DNA of 64,000 bases from Zygnema cylindricum (lineage: Eukaryota > Streptophyta > Zygnematophyceae > Zygnematales > Zygnemataceae), in contig JBBHKE010001317.1 of the NCBI GenBank assembly GCA_037447655.1, positions 92,501-156,500 on the forward strand. Direction: 5' to 3'. The notes beneath the pieces were generated by a model. It saw only the letters and a list, made by a program, of their open reading frames with translations. It was not told the DNA's origin and made no database searches. Numbering within the stretch: position 1 is the stretch's first letter; each line of letters opens with the position of its first letter. Shown one piece after another: positions 1-64,000 of this stretch. A program made the position numbers and the translations under genes.

Positions 1-2392
1 TGGAGCTCCTTCACAGCCTGCTGTCCTGACTTGAGACTGTCAAAGACTGCTTTCTGTCTGCTTGTTATCTCAATATCAGCGAGCTGCAAAAAATATACAT
101 TCCCAGAAATAGATACTGTTAGAGACACTTTTCAAAGTAGATACTTTTCAGAGTAGATACTTTTCGAGCCAACGCATTAAACTCACACCATACATTCTTA
201 TCATCTCTGGAGTTAAATATGTATGTTAAATACCACTACCATCCCTAAATACATTTCAGTTAACAGCCTGATAACCGAGATTCAAACTGCCAAGTCCCAT
301 GCTCTAGCCCCTATTGAGTATCAACTGTACTTATCTGAGACAGCAGTTCCTCCAAGAATCATGCACAAATTAAGCCAATTAAATGATCATATAAACGAGG
401 CCAAAAAACAATAAAAACGAACCTGCTGTTCAACATTCATAACCCACACATCTGCCTTTTTTAATGCTTCTTCTTGCACACGCTTCCTTTTCAAAGCCAG
501 GATGGCACGATCTTTCTTCTTTTCCTTAATCAGCTCTTTTACAATCTCCGTTTCACGCTCAATCACCGCTTCCACCTAAAACATTTCAGTCCACCAAAAT
601 ATATGAGCACGTTCATTAAGTCTGTACAAAATATATCCTTGTTAGAGTGGCAGTAACCAAAATCTTAGTGAAAACAAAGGAAAGAATTTATGGTCATTCT
701 CCTGCCGGTTTATCTTGTTACTTCTCAAAACAAGACATCCTTGACTTTATTATCATGTGCTCATAGCCAAGAATATCCACACACATACAACGAGCTTTTG
801 TTGTGACTAACAGAAACTATTGTGTAGGGAACTCAACAACTCAAAACCTCAAAACAAACTCGACATGAAACTTTTCTGTTGAGTGGACCGTCTTTGCCTA
901 CCCAACCACCTCATCAATCCCATGAGAACAGCAGGCAATACATTGAATGTTCCCTTCGCAACAATCATTAGAAAATATGACTATCTGCAATACAAAGCTT
1001 CGAGGAACTGATACACTTACTTCAAAAGCACAAGAAGGATGTTAAGATACTAAACTCTTACCTTCCAAACTACAGAACTCAGCTGTAAAAACCTGCTCTC
1101 GACAAAAAATCCTTATCCATTATCGTTTTTATTCTTCCAAATGAAACTTTACGACGCCAGTTAAATACAATGCTAGTAAACTATAAGCATGAGTGGACCA
1201 AATTGAATAAGTTTTATGAATCTCGGGCTTTGCTGTTTCCGTTAATGTGGTGACTCGCAAAGGAAACAGCAGAAGTACAGCATTGGCAACAAAACCTGAA
1301 CAGTGAACTTAAAAACATACTGCTATTTAACTCAATCACCTAAAAGTCATTTTTGGTTCATAGGTGCATATGTCAGATCCCAGTTTACCACCCTAATTCA
1401 GGTAAGAGACAGCTTTACTCCTGTGCTTCACCTGCCCATTTGCCACACGCAATTGTTGTTGCCGCCTACTTCATTAAATAGAAATAACTAAGGTAGCAAA
1501 TTATAAATGATAAAAGAATATGAATTATAAAAATAAATTATTTTGGAAGAGTTGTAGAATAAATCAAGCCGGTTTGACCATGAACCGTAGATTGCATGTT
1601 TCGCAGGAACAGAAAATAATAGAAATCTATAACTACCCAAACGATAAATGCAATCTGAAAGAACAAACCGAAATCATGAAAACATTAAAAAAAAACCTAA
1701 AAAAGCTGAAAATTTGTTAGCAAATTTAGCGTTCAACCTATTCTCCAAAGCATAAAAAGAAACGTCCACATACTTATAAAGAGACAAATTCATGAACTAA
1801 AAAAAAATGGAACGAAAAGAACAACACCAAACCACAAAGTGCTCAGAATTTTGATTCGCTTCCATGTCATCGGTTCCTTTAAATTCGTACACTAAAAGTA
1901 TAATTTTTCGGAGCATTTATTCAAGGAGTAAAAGTCATCAAAAACGGTTTTAAGACTTCGGCAAAAAGATAGGGTAAGGACTCTCTGTTCTAATTAACAA
2001 CAGAATGCATTTCAAGGTTGGAAAATAGGGACCACAATCTAATCATGGTACAATTGATCCGTACATGAATCTTTCCTACTGGTCTTTTTTTTTCGAGCTC
2101 CTTCATAGATAGACCAAAAGGTCTATTTAAAAGGTCTGGAGAAATATTGTTGGTATTCTCAAATAAGACAAAAAAAGAAGAAAAAACGAGGAAATTTTCT
2201 CAAACTTACGTGCGAATCAAAATCAAGAGATAAAGAGATAACATAAAGAAATTCACAGTGTTAGAGCTGTCACATACATATATTCACCTTTTTCTGATAA
2301 TCTGCTAGTTTCCGCTTTTGATGTTTAAGGGTTAAGATTGCTCTATCGACCTCTGTGACTTGAGGTCTTTTTTTCGAGAAAAGTTGACCCAT
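1..2392 (-). CDS. VPS20: ESCRT-III subunit VPS20/CHMP6, first three exons (gene continues off the left edge)
   Basis: Three minus-strand blocks splice in phase 0. Exon 1 is 2392-2288 (35 codons, starting [20 protein letters not shown]). Exon 2 is 575-423 (51 codons, AG at 577-576, GT at 422-421, containing WVMNVEQQ). Exon 3 runs from 83 to the edge (AG at 85-84, containing [12 protein letters not shown]). The 113 residues read as the N-terminal half of a Snf7-family protein, closest in pattern to plant VPS20 (which has WVINVEQQL and LTSKQKAVFESL at these places). VPS20 links ESCRT-II to SNF7 polymerisation on endosomes. Gly2 fits the family's N-myristoylation. The basic N-terminal helices are present; the C-terminal acidic MIM region lies outside the window. 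Introns are 1712 and 339 bases; I see no gene inside them. An AG at about 2405, just upstream of the ATG, could end a 5'-UTR intron. No disabling change is seen, so the gene is probably active. Confidence 0.93.
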
Positions 2393-3279
2393 ACTGAATT
2401 CCCTGTCTCTGCAAAGCTTGAAAAAGAAGTTAAGAAGTCAAGAAACTCAAAATAACTAACAGTAACTTTTGTTTCTTAAGTTACACATTCCCGCTAGAGC
2501 TACTGTTGCCTCGGTCGAAAGAAGCCTGTCAAAAACAAATTAAAAAAAAGACATGAAAAAAGATGTCGAAGGAACGTTTTAAAAAAGCAGTCCGTTTATG
2601 CAACCGACTTCTTTTGGCGCCATGACTACAGTAGCTCGAGGCAGGAGAGAGGGAGTCAATATAAATAGTGTGGACGGTTCAAATTTTTAACTGCATAATA
2701 ATGTAGGTTGACGACTTTCGTGGAATTTGCAGGTCCACACGGTGCAGGAATATTCAACGGATCGTAATTAGTCTTCAGTGTGACGAATAAATAGTACGAT
2801 TCCGCACTTTAAACTATATGTATGGCAAGACAAACTTTATCCACACTATATTAATAGACAAAACATTTACTTGATTAGAGGGTTCTTCATACATTGAATT
2901 TGCCAAACACTTGAGAAAGAGACTTAGAGATAGACAAGATGGTGAGAGAGAATCAAGGGGAAGGATGTTCATACTCATGTTCATTGGAAATTCTGCTATG
3001 TCCCGGTTTTAAATAGAGCACAGAGCTTAAAAGGGTAGTAAAAATAAGAATGTCAACATTGCCAGTTAGAGGGACAAAATTAAACCTTCGATGTATTCGG
3101 CCAATTGGGATGGACCACCATTTGTTGCAAACATGTTGATTGGCTAATTGAATTTGTGGTGCACAAATGGTAAAAGGTTAACTTACAGAAATAAATGCCA
3201 CATTAAATCGTCCGAGTACACGAAAGCAATGAAAAAGCAAAACGAGGTTGAAAAAATGTCAACTCGGTCAAACAACAAA
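2393..3279 (-). promoter_or_regulatory. Upstream region of VPS20
   Basis: About 890 bases between the VPS20 start codon and the copia A insertion. It should hold the 5' UTR and promoter. Around 2480-2640 the sequence is less AT-rich and could be a 5'-UTR exon. No strong TATA box or other site can be assigned with confidence. No coding sequence is seen. Confidence 0.4.
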
Positions 3280-3284
3280 AAATG
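3280..3284. repeat. Target-site duplication, left copy (AAATG)
   Basis: The five bases AAATG directly precede the left LTR of copia A and recur directly after its right LTR at 7724-7728. Five bases is the usual copia target duplication. Confidence 0.9.
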
Positions 3285-3872
3285 TGTTAGAATTTGTGGG
3301 ATTTTTTCAATGTTGATTCGTTTTTAGTGTGGGTCATTTTTGTCGCGCGTCACGTCGCGCATTATATTTCGTTTCATTTGTACCTTTTCAGTTTTGTTTG
3401 ATTAAGTGTGAACGGTTTGGTTCATTTCGTCTGTGTACGGGACTTCTAGTATTTCGGTTCGTGCGTAGTACTTCTAGCAGTTTCGTTTCACGTAGGTTAA
3501 GTCGTACTTTAAAAATTGTACCTCTAGACGTTTCGTTTCGAGAATTTTCAGTTTGCGTCGTACTCTATTTTACGTCCAAGTACATGTGACGCTTCTAGAA
3601 TTAGATTTCAAGATGTAATCTACGACTAAGTTAAAATGCCAGCCGGTGAGGGAATTAGATACCACTAAGGAGAACCTAAGGAGAAATCAATGTAGAGTTA
3701 ATGTATGTGAATTAATGTGAGTTTCCTCTTTTGAATTATGTGATGTCTCTATCTATGTTCATGAGGATTTAATGTATGAGAGCTGGTTGATATTTGATGT
3801 GAGTTAAATTCGCTTCCGCATTGTAATTTGTCAATTTTTTGCACATTCCGATTGTGTTTTCGATCCTTTCTA
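3285..3872 (+). repeat. Copia A 5' LTR
   Basis: Starts TGTTAGAATTTGTGGG and ends near CGATCCTTTC before the primer binding site. It matches 7134-7723 almost base for base; a few bases are missing near its start. The last two bases look changed from CA to TA. Seven GTAC motifs lie inside. Confidence 0.9.
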
Positions 3873-3890
3873 TTGGTATCGGAGCAGGTT
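3873..3890 (+). other. Copia A primer binding site
   Basis: TTGGTATCGGAGCAGGTT directly follows the 5' LTR. It resembles TGGTATCAGAGC, the plant copia site complementary to initiator tRNA-Met. Confidence 0.85.
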
Positions 3891-4079
3891 AGCTCCACAT
3901 TGAGGATCTAGTGAGTTAGGTGTGGGAGGGAAGAAAAAGAAGACCACACCCTCTCCATCCGGACCGAGGATGCCTATGGGGACCTGGGAACTCCGCCGAC
4001 ACCCGAGCCATCTCTTCGGGGTCCGAGCGAACGAGAATTCAGTTTTGGTGAAGGAATTGCGCCAAATTCCGAGGGGTCA

Positions 4080-5625
4080 TTGCCAGCTAAACCCTTCAGA
4101 TTGGATCAACCTAAAGAGAAGGAAAGTTATGACATTCGGTTAGATAGAGACACTTATAAGGAGTGGGAGAAATTTATGAAAGAGAAGGATAAAAAGGTGA
4201 AAAATAAAAATGTTTCGGTCAAAGAGGAATTCGAGGGCAGCTCTAGCTCTAGTTCTAGTAGCAGCTCAGATAATTCAGATGATGATGAAAAAAAAGAAAA
4301 AAAAGATAGAAGAGGATTTTGATTTTGATAGTGAGTTGGAAGGAGAAGAAGATTTTCGAATGGGAGGCAAGCCAGTTATCTTTGACGGATCAAACTACGC
4401 AATTTGGAAGAAGAACATGAGAGCGAGTCTCAACTTGAAGAATTTATGGAAGATCGTCTACAGCAAGGAGAAAATGCCAAAAGATCCCAAAGCGCAAAAT
4501 TTGTGGAGATTGAAAGATATGGCGGCCATGAATGGATTAATTCAAAGTTGTACCGGATCGGTCCATGATTATTTTCTTATTCATGATACCGCACATAAAT
4601 GTTGGCAAGCGTTAGAATATCATTTTGAGAATGGAGTCAAAGATAAGGCAAATTATGTGTTCAAGGATTTCATTAAGTTTAAGTTTAAGCATAATGAGTC
4701 AATAGATGATGGAGTCAAAAGATTTTATATTTTATTGGAGCAATTGAGTAGTCTTAGTAAAATTGTACCCGAGAATGAAAAGTTACAAGTGTTCTTAGAG
4801 GGATTACCCAAAAGATATTCCACGTCTAGTGAAATAATTCAATCTAAAAGGAAAGCTACACTTGAGTATGCGATGGATTATTTGAAGTCCATTGAGAAGT
4901 CTAGAGAGAGTGTAGGTAGAGGTTTTGAAAGTAGTGGAATCCATAATGTAAATACCTCGGATTCCTCGGATCTTAATTTGTTCCGAGGAAGAGGGGGTAT
5001 TAGAGGAAATTTTAGAGGAAGAGGTAGAGGAAGAAGTCAAAATGTTGGATTTAGTAGAAGTCAATTTGATAAATCTAACACCACTAACGTGACTTGTTTC
5101 AAATGTGATAAGATTGGGCATTTTGCAGCCGAGTGCCCGGATAAGGAGAAGAGATGCAATATTTGCCATAGGTGGGGACATGTGAGCTCTCATTGTTTCC
5201 AACGAGAAGGCAAAAATTCTTCCTTTTATGATGATCGAAGAAATGGACGAGGACGTGGCCGAGGACGCGGACGCGGACGCGATCGTGGCCAATTAAGAGG
5301 ATCCGGTTATCAAGGAAACTATACGGAGTTTGAAAAAGACTTTGAGGAGCGATATTACAATTTGGCTATTTTATTGGACGAGAAAACCGGAGCAATTTTA
5401 AATTCGGCTTCTAGTAATCATTGTGTAAGAGATTGGATTATTGATACCGGCGCAACTCACCATGTGTGTACGGATTTAAGTTTATTTTTGGATGCAAGGA
5501 AGCTTACGGTTCCAAAGAATGTCACGGTTGCGAGTGGACATGTGATTCCGGTGGACACGGTTGGAACGGTCCGAATTGATTTACCGGTGAGAGATAATTT
5601 GGAAATGTTAGAGTGCATAAAGCTA
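4080..5625 (+). pseudogene. Copia A gag and protease
   Basis: The likely Gag reading begins near 4080 (PAKPFRLDQPKEKESYDIR) and passes an acidic stretch with ten serines. It shifts frame in the A-runs at about 4287-4306, then runs open to 5631. Gag carries the copia-type retrotransposon domain (about 4360-4920) and RG-rich stretches at about 4980-5040 and 5240-5300. Two CCHC zinc knuckles follow one another: CFKCDKIGHFAAEC and CNICHRWGHVSSHC. The protease motif WIIDTGATHHVC sits at about 5432-5467. Near 5612 a one-base shift breaks the frame before the integrase part (AKLNDALFIP). Gag would form the particle and bind RNA; the protease would cut the polyprotein. Broken by two frameshifts. Confidence 0.9.
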
Positions 5626-7124
5626 AGTTGAATGATGCTTTGTTTATTCCTAATGGAGTGGTGAATTTGGTTAGTGTTCCTCAAATTCAAAAGGCTGGAG
5701 GTAGAGTTATTTTTTTGGAGGATTTTAGAATCATGATTAAAAGTAAGGATAGAATTCAAATTGGGGAAGGATTTGTGTCGGATAATTTGGTTAGTAAGTT
5801 GATTTGGAAACGGCCGGTTAAAGAGGAACCTTCTATGCTTTCCATGGAGATGGAGAACGGTGACCTTAGCCTTTGGCATCATCGGTTATGCCACACTTCG
5901 GAGGAAAACATTAAAAGGATGATTAAGAATTCTTCGGTGAGAGGTTCGAAATTGGCGACCAGAGAAAAAGTGAATGGATGTAATGGTTGTAGCAAAGGGA
6001 AGCAAATGAGGAAACCACATCCTGTCAAAAATGTAAGATTTCGAGCGAGTCAACCTTTGGAACTTATTCATGTGGATCTATGTGGACCTTTTAAGCCAAG
6101 GAGTCTTGGGGGAAATAGATATATTTTTGTGATTGTTGATGATTTTTCCCGAAAAAGTTGGGTGTATCTTTTGAAAAGGAAGTCGGAGGCTTAGGATTAT
6201 TTTAAGAAGTTTGTTGTGATGGCTGAAAGGGAATCGGACATAAAATAGAAAGTCGTGAGGTCGGATAATGGTGGAGAATTTATTGCATTTAAGGAGTTTT
6301 GTGAAGAGCGGGGAATCAAGCAACAATTTACCGCCGCTTATTCACCCGAATCTAATGGAGTGGCCGAAAGGAAAAACAGGACGTTGCAGGAAATGGTGCG
6401 TGCGATGCTTCATAGCACGAAACACAATGTTTCGCTTTGGGGAGAAGCCATAGTCACGGCAAACTATGTGTGTAATCGAAGATTGACTTCGATTTCTGGT
6501 GAGAAGACGCCTCAAGAACTTTGGAGTGGACGGGTTCCGTCCGTACAACATTTAAGAAGTTGGGGTTGCCAGGCGACCGTATATATTGACCGAAACAAAC
6601 GGACCGGCAAGTTTAGTCCACGAAGTTGGAGTGGGATTTTTGTCGAATATAGTGCGAATTCAAATCAATACTGAATCTTCAATCTTGTGACTTGGAACGT
6701 AGTGGAGTCACGGAATGTTGACTTCCACGAGAATTTAAAGGCGGCCATGGAATATTCGAACGACAAGGAGCGAAGCTTGGATTTTGAAGAAGAAAACAAT
6801 TTGGAGGAGTTCGAAGTGGCGGATTCGTCGGATGAGGAAATCGATTATTATGAGACTCCAAAACGAAAACCGAAATTTGGTAAAGTTTCAAATTCTAACA
6901 ATTTTGATTTGGAATCCACTTTGAGTGATGATAAGTCTGAGAGTTCAAAATTATCTTTGAAAAGTCAAAATAGTGAAAAGAGTTTGCCATCAATTTCTGA
7001 AAAGAGTGAAAATAATGTAATGGAAGAAGAAGTGATTGTTACGAGAAGTAATCGAGAGAATAAGGGAAAAGCACCTGAGAGATTAAGTCTTCAAATGAAA
7101 GCTAGTGATAAATCCTCACATTGA
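5626..7124 (+). pseudogene. Copia A integrase and linker (pol, truncated)
   Basis: Integrase zinc-binding residues are in LWHHRLCHTSEENIK and CNGCSKG. The catalytic triad is visible in HVDLCGP, RSDNGGEF and PESNGVAERKNRT. In-frame stops lie at 6192-6194, 6246-6248 and 6672-6674; the last fits a CGA to TGA change, since copy B reads CGA there. The acidic linker (about 6687-7124) ends at KASDKSSH. Here RT should start, but the polypurine tract and 3' LTR follow. Confidence 0.9.
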
Positions 7125-7133
7125 GTGGGGGAA

Positions 7134-7723
7134 TGTTAAAATTGCAATGTGGGATTTTTTCAATGTTGATTCGTTTTTAGTGTGGGTCAGTTTTGTCGCG
7201 CGTCACGTCGCGCATTATATTTCGTTTCATTTGTACCTTTTCAGTTTTGTTTGATTAAGTGTGAACGGTTTGGTTCATTTCGTCTGTGTACGGAACTTTT
7301 AGTATTTCGGTTCGTGCGTAGTACTTCTAGCAGTTCGTTTCACGTAGGTTAAGTCGTACTTTAAAAATTGTACCTCTAGACGTTTCGTTTCGAGAATTTT
7401 CAATTTGCGTCGTACTTTATTTTACGTCCAAGTACATGTGACGCTTCTAGAATTAGATTTCTAGATGTAATCTGCGACTAAGTTAAAATGCCAGCCAGTG
7501 AGGGAATTAGATACCACTAAGGAGAACCTAAGGAGAAATCAATGTAGAGTTAATGTATGTGAATTAATGTGAGTTTCCTCTTCCGAATTATGTGATGTCT
7601 CTATCTATGTTCATGAGGATTTAATGTATGAGAGCTGGTTGATATTTGATGTGAGTTAAATACGCTTCCGCATTGTAATTTGTCAATTCTTTGCGCATTC
7701 CGATTGTGTTTTCGATCCTTTCA
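7134..7723 (+). repeat. Copia A 3' LTR
   Basis: Starts TGTTAAAATTGCAATG and ends CGATCCTTTCA. It directly follows the polypurine stretch GAGTGGGGGAA and is followed by the target duplication. Confidence 0.9.
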
Positions 7724-7728
7724 AAATG
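7724..7728. repeat. Target-site duplication, right copy (AAATG)
   Basis: Matches 3280-3284 exactly. Confidence 0.9.
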
Positions 7729-8714
7729 AAGGATGCAATAGCAAGCAAGAAACACAAGCTAAATGCTTGAATGAAAACCAATCAAAACAAAATTGCAAAA
7801 GCCAATAAAATTATTAAACCGACCTTTGAAAAAAATGGCTTCCTAAAATGGAACCTGTTGTCATACAACCCACATACGTGGATCCCACAAAGGGAGGCCA
7901 AATATTGGACAGCGGTCCATCATTGCAGTAACCCATTGAAGAAGGACAATAAAAGCAATACCCATTAACTAATCTCCAAAACCAAATCCCACATACGAGA
8001 GGAACAAGGTGCGAGAAGCATGTGGACAACAAAAGAAACGCCTCGAGAAGCCCAAATCAATCGGTGGCGCTAACCTCTCAACAATTAATTTTTGGACCCG
8101 TGGAGTGGGCTTTGAAACCAAAATGTTATTTACGGGCTTTGAAACCACGGTCTTCAAGCTTTTGCACCTCCCTTGCAAAAGCCCTCCAACTCAAGTTTTG
8201 AAACCTTTGCCTGAACAATTTCTAACTCCTAAACTTAAAGTTTTTTTCACGCTAAACTTGGTATTTTTTACACATATTTTAAATAACACTATTTCCAAAT
8301 AATCTTAGCAATCCTAACCAATACTGGTTATACATTTTTGAAAATATGGTTAGTTGTGAACAACCGAAAGTTTGCACGTTTTACGAGGAAGTTTATCTTT
8401 GCTAAACTACAAAACTTGTACAAGTGGTTAACAACAGTATCTACAACAAGTCAATGTATTGTGTGTAACATTTGGTGTTCCATATATATATATGGAGGTA
8501 AGGATACGAGTGTACTGATATTCTAAACGAGAACAATACTTAAACTATTCGAGGTATAATGATATAAAAACTGGAGGATAGTTGGGTTTTAACCAAAATG
8601 AAACTGCAAAGACCTTAAATACAAACACTTTGAAGATATATAGAGTGGAAGTGATCAAAGAATTCCAAAAACATGCATGTTATCCAAATGCCCACTTATT
8701 ATCTTTCGGACCTA

Positions 8715-8768
8715 CCCTTGCCCTTCCTCCCTCCCCTCCCTCCCCTCTCCCCCCTCCCCCTCCTCCCC
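8715..8768 (+). repeat. Polypyrimidine tract
   Basis: About 54 bases made almost only of C and T, in runs such as CCCTCCCCTCCCTCCCCT. It is a simple-sequence tract that could form triplex DNA. Confidence 0.85.
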
Positions 8769-9589
8769 AATGATTTGATGGTAAACCAGGCACTCTCACG
8801 AGCTCCTATCTCTCCACACCAATGTGATGTCATATGCATCATGACAAGATTGTCATCCCGACATAACAAAAAAAACCAGATGTTTTGGAGCGCAAATTAA
8901 ATTGCATTATTTAAAGAGCATTCTCAGATTCTTTACGCAAAACAAAGAATAGTCCAAATCGGCACCTATTACAAAAAAAGAAGATCTCTAAAAAATAAAA
9001 GAAGGCATCAAAATTTCTAGGAACAGGCATAAAGGGATTACCTACGTGTAACCGATAGAAAATTTCCTTAACGGCCACATTTAAAGTTGACCCGTGCTTG
9101 AACTGTACTAAAAGAATCAAAAGATTCTTGACTCTACTCAAGAGTATGGACCCAAACTGGGCTAAGTAGATCACCACCTCCTTTCTCTTTTATAACTTTT
9201 TAAGGACCGACATCAAAATCAAAGCTTAAAAAAACAACTTTTTTCTATTTAATTTGATAACAAAATACACATAGTAATACAAAAACAACCATCCGATTAA
9301 AGCCTATATATTTCTACTCATAAATCAAAATTTAAAGCCCACATAATAAACAAGTCTAATAATCAATCGAGTGAAAAAATGGGAAACCTTTAGGACACCG
9401 TGAACTGCTCCGGAAAAATGAAAGGAGCAACCATCGCCCAAACTGCAAAAAATGAAACTGAGGAAAAGACCACCACAAAAAAAGAAAAAAAAAAACGGAA
9501 CGGTTATCGCGATAATTTTTTTATCGATACACAACAGTACTAATTTGGCACGCTAATATCCTCTACTGAAAATAAGGTATTCGTACAGA

Positions 9590-9660
9590 ATTTGGCAAAA
9601 CGTAAAGTTTATCGTCACTATGACGTTTGCACTACGCGGTTTGTTAAAACCCTAGTTCAA
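9590..9660 (+). repeat. Dispersed repeat with a TGACGT-type palindrome, copy 1
   Basis: About 70 bases containing GACAAAACGTA-like, CACTATGACGTTTGCACTACGC and TTTGTTAAAAC pieces in the same order as 14636-14710. The second copy has the palindrome ACGTCATTATGACGT. Probably a small decayed element; class unknown. Confidence 0.6.
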
Positions 9661-9679
9661 AAGTAGGTGAAAGTAGGCC

Positions 9680-9738
9680 CATACAATATGCCTATTGTAT
9701 GCAAAACATACAATATGACCTTAAGACCCATATTGTAT
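9680..9738. repeat. Two adjacent hairpins on CATACAATATG
   Basis: Hairpin 1 (9680-9701) pairs CATACAAT with ATTGTATG around a 6-base loop. Hairpin 2 (9708-9738) pairs ATACAATATG with CATATTGTAT around an 11-base loop. Both use the same sequence, so larger foldbacks are also possible. A GGACCTATTCGGACC-type repeat follows. Confidence 0.7.
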
Positions 9739-9824
9739 TCGGACCTATTCGGACCAATTAAAACATTCGGACCAAAAATCAGTATCACTGCTATTTGAAA
9801 TGCAAAACGGTTTAAGACATGCTT

Positions 9825-9834
9825 NNNNNNNNNN
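9825..9834. other. Assembly gap (10 N)
   Basis: Ten N bases; the true distance between the flanks is unknown. Confidence 1.
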
Positions 9835-10103
9835 GAGGTTTCTTTATTGAGATGGAGGCCGGAAAACTTAAACTCCTTGTGATTGGTTTAAGTGGTGAGG
9901 TAATCACAGCACGTACACAGTTTATTGTACTTCCACGTACGTTATAGTAGTCGACGCGAGTTGAATTTGAGTTTATTATCGCTCTATAGCATTTGTTTTA
10001 TTTTGTGTTTTCATTTTTACCTATTTATGTTGTTGTTCCCTCCACCTTCCTTTTCTTTCCAGTTGCTGAATCGACCAATACCAATCGACCAATACCAATA
10101 CCA
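9835..10103. other. Short sequence between the gap and copia B
   Basis: No gene is recognised. It ends in a C/T-rich stretch with TTTCTTTCCAG, then four short repeats of CCAATA/CCAATC that abut the broken integrase of copia B. Confidence 0.5.
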
Positions 10104-11584
10104 ATCAAATTCAAAAGGCCGGAGGTAGAGTTATTTCTTTGGAGGATTTTAGAATCATTATTAAAAGTAAGGAAGGAATTCAAATTGGGGAAGGATTTGT
10201 GTTGGATAATTTGGTTAGTAAGTTAATTTGGAAACGGCCGGTTAAAGAGGAACCTTCTATGCTTTCCATGGAGATGGAGAACGGTGACCTTAGCCTTTGG
10301 CATCATCGGTTATGCCACACTTCGGAGGAAAACATTAAAAGGATGATTAAGAATTCTTCAGTAAGAGGTTTGGAATTGGCGACCGGAGAAAAGGTGAATG
10401 GATGTAATGGTTGTAGCAAGGGGAAGCAAATGAGGAAACCTCATCCTGTCAAAAATGTAAAATTTCGAGCGAGTCAACCTTTGGAACTTATTCATGTGGA
10501 TCTATGTGGACCTATTAAGCCAAGGAGTCTTGGGGGAAATAGATATATTTTTGTGATTGTTGATGATTTTTCTCGTAAGAGTTGGGTGTATCTTTTGAAA
10601 AGAAAGTCGGAGACTTTGGATTATTTTAAAAAGTTTGTTGTGATGGTTGAAAGGGAAACAAACAAGAAATTGAAATCCGTGAGGTCGGATAATGTTGGCA
10701 AATTTATCGCATTTAAGGAGTTTTGTGAGGAGCGAGGAATCAAGCAACAATTTACCGACGCTTATTAACCCTGAATTTAATGGAGTGACCGAAAGGAAAA
10801 ACAGGACGCTGCAGGAAATGGTGCGTGCGATGCTTCATAGCACGAATCACAATGCTTTGCTTTGGGGAGAAGCCATAGTCACGGCAAACTATGTGTGTAA
10901 TCAAAGATTGACTTCGATTCTGGTGAGAAGACGCCTCAAGATTTTTGGAGTGGACGGGTTCCGTCCGTACGATATTTAAGAATTTGGGGTTGTCGGGCAA
11001 CAGTATATATTGACCCAAATAAACGGATCGGCAAGTTTAGTCCACGAAGTTGGAGTGGAATTTTCGTCGGATATAGTGCGAATTCGAATCAATACCGAAT
11101 CTTCAATCTTGTGACGCGGACCATAGTGGAGTCACAGAATGTTGACTTCCACGAGAATTTAAAGGCGGCCATAGAATATTCGGAAGACAAGGAGCGAAGT
11201 TTGGATTTTGAAGAATAAAACAGTTTGGAGGAGTTCGAAGTGGCGGATTCGTCGGATGAGGAAGACGATCATTATGAGACTCCAAAACGAAAACCGAAAT
11301 TTGGTAAAGTTTCAAATTCTGACAATTTTGATTTGGAATCCAATTTGAGTGATGATATGTCTGAGAGTTCAAAATTATCTTTGAAAAGTCAAAATAGTGA
11401 AAATAGTTTACCATCAATTTTTGAAAAGAGTGAAAAGAATGTAATGGAAGAAAAAGTGATTGTTAGGAGAAGTAATCGAGAGAATAAGGGAAAAGCACCT
11501 GAGAGACTAAGTCTTCAAATGAAAGCTAGTGATAAATCTCATAACTTTATTTCAGAGGCTAAGCTAAATGAATTCCTTTTGTAG
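10104..11584 (+). pseudogene. Copia B integrase and linker
   Basis: Open from about 10139 to 10768 and then broken by TAA where A has a serine codon, with an extra base directly after. Integrase keeps LWHHRLCHTSEE, CNGCSKG, HVDLCGP and RSDN; the usual RSDNGGEF reads RSDNVGKF, so two conserved residues have changed. The catalytic Glu region reads FNGVTERKNRT. The linker has a TAA at 11216 and then reads open to TAG at 11582 (KASDKSHNFISEAKLNEF). Confidence 0.85.
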
Positions 11585-13130
11585 CAATTACTGCATAAGA
11601 GTGTAAGTGGTGACCCGAAATCTTATACGGAAGCTAGAAATTCAAGTGATTGGGAGTCTAAGTGGAAAGATGCATTTGAAAAATAATATAAATCTATTGT
11701 TGAGAATGAGACTTTTGAGGAAGTAGAATTACCTGAAAGAAAAAAGTCCATAGATTCTAACTGGGTATTTAAAACAAAAACTGGTGCGTCTGGTGCATTG
11801 ATTAAGTATAAAGCAAGATTAGTTTGTAAGGGATTTTAGCAGAAAGAAGGGTTCGATTATACGGAGACCTATGCTCCCGTGATCAAGTTTGATTCTTTGA
11901 GGATGATCATCGCATTGGCGGCAGCCGAGAAGAAACATATCCATCAGATGGACTTGGAGACCGCTTTTCTTAATGGATACCTCGATGAGGAGGTTTATAT
12001 GATATATCTGGAAGGAGTACCATCCAAACCCGGTCTAGTGTGGAGACTCAAGAAATCCTTGTATGGGTTGAAGCAAGCACCAAAGACAAGGTATTTACGC
12101 TTACATAAGGTTTTGATTGACTTTGGATTTGTGAGAACAATTTCAGATTCAAGTGTGTATGTGAAAGGAAATGGAGTGGATCAAATTATTTTTAGTGTGG
12201 ATGATTTTATTATGGTGACAAATATTTAGAAAAAATTAAAGAATTGTAGTCATATTTGAAGAAGCATTTTATAGTGACAGATTTAGGTGAAGCAAAATAT
12301 ATATTGGGCTGTGAGGTGATTAGGAGTAAATCCGGATATATTAAACTGAGTCAAGAACAGTATTGTAAGGAAGTTCTTAATCGGTTTTCTATGTTAGGTT
12401 CTAAGCTCCTTAGCACACCTCTAGACCCAAAATTACTGCTTAGCAAATTTGATGATGAGGAAATTATCAACGTCCCTTATAGAGAGGCAGTTGGATGCCT
12501 AATGTATTTCAGTGTAGGGAAAAGACCAGATATTTCTTCAGCTGTTTCAATTGTTAGCAGGTATGTCAAGCTCCAAAGAATAAACATTGGGAATCGGTCA
12601 AGCAGATTTTCAAGTATTTGGCCGGAATATTGGTCATTGGTTTGGTTTACCGAAGTGGAGATGATTTCGATTGCTTCGGATATTGTGATAATGACTAGGG
12701 AGGCGACTTTGACACGAGAAAGTCCACCTCCGGTTATGCTTTTCTATTGAGTGGAGCGGCAATCTCAGGGAGCTCCAGATTACAGCCTATGGTGGCTTTA
12801 AGTTCAACTGAAGCGGAGTACATGGCGACTTTTCATGCGGCAAAAGCTTCAATTTGGATTGAGTGAATTAGGAATATTTGTGAAGTGTATGAAGATTTAT
12901 TCTGACAGCATGAGTAGTATTGCTTTAGAAAAGAATCCGATGTTTAATAAATAGACATAACATATGAGAATTCAATGGCATCTTGTGAGAGATTTGGTTA
13001 AGGATAAAGAGTTAGAATTTGTATTTGTTCCTACTTTGGAAGAAGCAGCACATATGTTAACTAAAGCTGCAATGCATGATGTCTTTGTTAGAGGGAGACC
13101 CAATTTAGGATTATTTTGAGTGTGGTTTAA
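11585..13130 (+). pseudogene. Copia B reverse transcriptase and RNase H
   Basis: RT is recognisable by WVFKTKTGASG, YKARLVCKGF, HQMDLETAFLNGYLDEEVYM and SLYGLKQAP. The active-site box reads SVDDFIMV in place of YVDD. Stops lie at about 11684, 11837 and 12227. The connection reads VPYREAVGCLMYFSVGKRPDI. RNase H is represented by SSTEAEYMA and a decayed C-terminus with several stops. This is the section removed from element A. Confidence 0.88.
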
Positions 13131-13152
13131 ATCCTGACATTGAAAGGGGGAA

Positions 13153-13712
13153 TGTTAGGATTAGAATGTGGGATTTTGGTTCAGTTTTAGTGTGGGTCAG
13201 TTTTTTTGTCGCACCTCACGTCGCGCATTAAGTTTCGTTTCATTAGTACTTCTGAATTCGTTTGATTAACGATGTGAACGGGCTGGTCTATTTCGTTTGT
13301 ACGGGACTTCTAGTATTTTGGTTCGTACATGGTACTTCTAGCAATTTCGTTTCACGTAGGTTAAGTTGTAGTTTAAGTATTGTACTTCTAGATATTTCGT
13401 TTCGCGAATTTTCAGTTATCGTCGTACTCTATTTTGCGTCCAGGTACATGTGACGCTTCAAAAATTAGATTTCTAGATGTAATCTGCGACTAAGTTAAAA
13501 TGCCAGCCAATAAGGGAATTAAAAACAAGTAAGAAATTATTGTAGAATTAACGTGTGAGAATTAATGTGAATTTCCTCTTCTGAATGTTTCTATCTATGT
13601 TCATGAGGATTTAATTTATGTGAGCTGGTTGATATTTGATATGAGATAAATTCGCTTCCACATTGTAAATTGTCAATTTTTGCGCATTCCGATTGTGTTT
13701 TCGATTCTTTCA
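13153..13712 (+). repeat. Copia B 3' LTR
   Basis: Starts TGTTAGGATTAGAATGTGGG and ends TCGATTCTTTCA; about 560 bases. Similar to the A LTRs but with small deletions, so it has diverged from them. Confidence 0.88.
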
Positions 13713-14211
13713 ACGTGGACGATGAATTGCGCATGTACTTGGTGTACTTTATCTTTGGCTTTTGATGATGTTGTTAATTGTACATCGCCTTGTTGCTTCG
13801 TTCTTTTTTAGTCGCATTGTCTCTAGTGACAACTAAAATTGATTGTCCATTCTTTTTGTGTAACATTTGATAGGTCATGGTTGGGCCCCACGTAATTGGT
13901 CCTTTGATAAAGTATTTTGGACTGTAGTGAAGATTCTTCGTACTCTTTGGAAGAGCGTCACCATATGCGAAAATGAAATCGGAACTTTGAAATGTACACT
14001 GCTAATCGTTATTAGTGTGTAAGTTTTTTTAGTGTATACGAATAATTAGGGTGGGTTACGCTAATTGGGAATTTGAAAATTTTCGAAGTTATCGTCTATT
14101 CAAATTAGGAATTAGGGTTTTTTTTAAATAGTGTGGATAACTCTATTTGAGAGTAAAAAAAAAAAAAAACGGGACAGAAATAGCGTACACAACGCTTATA
14201 ACGATTAGCGG

Positions 14212-14375
14212 TGTAGTGTTGTGTATGAGGACGAGTTACCGATATTCGATATGCACAAAATTTTAGGTACCGGATAATCAATATATCAGCACAATATATC
14301 GAGAAACGAAATATCACGATATTTTGCCAATATATCGGCCCCATTTGCGGATAAATTATATCGCGATATATCGGT
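14212..14375. repeat. ATATCG-rich palindromic block, left arm
   Basis: Contains ATATCGCGATATATCG and several other self-complementary ATATCG words. Its start, GTGTTGTGTAT, is echoed by the reverse complement of about 15200. Confidence 0.6.
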
Positions 14376-14635
14376 TTTTTTTTTTAATATTCGCATGTAT
14401 TTGTGCCCCTATAATAGTTCCCAATTGTATTTTACGGTTTTTAAATTTTTACTGTACACCCCGAATCGTAATTAGAGTAAATAAATAATTAGAGTAAAGA
14501 AACCAAAAAACAAATTAGTGTTAAGAATTCTAATTTGGGTGATAGATTGTTTTCAAAAAAAAAAAATACTCTACTTTATCAATAACTCTAATTTGGGCAT
14601 AAATTTGGGCGTGAATTTGGGCGTTGAATGTATAA

Positions 14636-14710
14636 GTACAAAATCTGACAAAACGTACACTTTTACGTCATTATGACGTTTTCACTACGCAATTTGTTAA
14701 AACGTAGTTA
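14636..14710 (+). repeat. Dispersed repeat with ACGTCATTATGACGT palindrome, copy 2
   Basis: Matches 9590-9660 in order, with the central palindrome intact here. Confidence 0.6.
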
Positions 14711-15079
14711 CATGATAACAACCTGTTATTTGTACTCTTTTACTTAATAAAGTACAATTTTGCACGGTCGAACACCGACTGTACACCACACAATTTGAAA
14801 TGGCACTATATTAGAGTTATTAGCGCTCATTCAAAAGGTACCTTAAATAAAATAAAGAATAATTTTAAATTATGTACTCTATTTATAGTGATAGAGTCAA
14901 AATTTGGGGTGATGGAATTAGCGTACACAACTCTAATTACGATTCGCGGTGTACTAAGTTACGCATTAATTGTATAGCGTACTAATTATGTCCCGGTAAC
15001 ATTGTTGCATTGTCTAATGAATTCGCCGTTTCCAAAAAATAATATACTATAAAAATAATTAATATAAATAGCACTATGT

Positions 15080-15215
15080 ATCGTGAAATATATCGAGATA
15101 TTATATGTTCGTCTCGATACGAGGTATCGAGGCCTTTGACTGTTCGATAATCGATATATCAAATATCAAAGTTATCGCGATATGAAGTCACCCGATGCAC
15201 AACACTATTGAAATG
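15080..15215. repeat. ATATCG-rich palindromic block, right arm
   Basis: Contains TCTCGATACGAGGTATCGAG, TCGATAATCGATATATC and TATCGCGATA. Its reverse complement starts GTGTTGTGCATCGG, similar to the left block. Confidence 0.6.
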
Positions 15216-15295
15216 TGACAATTGTAGACGTAGGGTACAACTTGCGATGACTGAAGACGACTACGAAACTTCCCACGAATGATGATGTACACACA

Positions 15296-15363
15296 ACTAC
15301 AACGACTGTACACATCTACAATACACGCGACTACAACGATTGTACAAGTCTACAATACACGCG
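15296..15363 (+). repeat. 34-bp tandem repeat, two copies
   Basis: The unit begins ACTACAACG and ends TCTACAATACACGCG; two copies lie end to end (15296-15329, 15330-15363) with few differences. Confidence 0.75.
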
Positions 15364-15752
15364 ATAATTGGTGACGTCTCGGAAAAAATTTACAAACAGG
15401 TCGCAAAACGACAAATTTGGTTTTTTCTTGTTCGCCCTAAAATTTTCCCATTTGTGTGATCTTGCGTGGATCTTTTTTCATTCATTTTTCGGGTGATACT
15501 TGACCTAAAACTAACCCTGGAGGTGCTTTTGCATGAAGTAATCTGATGGGCTAGATTCTCTTCCCCAATGGTCAAAATAGGAAAAACGCAAAAATGCGTT
15601 CACATGGCAACAAATATGAATAACATTTCAAAGTATCACATTGACGTTTATTATACTCTTCTAAAAGTGATTTTTGCGTACGGCCAAGTTTTTTTCAACG
15701 TTTCCTTGATATTAAGGGGAAAACAACAAAGAAAAGTAGGTACTTAAATACA

Positions 15753-16938
15753 TGGGGCCCAACTCTCAGAGATTTGAGTTTTGATAAAAAAAATCATGTA
15801 ACAATTTTGATGTAGTGAAAGCAAACACATGGTATAATCCTATTTGTTGTATTTTGCAAGGTTGTAATGGTATGTTTTTAGTTTGTTCAACTTGTTGTAC
15901 GATCTGGTTTGATTTTGACTGTAACGAATTGGGACATTGAATGTGTAACACTATGTCCCCCATGGGACTACAAAATTCAAAAAGCTTCTAGGCAATTTTT
16001 GGTTGACGCACTTTCAACTAGAACCATTGCTACCCAAGAAGGTAAATAGACAATTTGATTGCACCCTTGTGAAGTCTGGAATCCCTTGAGAAAATCACAA
16101 GAAACGCCCGACCATGCAATAAGTTATGAAGTGGCAAAGATGCTAATATTTATATAAGTTTGTTGGGAGAGAGGCGGCTACCTCCTCAAATCTCTAAGTC
16201 GTAAACCCCTTTCACAACCACTATCTACTGATGTACCAACCAGTTAGACGACTGTACAATATAGAAAGGTATTGTGGCTTGTGCACTTTCTATACGACTT
16301 GCGTACGACATAGCGATTGACGGGACACGTGTCTTCTCCGGACATGTCCTCATGCTCTCGAGATTTTGGCAACCCAATATTACCTTGCCACGTGGCCCCA
16401 GGTCATGTCACGCCCAAAAACCGCCAAAGCGCCCATTTTGGGATCTCGACGATAATGTGTGTTGTTGGATTCAAACCATCTTTAAATGTTAGCCGTTGAA
16501 AATATATTTCCGGTAAAATTGTTTCGTGCGGATTCACGCTCGCACTGTAAGGTGACTTGTTTCTATGTTCCTTATCCGTAATTCCATTAATCGTATTAAT
16601 GAACTTTGAAAAATTCAAATAGTTATCATACCATATGAACTCTAATGAACTTCTACGACACACTGGCTAAGGCTGACGGCTACGCCTCGCTTTGTTCGTC
16701 GGAGGTTCGAGTTCTGCTAGACACAACCTTTTTGTTAGAGGTGACTTTTGTCACTTTTTTTGACAAGCCTAAGGAGCTTAGGCAGCCATTGCTCCACCAC
16801 TCTCTCTTCCTTCGGTGATTACAACAAGTATGGGGGCTAGAGAGAAAAGGTGGAGGCAAGTTGCCAATGCTTTTTCTTTTGCCTTTTTTTTATTCTATTT
16901 AGACGTAGAAATACTCCCTAAGTCTATTGATTTCAACA
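15753..16938 (-). repeat. Copia I LTR
   Basis: Shares with the G LTRs the TATA region (TATATAA read on the minus strand near 16157), the ACGTGTC..CACGTGGC part, the AAGCTCC/GGCAGCCAT block and the end TTTCAACA. It contains a tRNA-like module on the plus strand. Confidence 0.7.
16657..16725 (+). other. tRNA-like module within copia I LTR
   Basis: TGGCTAAGGC (16664-16673) resembles a pol III A box and GGTTCGAGTTC (16704-16714) a B box, about 31 bases apart as in tRNA genes. A full cloverleaf is not evident. It lies antisense to the host element. Confidence 0.5.
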
Positions 16939-17369
16939 GTCCCCTTATTTTCATGTCTAATTTCAACTTTTCTTTTAGTCCACACTTTTTCTACAATATT
17001 TTAGCTTAGGAGATGACACAGGTTTGGTCATTATATAAGCTATAATTTCTCCATCACATTTATGCACAAGATTCACAATTTTGTTTTCAACTTTTCCCTC
17101 ACAAAACTTAACCTTATGTCCATATGTTAATCTTTCAAACTATGTTTTGGATTGGCTGCAATTGCAATTTCAACCTGATTATCACAAAAGACTTCATCCA
17201 CCCGTTCTTTCATGTACCCCAGTTCTTGTAACAAAGACTTGACCCACCATCAATTCTTTCACAACAGATCAAGAGGCCATATAACTCATCCTCCATAGTG
17301 GACTAAGCAACCACCTTCTATTGCTTGCTAATCCAGCAGCAAGCTGTAGTTTATAGCCAGTTTCACCCA
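16939..17369 (-). pseudogene. Copia I RNase H remnant
   Basis: On the minus strand VFCDNQVEIAIAANPKHS and HMDIRLSFVREK are readable, followed by frameshifts and stops. These match the end of the F element RNase H (FCENQAAIAITANPKHH, HMDIRLSFVSEK). Confidence 0.75.
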
Positions 17370-18417
17370 TGGAATTACCCTCGGATCACCACAGACTACC
17401 CCAAAAACCGCCTTATTTGGATACACAAAGAAATCAGCCAAATTAACAAAGCAAGCTGAAACTACATTAACAAATATTATCTAGGCTATAGAACAATCTC
17501 ACAAAGTTTCAGACAAAAATAATAAACAAGTGATCACATCATCTGGTCAAAGTTGCAGAAAAACAGTCTGCCAGAACTTTGATAAAACAGACTAGCTTCA
17601 CAATGAATTATAACACAGACCAGGAACAAAATAGGCCTGCAATTTTGTGACAATAGTGAAATTATAAATAGGAACACACATGCAGAATTTCACATCATTT
17701 TGCCAACAGATCTGAGAGTAATCCTTTGATAAAATTACCAAAAATACCATAAAAAGGTTTTGGTCCAAAAAGTTCTTATTCTACAAAATGACAAGTCCTA
17801 CATCTATACCCTCACAGACTACACTACTAAGTCTGTCCACCAATCAGATGCTTTGTTGAAGTACGGTGGAATACCAGCCGTATGCTAACTACCTCCTACA
17901 TTCACTAGTGTTGGTATACCCGAAAACACAATGTATGTTAGAAACTGATAAAACTACACTAGTTAGATATTTACAAAAAAGACAATCCATTGTTGAACCA
18001 AATATTTATGCAGACACGAAAGTATGCTGGTTGAGTCATCAAATCATTAATGTCCACTTCTTGAGTCATCATTTGTCAGCAGTCTTCCGTCCGTCGTCCG
18101 TGTACCGAAATCGGCACCGTGAGCAAAATGTCGCGTGTCACCAAAGTACTCAAAGTGTATCCGCGAAAAGCAGCAGATGTTCCATAATATTTTTTTCATT
18201 GTACTGCCGCAAATAATATGCGCGATAATCCACGAGTAATCATACGCCACGTGCTAGTATTCAAGTCATTGCTTTACAAACCGAATCCTCCAAATGAACT
18301 TGCACCAAATCACGTAAATCCCGAATCGTTCGCTCCTGCAAATTACGTACGCCTCATACCGTATTATTAAGACGACACTAAATCAAATGTGTAAGAAACT
18401 ATGTCTTCAAAACAACA
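17370..18417 (-). repeat. Copia J LTR, left copy
   Basis: Forward sequence starts TGGAATTACC and ends TCTTCAAAACAACA, followed by TTCCCCC, the reverse complement of a polypurine tract. On the minus strand the LTR would start TGTTGTTTTGAAGAC, like the D LTR start TGTTGTTTTTGAA. Confidence 0.6.
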
Positions 18418-18429
18418 TTCCCCCAAAGA

Positions 18430-18775
18430 CTTGGTTTTGAACATCCCTTAGTCAACCCTTTCATGTGTCATTTTAGAAATTGAAACACCACACATTTTCA
18501 CCAATATCAAGTTAACAAGTACTGTTATACTTATTAGGATCGTACGAAACACAATGCGCACGAAACTAAATATTGAAATAACAACATAAGCACCCTCCTC
18601 CACATACAATACATACCCAAAAGTGCATCTTCTCATAGGTGCATCTCCATAACTGACATCACTCCAATTAGTGATGTCATGTGCTCCCCTTCCAAATGCA
18701 ACCATAATCACTCCAAGTAGTGATGTCAGTGTGCTCCCCTTCCAAATGCAACCATAATTCTTTGGTTCCCACCAG
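18430..18775 (-). pseudogene. Copia J RNase H fragment with internal duplication
   Basis: On the minus strand WSDVSYGDAPMRRCTFGYVL is readable, matching RNase H of element F (WGDASYGDAPMRRCTSGYVL). A segment of about 49 bases (18661-18709, 18710-18760) is present twice in tandem and repeats the start of this domain. Confidence 0.85.
18661..18765. repeat. 49-bp tandem duplication
   Basis: ACTCCAA-TAGTGATGTCA and GTGCTCCCCTTCCAAATGCA occur twice in order; the second copy has two extra bases. Confidence 0.85.
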
Positions 18776-19079
18776 ATATCTCATGACTCTCTTGGTTCCC
18801 TCCCAGTTTCTCATTCTTAGATCATTAAGACTTTACAGACGACTCCAAATGGTGCCTATATGTCCGGCCTAGTACAATTTTTAAAGTAGATCAAGCTTCC
18901 TAAAACCTCCTTGTAAGGAATAAATTTCATAAACTCTCTCTTTTGGACTCATTTGATCATGAAGATTATCACACTTTCTTCACTCCCATCACTTATCTTC
19001 TTCAAATCCATGGGAGTGGTAAAATTTTTGTTGGCATAACTAGATTTGTAGGTTATTTTCTAGGTCAAAACATATTAGT

Positions 19080-19575
19080 GAAAATGACAAGAAAAGCGCA
19101 GGCAGTCTGCCTCCACCTCTTCCCTTTAGTCCCCATACTTGTTGTAGACACTGAAAGGGAAAGAGAGTGTGGATCCATGGCTGCTTTAGCTTCATAGGTA
19201 GAACTAAAGAATGACATAAGTCATTGTTAATAATATGTTGAGTTTGGCAGGACTCAAACCTCCGATCGGCAAAGCGAGGCGCGGCTGTCAGCTCTAACCT
19301 GTTTGTCATAGGAGTTTGGTAAATTACATAGAGTGTTATACTTATTTAAACTGTGTTATGATTTTTAATCCGATTAATGGAATAACAAATGAAGGAACAT
19401 AGAACTAGTTAATATATAGTGCGAACATGATCTCGCACGAAACAAATGTATTTGACATTTATTTCAACGGCTAACATTAAATGACGTTTTTTATCCAGCC
19501 GCATATATCGCCGCTAATTTCCTGAAATGGTCTGTTTGGCGGTTTTTAGACATGGCATGACCTCTTCTATTTGTG
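19080..19575 (+). repeat. LTR fragment of the I/G group, plus orientation
   Basis: The reverse complement matches copia I LTR from its CACTCTCTCTTCC and CCCCATACTTGTTG block through the tRNA-like module to GGTCATG-CATG and AAAACCGCCAAA. It lies opposite to elements I and J. Confidence 0.75.
19240..19318 (-). other. tRNA-like module in the inverted LTR fragment
   Basis: On the minus strand GGTTAGAGCTGACAGCC and GGTTTGAGTCC lie at the A-box and B-box distance. Same module as at 16657-16725. Confidence 0.5.
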
Positions 19576-19599
19576 TTTTCCCATTTTGTGCCAACCCAC

Positions 19600-20844
19600 C
19601 ATTTTCTCTCTCATCATTCTCCTCCCTTACTCTAATTTTCTTATCTTCTCTCGGTCTTTTTTTCAGTTTTGTTTTCAGTTGAGTATGTTCTATATGTAAA
19701 GAATATTGTGCATCAAATTTTAATTGTACTTCACTATATTTGGTTATAACAATTTTTCTTGTCCCTTCCACTTCCACTTCGGTGTGCCCCTCACTTTCTT
19801 CAACTTCCCTTACTTCAATAACCTCTTCCTATTGTAAGTTTGTGTCACTCACCAATCTGTTATCGGAAACATTCAGAGTAATCAAATCCTTTTCTATTAC
19901 TTCTTCCTTCAATCCATTTTTTGTTGCATCAAACCTTCCTTTTCCTTCCTCTTTCACCATATTATGAAAATCATAAACAATCGGCAAGTAAACAAATTTT
20001 TTGACCGAAGTTGTGGGCTTTTTGTCATTGGTTGAGGCTTGTCCCTCGCTCATGAAAGCACTTGGTTCCCTCCTTGTTGAGTGTAGAACTCGGTTGTTGT
20101 CCCATCCATCTCTGAAAATTCCTGTAACACATGCACTTTTATATGATGGATATACCCTGAAGGTATGTCCTAAATCATTACACTAAAAAAAAATTTTAGA
20201 TCCATTTCCTCTATTACTTCTAATTTTCTGAAACTAAGACTTAGAGACCTCGATATTCCCTTCAAAAAAAAATTTCCAGTCTTCTTCATCTAAAACAATC
20301 TTCTTACTAGAGTAAAATTCCATTCCTTTTTATCAATTAAAGTTAATCTATCTAATGCACTCTTATATTCTTTGGGTAAGCTTCTCATTAACAAGACAAC
20401 TTGTTGAGCATTTGTAAAGTTTCCTCCTGCAAAGTCATTTTTCTACAAACAATACTTCTAGGTCAAGACAGTGTTTCTCCAAATTACCTCCCTCATACTT
20501 CTATTCAACAATTTTTGTAACACTACTAAGCCAATGATATATAGAAGTCTTTGCATACGTACATTTTAACCACTTCCATAATTCAGTTGCACTTTTAAAA
20601 CTTAGGTGTGACATTACCAGTTTCTCGGTCAAAGAGTTCTTGATAACCCTTACACACTCGCGGTTCTTCTTCTCTCATCCACTTCATGTTTTGCTCGAAG
20701 TTCCATCCACCACATCAATTAGTTCCATCATCTCGAAGTAGCTCTCGAGCACACACTACCAGTATTGATAGTTGTTAGATCCATCAAATATGGGTAGCCT
20801 TGGGTGTGGGCCCATAACCTGTTGTCCATAACCTATTTCAGCCA
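19600..20844 (-). pseudogene. Copia J gag
   Basis: The minus strand begins MAEIGYGQQVMGPHPRLPIF, then DGSNNYQYW, like the Gag start of D (VMGLSSRIPIFSGDKYAYW). Later pieces such as SLTEKLVMSHLSFKSATELW fit a copia Gag but are broken by many stops. The low-complexity acidic part at 19514-20053 may be the Gag end. Confidence 0.7.
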
Positions 20845-22029
20845 TGGATTACTCACGCAAAACACCCACAGACTACCCCAAAACAGTTGTGTTTCAGACA
20901 ACACATATTACTCCACAATATACATAATCACCTCAAATTGCACCAATATGCAGTAAAAATTAGACAGTATTACTTTCCAAATTTACAGCCTGATCAAAAA
21001 AGGAATCCTAAAGGTATGAGATCCAGAGTTTCCTAAAAACAATTGACAGCTTAACAAACTAACCAAGTAAATCTCTCACGGAATTCTATAGAAACAACAG
21101 AAAATTATGAAACTACACAAACATACATTTTCTATATCATAAAATATCGAAGAAAAGTTTCATATCAAGATATCAATCAGAGTGATCACACTGACAGGTC
21201 AAAGATGAAAAAAAATTAGTCTGCCATTACTTTGATAAACTAAGCTGATGCTGAAAATAGCAATAAGTCCTACATTTTGTACTCACATAGCTATCTACTG
21301 AGCCTTGCACTAATCAAGGTACTACATCTGTAACTAAGTACTATACCGTGATAAAGTCACTATTCGTTAACGGTACGTGCGTCAACGATACATCTACTGT
21401 ACCAAAAGTACTTCCAAAACCCTAATTGTAACTTTTATCCTATCTCAATAATGTAACACTAAAAACTAATTCACTAGATACAAATTAATGTTGTTTGAGA
21501 TATATACAGATAGTGGCCATACATACACTGTGCAACTGGCTTAGTCAACAATTGGCAAATTGGTCCAAATTAATGTAAGGGTCAGTACTAGTCAATTCCG
21601 AATTCAAGTATCATTGTAAAATGTAAAGTAGATCATCACGGTGGACGACACACGTCCAAATCATTATTTGTGGTCCCATTTTAAATTGTTGCTTAGTAAG
21701 TATTGTTCACATAAGTCCAGTCGACTGTTGTTGTGCGTTACGAAGCACTTGAGTGTGTACGGCATGCTTATTATGTCCGGCCAATTCTACGAATCTGTTC
21801 GTTCGATATATGACACGTGTATGTGAGTGTCACCGCCATTCTGAAATACTTGCAAAAACCTCATAGGCCGACGCGTGTCATTGTAGTAGTATGGTACGCT
21901 CTTTTGTCCTTATACTATTGTAACACCATTAGGGGTCAATACTAAAATGTGTATACCAAAAGTATTCTAAGTACTTATCCCTCTCTCACTGACCCATTTG
22001 CTTTGTACTAAAGTTTTCAAATCACAACA
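20845..22029 (-). repeat. Copia J LTR, right copy
   Basis: Forward sequence starts TGGATTACTCACGC, shares CACAGACTACCCCAAAA and AGTGATCACA-type pieces with the left copy, and ends AAATCACAACA. Ten GTAC motifs lie between 21320 and 21970. Confidence 0.6.
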
Positions 22030-23128
22030 TAAAGTCTACTTTATGGCTAATAAGGGTAGCAAAGGAATGTTTAGCCTTACCCGCGTAATGAAAAGAAGAA
22101 TGCTTATTATGTTGGTGTCCCAAAGTTGATGATTTGGCATAAGCGGTTGGGGAATGTGCATCTTGATACGTTGAGGGAAATGAAGAAGCTTGGTGTAGTA
22201 GAAAGCAATCAAATTGGGATAATGAAATAGTGGATGACTATCATGGATGTACCCAAGGTAACGCTCTTAGACTTCCTTTTCCCAAAGCCGCCACATATAA
22301 GGGTGAGAAAGAACTAGATCTAGTACACACAAATATCTGAGGACCAACAAAAAGACGTTCAATTGGAGGGAAAAGGTTTATGCTGACAATAACCAGTGAC
22401 TAGTTAAGATACTCTAGTGTCTATTTTCTATAAACAAAGTGTGAAACACCAACTTACTTCAAAGAATATATAGCCTGGAGTGAGAAGTTGCATGGAACCC
22501 CCATTAAGAGAATAAGAAGTGATAATGGGGGAGAGTATACCTCTAACAAGTACGAGGAAAACTTGAGGGATGAAGGAGTTCAGCATCAAAAAACTGTATT
22601 GTATAATCCATAACGAAATGTGGTATTTGAGAGGTTCAACCAGACACTAGAAGATAGTGTTTGGAGTATATTGGCCGACAAAAAAATAGGAAAAAGGTTT
22701 TGGGCAGAAGCCATGAACTGTGCTAACCACATTAAGAATAAAGTCCTTACCTTAGCCGTAAAAAGAATGACACCTAATAAGAGATGGGCTGGAAGGAAAC
22801 CACATATCTCTCACGTTGAAGTATTTGGTACACAAGTTTACGATCTTGATACGGATAGGAAAAACTAGAAACTAGATGCTAAGGGAAATCCTCTATACTT
22901 TGTAGGATATGATCAAGATTTCCAAAGATATAAAGTCTATGAATCAATTAAGCAAGATTTCATTATGGTCAAACACCTAGTTGTCATGGATGAAGGGAAG
23001 TCATTAGACTCATTCAATCAAACCAAAAAGATAAAAGTACGTTTTGAGTCGGAAAGTGAGGAGAACTCGATTTTTCCCGAGGGGGATATGAATGAAACAC
23101 TGATTTCAGATTCAGAGGAGATCCAAGA
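22030..23128 (+). pseudogene. Copia fragment C (integrase and linker, F family)
   Basis: Starts within the pre-integrase region (KVYFMANKGSKGMFSL) and carries IWHKRLGNVHLDTLREMKKL, SDNGGEYTSNKYEE and ERFNQTLEDSVWSILADKK, then a linker with VVMDEGKSLDSFNQTKKIKV. These match element F. The catalytic Glu region reads RNVVFERFNQT, so conserved residues are lost, and there are many stops. It is cut at 23128 by the D LTR and begins at the end of the J LTR. Confidence 0.85.
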
Positions 23129-23898
23129 TGTTGTTTTTGAAAAGCTTTAAGTCTCAGCAAATTTATAGGACGGCGGAAAAATAGATCTATATGGACACGC
23201 GTCATCACTTGAATTACAGTACAAATTTTTGGCACCGACAACGCAGCTGTGACGTAGATGGAACAAGCGCAGCTGCGGTTATTTTTGATATGGTCTGTAC
23301 GGACAACCGCAGCCTGCGACGCAACGCGTCAAACGCAACTGCGGATATTTTGGTACATAACAACGCAGTTGCTACGCAGCAAGACAAACGCAGCTGCGGC
23401 AAACTTTTGTATGTGATAACGTAGCTGCTACGAAGCTGCGGATATGTTTGAATATAATCAGGAATTGAACTGCGCTACTGCGGTTGATTCGAATCAAGTC
23501 AACGGACGAGATTCACTAAGCCAGGCGACAAGTATTTGATTAAATAACCTGTATAGGATTCTTAGTCATATTGAGTGTGCAAAGATAGATTAGTTATAGC
23601 GTGATTAGGTGCACTTAGACCTTAGTGGCAGTTTAGTTCTTTTGGACGTATCTTGTAGGACCACTTGTATCAGCGGCACAGCACTATGTAGAAGTACAAC
23701 TAAGTGAAGAGTATAAGACTTGGGACGTAGAACATTTTATGTATCCAGACTTCCAGACTGTGTAATCTGCAGACTGTTTTTGGGAAACTTCTGAGTTGCA
23801 TATCTTGATGTATGTTGGATCAATTGAGCTGAAACTTTGGGAGTTTTCAGTATTTGTGATATTCTATATTGCTTTATAGTTTGAAGTAGTTTGGTTCA
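23129..23898 (+). repeat. Copia D 5' LTR
   Basis: Starts TGTTGTTTTTGAAAAGC and ends near GGTTCA. The U3 part (23240-23450) has about eight CGCAGCTGCG-like words. It interrupts fragment C. Confidence 0.88.
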
Positions 23899-23917
23899 TT
23901 GTATCAGATTTGGTGAG
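23899..23917 (+). other. Copia D primer binding site (degenerate)
   Basis: TTGTATCAGATTTGGTGAG follows the LTR and resembles the tRNA-Met site TGGTATCAGAGC with changes. All three copies in the window keep it. Confidence 0.55.
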
Positions 23918-23971
23918 CTGTAGAAAACAGCTGTTTAATAGGATTCTTGATAAGCTTCTGTGAGTGGGATT

Positions 23972-24811
23972 ATGTCTACTTCCACTACTACTGCTGATGC
24001 TCCACCTGCTCCGGTGGTTGTAGAACAACAAGTTATGGGCCTTTCATCAAGAATTCCTATTTTCTCGGGAGATAAATACGCGTATTGGGCGGATATGGTG
24101 GAAACACACTTCGAAAATGTTAATCTTTTGGATATTTAGGATGGTTCACTAGCAGAATCAGATCCGTCATGGTCAAAGAAAAATTCGCAAGCTCGGTCAA
24201 TTCTGAAGTTTTGTATTTCAGAAGAATTGGCCATGTCACGGATAAAAATGAAAAAGGCGCTCGATATCTGGAAATCTCTCAAGGATGATTTTGAAAAGGC
24301 TAATGTACAGGAAGAGCTATTTTTGGTTGGACGAGTTTGGGACTTCAAATACACGAGTGGCATAATGGCTGAATATTGTAACAAATTTCGAATACTAATA
24401 GATTCTCATGCTTGTGCAGGCGGATCTTTTCCTCAGTTTCAGCAGGTTGCTTTGCTAATGAGGGGTCTTCGTAATACTATGAGAGCAGCGTCTGATAGGC
24501 TGAAACAAAAAGATAAAGCTAACTGGACACTACAGTTAGCTATTAATTTGATATTGGAAGAGGAGGCAGATTCTAAAATTCTTAATAGTGAAAAACACGT
24601 AGAGGCATTTATCACAGAATTTGACAAAAAATGTCATTTTAATCAGCAGAGAAGTCAGTCTAATCAGAATCAGTTTAGACAGTTTAATCAAAAAGGAAAT
24701 AGACAATCGTTCAATGCCTGTTTTTATTGTAATGAAAAAGGTCATGGATACAAATTTTGTCCTAAGCTTCAAAAGGCTAATGAAACAGGTCTATATAGGC
24801 CTGGTTGGTAG
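23972..24811 (+). pseudogene. Copia D gag
   Basis: Starts MSTSTTTADAPPAPVVVEQQ. A TAG at 24137 (copy E reads TTG) breaks it, then it is open to TAG at 24809 (copy E reads CAG). It carries the copia Gag domain (SRIKMKKALDIWKSLKDDFE, EYCNKFRILIDSH) and a zinc knuckle CFYCNEKGHGYKFC near the end. Upstream of the first stop it reads IPIFSGDKYAYWADMVETHF. Confidence 0.92.
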
Positions 24812-26755
24812 CAAAGCCAGTTTCATCAAGGCTTCACGGGATCGTCACAACGAGGAAATGCACTATTCTCGGCGTCTTCATCTCATCATGACGAGTCTCT
24901 ATCACTCTTTAACGAGGAGGATGATGATCTATTTGCAATGGCGGCAGCGATGGAGGGCGCTAAAGACAATGGATGGATCATGGACACGGGAGCATCGGCC
25001 CACATGTGTTGGAACAAGGCAGTTTTCAAAAATCTGAAATCAACACCAGAGAAAAATTTCTACTATGCATGTGGAATTAGTGTGCAAACGCGGGCTGTAG
25101 GCGATGTCTCCCTGCTAGTTGATGTAGAGGGCAAAGCTGTTGAGAGAACTCTTCATAATGTTCTTTATGTCCCGGATTTTAAGAAAAATTTGTTCTCAAC
25201 GTCTTTGGTAGAGAGTAAAGGGTTTGAGGTCAATCTGAAACACGGCAGGCAGGTTGTTAGCAAACATGGGAAAATTGCAGTTACGGGAACTAGAGATGCC
25301 AGCAAAATGTATCGAATGGATATGCCCGATAATAAAGAAAATGATGTTTTGTATTCCGGTGCATTATCTTCAGATGAGCTGTGGCAGAAAAGGTTAGGCC
25401 ATGTGAATTATGATAGTATGAAAAAGATGGTCACTGCTGGTAAAGTAGAAGGAATCACATTGTCAAACCAGTCACCTAAAACGTGTGATGGATGTGCACT
25501 AGGAAAAATACACAGATTACCGTTTCCTCAGGAGTCTGAACACAGATCTACTAAACTCTTGCAACTCATTCATTCTGATGTTTTCGGCCCTGCAAAGGTA
25601 CCATCTGCCGGGGGGATGAAATATATGGTTACGTTTACAGATGATTTTTCAAGGTTTACTAAGGTCTACTTCATGAAAGAAAAGAGTGAAGTCTTCACTC
25701 ACTTTCAACACTACAAAGCGTGGGCGGAGAAATTACACGGTCGGCCAATTCTGGAGCTCAGATCGGATAATGGTGGAGAATATACGTCAAAAGAGTTTGA
25801 AAACTTCTTACTCAATGAAGGTATCAGTCACAAACTGACTGTCCCATACTCTCCGGAACAGAATGGGGTCTCAGAAAGACTTAATAGAACTATCACAGAG
25901 AGCTCTAGGTCCATGCTTGCGGATAAAAACGTAGATCCGAAATTCTGGGCTGAAGCGTTAAATTGTGCAGTTTATATCAAAAATAGGATAGGATCAAGAT
26001 CGGTAGACACCACTCCTTATGAGATCTGGACGGGCAGAAAACCGGATGTCAGCCACTTCAAGGTCTTTGGAAGTAAATGTTTTATTTTGGATACGTCTAA
26101 TGATAGATGGAAAATGGAACCTAAGGGATTGCCGGGGATTTTGTTAGGATATGATGATCACTCTAAAGGTTATAGAGTCTTTGTTTTTGAAAGACAGAAA
26201 ATCATTGTCGCAAGGAATATCGTTGTGAAAGATGAACTAGACTCGATAGACTTATTTAAAATGACAGAGCAGCAGAAGCAGCAAAAAGTACAAGAATATG
26301 TCATTTTAGATAGCATCCATAATATTGTCCAACAGATACAAAATTCACCAGTGGTTCCACCAGAGTCGGACAATAATTGGGTTCCGCAACAAGTTCGTTT
26401 CGAAGCGCAACAGCAGCAGTCAGTGCCTACGGATCGCAACCAGCGCAACAAGCGCAACGCACGGGATCCAACAATTTCAGCCTCAGAATTTCCGGGGGGA
26501 AAAAGATCCAGTAGCCGCCTGCAAGCAAGTTCTCACTTTGCGTACTCGGCAGCCTCAGGGGAGCCTCTGACCATCCGGGAAGCCTTCTCCTCACCGGAGC
26601 GGAATCACTGGATCGAGGCGGCAAACGACGAAATGAAGTCGATCATGGAGGCTCAGACATGGGAGCTTGTGGACCTTCCTCCGGATCGAAAAGCGATTGG
26701 CAGCAAATGGGTATTCAAGGTGAAGTTAAATCCGATAATACCATTGAACGATACA
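24812..26755 (+). pseudogene. Copia D protease, integrase and start of RT
   Basis: Open for over 1.8 kb after 24938. Protease is WIMDTGASAHMCWN. Integrase zinc residues lie in LWQKRLGHVNYDSMKKM and CDGCALGK; the catalytic residues in HSDVFGP, RSDNGGEY and PEQNGVSERLNRT are all present. A Gln-rich linker follows, then [12 protein letters not shown] of RT. A one-base loss near 26750 breaks the frame (LN then [19 protein letters not shown] in another frame). Confidence 0.93.
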
Positions 26756-28136
26756 AGGCTAGACTTGTGGCAAAGGGTTATAACCAAAAGGAAGGAATTG
26801 ACTTTGAAGAAACCTTTTCTCCTGTTGTAAGATTTGCTACAGTTAGGATTTTGCTATCTCTAGCTCCTATAGAAGATATCGAAATCCATCAAATGGATGT
26901 AAAGACGGCCTTTTTGCATGGAGAACTAGAGGAGACAATTTACATGCAGCAGCCTTAAATGTATGCAGAACCAGGAAAAGAGCACTTAGTATGTAAACTG
27001 CTAAAATCGTTGTACGGCCTAAAACAGGCCCCGAGGCAATGGAATCTAAAACTTGATGAATTCTTAACTGGTCTAGGCTTTAAAAGGATAAGCTCTGATC
27101 ACTCTGTCTATGTTCTACAGGGTGAGGATGGAATAGTATATATAGCTGTATACGTAGATGATCTACTATTAGTCAGCAAATCAATAGCTGAAATTAACAA
27201 AATTAAAACTGCTTTGAAATCACGGTTTGAGATGAAAGACCTCGGTGAGGCAAAATATATCTTGGGTATTCAGGTAGAGAGGGACAGGAAAAACAGATTG
27301 ATACAATTGACTCAAAAGGAGGCTATTGGAAACTTGTTAGATGAATATGGAATGCGGGGGGCAAAAGGATGTGTAACACCAATGGAGTTTCGGCATAAGT
27401 TAGAGGGGGAAGAAACAGAACCGGGTGTAATTGTCAGTGAAATTTTTGGGTCAGGGGAGGATGATCCTATGACACAGATACCTTACAGACAGATAGTGGG
27501 AAGTTTAATATACTTCATGAATTGTACCCGTCCTGACATTGCTGCAGCAGTCGGGGTACTGAGCAGAAGTCTAGAGAATCCGAAGAAATCTGACCGTGAT
27601 GCAGCAAGAAGAGTTTTAAGATACTTGGCAGGAACCAAAGACCTCAAACTCACACTAGGCGGAGGAGAAGTGAAGCTACAAACATGGAGTGATGCAAGTT
27701 ATGGCGATATGCCGAGTCCAAAATCCACCACGGGATTTGTTCTGCAAATTGGGAACGGAACTTGTTGTTGGAGCAGCAAACTTCAAAGGGTCACGGCACA
27801 ATCGACGATGGAGTCAGAATATATGGCAGCAAGCTCAGCCCTCAAAGACCTCCTATGGGTGAAGTCCATGTTAAAAGAATTGGGATACATGCAGGTTGGT
27901 CCATAGGTGATCTGGTGTGATAACCACGGTGCCATTGCCATTGCTTCAACCCAAGTCACCATTTCAAAAGTAAGCACATGGATGTAAGATTACACTTTGT
28001 AAGGGAAAAACGTTTTTCTAGAGTGATTAAATTATGCAATTTGCCAGATGCAAAAATGGTTGCTGATATGCTCACTAAAGCCCTTCCTGCTCCTAAGCTA
28101 AAGTATTGTAGGAATGCAATGGGATTATGTGAATAG
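26756..28136 (+). pseudogene. Copia D reverse transcriptase and RNase H
   Basis: RT reads [53 protein letters not shown] and the intact catalytic YVDDLLLV. RNase H acidic residues lie in TWSDASYGD, QSTMESEYMAAS and IWCDNHGAIAIA. Stops are at 26956 (TAA) and 27904 (TAG, probably from CAG); a further one-base shift lies near 27945, after which HMDVRLHFVREK and the end MGLCE are readable. End at 28136. Confidence 0.93.
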
Positions 28137-28210
28137 CTGAGTTGCCATACTGCTATGCTGCGATGATGCGCTAGTTCGACTTTGCAGCTTCGCTGGCATA
28201 ATGAGTCTAA

Positions 28211-28223
28211 AGCTTTAGGGGGG
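28211..28223 (+). other. Copia D polypurine tract
   Basis: AGCTTTAGGGGGG directly before the 3' LTR start TGTTC; primes plus-strand synthesis in this family. Confidence 0.8.
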
Positions 28224-29009
28224 TGTTCATTTGAAAGCTTTAAGTCTCAGCAAATTTATAGGACGGCGAAAAAATATATCTATAGGGACACGCGTCGTCA
28301 CTTGAAACATAGTGCAAGATCTTGAATGATACCGACACCAGCGTTGGAACAACGCAGTTGCGACAAAGATGGAACAAGCGCAGCTGCGGTTATTTTTGAT
28401 ATTGACCATACCGACGAACGCAGCTTGCGACGCAACGGGACAAACGCAACTGCAGACATTATGGGAACATGACAACGCAGTTGCTACGCAACAAGACAAA
28501 TGCAGTTGCGGCTAACTTTTTAATGTGATAACGCAGCTGCTACGAAGCTAGGGATATTTGAATATAATCAGGAATAGGACTGCGCTACTGCGGTTGATAT
28601 GAATCAAGTCAACAGACGAGATTCACTTAGCCAAGCGACAAGTATTTGATCAAATCACCTGTATAGGATTCTTAGTCATATTGAGTATACAGTGATAATT
28701 TAGTTTTTAGCGTAAGCAGGAGCACTTAGACCTAAGTGGCAGTTTAGTCCTTTTGGACGTATCTTTGTAGAACACTTGTATCGCCAGTACAGCACTATGT
28801 AGTAGTACAACAGAGAGAAGAGTATAAGACTTAGGACGTAGAACATTTTATGTATCCAGACTTTCAAACTGTGTAATATGCAGACTGTTTTTGGGAAACT
28901 TCTGAGTTGCATATCTTGGTGTATGTTGGATCAATTGAGCTGAAACTTTGGGAGTTGTCAGTCCTTGTGATATTCTATACTATAGTATAGTTTGAAGCTG
29001 TCTTGTTTA
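28224..29009 (+). repeat. Copia D 3' LTR, shared with a truncated downstream copy
   Basis: Matches 23129-23898 with scattered differences and small indels. It continues without a break into TTGTATCAGATTTGG and a gag start. Confidence 0.9.
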
Positions 29010-29143
29010 TTGTATCAGATTTGGTAGGCTGTAGAAAAACAGCTGGTTGATAGGATTCTTGATAAGCTTCTGTGAGTGAGATTATGTCTACTTCCACTAC
29101 TACTGCTGATGCTCCACCTGCTAGAGTGGTCGTAGAACAACAG
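29010..29143 (+). pseudogene. Truncated copia D-type leader and gag start
   Basis: Primer-site region and the first 20 codons of Gag (ATG at 29084; MSTSTTTADAPPARVVVEQQ), then a switch to inverted integrase sequence at 29144. The two parental sequences share only about GTT at the junction. Confidence 0.88.
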
Positions 29144-30979
29144 GTTTCAAACTCATTTGACGTATATTCCATGCTATTGTCCGATCTGAGCTCCAGAATT
29201 GGCAAACCATGTAGTTTCTCCGCCCACGCTTTGTAGTGTTGAAAATGAGTGAAGACTTCACTTATTCTTTCATGAACTAGACCTTAGTAAACCTCGAAAA
29301 ATCATCTGTAAACGTAACCATATATTTTATCCCCCCAGCAGATGGTACCTTTGCAGGACCGAAAACATCAGAATGATGAGTTGTAAAAGTTTAGTAGACC
29401 TATGTTCAGACTCTTGAGGAAACGGTAATCTCTGTATTTTTCCTAGTGCGCATCCATCACACATTTAAGGTGACTTATTTCACAAAGTAACTCCTTCTAT
29501 TTTACCAGAATTTACCCTCTTTTTTATACTATCATAATTCACATGGCCTAACCTTTTATGCCACAGCTCATCTGAGGATAATGCACCGGAATACAAAACA
29601 TCATTTTCTTTATTATAGGGCATATCCATTCGATACATTTTGCCGGCATCTCTTGTTCTCGTAACTGCAATTTTCCCATTTTTGCTAACAACTTGTTTGT
29701 CATGTTTCAGATTGACCTCAAACCCTTTACTCTCTACTAAAGAAGTTGGGAACAAATTTTTCTTAAAATCTGGGACATAGAGAACATTATGAAGAGTTCT
29801 CTCAACAACCTTGCCCCTTACATCAACTAGGAAGGAGACATCACCTACAGCTCGCGTTTGCACAGTCATTTCACACGCATAGTAGATATTTTTCTGTGGT
29901 GTTGATTTCAGATTTTTGAAAACTGCCTTGTTCCAGCACATATGGGCCGACGCTCCCGTGTCCATTATCCATCCATTGTCCTTAGCGCCCTCCATTGTTG
30001 CCGCCATTGCAAATAGATCATCATCCTCCTCGTTAGATAGTGAGAGAGACTCGTCGTCATGACAATAGACGTCGAGAATAGTGCATTTCCTCGTTGTGAT
30101 GATCCCGTGAAGCCTTGATGAAACTGGCTTTGCTGCCATCGAAGCCTATATAGACCTGTTTCATTGGCTTTCTTAAGCTTAGGACAGAATTTATATCCAT
30201 GACCTTTTTCATTACAATAAAAATAAGCATTGAAAGATTGTCTATTTCCTCTTGTATTAAACTATCTAAACTGATTCTGATTGTGGTTAAACTGATTTCT
30301 CTGCATATTAAACTGACCTCTTTAGTCAAATTCTGTGTTAAATGCCTATACTTGTCTTTCACCATTAAGATTTTTAGAATCTGCTTCCTCTTCCAATATC
30401 AAATTAATAGCTAATTGTAGTTTCGTGCTAGCTTTATCTTTTTGTTTCAGCCTATCAGATGTTGCTCTCATAGTATTAGGAAGACCCCTCATTAGCAAAG
30501 CAGCCTGCTGAAACTGAGGAAAAGATCCGCCAGCACAAGCATGAGAATCTATTAGTATTCAAAATTTATTACAATATTCTGCCATTGTGCCACACGTGTA
30601 TTTGTAGTCCCAAATTCATCCAGCCAAAAATATTTCTTCCTGAACATTAGCCTTTTCAAAATCATCCTTGAGAGATTTCCAGATATCGATCGCCTTTTTC
30701 ATTTTTATCCGTGACATAGCCAATTCTTTTGAAATAGAGAACTTCAAAATTGACGGAGCTTGCGAATTTTTCTTTGACCAAGACGGATCTGATCCCGCCA
30801 GTGAACCATCCAAAATGTCTAAAAGATTAACTTTTTCGAAGTGTGTTTCTACAATATCCGCCCAATACGCTTATTTTTCCTCCTAAGAAAATAGGAATTC
30901 TTCATGACAGGCCCATAATTTATTGTTCCACGATCACTGGAGCAGGTGGAGCATCAGCAGTAGTAGTGGAAGTAGACAT
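29144..30979 (-). pseudogene. Copia E gag, protease and partial integrase
   Basis: Gag starts MSTSTTTADAPPAPVIVEQ, then has stops where D reads CAA and TCA. Downstream MKKAIDIWKSLKDDFEKANV and the protease WIMDTGASAHMCWN are clear. Integrase keeps LWHKRLGHVNYDSIKK, and RSDNSMEY replaces RSDNGGEY. Several frameshifts. Confidence 0.88.
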
Positions 30980-31052
30980 AATCTCACTCACAGAAGCTTA
31001 TCAAGAATCCTATTTAACAGCTGTTTTCTACAGCTCACCAAATCTGACACAA

Positions 31053-31810
31053 TAAAACAAACTGCTTCAAACTATACCACAGTATACAATATTACAAAGA
31101 ATGACAAATCCCAAAGTTTCAGCTGAATTGATCCAACATACACCAAGATATGCAAGTCAGAAGTTTTCCAAAAACAGTCTCCAGATAACATAGTGTGGAA
31201 GTCTGGATACATAAAATGTCCTACGTCCTAAGTATTATACTCTTCTCTCAGTTGTCCTACTACATAGTGCTGTACCACCGATACAGGTGTTCTAGAAAGA
31301 TACGTCCAAAAAAACTAAACTGTCACTAAGGTCTAAGTGCTCCTACTTATGCTAAATACTAATCTATCACTGTACACTCAATATGACTGAGAATCCTATA
31401 CAGGTGATTTGATCAAATACTTGTCGCCTGGCTAAGTGAATCTCGTCTCTTGACTTTATTCATATCAACGCCAGTAGCGCAGTTCAATTCCTGATTGTAT
31501 TCAAATATCTGCAGCTTCGTAGCAACTGCGTTATCACATTCAAAAGTTAGCCGCTGCTGCGTTTGTCTTGTTGCGTAGCAACTGCGTTGTCATGTACCAA
31601 AATATATGCAGTTGCGTTTGTCCAGTTGCGTCGCAGGCTGCGTTCGTCCGTACGGTCAATATCAAAAATAGTTGCAGCTGCGCTTGTTCCATCTGCGTGT
31701 CGGTATCATTCAAAAACTTGCACTGTGTTTCAAGTGATGACGCGTAACCCTATAGATATATTTTCCGCCGTCCTATAAATTTGCTGAGACTTAAAGCTTT
31801 CAAAACAACA
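31053..31810 (-). repeat. Copia E LTR (inverted relative to D)
   Basis: Reverse complement starts TGTTGTTTTGAAAGC and follows the D LTRs, including the GCAGTTGCG-type words. The forward end abuts the cut F LTR. Confidence 0.9.
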
Positions 31811-32541
31811 CGTCACCCTTATCGCGAAGGTCTTAACGAAACGATACGCGTATTATTTTGGTACAAATTTATATTGTAACACGTCGGCACACTTCATTTA
31901 ACATATTACGGACGAAGTGAACATGAAACGTGCGATACCGCACGAAATAAAGTACTGCACGAAATGACATCGAATTTCGACGGACGAATTGAAAGTCGTT
32001 CGCGATCGACGGCTCGCGGAGGAGCCGGAATTTCGTAGTGGTTTTTGGTGGTTTGCGAAGCATATGTCGGCGTGTGACACGTGGCGAGGGATGATTGGAC
32101 AGCGGGTATTACAAGGGAGCAACTTTGGTTGAAGAACTGACACGCGTCAGCGGAGCGGCCATGGCGTACTAAGGCTGTACAAGAAGTAGAGCGGTACCTA
32201 TACCATCTTGTACCTTAGAGTCTTTTGATTGGATACGTACACTAGTAGTAAGCTTAGAGAGGTAGTTGAGGACTTAGAATATTTTTTGTGTTTGAGCCTC
32301 TCTCCCATAGAGCACTTGTATATATAGGCCATCTTTTCCAACCTTAACTTAATGCTCGAGTGAGCAATTTCGGTGATTCTTTTTGCTCTGGACTCAAGGG
32401 AGTCCAGGCTACACAAGGGTGTATTCGGTGAGTGTTTTTGCGTCCCAGGGTGGGACTTATTCTATGCCAAAATCAAAAGTGCAAATACTATCCTAGAGGC
32501 TTCACATAAGCTGGACATTATGTGTACCAATGGAGGTCACA
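31811..32541 (+). repeat. Copia F 5' LTR, 5'-truncated
   Basis: Matches 37148-37864 of the 3' LTR. The cut at 31810/31811 lies inside the tRNA-like module. It contains TGTATATATAGGCC (TATA box, about 32318) and the hairpin GGACTC-AAGG-GAGTCC about 75 bases downstream; ends GGTCACA. Confidence 0.88.
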
Positions 32542-33720
32542 AAATTACAGGTTATAAGCCCACCCTCTAGGGTGCCCATTTTCAATGAAACAGGGTTTAT
32601 TTATTGGGAAACCATGATGAGGGGTGCATTGTTTGAAAAACGGCTATGAGGCATTATGAGTGGCCGTGTCCGTCAGCCATCCACAAAATTGGGAGTTCCA
32701 CCAAGGTTTCGAGGATCTCTGATCACGGGAGGATCAGTGGGGGCACAGGTGGTAGAGGATGTTCGAGAAAGCATCGTGTCGGACACAGGGAAGGAGAAGG
32801 GGAAGGAGAAACTCACACCGATGCCTTCTATATCAGATCCGGTAGCAGATGTTCAAAAAACCGAGGCTAATGATAGTGAAATTTGGGATTTTAACAATAC
32901 CGTGGCGACTCATTTTATTCTCGAGCGTCTTACTCAAGTAGTGCCTACGCCTCATCTTCATGTGGACAAGGCGGACGAGTTGTGGGAGGCTCTTGTCAAC
33001 ATTAAGAAGAGTGGTACAATTCAGCAGTAGAAGGAGGCAGATCAAAGGGTACAGGCATATGTGAACAAAAGGGGAAAGATGTTAGATTTTTGTAACGACT
33101 TGGCCGGGTTATTTCAGGAGTTGGAGAGTGCACGGAAAAAGGGAGACCGAGAAAGAGAAGGTGAAACTTTGTTGATGAAACTCCCAGATGAGTATAAAAA
33201 CATTGTTAACAGGTTTGAAGGCTAGCCAAATTATCGATGGATCAGGAACTCCGTTGTGGGAATGATTGTGGTTCAAGAATGCACAATTGAGATTCGAAGA
33301 GGAGGAAAGAGTGTTCAGGCATTAGCTGCTGGGACTAATTGGGGGGATAAGGATTCCAAGAAACCTTATGGAAACTTTGGTGGAGGAGGAAGAGGAAATC
33401 AATTGGATGGATCAGGATCGAGGCCTCCGGAGGGGCTTTGTCACTTTTGAAAGAAGTCGGGACATTACATGGCGTAGTGCACTAAACTTACAAAGTTGAG
33501 ATTGAAGGAGGAACAGGTCGAAAAACTAGCCGCAAGGAAAAAAAAGGCATTTGTGGCAACAATAGTCATCGAAAAGGATTCCGATAAGGACGATAGAGCA
33601 CTTCACCTAAACGAGGAGCTGGAGGGGAAAGGTGAGCCGAAGATATCAAGGAGGCAAAAGTGAGCTTTCGGTGGAGTAAGAGAAGCTCGTGAAGAAGGAT
33701 AGATATTTGATTCAGGAGCC
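32542..33720 (+). pseudogene. Copia F gag
   Basis: Starts in frame right after the LTR (QVISPPSRVPIFNETGFIYW). It has stops at about 32645, 33028 and 33223, and keeps IWDFNNTVATHFILERLTQV and GETLLMKLPDEYKNIVNRFE. The zinc knuckle is damaged (CHF-stop-KKSGHYMA-stop-C). Related to the gag of G. Confidence 0.85.
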
Positions 33721-35642
33721 TCTATGCATATATATAGAGATAAACCATTGTTTACCAAGATGAGAAAGATCCCCACTGTAGAGATAGAATATGGGGATGG
33801 GAGAATAGTGACCACTAATTTAGTGGGACCACTGGATCTGAGAGTCTTAGTTGATGGTAAAACATCAATAATCACTTTCTCCGATATTCTTTTTATTCCA
33901 GAGTTGAACAAGAATCTTATCTCTACGTCGGTCTTAGATGATAAAGGTTTTGAGACTAGTACAAAGAAAGGAGTCTTTGTTGCTAGTTATGAGAATAAAG
34001 TGTACTTCACAACTGAAAAAAGTAGCCAAAGAATGTTTACGCTGAATTTGAGTAATGGCAAGACGGGAGTTTACTATACTGGCGTAAATGATTTGATGAT
34101 GTGGCATAAAATATTGGGAGATGTGCATCTAGATAGATTGAAGGAAATGAAGAAAATGGGTGTAGTTGAGGGAATACATTTTGGAGATAATGAGACTTTG
34201 GATGATTGTAGTTGGTGTGCTCAATGAAAAGCCAACAGATTGCCTTTTCCAAAAGCCGCAACATAAAAGGGTGAAATAGTTTTACACTTAGTTCATACTG
34301 ACATATGGGGAACGGCCAAAGTGCCATCAGTTGGAGGGAAAAGATTTATGCTTACTATCACTGATGATTGGTCTAGATACTATAGAGTATATTTCTTGAA
34401 AAAAAAATATGAGGCTTCGGCTTATTTTAACGAATATAAAGCATGGAGTGAAAAGCTTCATGAGACACCTATAAAGAGAGTGAGGAGTGATAATGGGGGG
34501 GAATTCACTTCTTATGAGTTTGAGGATTACTAGAAAGAGGAAGGGGTTCAACACCAAAAGACTGTCCCAAAATACCCATAACAAAACGGTGTTGCCGAGA
34601 GACTAAACCGGACATTAAGTGATAGTGCCCGTAGTATGTTGACAGATAAATAGATAAGAAAAAGTTTTTGGGTAGAAGTTATGAATTGTGCTAACTATCT
34701 CAAAAATAGAGCCTTGCCTCGGCGGTAAAAGGACAAACACCTTATGAAAGATGGACCGGGAGAAAACCAAATATTTCACACTAAAAGGTGTTTGGTAGTC
34801 AAGTATTTAGTCTAAACACAGAAAAATCTGATTCAAAGTTAGATGGAAGAGGAAATCCAAGATACTTACTTGGGTATGATGAAAATGTAAAGGGGTATAG
34901 AGTTTATGATCTTCGAAGAGAAGATATAATTCTAGTAAAACACTTCGTAGTTATGGATGAAGGAAAGTCCATAGATCTCTTTAAGTACACTAAACCGATC
35001 AGAATAAGAATTGAATCCGAAAATAAGTTAGATTCAGATTCTTCTTACCGAACTTTGGTTCAGCCTGACCTTGCAAAAGAAGAGGAAAAACTAACCGAGA
35101 GTGACCCTCTCTTGGAGTCACAACTTCCGATTCAAACCGAGGAAGAAAACGATGAAAGACCGGAAATGGACGCTGAACGTCCGGGGATGGAATCCACGGA
35201 TAGGGGAGAAGGTGAAGTTGTTCGGAGAAACCCGAGATTACCCTCCATCCCTGCGTCAGAGTTTGAAGGAGGGAGGAGAAGCAGCAAGAGACTTCAAGAG
35301 AGACAAGTGAACAACAAAGTAACTAAGCTATCACATTTGAGCGAACCCCAGATTTACTCGGAAGCAGTTAAAAGTCCGCAACGTAGTAGATGGGTGACAG
35401 CTATTAATGATGAGATGGCTTCTATTATGGAAGCAAACACATGGGAGGTGGTGGATTGTCCTCCGGATAGAAAGCCAATAGGATGCAAGTGGGTATTTAA
35501 GTTGAAGCTCAATATGGATAATACTATTGAGCGATACAAGGCCAGATTGGTGGCAAAGGGGTTTGCACAAAAGGATGGAATCGATTATGAGGAGACCTTG
35601 GCTCCGGTTGTTAGATTTCCCTCCGTCCAGATTTCTACTTAG
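33700..35642 (+). pseudogene. Copia F protease, integrase and RT start
   Basis: Protease IFDSGASMHIYRD. Integrase MMWHKILGDVHLDRLKEMKK, DDCSWCAQ, HTDIWGTA, RSDNGGEFTSYEFE and QNGVAERLNRT, so the three catalytic residues persist, but four or more stops lie between 34225 and 34730. The linker and RT start ([37 protein letters not shown]) are open from 34788 to 35642. Confidence 0.88.
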
Positions 35643-36929
35643 TTTAGCGGCAGCGGAAGACATAGAAGTGCACTAGAAGGACATCAAAACCGCATTCTTA
35701 CACGGAGAATTGGAAGAAGAGATCTTCATGCGACAACCGGAAGGATTTGTGGAGAAAGGTGAAGAAAGTAAGGTGTGTGATTGATAAAGTCCCCTTATGG
35801 ACTAAAACAAGCTCCACGCCAATGGAACAAAAAGCTAGACGAGTTTTTAACGAGTTTGGGATATATCTGAATTAGTTCGGATCATTCCATCTATTTATTT
35901 GAGGATGAGGAAGGTATAATTTTCATTGCCATATATGTTGATGAGTTTCTTGTTTTGAGTAAATCAATGGAGATAATTAATAGATTGAAAAAGGATCTAA
36001 AGAGTAGATTTGAAATGAAAGATTTCGGGGAGGCAAAGTATATTTTGGGAATTCAGATGGAGAGGGATAGAGAAAAGAAAACAATTAGACTTACTCAAAA
36101 GGAAGCAATTGGGAATATACTGGAAAAATTACAAATGGATAAAGCAAATAGTTGTACGACTCCAATGAACTTAAAGAAGGGAAATGAGGGGAGCTCAGAA
36201 GAGGAAATCTTGATCTTGGATAATGAGTTAGGACTTGAGGAAAGGATTTTCGTGCAAACTATTCCGTACAGACAAGTTGTCGGTAGTTTAATCTGTTTTA
36301 TGAACTGTACTCGTCCTGATATAGTTGCAGTTGTAGGAGTATTAAGTAGGAGTCTGAATGATCACAGGAAGAAAGATTGGGAAGTGGCCAAAAGAGTCAT
36401 GCGGTACTTGATAGGAACAAGAGATATATGGTTGCATTTGGGAGGGGATAATACTAACATCACCACTTGGGGTGATGCCAGTTATGGGGATGCTCCGATG
36501 AGGAGGTGTACTTCTGGTTATGTGTTATATGTTAGGAATCGAGCTTGGTGTTGGAGCAGCAAGCAACAAAAGGTGATTGCTCAGTCCACCATGGAGGCTG
36601 AGTATATGGCCTCTTGTTCGGCTGTGAAATAATTAATGTGGGTGAAATCTTTACTTCAAGAATTCGGATATATGAAGAATGGAGTGCAAAAAATATTTTG
36701 TGAAAATCAGGCTGCGATTGCAATTACAGCAAACCCTAAGCATCACTTTAAAGCAAAACATATGGATATTCGTTTGAGCTTTGTTAGTGAAAAGGTTGAG
36801 AATAAAATAATTAGCTTGGAATATAAACTAGATGGAGAGATGGTAGCAGATATGATGATTAAACCGGTTCCTTCTCCCAAACTTACATTTTTTAGGAATA
36901 AATGTGGGCTGAAGCAAAAGCTAGACTAG
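35643..36929 (+). pseudogene. Copia F reverse transcriptase and RNase H
   Basis: After stops and frameshifts, PYGLKQAPRQWNKKLDEFLT and IYVDEFLVLS are readable; the active site YVDD has become YVDE. Open from 35955 to a TAA at 36630 with the connection and RNase H (TTWGDASYGD, QSTMEAEYMAS), then MWVKSLLQEFGYMK and FCENQAAIAITANPKHHFK to the end at 36929. Confidence 0.9.
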
Positions 36930-36942
36930 AAAATAAGGGGAG
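36930..36942 (+). other. Copia F polypurine tract
   Basis: AAAATAAGGGGAG just before TGTTGAAAAAGG. The same 13 bases precede the 3' LTR of G on the minus strand; I has one change. Confidence 0.85.
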
Positions 36943-37864
36943 TGTTGAAAAAGGTATTTTATAGTCTTGTTCTTTTTGGTCTTCCAACAACCCTTATACT
37001 TGTCGTAGTCACTAAGGACTTGCAGGCAGCCATGGCTGTCTCATGCAGGTAAGAAGAGTGAACAGAAGCTTTAGTTTGCTACAAAAGTTAGGCGGTCCCT
37101 AGTAGGACTTGATCCGGTGACCTCCGGATAATAGCCGTACGGCGCAGCCGTCAGCCTTATCCAGTAGGTCTTAACGAAACGATATACATATTGGGTTTGG
37201 AACAAATATATATTGTAACACATTGGCATACTTCATTTAACTTATTACGTGATGAAATGAACATAAAACGTGCGGGACCGCACGAAATAAAGTACCGCAC
37301 AAAACGACATCGAATTGAAAATCGTTCGTGATCGACGACTCACGGAGGAGCCGAAATTCCGTAGTGGTTTTTGGCAGTTTGCTAAGTATATGTCGGCAGA
37401 TGACACGTGGCAAGGGATGATTGGACAGCGGGTATTACGAATGGAGCAACTTCGATTCAGAAACTAACAAGCGTCAGCGGACCGGTCATGCCGTACTATG
37501 GTCGTACAAGAAGTACAGCGCTACTTGTACGTTCTTGTACCTTACAGTCTTTTGATTGGATAGGTACACTAGTAGTAGGCTTAGAGAGGTAGTTTAGGTC
37601 TTAGAATATTTCTTGGGTTTCAGCCTCTCTCCCAAAGAGCACTTGTATTTATATGCCAACTTTGGTCAGCCATAACTTAATGCTCGGGTGAGCAATTTCA
37701 GTGACTCTTTTTGCTACGGACTAGGAATCCACGCTACACAGGGGTGTATTTGGTCAGAGTTTTGGGTCCCACGGTGGGACTTTTCTATGCCAAATTCAAA
37801 AGTGTAAATACTATCCTAGAGTCTTCACATAAGCTGGACATTGTGTGTACCAATAGAGGTCACA
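36943..37864 (+). repeat. Copia F 3' LTR
   Basis: Starts TGTTGAAAAAGG, ends GGTCACA; 922 bases. It contains the tRNA-like module (37098-37168, minus) and a TATA region GTATTTATATGCC. Confidence 0.88.
37098..37168 (-). other. tRNA-like module in copia F 3' LTR
   Basis: On the minus strand TGGATAAGGCTG (A-box-like, 37163-37152) and GGATCAAGTCC (B-box-like, 37115-37105) are about 36 bases apart, between short complementary flanks (CCTACT and AGTAGG). Confidence 0.55.
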
Positions 37865-37872
37865 GAATTTTA

Positions 37873-38470
37873 AAGTTTCACAAAAAGAAAAATTGTAGAA
37901 ATTTTACCCCCATGATCCATGTTATGTTTTTTGCATCTCACACTATTTCAAGCCTATTAAGTTTGACAAGTATAACGACTTTTTTTTTTATCAACCAAAA
38001 TAGAAAAACTGTATTTGGTTTGTGTTAATTTATAGTTTTTTGTATATACCAAATACATTAACTAAAACTTTTTGATCTTATTTAATTGTTAATACAAAAA
38101 ATGAAATATCCGATTAAATTTTTGACAAAAGACATGTATAACAAAAAAAAACAAACAAATGATGATAACTCTTAGTTGTTGCTTTTGTTCTGTTTTGCAG
38201 TATAAAAAAACGAAAAAAATAACAAATTTTACCCCCGCCATCGATGTTATCGTATTTCTATTTTAAAATGTTTTAAGCCTATTAAGTTTCATAAACACAA
38301 CGACTACATTTATAATCGACGATGATAGATTAAACTATATTTGGTTTGTTGCGAGTTATAGTTTGTTATATAAACCAAAAAACATTAACTAATTTTTTTT
38401 AGCCTAACGTAATTGCTGATAAAAATAATGAAAATAAAATCATATACATATAGAATTAGTATATTTGTAC
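37873..38470. repeat. Tandem repeat of about 325 bp at the Crypton R1 3' flank (two units)
   Basis: Units start near 37873 and 38198. Shared landmarks are ACAAATTTTACCCCC-like, CAAGCCTATTAAGTTT, TATTTGGTTTGTGTT and AACATTAACTAA. Confidence 0.85.
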
Positions 38471-38901
38471 ACGATATCCAACTTAATGATGAAAACACAT
38501 TGGGTAGCAAATATTAAATACTTTATTGTGAATATTAATTAAAATGAACATTTTGTGAAATATAATACAAAAAACATTAAGTTTGACAACATTAAAGGTT
38601 ACACGTCTTTTTTTTATCAAATAAAAAAACAAGTAATGTAATCTTAGGGTTTGAACTAAATAAAACAAAAAAACCAATAAAATATACACATATAATGGGC
38701 CGAAAATAATAAAACTATAAACAAACTTATTAACCGAGTTTGAATTTCAAAAAAAACCTGCTAAAATAAACATTATAGGTTTTTACAAATTTCAAAAGCT
38801 ACAAAAAACACATTTATAACAAGTGCCAAAAAAGTCCCACAAAGTTCAATTTTTTTTTTTTTGTTTTCAGTCGCTATTCTCTTTGATATGTCGCGCATAC
38901 T

Positions 38902-41900
38902 CTATTTGTTCACGAATTGGCGATCTTGCAACCTGTCCAATGCTGTAATTAATGTTACCTCATTTTCCTCTACAATTCTACCAACATCTACCAAGATGAC
39001 ATTCCAATTATAAAACTTTTGAGATTCTCCTTTCTTTCAGCTAGTTCCACTTGATTCCAACTTCGCGATGGAAGGAAGTCCACCTATACCATCATGGTAT
39101 GCTTTCCACACATCTTTTATCAGTTGTAGTCGAGCTCTAATTTGTGTCATCAAAGAAACTTGATTTGAGTTTTCTTGTAATGGAACAGGACGTGGAAATT
39201 CGTCAGTTGTTCTTGTCGTTTCTACAGGGGTTTCATGTTCTTGGCCTTCACTTCGATAAAAATAACGTGCACGAGTCCCAATTCCTATGATTCATTTTCT
39301 GATGGTCTATTTTGATTTTCATAGGGTTTTTTTTCATGCAATGTATCTCCGTGACCCTTCATCATGTGCATAATAGGGGTTAACTTTTCATCTATAATAC
39401 ACATTTTCTCTTTGAAACTTGAAAGTGTCTCTTTTACATAACACATTTCCTCTCCCATGAAATCAATATTTGTTCCACAAGTTTGACTCCACATAAATAA
39501 CGAATCAACTGATTTTCCCACCTTTGGGATCGTCATCGGCACATTTGCTTCGGCATCTGCAATTGCAGCCCACATGTATGATGCTTCAAGACATGTTTTT
39601 TGACTTCAATTTTGAACGAGACCACAAAGAATAATAGAACTGTTTGTGCTTGAAGATAGGAAGATCGAAAATATATCATGGAAAAAAACATGGTCTTGTA
39701 AAAACACAGTTTTAAGCCATAATGTGTTGTGAAGGAAATTTCGAGCGCTTAAAATCTAGTTCAGATTAAGAAGCTCGAGCATTCTTCTACACAAAAAAAA
39801 AATTGTATGCTTTAATAGACGAATAAGTCATTAATTATAAAACAAAAAAAAGAAAAATAATTCATTAAAAGTAAAACTAAAAAAGGAATGTCACAAAGAG
39901 AGAAAAAAAGAAAAAAATAAAAAAGAGGAGAGAGAAAGAGAGAAAAAGAAAAAAAAAATATTAAAGGAAAAAAAACATAGAAAAATCAACATGAAAGCAG
40001 GACAAATTTTAACAAAATAGAAAAACAATTTAAATGACAAAAAAAAATGGAAATAAACAAAAAACAACAAAAAAAAGGTCAAAAAATTGAACAAAAACAA
40101 TTATATACAATAAAAAATATATATATAAAGAAAATGTGACGAACATAAAAACACGTAAGATTACTTGACATAAAAAAGTAATGATATAAATGTTGACAAC
40201 TTTTTTAAAAATACCGCTGGTAGCTCAACATATGTCGTTTGGACCCACGGCCAAAACATAGTACAAAGGGTAGTAGGGGGTTCCACTCTAGAATGAGGTA
40301 GAAAATATTTCTTGGAGTTGTTTTCGTGGCCACAGGCTTGAAGTACAATGTCTGTTGGTAAATCTGTGACGCATGAATATGAGAAGTGGTCGGATGTCCA
40401 ACGTCTCGTCACATTGATGGCTTCTTGATCATCACAGAAAAATTTACCATAAAAAAATCAAACTTGGAAAATTAGAATATAGATAACAAAACTTCATTAT
40501 TTCAAATAAATGCATGATAAAAATCAAATGTTGAGTTTACAAAAACGCACCCTCTTGTCGCCAACATCGTTGCTCTTTGACGATGTCTTGTATAGGTTTT
40601 ATGAGATAAGGAAATATTTTTGGTTTTGAATGCATTTTTTATTTACAAGAACTGTTTATTGTAGCAAAGAGGCTGTATGAACAGTGTTTCTTTTCCTTCT
40701 TGGTCTTTCGCTAAAAATCTCCCTTCCGTCAAGGGTTCCCCGTACTAGGTTTTATTTGTCGAAAAATTGGGAGTTGCATTTTCGTTTGTAGCTAATTCCC
40801 ACATCCAAAAAAACTGTTGGGCCACAATACTTACCGGACAAATAAGAAAGTCTAAGTGACGCATGCATCCGATAAATTATGCACGACCATTTTGCTGATA
40901 ATAAACACCATTAAAAAAACCCAATAAAATTAGTAAAATTTGTTTTGGGTTATTTACAAAACATTACGAAAATACACATTTTGTTAAAGCTTTAGTTTTA
41001 TGGATTACTTACTACCTTAGTTTTCCCATTTCTTGTAATCATCACCGAAAACATAACCCTTGTCCGGCCCTAGATAAGGAATATCATACGAAAAAACATC
41101 CGCTAACTGAGCAATTTTGGAATCATCACCACAACTGAGGCACGTATGGTTCGTGATAAATTGTATCATTCAAAAAACAAAAGAAAAACAACAAAGAGAT
41201 AAAAAATAACAATGTTACAAATATAATGTGAGCTTCATTTAAAAATAATGTACCTTTTCTCCCAAAAAACAAAAATTACATCACCAAAAAAATTAAAAAA
41301 ACAACAGAAGCAGAACAAATGAAAATGTGACAAACATAATGGGAGGTTTATTTTAAAATAATGTATATTTCCTCCCAAGAAACAAAAATTGCACATTATA
41401 TTCGTCCCTGTTTTAAATAGAATTTGGAGTTAACCCCTAAAAACTAGTAGAATCTCTAAACTACTTGTTAAAATAAATGTAATATGAAATCAAAAAAAAA
41501 ATCCAAACCGTAAAACAAAAAAATCAAATTATAAACTGAAAAAAAATGCACTCAATAAAATAAAGTGTAAATTAAAAAACAACATGAATCAAAAAAATAA
41601 AATACGAGATTTAGTAAATTTATCAATACATTCCTCATTTGAATGCTGGTATATGGTTCTATCCCAATTTTTTTTTCTTTGTGCTTTCCTTTGCCCAACT
41701 CTAACCAAAATATTGAAAATCCTTTGTAATCTTTGAGAGATTACGCTTCTTGTATGCCTTTCTAGCAGTCTTCATAGTTATTTCTTTAAATATTAGTTGT
41801 ATTTTTTTTAGACTCCAGTAAAAGTTTTTGGGTGATGTTGTTGTCTCTAAGGTTTTGACCCTCCCTCCTTTTATGGCTAATTGCGTTTTTTATGAGTCTT

Positions 41901-42255
41901 AAAGCCCTTTCACCTATTGTATTAGTGTAGTATAGCTTATGTTTTCGTTATTCTCTAGTAGTCAATTAACCCTATGAGGTGTAATTGCTACATTTGGGTG
42001 CGCTTGTGCACTCTAAAAATTTTCATACTGATTTAAACCAACTTGATAAGCTTGTGTTATGTTTGGGTTACGTTGTTTTAATGTATCTCTGATGATCCGT
42101 GCTCGATTTGACTCACTTTATTGTGGGGCGACTTTTATTCCTACATTGTTATCGTCATCTTCTAAACGAACAATTTTTTGACAGTTTCCAAATGCGAGCT
42201 CTGAGACACTACTAGGTAAAATTTGGAAAATTCCCTTACGCCTAAAAAACATCGA
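38902..42255 (-). pseudogene. Crypton-type tyrosine recombinase with GCR1_C-like domain, copy R1
   Basis: Minus-strand blocks in order: a stop-laden frame (42250-41630) with RIIRDTLKQRNPNITQAYQV, like a core-binding domain; 41160-41026 with YLGPDKGYVFGDDYKKWEN; 40864-40560 with MRHLDFLICPVSIVAQQFFW and NFSTNKT-stop-YGEPL, matching the RH-D-CP block of Cryptons. Then KTYTRHRQRATMLATRG (the HxxR box, with H to Y and R to H) and an apparent intron to DDQEAINVTRRWTSDHFSYS, CVTDLP (catalytic Tyr replaced by Cys). YFLPHSRVEPPTTL and MFWPWVQ follow, then a coiled-coil-like part (39575-39285) and a GCR1_C-like end (WKAYHDGIGGLPSIAKLES, stop at 38902). Cryptons cut and paste DNA through a Tyr recombinase; this copy is dead. 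Family call from motif order, not a search. Confidence 0.8.
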
Positions 42256-42380
42256 AAAGAAAAAATATATAAATAAAAAAACAAAAACATAATAAAAAGA
42301 AAATAATAAAAAAAACCTTTTAAAAAGTTTAATTTAAAAGAAAGGAGCTAAAGAAGAACAAGTAAAGGAAAAAAAAAATG

Positions 42381-42429
<49 letters not shown>
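42381..42429 (+). repeat. Poly-A tract of 49 bases
   Basis: An uninterrupted run of A preceded by AAAAAAAATG. It may be a retroposition tail or a collapsed assembly repeat. Confidence 0.9.
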
Positions 42430-42431
<2 letters not shown>

Positions 42432-42545
42432 GTAAGTTTAGGGTTAGGCTGTAAGATTTAGGGTTAGGTTGTAGGATTTAGGGTCAGGTTGTTGGATTTA
42501 GGGTTATGCTGTAGGATTTAGGGTTAGGTTGGGGATTGAAGGTTA
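42430..42545 (+). repeat. Telomere-like minisatellite, 20-bp unit
   Basis: Five to six units of TGTAGGATTTAGGGTTAGGT with small changes. Each carries TTTAGGG, the plant telomere word, but the spacing is 20, so it is not a plain interstitial telomere. Confidence 0.85.
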
Positions 42546-43480
42546 CGTTGAAAAATTTAGTTGTAGGTTTTAACACTAGATACGTTAAAACGTAAATCAA
42601 AACCTATGGTTAAAGCGCACGTAATAAATAGATTAATCTACGTCCATATTTAATTACGTTTTAAAACGATACAATTTGAAACGAAATCATTTGCGATTCA
42701 TACTAAAAAAAAGTTTGTTCACAATTAAGCGTACGAAATTCGCGCGTAAAGTTAATGTACATTGGAGAGTACGGATTGTACGGAATTCGCGCTGAGAGGT
42801 AATCTATATTGGAGAGTACGCAATTCAATATTACCACGTACGGACATCCGCGAGGAGAGTTGATCTACACTGAAAAGAATAGAATTTCACTTTCGACTGT
42901 ACCGAAATCAATAAATAACGTCACATTTTGGAGTAAGTAAATCGTACGCGCGGATTTTTCTGGTACTTTTTAAAATTTGAATATAACACAACTTCTCCGC
43001 TTTCAAAATACCTTGTCCTCCTTTCAAAATACTACTTCAATGATGATTGTAGGATATTTTTATACTCTCCGCATAGGATCCTCATTTCACATAGCGTACT
43101 AAAAAAAATTACACTTGCGGCGCTAAACGACGACAATATGACTGTACTTTTTTGTTTTGTTTTTAATTTCATAGGTGAATTGTTCTCACGTGACGCGTGG
43201 CTAATTTTTTAATTTTGTTTTTAATGCCAAAGGTCAAGTATTCTCACGTGACGCGCGACTCAGTTGTTCGACGGGTTAAATGGTAGTGCTTAAAGTGTGA
43301 ACGTTGATAATATTATGTAGATATTTTGAGCCGCGAACGCGATTTACATGTTTTCATGCGACGCGCATGACGCTATTTGTGGTGAATGGTCTATATGAGA
43401 ACGATGTAAGTATGAACACTTTGTTTTTTTTGTTTTTTTTGTCCATCTAGCCTAATCAGCGAGGAGGCTCCTAAAAGAAA
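42546..43480. other. Gene-free stretch
   Basis: No coding sequence is recognised. Several short repeats occur: GTACG-AATTCGCG followed by GGAGAGTACG (three times, 42720-42870) and TTCTCACGTGACGCG (twice, near 43190 and 43240). Confidence 0.5.
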
Positions 43481-43489
43481 TTCTCTGCG

Positions 43490-43985
43490 CTTCACACGAT
43501 AATTTTATATCCTTATCAATAACTGGGAGGGATTTACATTACCCTGGCAAAAAACTCCTCGAAGGTCTTTGTCGCCTACCAAATAGGATCTCCACCCAAT
43601 GCCTAATACCACTACAGTATACTGCTTCGCTCCTCCCTGAAGGTCTTTGCCGCCTACCAAATAGGATCTCCACCCAATGTCTAATACCACTACAGTATTC
43701 TGCTTCGCGCAGAGGGCAGACGGATCTCCCCCAAATGTCTAATACCACAATTATATACTGCTTCGCGCGGAGAGCAGACGGCGACAGAGGGTCGGTACAG
43801 GCCGAAACGATCAGACTCGTGGAGGCTAGAGGAGAGTAACGCCGACCGCAAGATAACCTCGCGGAGACTCTCGCAGATGCGGGTTCGACAAATTTCGAAT
43901 TGGCCCGCGAAAACGTCATCGGGCTAGGTATACCTGTCTTAGCTGGCGGCGTACGACGTCTCGTGGGAGGACACAAAAAGATTAA
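43490..43985. repeat. GC-rich island with a 78-bp tandem repeat
   Basis: Distinctly richer in G and C than the AT-rich flanks. The unit AAGGTCTTTG-CGCCTACCAA starts at 43562 and again at 43640 (period 78, so frame-neutral); a third, partial unit follows at about 43722 (CCAAATGTCTAATACCAC, CTGCTTCGCG). The minus strand stays open for 145 codons, repeating HWVEILFGRRQRPS, but matches no family I know. Confidence 0.8.
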
Positions 43986-45049
43986 TAGATGTTTTCGTGG
44001 TGGGCTATGTCAAAGCTCGACTAAAACAAAAAACGATTAAAACCAACGCACAAAGGCGTCTCAAATTAAACAAAATAAAAGACGTGCTCCTTATTGCCGC
44101 TATGTTATCGTTACGCCTATATCGTCGATCTCCTCGATACGCTACTACTCAAAATAGAGTAGTTTGGGTAGAATTTCATTAGACGAAAAGTGAGGTTTGT
44201 TACTGGGGGACGTACTTTTTCGTCCAAGGTCGTACAAAGCCGTACCTTAATTTTTTTTTTGTTAGACGAAACATCGTTACTGGAAATCTGTTGGGAGGCT
44301 CCAACGATGTAGGCGTAATTCATGGTTGTTGGATATTCTAATTTTTGAGATCCGCAAAGCAATAGTGCACATCATCCAGTGTGAAGATATTCTCCTCGCG
44401 AGAAGAGTTGCACGATACTGGTCGTGTACCATTGGTACACATTAAAAAGAAAAAAAATATCCACTTTGAACAAGCGATCACATGCTTACACGTCGTACGG
44501 GCCATGTGTTGCCTTCCTAGGTGGATGCAATTGAGCTAAAAATATCCTCGCACGCTCTGTCTGACATCCACCGACATTCAAAGTTTGTTGCGACCTTCAA
44601 AGTTTGCCGCAACCACTAAAGTTTGCCGCGTTTGTTTGCCATTCCGTTTCTAAATTTTAATTTCCATTTTCAAAATCAAAAACTGGCCACAAACTTGACA
44701 TAGAAATCATTAACTACCTCCGGTCGTACAGATATTTTGTTTTGACTTTCCGTTTTAAGATTTTTTTAAGATTTTCAAAATCTGGACTCTAACCTATGTG
44801 GCGCCAATCATAATTGAGGAAGGTTTGTTATTGGCTCAAAAAAATGGAGGGGACTTCTAATAAACGTTGCCAGTAGACTTTTGCGTACAATTACCAGGAT
44901 AGCCTAATGAAATTCTACCCTTAACCACTCAATTTGTTGTTTGCTTGTCGGTTGGTCCTTAGAGGCCAAAAATGTGTTTTAATTAAAAAAAAATTTGTCC
45001 CCATCGCCAATATATTTTTAATGTTGCTCAATTAAATATATTTTTACAA
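43986..45049. other. Gene-free stretch
   Basis: No gene is recognised. A short repeat AAAGTTTG(T/C)(T/C)GC lies three times at 44580-44630. Otherwise AT-rich. Confidence 0.5.
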
Positions 45050-46140
45050 TTGCACAATACTAATGCATTAATGATAATATAAAACACCCTTTATATATAA
45101 TATAACACAAATTAAAAAAAAAAAAAACATTAGCTATCTGATTAAATCTTAGACAAAAGGCATTTATAACAAAAAAAAACCAAATAAACGATAAGAATAG
45201 TTAATTGTTGCTTTTATTTTGTGTAATAGTATCACAAAACGAAAACATTTCACTCGCACGATCGATGCTATGGTTTTTGCTATCTTACAATGTTTTAAAC
45301 CTATTAAGATTGACAAACACAACGACTACATTTTTAATCGACCATAATAGAGAAATTGTATTTGGTTTGTGTGAAGTTATGTTTGTCATACATAAACCAA
45401 AAAAAATAACTAAACCTTTTTTATCTAACGTAATTAATGATAAAAAAAATGAAACATTTGGTTAAGTATTCGACAAAAGGCATTTATAAAAAAAAACCAA
45501 ATAAACGATGATAATATTTACCACTTGCTTTGATTTTCTGTCATAGTATCACAAAGGAAAAAATGTTGGAATTTTACTCCCGTGATCGATGTTATTATTT
45601 TTGTATCATACAGTGTTTCAAGCCTATTAAATTTGACAAATATAACGACTTTATTTTTTATGGACCATAATAGAGAAATTGTATTTGGTTTTTGTTACTT
45701 TATAGTTTGTTGTATATACCAAATACATTAACTACAAATTTTGGATCTAACGTAATTGTTGATACAAAAAATAAAATATCCGATTAAGTATTCGACAAAA
45801 GGCATGTATAACAAAAAAAAAACCAAATAAGGGAAGAGAACTCTTAGTCGTTGCTTTTGTTTTGTTTTGTAGTATCAAAAAACGAAAAATATGACAAATT
45901 TTACCCCCACGATCGATGTTATCGTTTTTCTATCTCACAATGTTTCAAGCCTATTAAGTTTCATTAACATAACGACTACATTTTTAATCGACGATGATAG
46001 ATAAACTATATTTGGTTTGTGTTGAGTTATAGTTTGTTATATAAACCAAAAAACATTAAGTAAAATTATTTAGCCTAACGTAATTATTGATAAAAATAAA
46101 GAAAATAAAATCATAAACATATAGAATTAGTGTGTGTGTA
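45050..46140. repeat. Tandem repeat of about 317-326 bp at the Crypton R2 3' flank
   Basis: Unit starts (TAGTATC) lie at 45227, 45544 and 45870, with part of an earlier unit from about 45050. Same unit as at 37873-38470. Confidence 0.85.
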
Positions 46141-46576
46141 CATGATATCCAACTTAATGATAAAAACACGTAGGGCAGCAAATATTTAATACTTTATTTT
46201 GTGAATATTAATTAAAATGAACATTTTGTGAAATATAATACAAAAAACATTAACTTCAACAACATTAAAGTTTACACGTCTTTTTTTTAACAAATAAAAA
46301 AACAAGTTATGTAATCTTAGGGTTTGAACTAAATAAAACAAAAAAACAAATAAAATATACACACATAATGGGCCGAAAATAATAAAACCATAAGAAAACT
46401 TATTACATGAGTTTGAATTTCAAAAAAAACCAACTTAAATAAACATTATAGGTTTCTACAAAGTTTCAAAAGCTACAAAAAACACATTTATAACAAGTGC
46501 CAAAAAAGTCCCACAAAGTTCAATTTAGATTTTTTTTGTTTTCAGTCGTTATTATCTTTCATATGTTGCCCATACT

Positions 46577-47560
46577 CTATTTGTTCACGAATTGGCGATC
46601 TTGCAACGTGTCGAATGTCGTACCTAATGTTACCTCATTTTCTTGTGCTATTCTACCAACTTCTACCAAGATGACATTCCAATTATAAAACTCCTGCGAT
46701 TCTCCTTTCCTACAACTAGTTCCACTTGATTCCAACTTCGCGAAGGACAGAATTTCACCTATACAATCAAAGTATGCTTTCCACACATCTTTTATCCTGT
46801 GTAGTCGAGCTCCAATTTGTGTCATCAAAGAAACTTGATTTGAGTTTTCTTGTAATGGAACAGGACGTGGAAATTCGTCAGTAGTTGTTGTCTTTTCTAC
46901 CCGGGTTTTATATTCTTCGTCTTCACTTCGAGAAAGATTACGTGCAAAAGTCCCAATTCCCATGGCTGATTCATTTTCTGATGGTCTATTTTGATTTTCA
47001 AAGGGTCCTCTTTCATGCAACGTATCTCCGTGACCCTTCATCATGTGCATAATATGGGTTAACTTCTCATCTAGAATACACATTTTCTCTTTCAAACTTG
47101 AAAGTGTCTCTTTTACATAACACATTTCCTCTCGCATATATCAATATTTGTTCCACAAGTTTGACTCCACATAAATAACGAATCAACTGATTTTCCCACC
47201 TTTGAGATCGTAATCGACACATTTGCTTCGGCATCTGCAATTGAAGCCCACATGTCTGATGCTTCAAGACATGTTTTTTGACTCAATTATGAACGACGAC
47301 CACAAAGGAGATTGTAACTATTCGTGCTTTAAGATAGGAAGATCATGAATTAAATCTTGACAAAAATATGGTCATGTAAAAACACAGTTTTAAGCCATAA
47401 CATGCTGTGAAGGAAATTTTGAGCGTTTAAATCTCGTTTGAATTTAGAAGCTTGAGCATTTTTTGGCACAAAAAAACATTTGTTTGTTTTAATAGAAGAA
47501 TAAGTAATTAAGTATTAAAAACAAAAGTATAATTCATTAAATAAAAAAAACTGAAATGTC

Positions 47561-47591
<31 letters not shown>

Positions 47592-48656
47592 AAAAAAACA
47601 ATTAAAGGAAAAAAAAAAACTTAGAAAAAACAACATCAAAGCATGAAAAACAATTGAAAAATTAGAAAAACAATTCAAAAGACGAAAAAAAACTGAAATA
47701 AACAAAAAAAATAAAAAAAAACAAAAAAAGTCAAAAAATTGAACAAAAACCATTATATACAACCAAAAAATAAAATAATATAAAGAAAATGTGACGAACA
47801 TAAAGCACGTAAGATTACTTAAAATAAAAAGTAATGATATAAATGGTGAGAGTTTTTTTTAAGCATACCGCTGGTAGCTCAACATATGCCATTTCAACCC
47901 ACGGCCAAAACATAGTACAAAGAGTAAAAAGGGGTTCCACCTTGGAATGATGTATAAATTATTTCTTGGTGTTGTTTTCATGGCCACAGGCTTGAAATAG
48001 AATGTCCGTTGGCAAATCCGTAATGTATGAATATGAGAAGTGGTCGGATGTCCAACGTCTCGTCACTTTGATGGCTTCTCAATCAGCACTGAAATATTTA
48101 CCATAAAAAAAATCAAACTTGGAAAATTGGAACATAGATAACAAAGCTTCACTATTTCAAAAAAATGTATGATAAAAATCAAACGTTGAGTTTACAAAAA
48201 CACACCCTCTTGTCGCCAACATCGTTGCTCGTTGACCACGTCCGGCATAGGTTTGATGAGATAAGGAAATATTTTTGGTTTTGAATGTTTTTTTTATATA
48301 ATGAAACTGTTTATTATGGCAAAGAGGTTGTATGAACATTATTTATTTTCCTTCTTCGTCCTTCACTAAAACTCTCCCTTCCGTCAAGGGTTCCCCGTCC
48401 CAAGTTTCTTTTGTTGAAAAATTAGGAATTGCATTTTCATTTGTAGCTAATTCCCACATTCAAAAGAACTATTGGGCCACAACGCTTACTGGACTAATAA
48501 GAAAGTCTAAGTGATGCAAGCATCCAATAAATTCAACACGACCATTATTATATGACGGATAAAAAACATTATAGAAAAACCTAATAAAATTAGTAAAAAT
48601 TGTTCTGGGTTATCTACAAAACATTACGAAAATAAACATTTCGTTAAAGCTTTAGT
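46577..48656 (-). pseudogene. Crypton-type tyrosine recombinase with GCR1_C-like domain, copy R2 (5'-truncated)
   Basis: On the minus strand: LHHLDFLISPVSVVAQ, MWELATNENAIPNFSTKETW and GEPLTEGRVLVKDEEGK; SHQTYAGRGQRATMLATRG (HxxR box as YxxR). An apparent intron then runs from a GTGTGT donor at 48209 to TTTCAG at about 48093. RRWTSDHFSYSYITDLP follows with the catalytic Tyr kept, then CTMFWPWVEMAYVELPA. The C-terminal part is open from 47137 to 46577, with MCYVKETLSSLKEKMCILDE (helical) and IKDVWKAYFDCIGEILSFAK, SCRKGESQEFYNWNVILVEV, matching the GCR1_C pattern W-x-E-x-x-x-G, WRK, FYxRR-x-I. Stops and frameshifts elsewhere show decay. Confidence 0.8.
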
Positions 48657-48657
48657 A

Positions 48658-49960
48658 TGGGCTCCATTGCCACAGAGAATTCGTAGGTCCAAAGGAAGCT
48701 AATCTAGATAGTGCCGACTCCAACTTGATATAAACCCAAATGACTGACCCCTTGACAATCAGCACCCCAATATAGCTCCACCCTTGTGAAATAACACTTT
48801 CTGTGTGCTCAGTTTCACCACAGAATGCAAAGTTATAATATAAGATTTGGACACATTTACCCACTTTGACTTTCCCTAAGAAATTCAGCCACCCAAGCAA
48901 GAAAAAACTATAACCGACTACTCCCCCATGTAGCTTGGACTCCCTTGAGCCCGTAGCAAAAAGAATCACTGAATTTGGTCAACTGAATTGATTGTTATGG
49001 CTGGCCAAAGTTTGCCATTTATACAAGGTGCTCTCTAGGAGAGAGGTGGCTACCTACCCGAAAAATTCTAAGTCCTAAACCCCTCTCTAAACCCTCTAGT
49101 ATTGAGGTACGGACCAATCACATTACTGTATAGTACATAAAGGTACAGATGTCAATGTACCTTTTGTACGGTCATCGTACGACATGGCTAAAAAGTCAAC
49201 ACATGTCTTATCCGGATTCGCTCTTATAATCCCGAAATTCGTGCTGTCAAATATCATCTCTCCACGTGGCTCTAGGTCATGCCACTTCCAAAAATCGGTA
49301 CCCTACAAGAAAGTACAAGTGGCGAAGTACTTTGTGTACGTACAATGTACGAAATCGCCATAGTGCGATATTTGTCACTTCCGGATTTGTTTTCTACCGT
49401 TCCGGAAATTTCGTAAGCCCGTATGATGTTGCCACGTGTCATCTGGAGTGGCGGCGTCTGCAAATTGCCAAATTGTCCTTTTCGCGATGTCAGCGCTAAC
49501 CACGGCCGTCCGATTTACATCGTTATTTAAAACGGACCGTCGAAATAAATGTCCGTACTATTTATTTCAACTGGTACTAAAAGTTTAACTTATTCTATGC
49601 CCCATATACCTTAATCCAGTTTAATGGAAAACCCTACCGGTAACTATATAAATATATGTCAAACCCTCTATGTCCTAGCACTAGTCCTAGGCTAAATGGA
49701 CAAAGCTAACGACTGCGGGATGATTGACGGCCGGTAGGTACCAGGAACAATTCCTGGGTCCATCAAATATAGTTTTAGTAAACATATCTATTATCTACTA
49801 CTGTCTCTCTGGAGAGCTTAGGCAGCCATGTGCTCTAGCTCCCTCTCCAGCCTTTAGTGACTACAACAATTGTGGGGGCTTGGAGAAGGAGGTTAGAGGC
49901 AGACTGCCTCTGCTATTTTTCTATCCTAAAACAGACCTAGAAAATACATAAATATCAGCA
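48658..49960 (-). repeat. Copia G 3' LTR
   Basis: Forward sequence starts TGGGCTCCATTGCC and ends AAATATCAGCA. It carries a TATA region (48999-49030 on the minus strand), the GGGCTCAAGGGAGTCC hairpin, a GTAC-rich U3 and the tRNA-like module (49688-49760). Confidence 0.9.
49688..49760 (+). other. tRNA-like module in copia G 3' LTR
   Basis: TAGGCTAAATGG is A-box-like and GGAACAATTCC B-box-like. CCAGG-AACAATT-CCTGG forms a perfect 5-bp stem with a 7-base loop, the geometry of a T arm. Antisense to the element. Confidence 0.55.
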
Positions 49961-49989
49961 CTCCCCTTATTTTCTACTCTATATTCCTT

Positions 49990-51838
49990 TCAACTTCCAC
50001 AAACAAATGAACAAACATCCCCTCTATTTTTCTTTTCCTTTTTCTTTTTCGTTTTCGTTTTATAAAACATAAGAAAAATACTCTCGTATTTAACACAGTG
50101 CATTAGATGAACAGAAATAATAATTGCATCACACATTATATTTAACATCCCACTTTTTATAAATCCGAGCAAAGATTTTATCCACCTCCTCACTTTTCCA
50201 TCCACACACAAGCCGATTTCCCTCTTGCGATCCAAACAGCCAGCCCCATCTCCAATCTGCAACATACACCCAGATGCTAACCCTTTTACAGGCACACCTT
50301 CATAAATGTCATCACTTCCTTTACTGATGTCAAACCCATTACCCCGAAAAGTTAAACTTTCCTCACTCTTTCCCATGGATTTCTTTCCACTCTCACTTTC
50401 TAAATTTATTCCCAATAAATATTTCTCCTCCCCTAAACCTTTCATTAAATATTCCTCTTCTCCCCTATCTTTTAAAACCCCTTTGAGTTTCACTTCTCCC
50501 CTTTCCCCGGAATCCGTTGAAGTCTCCCATTCCGACCAGTTTTCTGTTTCCCAATTATCTATAAAATTATCCTCATTAATTTTACCTTTCCCATTTTCAC
50601 TTATGGATCCTAGATTTGACTTTCGCATTTCTAAGTCATCCACTCTACACTCCTTGACATCCTCAACTGCCTCCCCTCTCTTTACTTCCCTTATACCTCC
50701 GAAAGCACACTGTTTCCTTTGTGGAATTTCAGTGTACTTTTCTCTCTTCTCCATTCTACCGATGTGAAGAAGCTCCAATATTTCTTCATCCTCTTTCTCC
50801 ACTTCCCCTTCTTCCTCCTCATTCATGTACCAACTTCTAGGTTCTTCCAACAAGGACACTCCTCCATATAGTGACCTAGTTTCCTACAATCGAAGCAAAC
50901 TCCCTTTTCAAAGTTTCCCTTTCTTTTCCTCTCCTCTTCTTCCACCGAAGTTTCGATAAGGTTTACCTTTGTCTTTCTTCGTCTCATCCCGCTTCCGCTC
51001 GTCACCGCCCTTCCTCAAATCACGCTTCCGCCAGTCACCACTAGCTGTAAATGCAATCACCCTTTCACTTCCCTTACGAAGCTCCAAAGTACTTTCCCTC
51101 TCAAGAATTATCCCCATGGTAATGCTCCAAGTCCATGAGGAGACATCCATTCCCTGCATACGGTAAATGATGTCTTCGTACTCATCTGGGATCTTCATAA
51201 TTAGTGTATTAATCTTTCTCTCCTCACATTCTACATATCCCGCACTAGCAAGCTCAACATATAATGCAGCAATATCATTGCAAAACTCTATCATGCTAGC
51301 GCCTTTATAAACATAGGCCTCTATTTCTTGTTTTACTAACTGCTGCCTCTGTATAGTCTCACTCTTATAAATCTGAATTAGTGCTTCCCATATCTCTGAA
51401 TGCTTCTTTAAATTTATAAGAGTAATAGCTATGGACTTAGACACGTTTCAAAGTATGAGATGCTTTGCTATAGTGTTTTTGTATTCCCATATTTTTCTGT
51501 CATTTTTTTCACTTTTAATCCCTACTAGTGGTACCGTAGCCGAGAGCCTAGTTCCCCTCACCATTGGTGTCCCTTTATACTTCTCCCCTATTTCCCTTTC
51601 CACGGTAATGATTTTCTTTTCACCTTCCGCTGCATCTAAACTCCTGTTGGTTTTCTGGGCAGCCCCAGATGATTCTCTATAGTGAGCTCCACCAAAGCCG
51701 GGTGGCGGACACCTCACTTGTCCCGAAACAATTCCCCACAAGTGCTTCTCGAAAAGCAATCCCTCCATTGTTAACTCCCAATAAGTGAATTATGTTCCAT
51801 CAAACATAGGCACACTAGATGGTGGGCCCATAACCTAA
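49990..51838 (-). pseudogene. Copia G gag fused to pol remnants
   Basis: Gag starts VMGPPSSVPMFDGT, has one stop, then reads TYWELTMEGLLFEKHLWGIV. It is open over 51768-51448 and 51444-50908 (IWEYKNTIAKHLIL, then ALIQIYKSETIQRQQLVKQE and DIAALYVELASAGYVECEER) with a perfect zinc knuckle CFDCRKLGHYMEEC near 50920. From 50859 to 49990 one frame of 289 codons has an acidic part, then GLGEEKYLLGINLES (RT end) and SDDIYEGVPVKGLASGCML and WIKSLLGFIKSGMLNIMCD (RNase H). Domains are shrunk and no YVDD is left, so only Gag could ever have worked. Confidence 0.85.
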
Positions 51839-51845
51839 AATCCTA

Positions 51846-53146
51846 TAGGCTCCATTGCCACACAGAATTCGCAGGTCCAAACGAAGCTAATCTAGATAGT
51901 GCCGACTCCAACTTGATATAAACCCAAATGACTGACCCCTTGAAAATCAGAACCTCAATATAGCTTCACCCTTATGAAATAACACTTTCTGTGTGCTCAG
52001 TTCCACCACAGAATGCAAAGTTAGAATATGAGATTTGGAAACATTCACCCAATTTGACTTTCCCTAAGAAATTCAGCCACCCAGGCAAGCAAAAATTCTG
52101 ATGGACTACTCCCTTGTGTAGCGTGGACTCCCATGAGTCCGGAGCAAAAAGAATCACTAAATTTGGTCAACTGAGTTGATTGTTATGGCTGGCCAAAGTT
52201 TGCCATTTATATAAGGTGCTCTCTAGGAGAGAGGTGACTACCTACCCGGAAAATTCTAAGTCCTAAACCCCTCTCTAAACCCTCTAGTATTGAGGTACGG
52301 ACCAATCACATTAATGTATAGTATATAAAGGTACAGATGCTGGTATACCTTTTGTACGGTCATCGTACGACATGGCTAAAAAGTCAACACATGTCCTATT
52401 CGGATTCGCTCTTATAATCCCGAAATTCGAGCTGTCAAATATTATCTCTCCACGTGGCTCCAAGTCATGCTACGTCCAAAAAACGGTACCGTACAAGAAA
52501 GTACAAGTGCCGGAGTACTTTGTGTATGTACAATGTACGAAATCGTCAGTGCGACATTTGTCACTTCCGGATTTGTTTCCTGCCGTTCCGGAAATTTCGT
52601 AAGCCCGTATGATGTTGCCACGTGTCATCTGGAGTGGCGGCGTCTGCAAATTGCCAAATTATCTTTTTCGCAATGTCGGCGCTAACCACGGCCGTCCGAT
52701 TTACATCGTCATTTAAAACGGACCGTCGAAATAAATGTCCGTACTATTTATTTCGTCCGGTACAAAAAGTACAACTGTTTCTATGCCCCATATACCGTAA
52801 TCGCGTTTAATGGAAAACCCTACCTGTAACTATATAAATATCTGTCAAACCCTCTATGTCGTAGCACTAGTCCTAGGCTAAATGGACAAAGCTAACGACT
52901 GCGGGATGATTGACGGCCGGTAGGTACCAGGAACAATTCCTGGGTGCGTCAAATATCTTTTTAGTAAACATATCTATTATCTACTACTGTCTCTCTGGAG
53001 AGCTTAGGCAGCCATGGGCTCTAGCTCCCTCTCCAGCCTTTAGTGACTACAACAAGTGTGGGGGCTGGGAGAAGGAGGTTAGAGGTAGACTGCCTCTCCT
53101 ACTTTTCTATCCTAAAACAGACCTAGAAAATACATAAATATCAACA
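51846..53146 (-). repeat. Copia G 5' LTR
   Basis: Forward sequence starts TAGGCTCCATTGCC (TG changed to TA) and ends AAATATCAACA. The TATA region reads CTTATATAAATGG on the minus strand (52215-52203). Thirteen GTAC words lie between 52295 and 52770. Confidence 0.9.
52873..52945 (+). other. tRNA-like module in copia G 5' LTR
   Basis: Same as at 49688-49760, including the CCAGG-AACAATT-CCTGG arm. Confidence 0.55.
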
Positions 53147-54300
53147 GTGCAAGCAAACTTGCAGCTTCAGGGGGGGTGAGAGGCAAGGAGAAAGACTTTA
53201 TCATCAAAATTTTCCATTCCAAGCGTTTCACCCAAATCCAAGGATTCCTTAGTGGGGGGGAGCCGAGGCTCACAAAGGGACAGCCTGGTGGAAGTTGTCA
53301 ACAGCATCGTCGTAACAAGAGGAGGAGAAGTAGACCCACTAGTAGGGCTGGAATTGACATCTCCCGCTGGGGTGGACCCCCGTAAGCATGGGCAGCAGTG
53401 GAACCCAGGGAGATGGATTGGACCTTGGGTGAGCAGCTAGACCCTCAGAAGAAGGCCCCGCTCTCCAAATTGTTAGAGGAGAACAAATAAGTGTTCTCAT
53501 GTTCAGATACCGACGTTGGAATTTACAAAGGTACCCCCTTTCGTATCGATTTGATAGACAGCGATCGTTTGGCAAAAGCAATATCCACTCATCTTTAAGG
53601 AATAATGATTTATCACGGCAAAGGTACCTCCCTTGTGGAGGCATGATTAGTGAAGGAAAGTACTAGACTCCATGGGTTTGCGTCCCCAACCGTTTTTCCA
53701 CCCAAGAAGGACTCGTCTGGGAATACAGTAGACTTTCGGATGTGTGGAGACTACCAAATGCTCAACACGGCAACCGTACCGCACCGATACCTAATGCTTA
53801 CCCTGGAACAGATCTTCGACTCGCAGGTCGGGGCTACCATTTATTCCACTCTAGATATTAAGAATGGGTTTAACCAAATCGAATGGAGCCAAACCACCGG
53901 GAAAGGACAACATTTTGGGCGGGGTCCAAGATGTATGAATGGCTCTACATGCCTTTTGGGTTGAAGAATATACCAGCGAAATCCCAACGGCCAATGGACA
54001 AGGCGCTTCGGGGAATTAATTGTGCAGAGTGCTATATCGACTATGTGATTATCTTTTTAAAGACCTTCGAGGAACACTTGGAGCACATACAGATTGTACT
54101 TCGGGCCCTCCAAGCAGGGGGCTTGAAATGTCACGAAGGTAAGGGAATTTTTGGGGTGCAAAAAATTATTTACCTGGGACATGAAGTTACTCTCGGGACA
54201 GTGGGTCCCCATATGGTCAAGGTGGCAGCCCTTGATGCACGTCCCTCTCCGGAAGACGTTTCTGCACTCCTCACGTTTTTAGGCCTGGCCAACTAATATC
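53147..54300 (+). pseudogene. Gypsy H reverse transcriptase
   Basis: Readable pieces: GTPFRIDLIDSDR, TRLHGFASPTVFPPKKD, RMCGDYQMLNTATVPHRYLM, ATIYSTLDIKNGFNQIE and YEWLYMPFGLKNIPAKSQR. The active site reads YIDYVIIF instead of YIDDIIIF, so the second Asp is lost. The end reads KIIYLGHEVT. A one-base shift near 53895 and further stops break it. The upstream 300 bases may be the protease linker but match nothing clearly. Confidence 0.88.
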
Positions 54301-54990
54301 AGAGATTCATCCCGTGTTTAGCAGTCATGCCCAACCTTTGAACTAGTTATTGCGGAACGACAAAGAGTGGCAGTGGGCGGAAGTACAACAAATTTCATTC
54401 CAGTTTATGAAGGATCCCCTTAAACAACACCTTGTGATCCGGATGCCCGATCATTAGAGGTCTTTCCTCCTATATTTTGATTAGAGCAGGTTTAGATTGG
54501 GAGATGTTTTGGCTCACTTGGATGATGTTCGGGCCGAATATGTGGTGGCTTACGCCAATAAAAGCAATAACCGAGCGGAGGGGAATTACAACAGCTACCA
54601 CGGAGAGTTACTTGCAGCTTTTTGGGCAATCCTACATTTTCGACCATATCTGTATTGGGTTCATTTCACTATGATTACGGATCACCAGCCGCTCAAGTGG
54701 ATTATGAAAAACACTCAGCTAACCGGCAAGCTAGCTTGATGGGTTTTAATATTGGAGGAATATGATTTTAGCATAATCCACCGGGCCAGGGAAATCCATG
54801 GGAACGCCGACAGACTTAGCAGAAATCCTAACCTTTCCACCAAAGATTCTATCGGGGCCCGTCACGATGAGGATCCCAAAATCAGTTTAAGACTTATTCA
54901 GGCCTCTTGCAACTTTCTCTGCAGATGTGGAGGGGTAGGCGGCGATAGGGGCCGGGCGTAAGGATATTTGGATCGACCCCGATTCCCTTC
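54301..54990 (+). pseudogene. Gypsy H RNase H
   Basis: VVAYANKSNNRAEGNYNSYH, GELLAAFWAILHFRPYLY, FTMITDHQPLKWIMK and the end YDFSIIHRAREIHGNADRLS are the usual gypsy RNase H landmarks. Frameshifts near 54480 and a stop near 54737. Confidence 0.88.
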
Positions 54991-55044
54991 AGTCCATCCA
55001 TCAAGGTTCTCCTTTTTCCCATTTGTCTGGAGCTCCACTATCCC

Positions 55045-56462
55045 GTGTTCAAACCTGAATGGCGACGTATAATTGGAAAGGGGCATCCTAATCCGAAAGT
55101 GGACAGAAGGGGCGAGGAAAGTGGTTTATCCCCTGGCGGACTAGGAAACTCTTATTTTTCGACTCCACCAGCAATGTGGCCATTTTGGGCGGAAACGGAC
55201 TACCTGATTGGTTACAGGATCGTACTAGTGGCACGGGTTGCAGACCCTAGTCAACCAGATTGTGTAGACATGTCCTTCCTATTACCGAGTGAAAGAAGCT
55301 TTCGCAAGAAGGGAGGTACCCAACTTCATTCCCTTCCCATCAGGGGAATGTTTTATCAGTGATCTCAAGACCCATTGGATCTTGTACCCACTAGCAGGCG
55401 GGGGAACCGTTTTGTATTGGTGATGATAGAGCATTTTTCCAAATGGATAGAATTGGTGGTTCTACCCTGGAAGAAGTCTAGGGAAATTGCAGACGCATTC
55501 TTGCAAAGAGTATTGTCCCAATTTGAGGCACCTGCCGAAGTTATGACCGGCCAAGGCTTTGAATTTGCGGGAGAATTCTCCAACTTGTTGGAATTTTGCC
55601 TTATCAACCACCGGTTGACCAGCCGAGATCACCCGCAAGCCGAGGATTTGGCAGAAAGATGCGTGCAGACAGTGAAGCGATCACTACGGAAATATGTTGT
55701 GGAAGAGGATTTAGGAGAGTGGGACAGAAGGGTGCCTTGGATTGCCATGTAATTGCCATGGGGTACAGATTCAGTCGGCAAGCTTTCCTCCATACCAAAA
55801 GTCCTTACTTTATCATGTTTGGACGACATCCCATCCTGCCCGGCGCTGCCTCTGCTCAATCAGTGGTCCTTCTGGAAATGGATAACTGAGGGACGGTCAA
55901 GAAATTGATTGCCGACAGGGCCAAGGTATTCCAACGTGAAATGCCTCTCGCCATGGGGAACTTACAAGCAGCTCAGCACAAGGATCAACTCTGGTATTCT
56001 CAACGCCGGAGCGGGAATTTTGTCCTCGGCAATAACGATTTATGCCAGGGGATTTCGTGTACATGATGCAACAGAAGAAGGACACTCAGGATATTTCAGC
56101 GGAGCGGGTGATTTTAATGGTGGTAGAGGTTTCCAACAAGGGTGTTCTAACACTAGAGGGGGAAGGATAGTCGTAAAATCAAAGAGAATCAGATCAATGT
56201 GGCCCTTTGTCACCTCCTCGGTTTGGAAGACGAGCTGACTTTCCACCTTACCTATTCTGCTGACCCTCCTTCCTCTACCTCCGCCTGCCTCCGGTCATCT
56301 CAGTCGGGCCCTATACTGGTTTGCGATCGATGCGACCAGTGTTTGTATTAGTCCTGCCTCTTATCCTTTTGGGACTCTCGTCTTCAACCCTCTACCCTCT
56401 TGTTTTGCGCGAACTGCGAATTGAGCAGGTATTATATTTATTTTCTTAGTCCCGATGAATAA
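55045..56462 (+). pseudogene. Gypsy H integrase with C-terminal PHD-like zinc finger
   Basis: Integrase core reads LDLVPTSRRGNRFVLVMIEH, FSKWIELVVLPWKKS, VMTGQGFEFAGEFSNLLEFC (the catalytic Asp of TDQG changed to Gly) and DHPQAEDLAERCVQTVKRSL (the catalytic Glu region). It continues through FIMFGRHPILPG and, in another frame, RVILMVVEVSNKGVLTLEG. The last 60 codons, up to a TAA at 56460, read GPILVCDRCDQCLY-stop-SCLL, then LLFCANCELS, which fits the second half of a PHD finger with its His changed. No chromodomain is seen. A polypurine run GAGGGGGG follows. Confidence 0.8.
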
Positions 56463-56469
56463 GAGGGGG

Positions 56470-57922
56470 GAAAATTCGGACATCATCCCACACCTTTCCC
56501 TTTGACCTCATGGGGAAAGGGGGATGAGGAGGGGTTATCTTTTCTTTTCTTTTCCCTTCGCTTTCTCCCGCATCCATCCATTCGGCATGTCCCTTTCTTC
56601 CCTACGTTTGCATTCATGTCACCGTGAGGGATTGAGGCAGAAGGGGGCATGACCATTTCCCAGGGAGGCATTGGCATTTGGGATTCTTTGCAGCTCTCCC
56701 TTTGGACAACTCCGTGGATCATGGACCGTTCCTCTCTAATCATCAAGCACGCTCGACAGCTGTGAAACTCGTTTGCCTTCCTGGCACACCTACATATATC
56801 ATGGATTGTTAGAACCCTTTTTTCCCGTACGGTCATCAGCATACAGATATTGATGTGTAATAGACCGGACCGGATTCCTCTATTTTCCACACGGAGCGCG
56901 ACGCAATTTGGTTTACTTCTAACAGAGGCCGGACGACCAAGTTATTCCGCTCCCAATATTACAGTTCGCCACCTGGAAGCAGTTTCCCACTTCCCTAGAG
57001 GAGGGTACATTGTGGATTTTCACGCAACTTTTGGGATTGCAATCTAGATTATGCTGTTAGACGTCAATCGGACTTTTGTTTAGGTTTAACCGGCTTCCGG
57101 TTCATTAATTACCTTAAGTCCATGTTCGGCATTTCTGTGCCACTTGAGTACTTTAGACAGAATTAGTGGATCCGATTTGGACTCTCAGTTCGGGATTTAG
57201 CTGGATTATAAAGTATAACTTTTTTCCCTGAGTGTGGTAAGGCCTTATTTGTCCTATGTCTGTTCGATAGCACTTGCTCTCCGCTCATTGGCTCCTTGCT
57301 TTGCGTTGACCTTTTGGATTTTAAACTGGACAAACTCTGTTGTATAAGGCACTTGGGGTTACAGGAGACACGTTGTTGTTTTCACTACTGTCTCCTAAGA
57401 AAAACCTTAGAAAATTCTAGCAAACTTCTTTTGAAGAACTTTTGTTTGTTATGTGATTGCGACCCTACTGCCATCTTGGTTTGCATTTGTCCTTTGTGGA
57501 AATCGTAGTCCGGTTGGGTAGTTGGCACTATCTTTTTTTTTTGGGCGATTTTGGACTTGTGGCTATTTGATACCGAGAGGGGTCTTGCCGGTTCCGGGTT
57601 GCGGATACGGGAGTTAAGGAGGACTTTACCTGTTCCGATGTCTTCGGGAGAGATTTCGTCTCCTCTTGTTGTTAGCGTTGCGTTTGGGGTATGTTGAGCT
57701 CGTTTGCTATCTTTCCAAATTCTATCTTTATCTTTATCTTTTCTAGGGCAAGGTGGTATTGTTAATTCTAAGACAGCCTATTCTTCTTTTATTTTTCCGT
57801 TATTTTGCGTGAAAGTGCCTTTGTTCCCTCTTTGGTAGACCTTTTTGGGCTTCGGTTGCGTTTCAGCCGGGGTGAGCTACCAGAATCTTTTGGACCAGAA
57901 CAGTGGGATTTGAGAGAATATT
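56470..57922 (+). repeat. Gypsy H 3' LTR (right edge uncertain)
   Basis: Follows the polypurine run. Its first bases (AAAATTCGGACATC) match a second copy starting TGTTAGAAATTAGGACATC at 57923 but lack the TGTTAG. A TATAAAGTATAA stretch lies at about 57207. The right edge is set by the next copy and may be too far. Confidence 0.55.
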
Positions 57923-58213
57923 TGTTAGAAATTAGGACATCAGCCCACACCTTTCCCTCTGACCTAATAGGGAAAGGGGGAAGACGAGGGGGCATTTTTT
58001 TTTTCTTTTCCCTTCGCTCTCTCCCGCATCCATCCATTCGGCATGTCTATTTTTTCCCTATGTTTGCATTCATGTCACCGGGAGGGATTAGGGCAAAAGG
58101 GGGAATGACCATTTCCTAAGGAAGCATTCGCATCTGGGATTCTTTGTAGGTCTCCCTTAGGTCAACTTCGTGGATCATAGACCTTTCCTCTCTTATCATC
58201 AAGCGCGCTCGAT
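57923..58213 (+). repeat. Second gypsy H-type LTR start, truncated
   Basis: About 290 bases repeat 56470-56758 (CCCACACCTTTCCCT, CCGCATCCATCCATTCGGCATGT landmarks), then similarity stops at GATAGGAGAGG. Confidence 0.85.
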
Positions 58214-61200
58214 AGGAGAGGGCCCCCAAGAGTGAAACATCAACCACAAGTACGGATGAAGTCATTCAAAACAACTCCCAAACAACTAAATTTCTCGAGG
58301 GCCATCGAAATTGAATTATCTATGGCATCGCGGTGTGCATAATCTTGCTCCTTTAGAAGCGTCATGCGCAACTTCTCCAACATGTCAAGCCGCCTGACAA
58401 ACAACAATAACCGAGGCAGGGTTTACCGAAACAATGTCAATAAAAAGACGATAGTCACTATCGAGCAAAGCATATCACTTGGCCACAATGGAATGAAATG
58501 ATATGTGACACCTCCCGACAAACAGAAAACCCTCCCTTAGAAGTAATAATTGCAATAGTGTTGCAAATAGTATCATGTGCCTTAATAAATTCTCCCCCCT
58601 GAGAGCACCGAAGCAAATACGCAGGCTGAAGGAGTTGGTCACACGAGCTAATGCGACCGCCGAGTACAAGTGGATGAGGGACGCCACTCGTGACCAAGTG
58701 AATTAAGAAAGCGTGAAACATAGAGAGGAGATAATAGGCGTAGCCAATAGTGAATCTCCAAAACCAAGGCCTCGCAGTGTAGGAAACGTGCAAGTGAAGA
58801 ATTAGAGGGAAGCTCCTCGAGAACTTGGAATCAAATGGTGGCGACAACTATATGAGAACGCAACACTCGTCCAAACTTTGTAATAACGATGAAAAACCAA
58901 CACATCCACTAACGCAACCAGAGGAATTAACGAGGTTGCCTCCAAACGAGACTACAGAAAGGAGAAGACACATTCCAAAATACGACGGAAGATGGTGACA
59001 AGAATAAGAGTGTCCTTAACTACAAAACGAAAGCAAGGAGGCAATAAAGCACTAGTACCTCGGGAAGGAAGCAGTCGCCCCATGTGGTGTAATTCATGAT
59101 CTCCAAATGCTCGACGAAGACAGGGAAGACGCCTACGCGCATGCCCAAAATCGCAATAGAGTGCCCCACGACTCAAATCGAGAGTGGAGAATCTGCAAGC
59201 GTTGGTCCATTGACGACGAAAACGGATGAGACAATAGTAAATGTGGTAAAGGAAATGCGACCGAGGGTTGGAGAGGCAGTTGATGAACCTCTTTTCGGAC
59301 GAAAGCCAGTAGAGGACACGAAGGATGGGAGGTTGTACACCTGGAAATATCAGTTTAAAGAGCAAAATCACGAAACAGAGTCACAAAAGTAGTCGAGCCA
59401 AGAAAGCATCGAACACGTGAATACACTTGAATGGAGTGGACGTATTGGGGGAGTGAAAAAAGGATGGACAGTAGAAGACACTTTGAACAAAAATGTTAAA
59501 CTATGTCGCACGACTTTTCAAATGGTTATATGCCGGCATAACTTGGTCATTATGGACCAATGATGTGTGTGTCATCCGCCACCAAAGGGAAGAGGTAAAA
59601 GAGAAAAGCAGGAGTGAAAGCCCAGACGGTGTGGTAATGAACAAGAGCAAATGAAGATCCACCAAAAGGATCAACTTTTCATGTGCCGATTGTAGAGGAA
59701 AGAGGGGCAAACCACTATTTGTTGAGAAAGAAAGGCTATTGGTCAAAGAATAGAAGGTTTGCACAAAAGGGAAGTTCTATAAAATTACGGTAGTGGCAAT
59801 CTAAAAGCTTTGATGAAATAACGAAACATTAACTCGGAGGACAACCCAGACTCGATGAAGCTCCAACAAAGCCCGACTTTTCATGGAAAACAACTTCACT
59901 ACCCTCACACATTCCAAACAAATGAGACGGAAAGGAATTAGGACATGAAAGTTTGAGTTGTATAAAGATGGCACGGGCTACCAAACAGTGTAGTGACGGT
60001 GATGGGGCAGTTCCTCCCATTTTGCTCGGTGACTGTCCCTCGAGGAGACGTCATGGGGGAAACACAAATCCTTAAAGGAATGTTTCCACTGGGAATAAAG
60101 GAACTAATTCGAAAAAACGCATCAAAGGCCAAGACACCATGTTGTATGGGCCCCCTACTGAAAGGTGGAGGGAAGTGGCAAGTGTTTTTGGTGAAATCCC
60201 CATAAAGAATAAGATACCCTAAAGGCTCAAAGGTATGGATGTATGGGGACGAAGGGTTGGGAGGTAGAGAGATGGGGCATCTCAAAGACCTCAATTGTTG
60301 TAAGAAATAGAGGATGACTGAATGGTTGGCAAGAAAGAAGGAAGTGGAAGGAAGGAAGGGAAGTGCAGTCAGAGAAGGTAAAGGAAACGGCGACAACTAT
60401 TTTGTATGTCGGGCGCAACGGGCCTTAACCACAAAATAATTTTGAAACCTATGACATTGTAAATGGGTAGAGTTGTGTTTGCTATATTTGGGTGGATAAG
60501 ACTGGAGAGGGAGAAAGGGGCATAGTTTTGTTGCCTAACATGGTCGGTTGATCAAAAAGGCAAAGAGGGATACGGAACAGGAAACAATGGCTTGTTTCTT
60601 TGTGTTCTTATTTTTGCCACCCTTTTGTTGTTCGAATTTGTTAAAAAAATGTAGGTACCTATCCCTTGGGTGTCGTTACTTTTTTTTTCCTCCACAGGTC
60701 CGGTTTGTGAATGTATGGAAATGAAGGCAGGGGAAAAGAGACTAAAACCCAAAAAAAAAACCCTAAAAAAGAACCCTAAACTGCTCGAGAGAACCAGCTG
60801 GGATAGGATAGTCCAATTGGCCGGTGCCAGCAGGAGGAAGTGTTGTCGTTGCCGAGGGGTGGAGGGAGGAATGGCGCGGAGGTGGAAGATGAATGTTGCT
60901 GTTGAATAGGAGGTGGGACAGGAAAGGAAGAAGTATAAGAAATGTCGGTGCTGGAAGAAGTCGATGCCAGGATGGGGAGGGTCACGAAACAGGCGGCAAG
61001 GGGGGGAAGGGGGTTGCGGACATCTACCATATCATGTAGGCAGCAAGGTAGGCAGCGTGGGAATATTCAGACAATGTGAATGTGGGGAGGGGGTGGTTGT
61101 AGGGGAGGGTTCCATATGGATTTGATACCGCGCAGTGAATCTTGGTATTGCAGCGTGGGGATGGAGCCTCAGACGGAGACTGAAAGATTGCAACAGCAGG

Positions 61201-61250
61201 TTGTAGCATAGTTGGGAGAGGGGTGGAACCTCAGTTTAAAAAATTGATTG
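58214..61250. other. Unrecognised sequence
   Basis: No known gene family is recognised. Long but unconvincing open frames run on both strands (for example minus 59371-58952 and 60396-59938), with composition like decayed repeat. The part 58720-58830 resembles 7940-8080. The end (60760-61130) is rich in GGAGG-type purine words on the plus strand. Confidence 0.5.
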
Positions 61251-62431
61251 TGTCTGTCTTAATGAGCTTGATTGAGCACAGCCGGTGATGACTTTCAAAC
61301 TAACAGCTAAGGAAGAAATCAGAGGCGATTCATGTGACATGTCGCAAATTTACACCTGTTGCTTGTAGAAATCGTAAATCTTACTGGTTAAGTAACAGTA
61401 AGAACCATACAAGATACGAACTGGTTCAATACAGGCATATATAACAAAGATGATACTTCACCAGCAATTCAACAGTGCGGTAACACAATGAGACATAGGC
61501 ACCTGGATTGCTGCTGGTGATACATCATTCAGTTTGCCTTCTCTTTTTATTATGTCATTTTACATGGCTGTGCGACCTAAGTGACTACCTCCAAAGGTTT
61601 TCTCTAGTTTGAAAATTGTTTGGCCTAACATAGCGGATAGACTTTCCATAGGCATGCTCATTAATGATTAAATGTAATGCCCCATCTACAGAAATGGTTG
61701 TTAATACTCTGAATATAGTGCTATGCCAAACCAACCCCCCCAATACTCTTCCAGGTTATTCATAATTCAGTACAATTGTCAGATTTTAACATAGACACCG
61801 TGACAATAATCTGTGCGAGTTATTAAAAAGTTGAAAATACTTCTGAAAACAGCCGTACATTCAAAACTGCATGGGTCGTTTCTGCCTTCGTATGGAGGGC
61901 AGTAAAGCTCTCCCATTGTTACACAGTCACTGGAGGATGCACCACTTTCTCCTTGGAGAAAAGATTTCCAGGTCAACCGAATAAATAAATGCATGATGTG
62001 CACAAGTGGCCATCAATACGAGCAGATCCCACCAACAATACAACCCTCCTTCCAGAGCCCTACAATTATATGCCTTCACATTTCTCACACATTGACACAG
62101 TTCAAGATTGGCCGATCACTGTCATGCACCCCTCTAGTGTGCTAAAGATAGCTGCTCTTAGGCTTAGACAAACAGAGTCCAATCACTTCCTCCTTACAGC
62201 CAATACCATTCCCAATCTCATTATAAGAACCACAAGAATATACACTAGATAGTGAGGAGAAATTGATTGGACAATATCCAAACCAAACCCCAAAGCAAGA
62301 CAGTGTCTACACTAGATATGATACCTGCTTTGGTCCTCCATTACGGTCACTCTACTTGTCCTTACCCTAGTTGAACCACCTTCCACTGCCTGATATCCGG
62401 CGTAACGCGTCTTCAGGCAAGCTTTCTCTGC
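61251..62431 (-). other. Probable 3' region of the gene at the right edge
   Basis: Follows the last recognised exon on the minus strand. In the frame of that exon, 36 codons after the TAG at 62432 stay open to a possible donor (AGCAG|GTATCA near 62326). A separate minus frame at 62003-61779 (containing GRNDPCSFEC) is also open. Whether these are exons or 3' UTR cannot be told here. Confidence 0.35.
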
Positions 62432-63975
62432 CTAGCCTACAGCTTCTTGCCATGTAAATATAACCTGGATGAAGAAAACAGTATGCCATGACTCTTCCCC
62501 ATGGCTAGAATGGAAGGAGACACCCTCACCATCACCCCATTCATCCCAGACTTCATCAAACTCACCACCATCATCAGCGTGTATCTCCCACATTGGCCCT
62601 GTTTCCCATGCTGTGCAGAGAGATGGCGCCAAGCCTGACACGGCACCATCATTAAATTCCCGACCCCGAGCTGGCTCTTCACGGGAATGTGTGATCTGAA
62701 TGCCGTTAGGCTGTGTGAGAAAGAGACGAGAAATGAAAGCCATAGCACTGTCAAGCCCTCTACGCAGACAAGCCCCTGCTGCAGTGAGAAGCTGAAGACT
62801 GCTTTGAGAATTCTGGAGCTCCGCATGCGTAAGTTCACACCCAAAATCGCTCACTTCTCTACTGTCCTTATCTGGCTCACAGGGATTAACAGGAGGTGCT
62901 TCGATTTCTCCACCCAGCAAACGGGCCTGATGACGAAGACGTCTTGCCAACCTCTTGTTCTCCTTCTTCAGACCATCACATTGTTTCTGGCTATCTGCCA
63001 AAAAAAGACATCAGCGGTCAGATTACGCAGGCAAAAAGTGAGCATCCGAAGTCTCTCCAATTACATGCCAAAGACAATCTGCATTTCATGTATTGCAACT
63101 TGTGAAACATTTTCAGCCTGAGCACCATCCTGTGCTAGATTTTGAAAAACTAGACACAAAAAACATAGGAACCTGATCTCCTATATGCTTAAGGACAATT
63201 TACAAAGGTCCACACAGAGCAATATAAATTACAACCACAAGTTCAAGAACGCCAGGAGAGAACTACACCGTTAATCACTATTAGCACTGATAACACTAAT
63301 TCGGAGCCTGATTTTTCTGCCCACTGAGCACAAAATAGCGTTTAAAACACTAATTGCTACTTCTTAACGCTAATGCTTTGAATGGTCCCAATCAGCCATG
63401 TCATTCAAAACTAAATTAAAATTAATAACAATGATATAAACCCCAGACTGGTAATTTCTTTACTGCAATGACGATTCACTGTGTACCGTCCTCTAAGAAA
63501 TCAGAATTCCATAACACACCTTCAAGTTTGCGAGCAACGTTTTGAAGCTCCCTTTGACAGCATTCCATAGCCACATGCAACACCTGCTCCCTTGTGATCC
63601 GTGAGTGGGACTCCGAACAAGCTCTTTGCATAGCTTCAAGAGCCGCTCTCTCAGCGATTTGCACCCTTTGCTGTAATTCAGCTAAATGGGATTCCTCCTG
63701 CAAACCAAACATATCAAGTCTCTTTTCAACAATTATTCCTCTGAGAGGCTGTGACCCACCAGTATTACTCTAAGATCAGTTGCTATGGTTTTAAATCAAA
63801 TATAGATTGTGAAAGACAAACGGTTTCTAGTAGGAACAACCCGATTGACAACTGAAGGTTTCCAAACAAGCAATCACCCCTAGTGAAACACAGAATAAGA
63901 ACCAAAAAAGTACTAAAGAAAAAAAAACACATCCGCATCTTACCAGAACAGGAAGAAGGTAGAACAAAGTAAGGA
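62432..63975 (-). CDS. Spliced coiled-coil protein of unknown function (partial)
   Basis: Exons on the minus strand: a short piece ending at 63953 (donor CTG|GTAAGA) that runs into the poly-G edge; 63697-63520 (AG at 63699-63698, GTGTGT donor at 63519); and from 62994 (AG at 62996-62995) to the stop at 62432, or to a CAG|GTTATA donor at 62465. The phase-1 join gives KLEDSQKQCDGLKKENKRLA, so the splice is well supported. Heptad-like residues fit a coiled coil (EESHLAELQQRVQIAERAAL, then RLARRLRHQARLLGGEIEA), followed by a helix LTAAGACLRRGLDSAMAFIS and an acidic tail (DDGGEFDEVWDEWGDGEG). I do not recognise the family. Not transposon-like. Confidence 0.7.
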
Positions 63976-64000
63976 GGGGGGGGGGGGGGGGGGGGGGGGG
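63976..64000 (+). other. Poly-G run at the window end
   Basis: Twenty-five G in a row that interrupt an exon. Most likely a read or assembly artefact at a contig or gap edge. Confidence 0.7.

Follow-up and report, generated by a model that had tools for sequence, protein, structure and literature searches.

The window, by which we mean the whole 64,000-nucleotide stretch of the Zygnema cylindricum assembly that was analysed, contains on its minus strand an element (copy 1, 43615-37869) that is very probably a decayed member of a CryptonF-type family of tyrosine-recombinase transposons. A second decayed copy (copy 2, 48656-43752, minus strand) lies head to tail with it, and two mini-elements stand between them. 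We found the following features.

43752..48656, minus strand: copy 2; 3′ end at 43752 from comparison with other copies
46577..47140, minus strand: copy 2, exon 5, open stretch of 187 aa; homologue of the exon that carries GCR1_C in copy 1
45135..46107, minus strand: copy 2, 3′ tandem array of about three 327-bp units (Tandem Repeats Finder)
43694..43751, minus strand: 58-bp mini-element with the 5′ and 3′ ends of the family, adjoining the 3′ end of copy 2
43616..43693, minus strand: 78-bp mini-element with the 5′ and 3′ ends of the family, adjoining the 5′ end of copy 1
37869..43615, minus strand: copy 1, very probable CryptonF element; 5′ end at 43615 from comparison with other genome copies
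41634..42252, minus strand: copy 1, exon 1 equivalent (start codon to exon end), by eye against spliced L012 and L015
41013..41167, minus strand: copy 1, exon 2 equivalent; NDC10_II in joined piece, boundaries by eye against L015
40551..40891, minus strand: copy 1, exon 3 equivalent (MRHLDFLICPV); NDC10_II in joined piece, boundaries by eye against L015
40215..40434, minus strand: copy 1, exon 4 equivalent (RRWTSDHFSYS...FWPWV); NDC10_II at 0.00037 in the raw ORF
38902..39786, minus strand: copy 1, exon 5 equivalent; GCR1_C at 23.2 bits in 39291-38902, boundaries by eye against L015
37869..38436, minus strand: copy 1, remnant of the 3′ tandem array (unit about 327 bp), from self-comparison

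Each outer side of this array is cut at the start of a copia LTR. The 3′ part of copy 1 is lost at 37869 (LTR pair 31811-32546 and 37149-37869), and the 5′ part of copy 2 is lost at 48656 (LTR pair 48656-49960 and 51844-53146). In the self-comparison of the window, the two copies agree at 86.7% over 3157 columns (45545-48656 against 37874-40996). Stops and frameshifts interrupt both copies, and both are dead. Their pairwise dN/dS of 0.57 is weakly below neutral (39/1000 neutral simulations were as low) and mostly reflects decay. About 0.76 kb of copy 2 (window 44164-44921) has no counterpart in the genome copy L014, owing to either an insertion in copy 2 or a loss in L014. The compared copies share the 3′ tandem array, with its unit of about 327 bp. 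The sequence GGTTATAAGCC or GGTTATGGGCC follows the two copia LTRs of the window (32550, plus strand; 51835, minus strand) and is also present at a third place (20819, minus strand); it resembles a half-tRNA-Met primer site.

The preliminary description had read a row of short blocks at this locus as a Crypton recombinase followed by a GCR1_C domain. Sequence inspection confirms that the blocks all lie on the minus strand and in the claimed order: MRHLDFLICPV within 40876-40745 (frame 2), RRWTSDHFSYS, LPT, YFLPHSRVEPP and FWPWV within 40457-40161 (frame 1), and WKAYHDGIGGLPSIAKLES within 39291-39037 (frame 0). When the six frames of 38902-42255 were read through stops and left unjoined, Pfam returned NDC10_II (0.0018) and GCR1_C (0.0052), both on the minus strand, with no other family at E≤0.1 and nothing at all in the three plus frames. 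Chance resemblance was rejected, because these two families are the only matches in the six frames and both fall on the minus strand. Two of the ten raw stop-to-stop pieces matched either family, both below the cut-off. Three short joined pieces scored 23.2 bits for GCR1_C (cut-off 23), 30.4 bits for NDC10_II (cut-off 26.3) and, in the third, 17.2 bits (below the cut-off). The joined 527-aa read of copy 1 reached 59.7 bits (E=3.3e-16) for NDC10_II and 20.1 bits (E=7.8e-4, below the cut-off) for GCR1_C. The frames of the joined reads of copy 1 were chosen by the analyst at a handful of joints; a choice at so few joints should not be able to yield a gain of this many powers of ten in E. The joined recombinase pieces of copy 2 matched NDC10_II at 6.4e-11, while its three raw minus frames matched neither NDC10_II nor GCR1_C and its C-terminal exon alone had no Pfam match. 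An AlphaFold2 prediction for exon 5 of copy 2 (186 residues, single sequence) was uninformative, with a mean pLDDT of 48.5. A protein search with the joined read of copy 1 yielded 3489 candidates with common words, none of which scored. Searches of viral contigs found relatives neither of the Crypton nor of one copia ORF, a degenerate motif search matched three viral contigs, searches of prokaryote genomes found no Crypton relative, and PDB searches gave nothing except one irrelevant antibody match (E=0.79).

Decay is visible in several exon equivalents of copy 1. The exon 1 equivalent has stops and one frameshift; its piece, partly read out of frame past the frameshift, has no Pfam match and is given no weight. 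The exon 2 equivalent, where the recombinase domain starts (the SRGDDSR region in other copies), is frameshifted. The T-H-A-G-R region in the exon 3 equivalent is altered, and comparison with other copies shows a Cys in exon 4 at the position of the presumed nucleophile Tyr. The GCR1_C domain lies at about 39135-38920 within the exon 5 equivalent.

Uninterrupted copies of the gene exist elsewhere in the assembly. L012 and L015 each have five exons separated by four GT-AG introns, and the spliced genes encode 773 and 758 residues, respectively, with no stop; the two proteins are 87% identical. Both spliced proteins match NDC10_II (2/2, best 3.2e-41) and GCR1_C (2/2, best 1.1e-9) in Pfam, and at E≤0.01 they contain no further family and no reverse transcriptase or other transposase. 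The Crypton assignment is thus borne out, since both domains, in the right order, lie far above the cut-off in two uninterrupted copies. Splicing by given boundaries was done for these two of eight sequences, and both are uninterrupted; the other six have stops inside the matched stretches, some of them possibly arising from an out-of-frame query. L012 and L015 carry the motifs SRGDDSR, THAGR (as THAGRG), GRW and SYSY. By motif spacing, we assume that THAGRG and SYSY hold the putative H-x-x-R and nucleophile Tyr of the catalytic tetrad R-H-R-Y. Between L012 and L015, the coding sequence is 89% identical and the four introns are 79-87% identical. Over the whole gene dN/dS is 0.187, and for residues 208-500 it falls to 0.073; 0/1000 neutral simulations were as low. 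The gene is under purifying selection, and the family has been active recently enough to keep uninterrupted copies.

The family is abundant in this assembly (352,776,454 bases, 352.8 Mb, in 2689 contigs). At least 50 GCR1_C matches are present at E≤0.001, 50/50 of them over the cut-off, and 0/14 control genomes have a match. The 5′-end pattern, allowing two or fewer mismatches, occurs 89 times, against a single occurrence of the control pattern read backwards. The preliminary description had reported one copy, at 38902-42255. The copy is real and the interval lies within the element, which is longer than this (43615-37869), and parts of the family occupy at least tens of places in the genome. 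Fifteen regions of 10 kb were taken, and nine of them were compared mutually and with the window copies. Six contain both ends (L014 508-7296, L015 1091-8005, L017 152-6932, L020 225-7011, L019 812-8531 and L012 1681-9659), and the compared copies are 6.8-8.0 kb long. These sharp ends are common to copies with differing flanks; the exception is L017 and L021, which have a 3′ flank in common and probably go back to a single insertion whose surroundings were duplicated. Most of the displayed copies have GTAGTGGTATTAGACATTGGG as their 5′ end, with an RTACC-like core in front of it, and GCGAAGCAGTATACC or a near variant as their 3′ end. RTACC, which precedes the 5′ end, and ATACC, at the 3′ end, form direct repeats of 5 bp, or of 6 bp with the following G in many copies, and no terminal inverted repeats were seen by eye at the ends shown. 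In L021 (2400-5250, the copy on C1116) there are extra exon 5 pieces, one of them on the opposite strand.

L014 and L017 agree at 97.0% over 6807 columns, and divergence among main-family copies goes up to about 20%. L025 and L026 contain both GCR1_C and NDC10_II of a second, divergent lineage in the same genome, and L022 and L023 contain the GCR1_C of that lineage. Horizontal transfer from a fungus or an oomycete, as opposed to descent from an old plant lineage, is possible, though we lean against it. Patchy distribution fits such a transfer, and CryptonF transfer between fungi and oomycetes has been reported (available text of PMC3212892). On the other hand, the second divergent lineage fits long residence in this genome, as does the divergence of up to about 20%, with which an old transfer is also compatible.

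The decay of the resident copies gives indirect evidence on the host. CHG methylation is a trait of the plant lineage. We counted C-to-T changes by context in the repeat pairs of the window, with overlapping pairs omitted from the totals, and found 116/676 at CG, 104/480 at CHG and 272/2536 at CHH. CHG exceeds CHH in 11/11 window pairs having CHG sites, and CG exceeds CHH in 8/12. Among eight offsets tested for a G in 12 window pairs, +2 alone stands out (113/554 vs 289/2686, p=2.3e-9), the next being +3 (p=0.051). C-to-A/G changes in the window pairs show a slight rise at +2 and +3 (p=0.028 and 0.043). The Crypton pair of the window alone shows the +2 effect (13/42 vs 68/556, p=0.0019), with p=0.045 at −1. 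The genome copies (six pairs, ten blocks) show it as well, at 149/986 vs 567/7610 (p=3.3e-14, a value that is too small because sequences recur in several pairs), and all other offsets give 0.05 or more; in 2/10 of these blocks CHG does not exceed CHH. This excess of CHG C-to-T decay points to plant-type methylation of the resident copies.

An ordinary host would be an alternative: the assembly, or these contigs, might be fungal, oomycete or from another protist, or be contaminants. This is unlikely. CryptonF is indeed known from fungi and oomycetes (available text of PMC3212892), and no host gene was recognised in the scanned regions of the window. There, Pfam found only retroelement families (10 chosen ORFs, 54010-64000 on the minus strand, 13000-22990 on both strands), four ORFs from the locus flanks had no Pfam match except doubtful ones to one tandem-repeat ORF, and Rfam and tRNA scans of the window gave nothing. 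Against such a host stands the rise of C-to-T specifically with G at +2, in window repeats and Crypton copies alike: copies with CHG decay would have decayed while resident in a genome of the plant type, and contamination does not fit this well. The T content of copy 1 also argues against it, being 47 and 62% in two introns and 26% in three exon pieces. The decay and the T-rich introns lend indirect support to the earlier characterisation of the surroundings as plant-like nuclear DNA, and we regard the host as probably a plant on these grounds.

We also investigated where the elements are inserted. From 30 listed loci of the 89 and the six 10-kb copies, 33 distinct flanks were obtained, and 32 were left when one element-element joint was dropped. 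TACC stands directly before the 5′ end in 18/32 of these flanks, compared with 2/1024 at other offsets of the same flanks; it matches at 3 or 4 of 4 positions in 25/32 and at fewer than 3 in 7/32. These flanks are not independent, since several of the matching insertions are at a like place of one repeat. A tandem repeat at L055 741-1500 and in L058 is present in many flanks, and several Crypton copies entered it at a like place. When the two flanks of the insertion on C1541 are joined, their alignment to four other loci passes through the joint. Of these, L045 (91%) and L057 (87%) are empty and have the core once, L013 (74%) runs through without a break but is a weaker match, and in L047 (74%) the site is occupied. 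In the window, the order head to tail is copy 2, the 58-bp mini-element, the 78-bp mini-element and copy 1, and each joint consists of a 3′ end followed by a 5′ end. Among the loci compared, the mini-elements occur only in this array. Recombination at short cores would be expected to produce a head-to-tail array with mini-elements of this kind.

A domesticated Crypton-derived host gene with pseudogenes, like yeast Gcr1 and Ndc10, is very improbable: CryptonF domestications are known in yeasts (available text of PMC3212892) and purifying selection alone would also fit a host gene, but the many copies with sharp ends, different flanks and a target core speak against it, and the ends and empty sites contradict it.

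A mobile CryptonF family could work as follows. The spliced recombinase of 758-773 aa would recombine RTACC with ATACC and so excise the element in circular form, and the circle would integrate at a TACC-like core in the genome. After insertion, the target core would be left of the element and the element's own ATACC right of it, without further target duplication. Recombination at the cores of resident elements may then build head-to-tail arrays, such as that of copy 2, the two mini-elements and copy 1. The head-to-tail joints and the clean empty sites are consistent with movement as a circle, and catalysis by the putative tetrad residues is predicted from the motifs.

We compared the family with known systems. 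The defining paper (Kojima and Jurka 2011, PMC3212892), in its available text, places CryptonF in fungi and oomycetes only, describes a recombinase with GCR1_C and, in most elements, 6-bp terminal direct repeats, and lists in Table 1 Cryptons of all groups from fungi, animals, oomycetes and a diatom. The family described here resembles CryptonF in having one protein with a tyrosine recombinase and GCR1_C, in its short terminal direct repeats (5 bp, RTACC/ATACC, vs 6 bp there) and in the lack of any other kind of transposase in the two spliced proteins. Its apparent differences from published CryptonF, as described, are the plant-type methylation decay in its host, the length of 6.8-8.0 kb, the 3′ array of 327-bp units, the TACC core and the array with mini-elements. 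Yeast Ndc10/Cbf2 and Gcr1, which gave the Pfam families NDC10_II and GCR1_C their names (PMC3212892, in the same text), are single host genes without a catalytic site; the present family consists of many copies, with ends and target sites. DIRS-type retrotransposons also use a tyrosine recombinase (available text of PMC4157794), and in the plant lineage are said to be known only from green algae (available text of PMC9033089). A DIRS element was rejected, as no reverse transcriptase matched in 2/2 spliced proteins or in the six frames of window 38902-42255.

Our literature search, in which subscription journals were mostly outside coverage, found no report of CryptonF in a plant. The word Crypton is absent from the available text of a review of land-plant transposons (PMC9033089), and a plant genome review calls Cryptons relatively rare in eukaryotes (available text of PMC11630846). 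A sour-cherry table has 'Crypton-H/A' at up to 0.05% (available text of PMC10722297), so the label Crypton has already been used in plants; this entry is probably an automatic annotation. The present family belongs to a known class, in a host where it was not expected, and this analysis adds a description of its target core and array structure.

We think it likely that plants harbour a recently active CryptonF lineage (perhaps two in this genome) that is mobilised by site-specific recombination at TACC cores, forms arrays in which full and miniature elements follow one another head to tail, and is a target of the CHG methylation pathway of plants. If true, this is a transposon class with no plant report in the literature searched. 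The known range of CryptonF would then take in a genome showing plant-type methylation, in which there are two coding copies free of interruptions, together with a defined target core and empty sites. The finding is relevant to the question of whether Cryptons were already present in ancestral eukaryotes or have spread by transfer, and it provides a recombinase that can be tested directly for site preference in a genome of this type.
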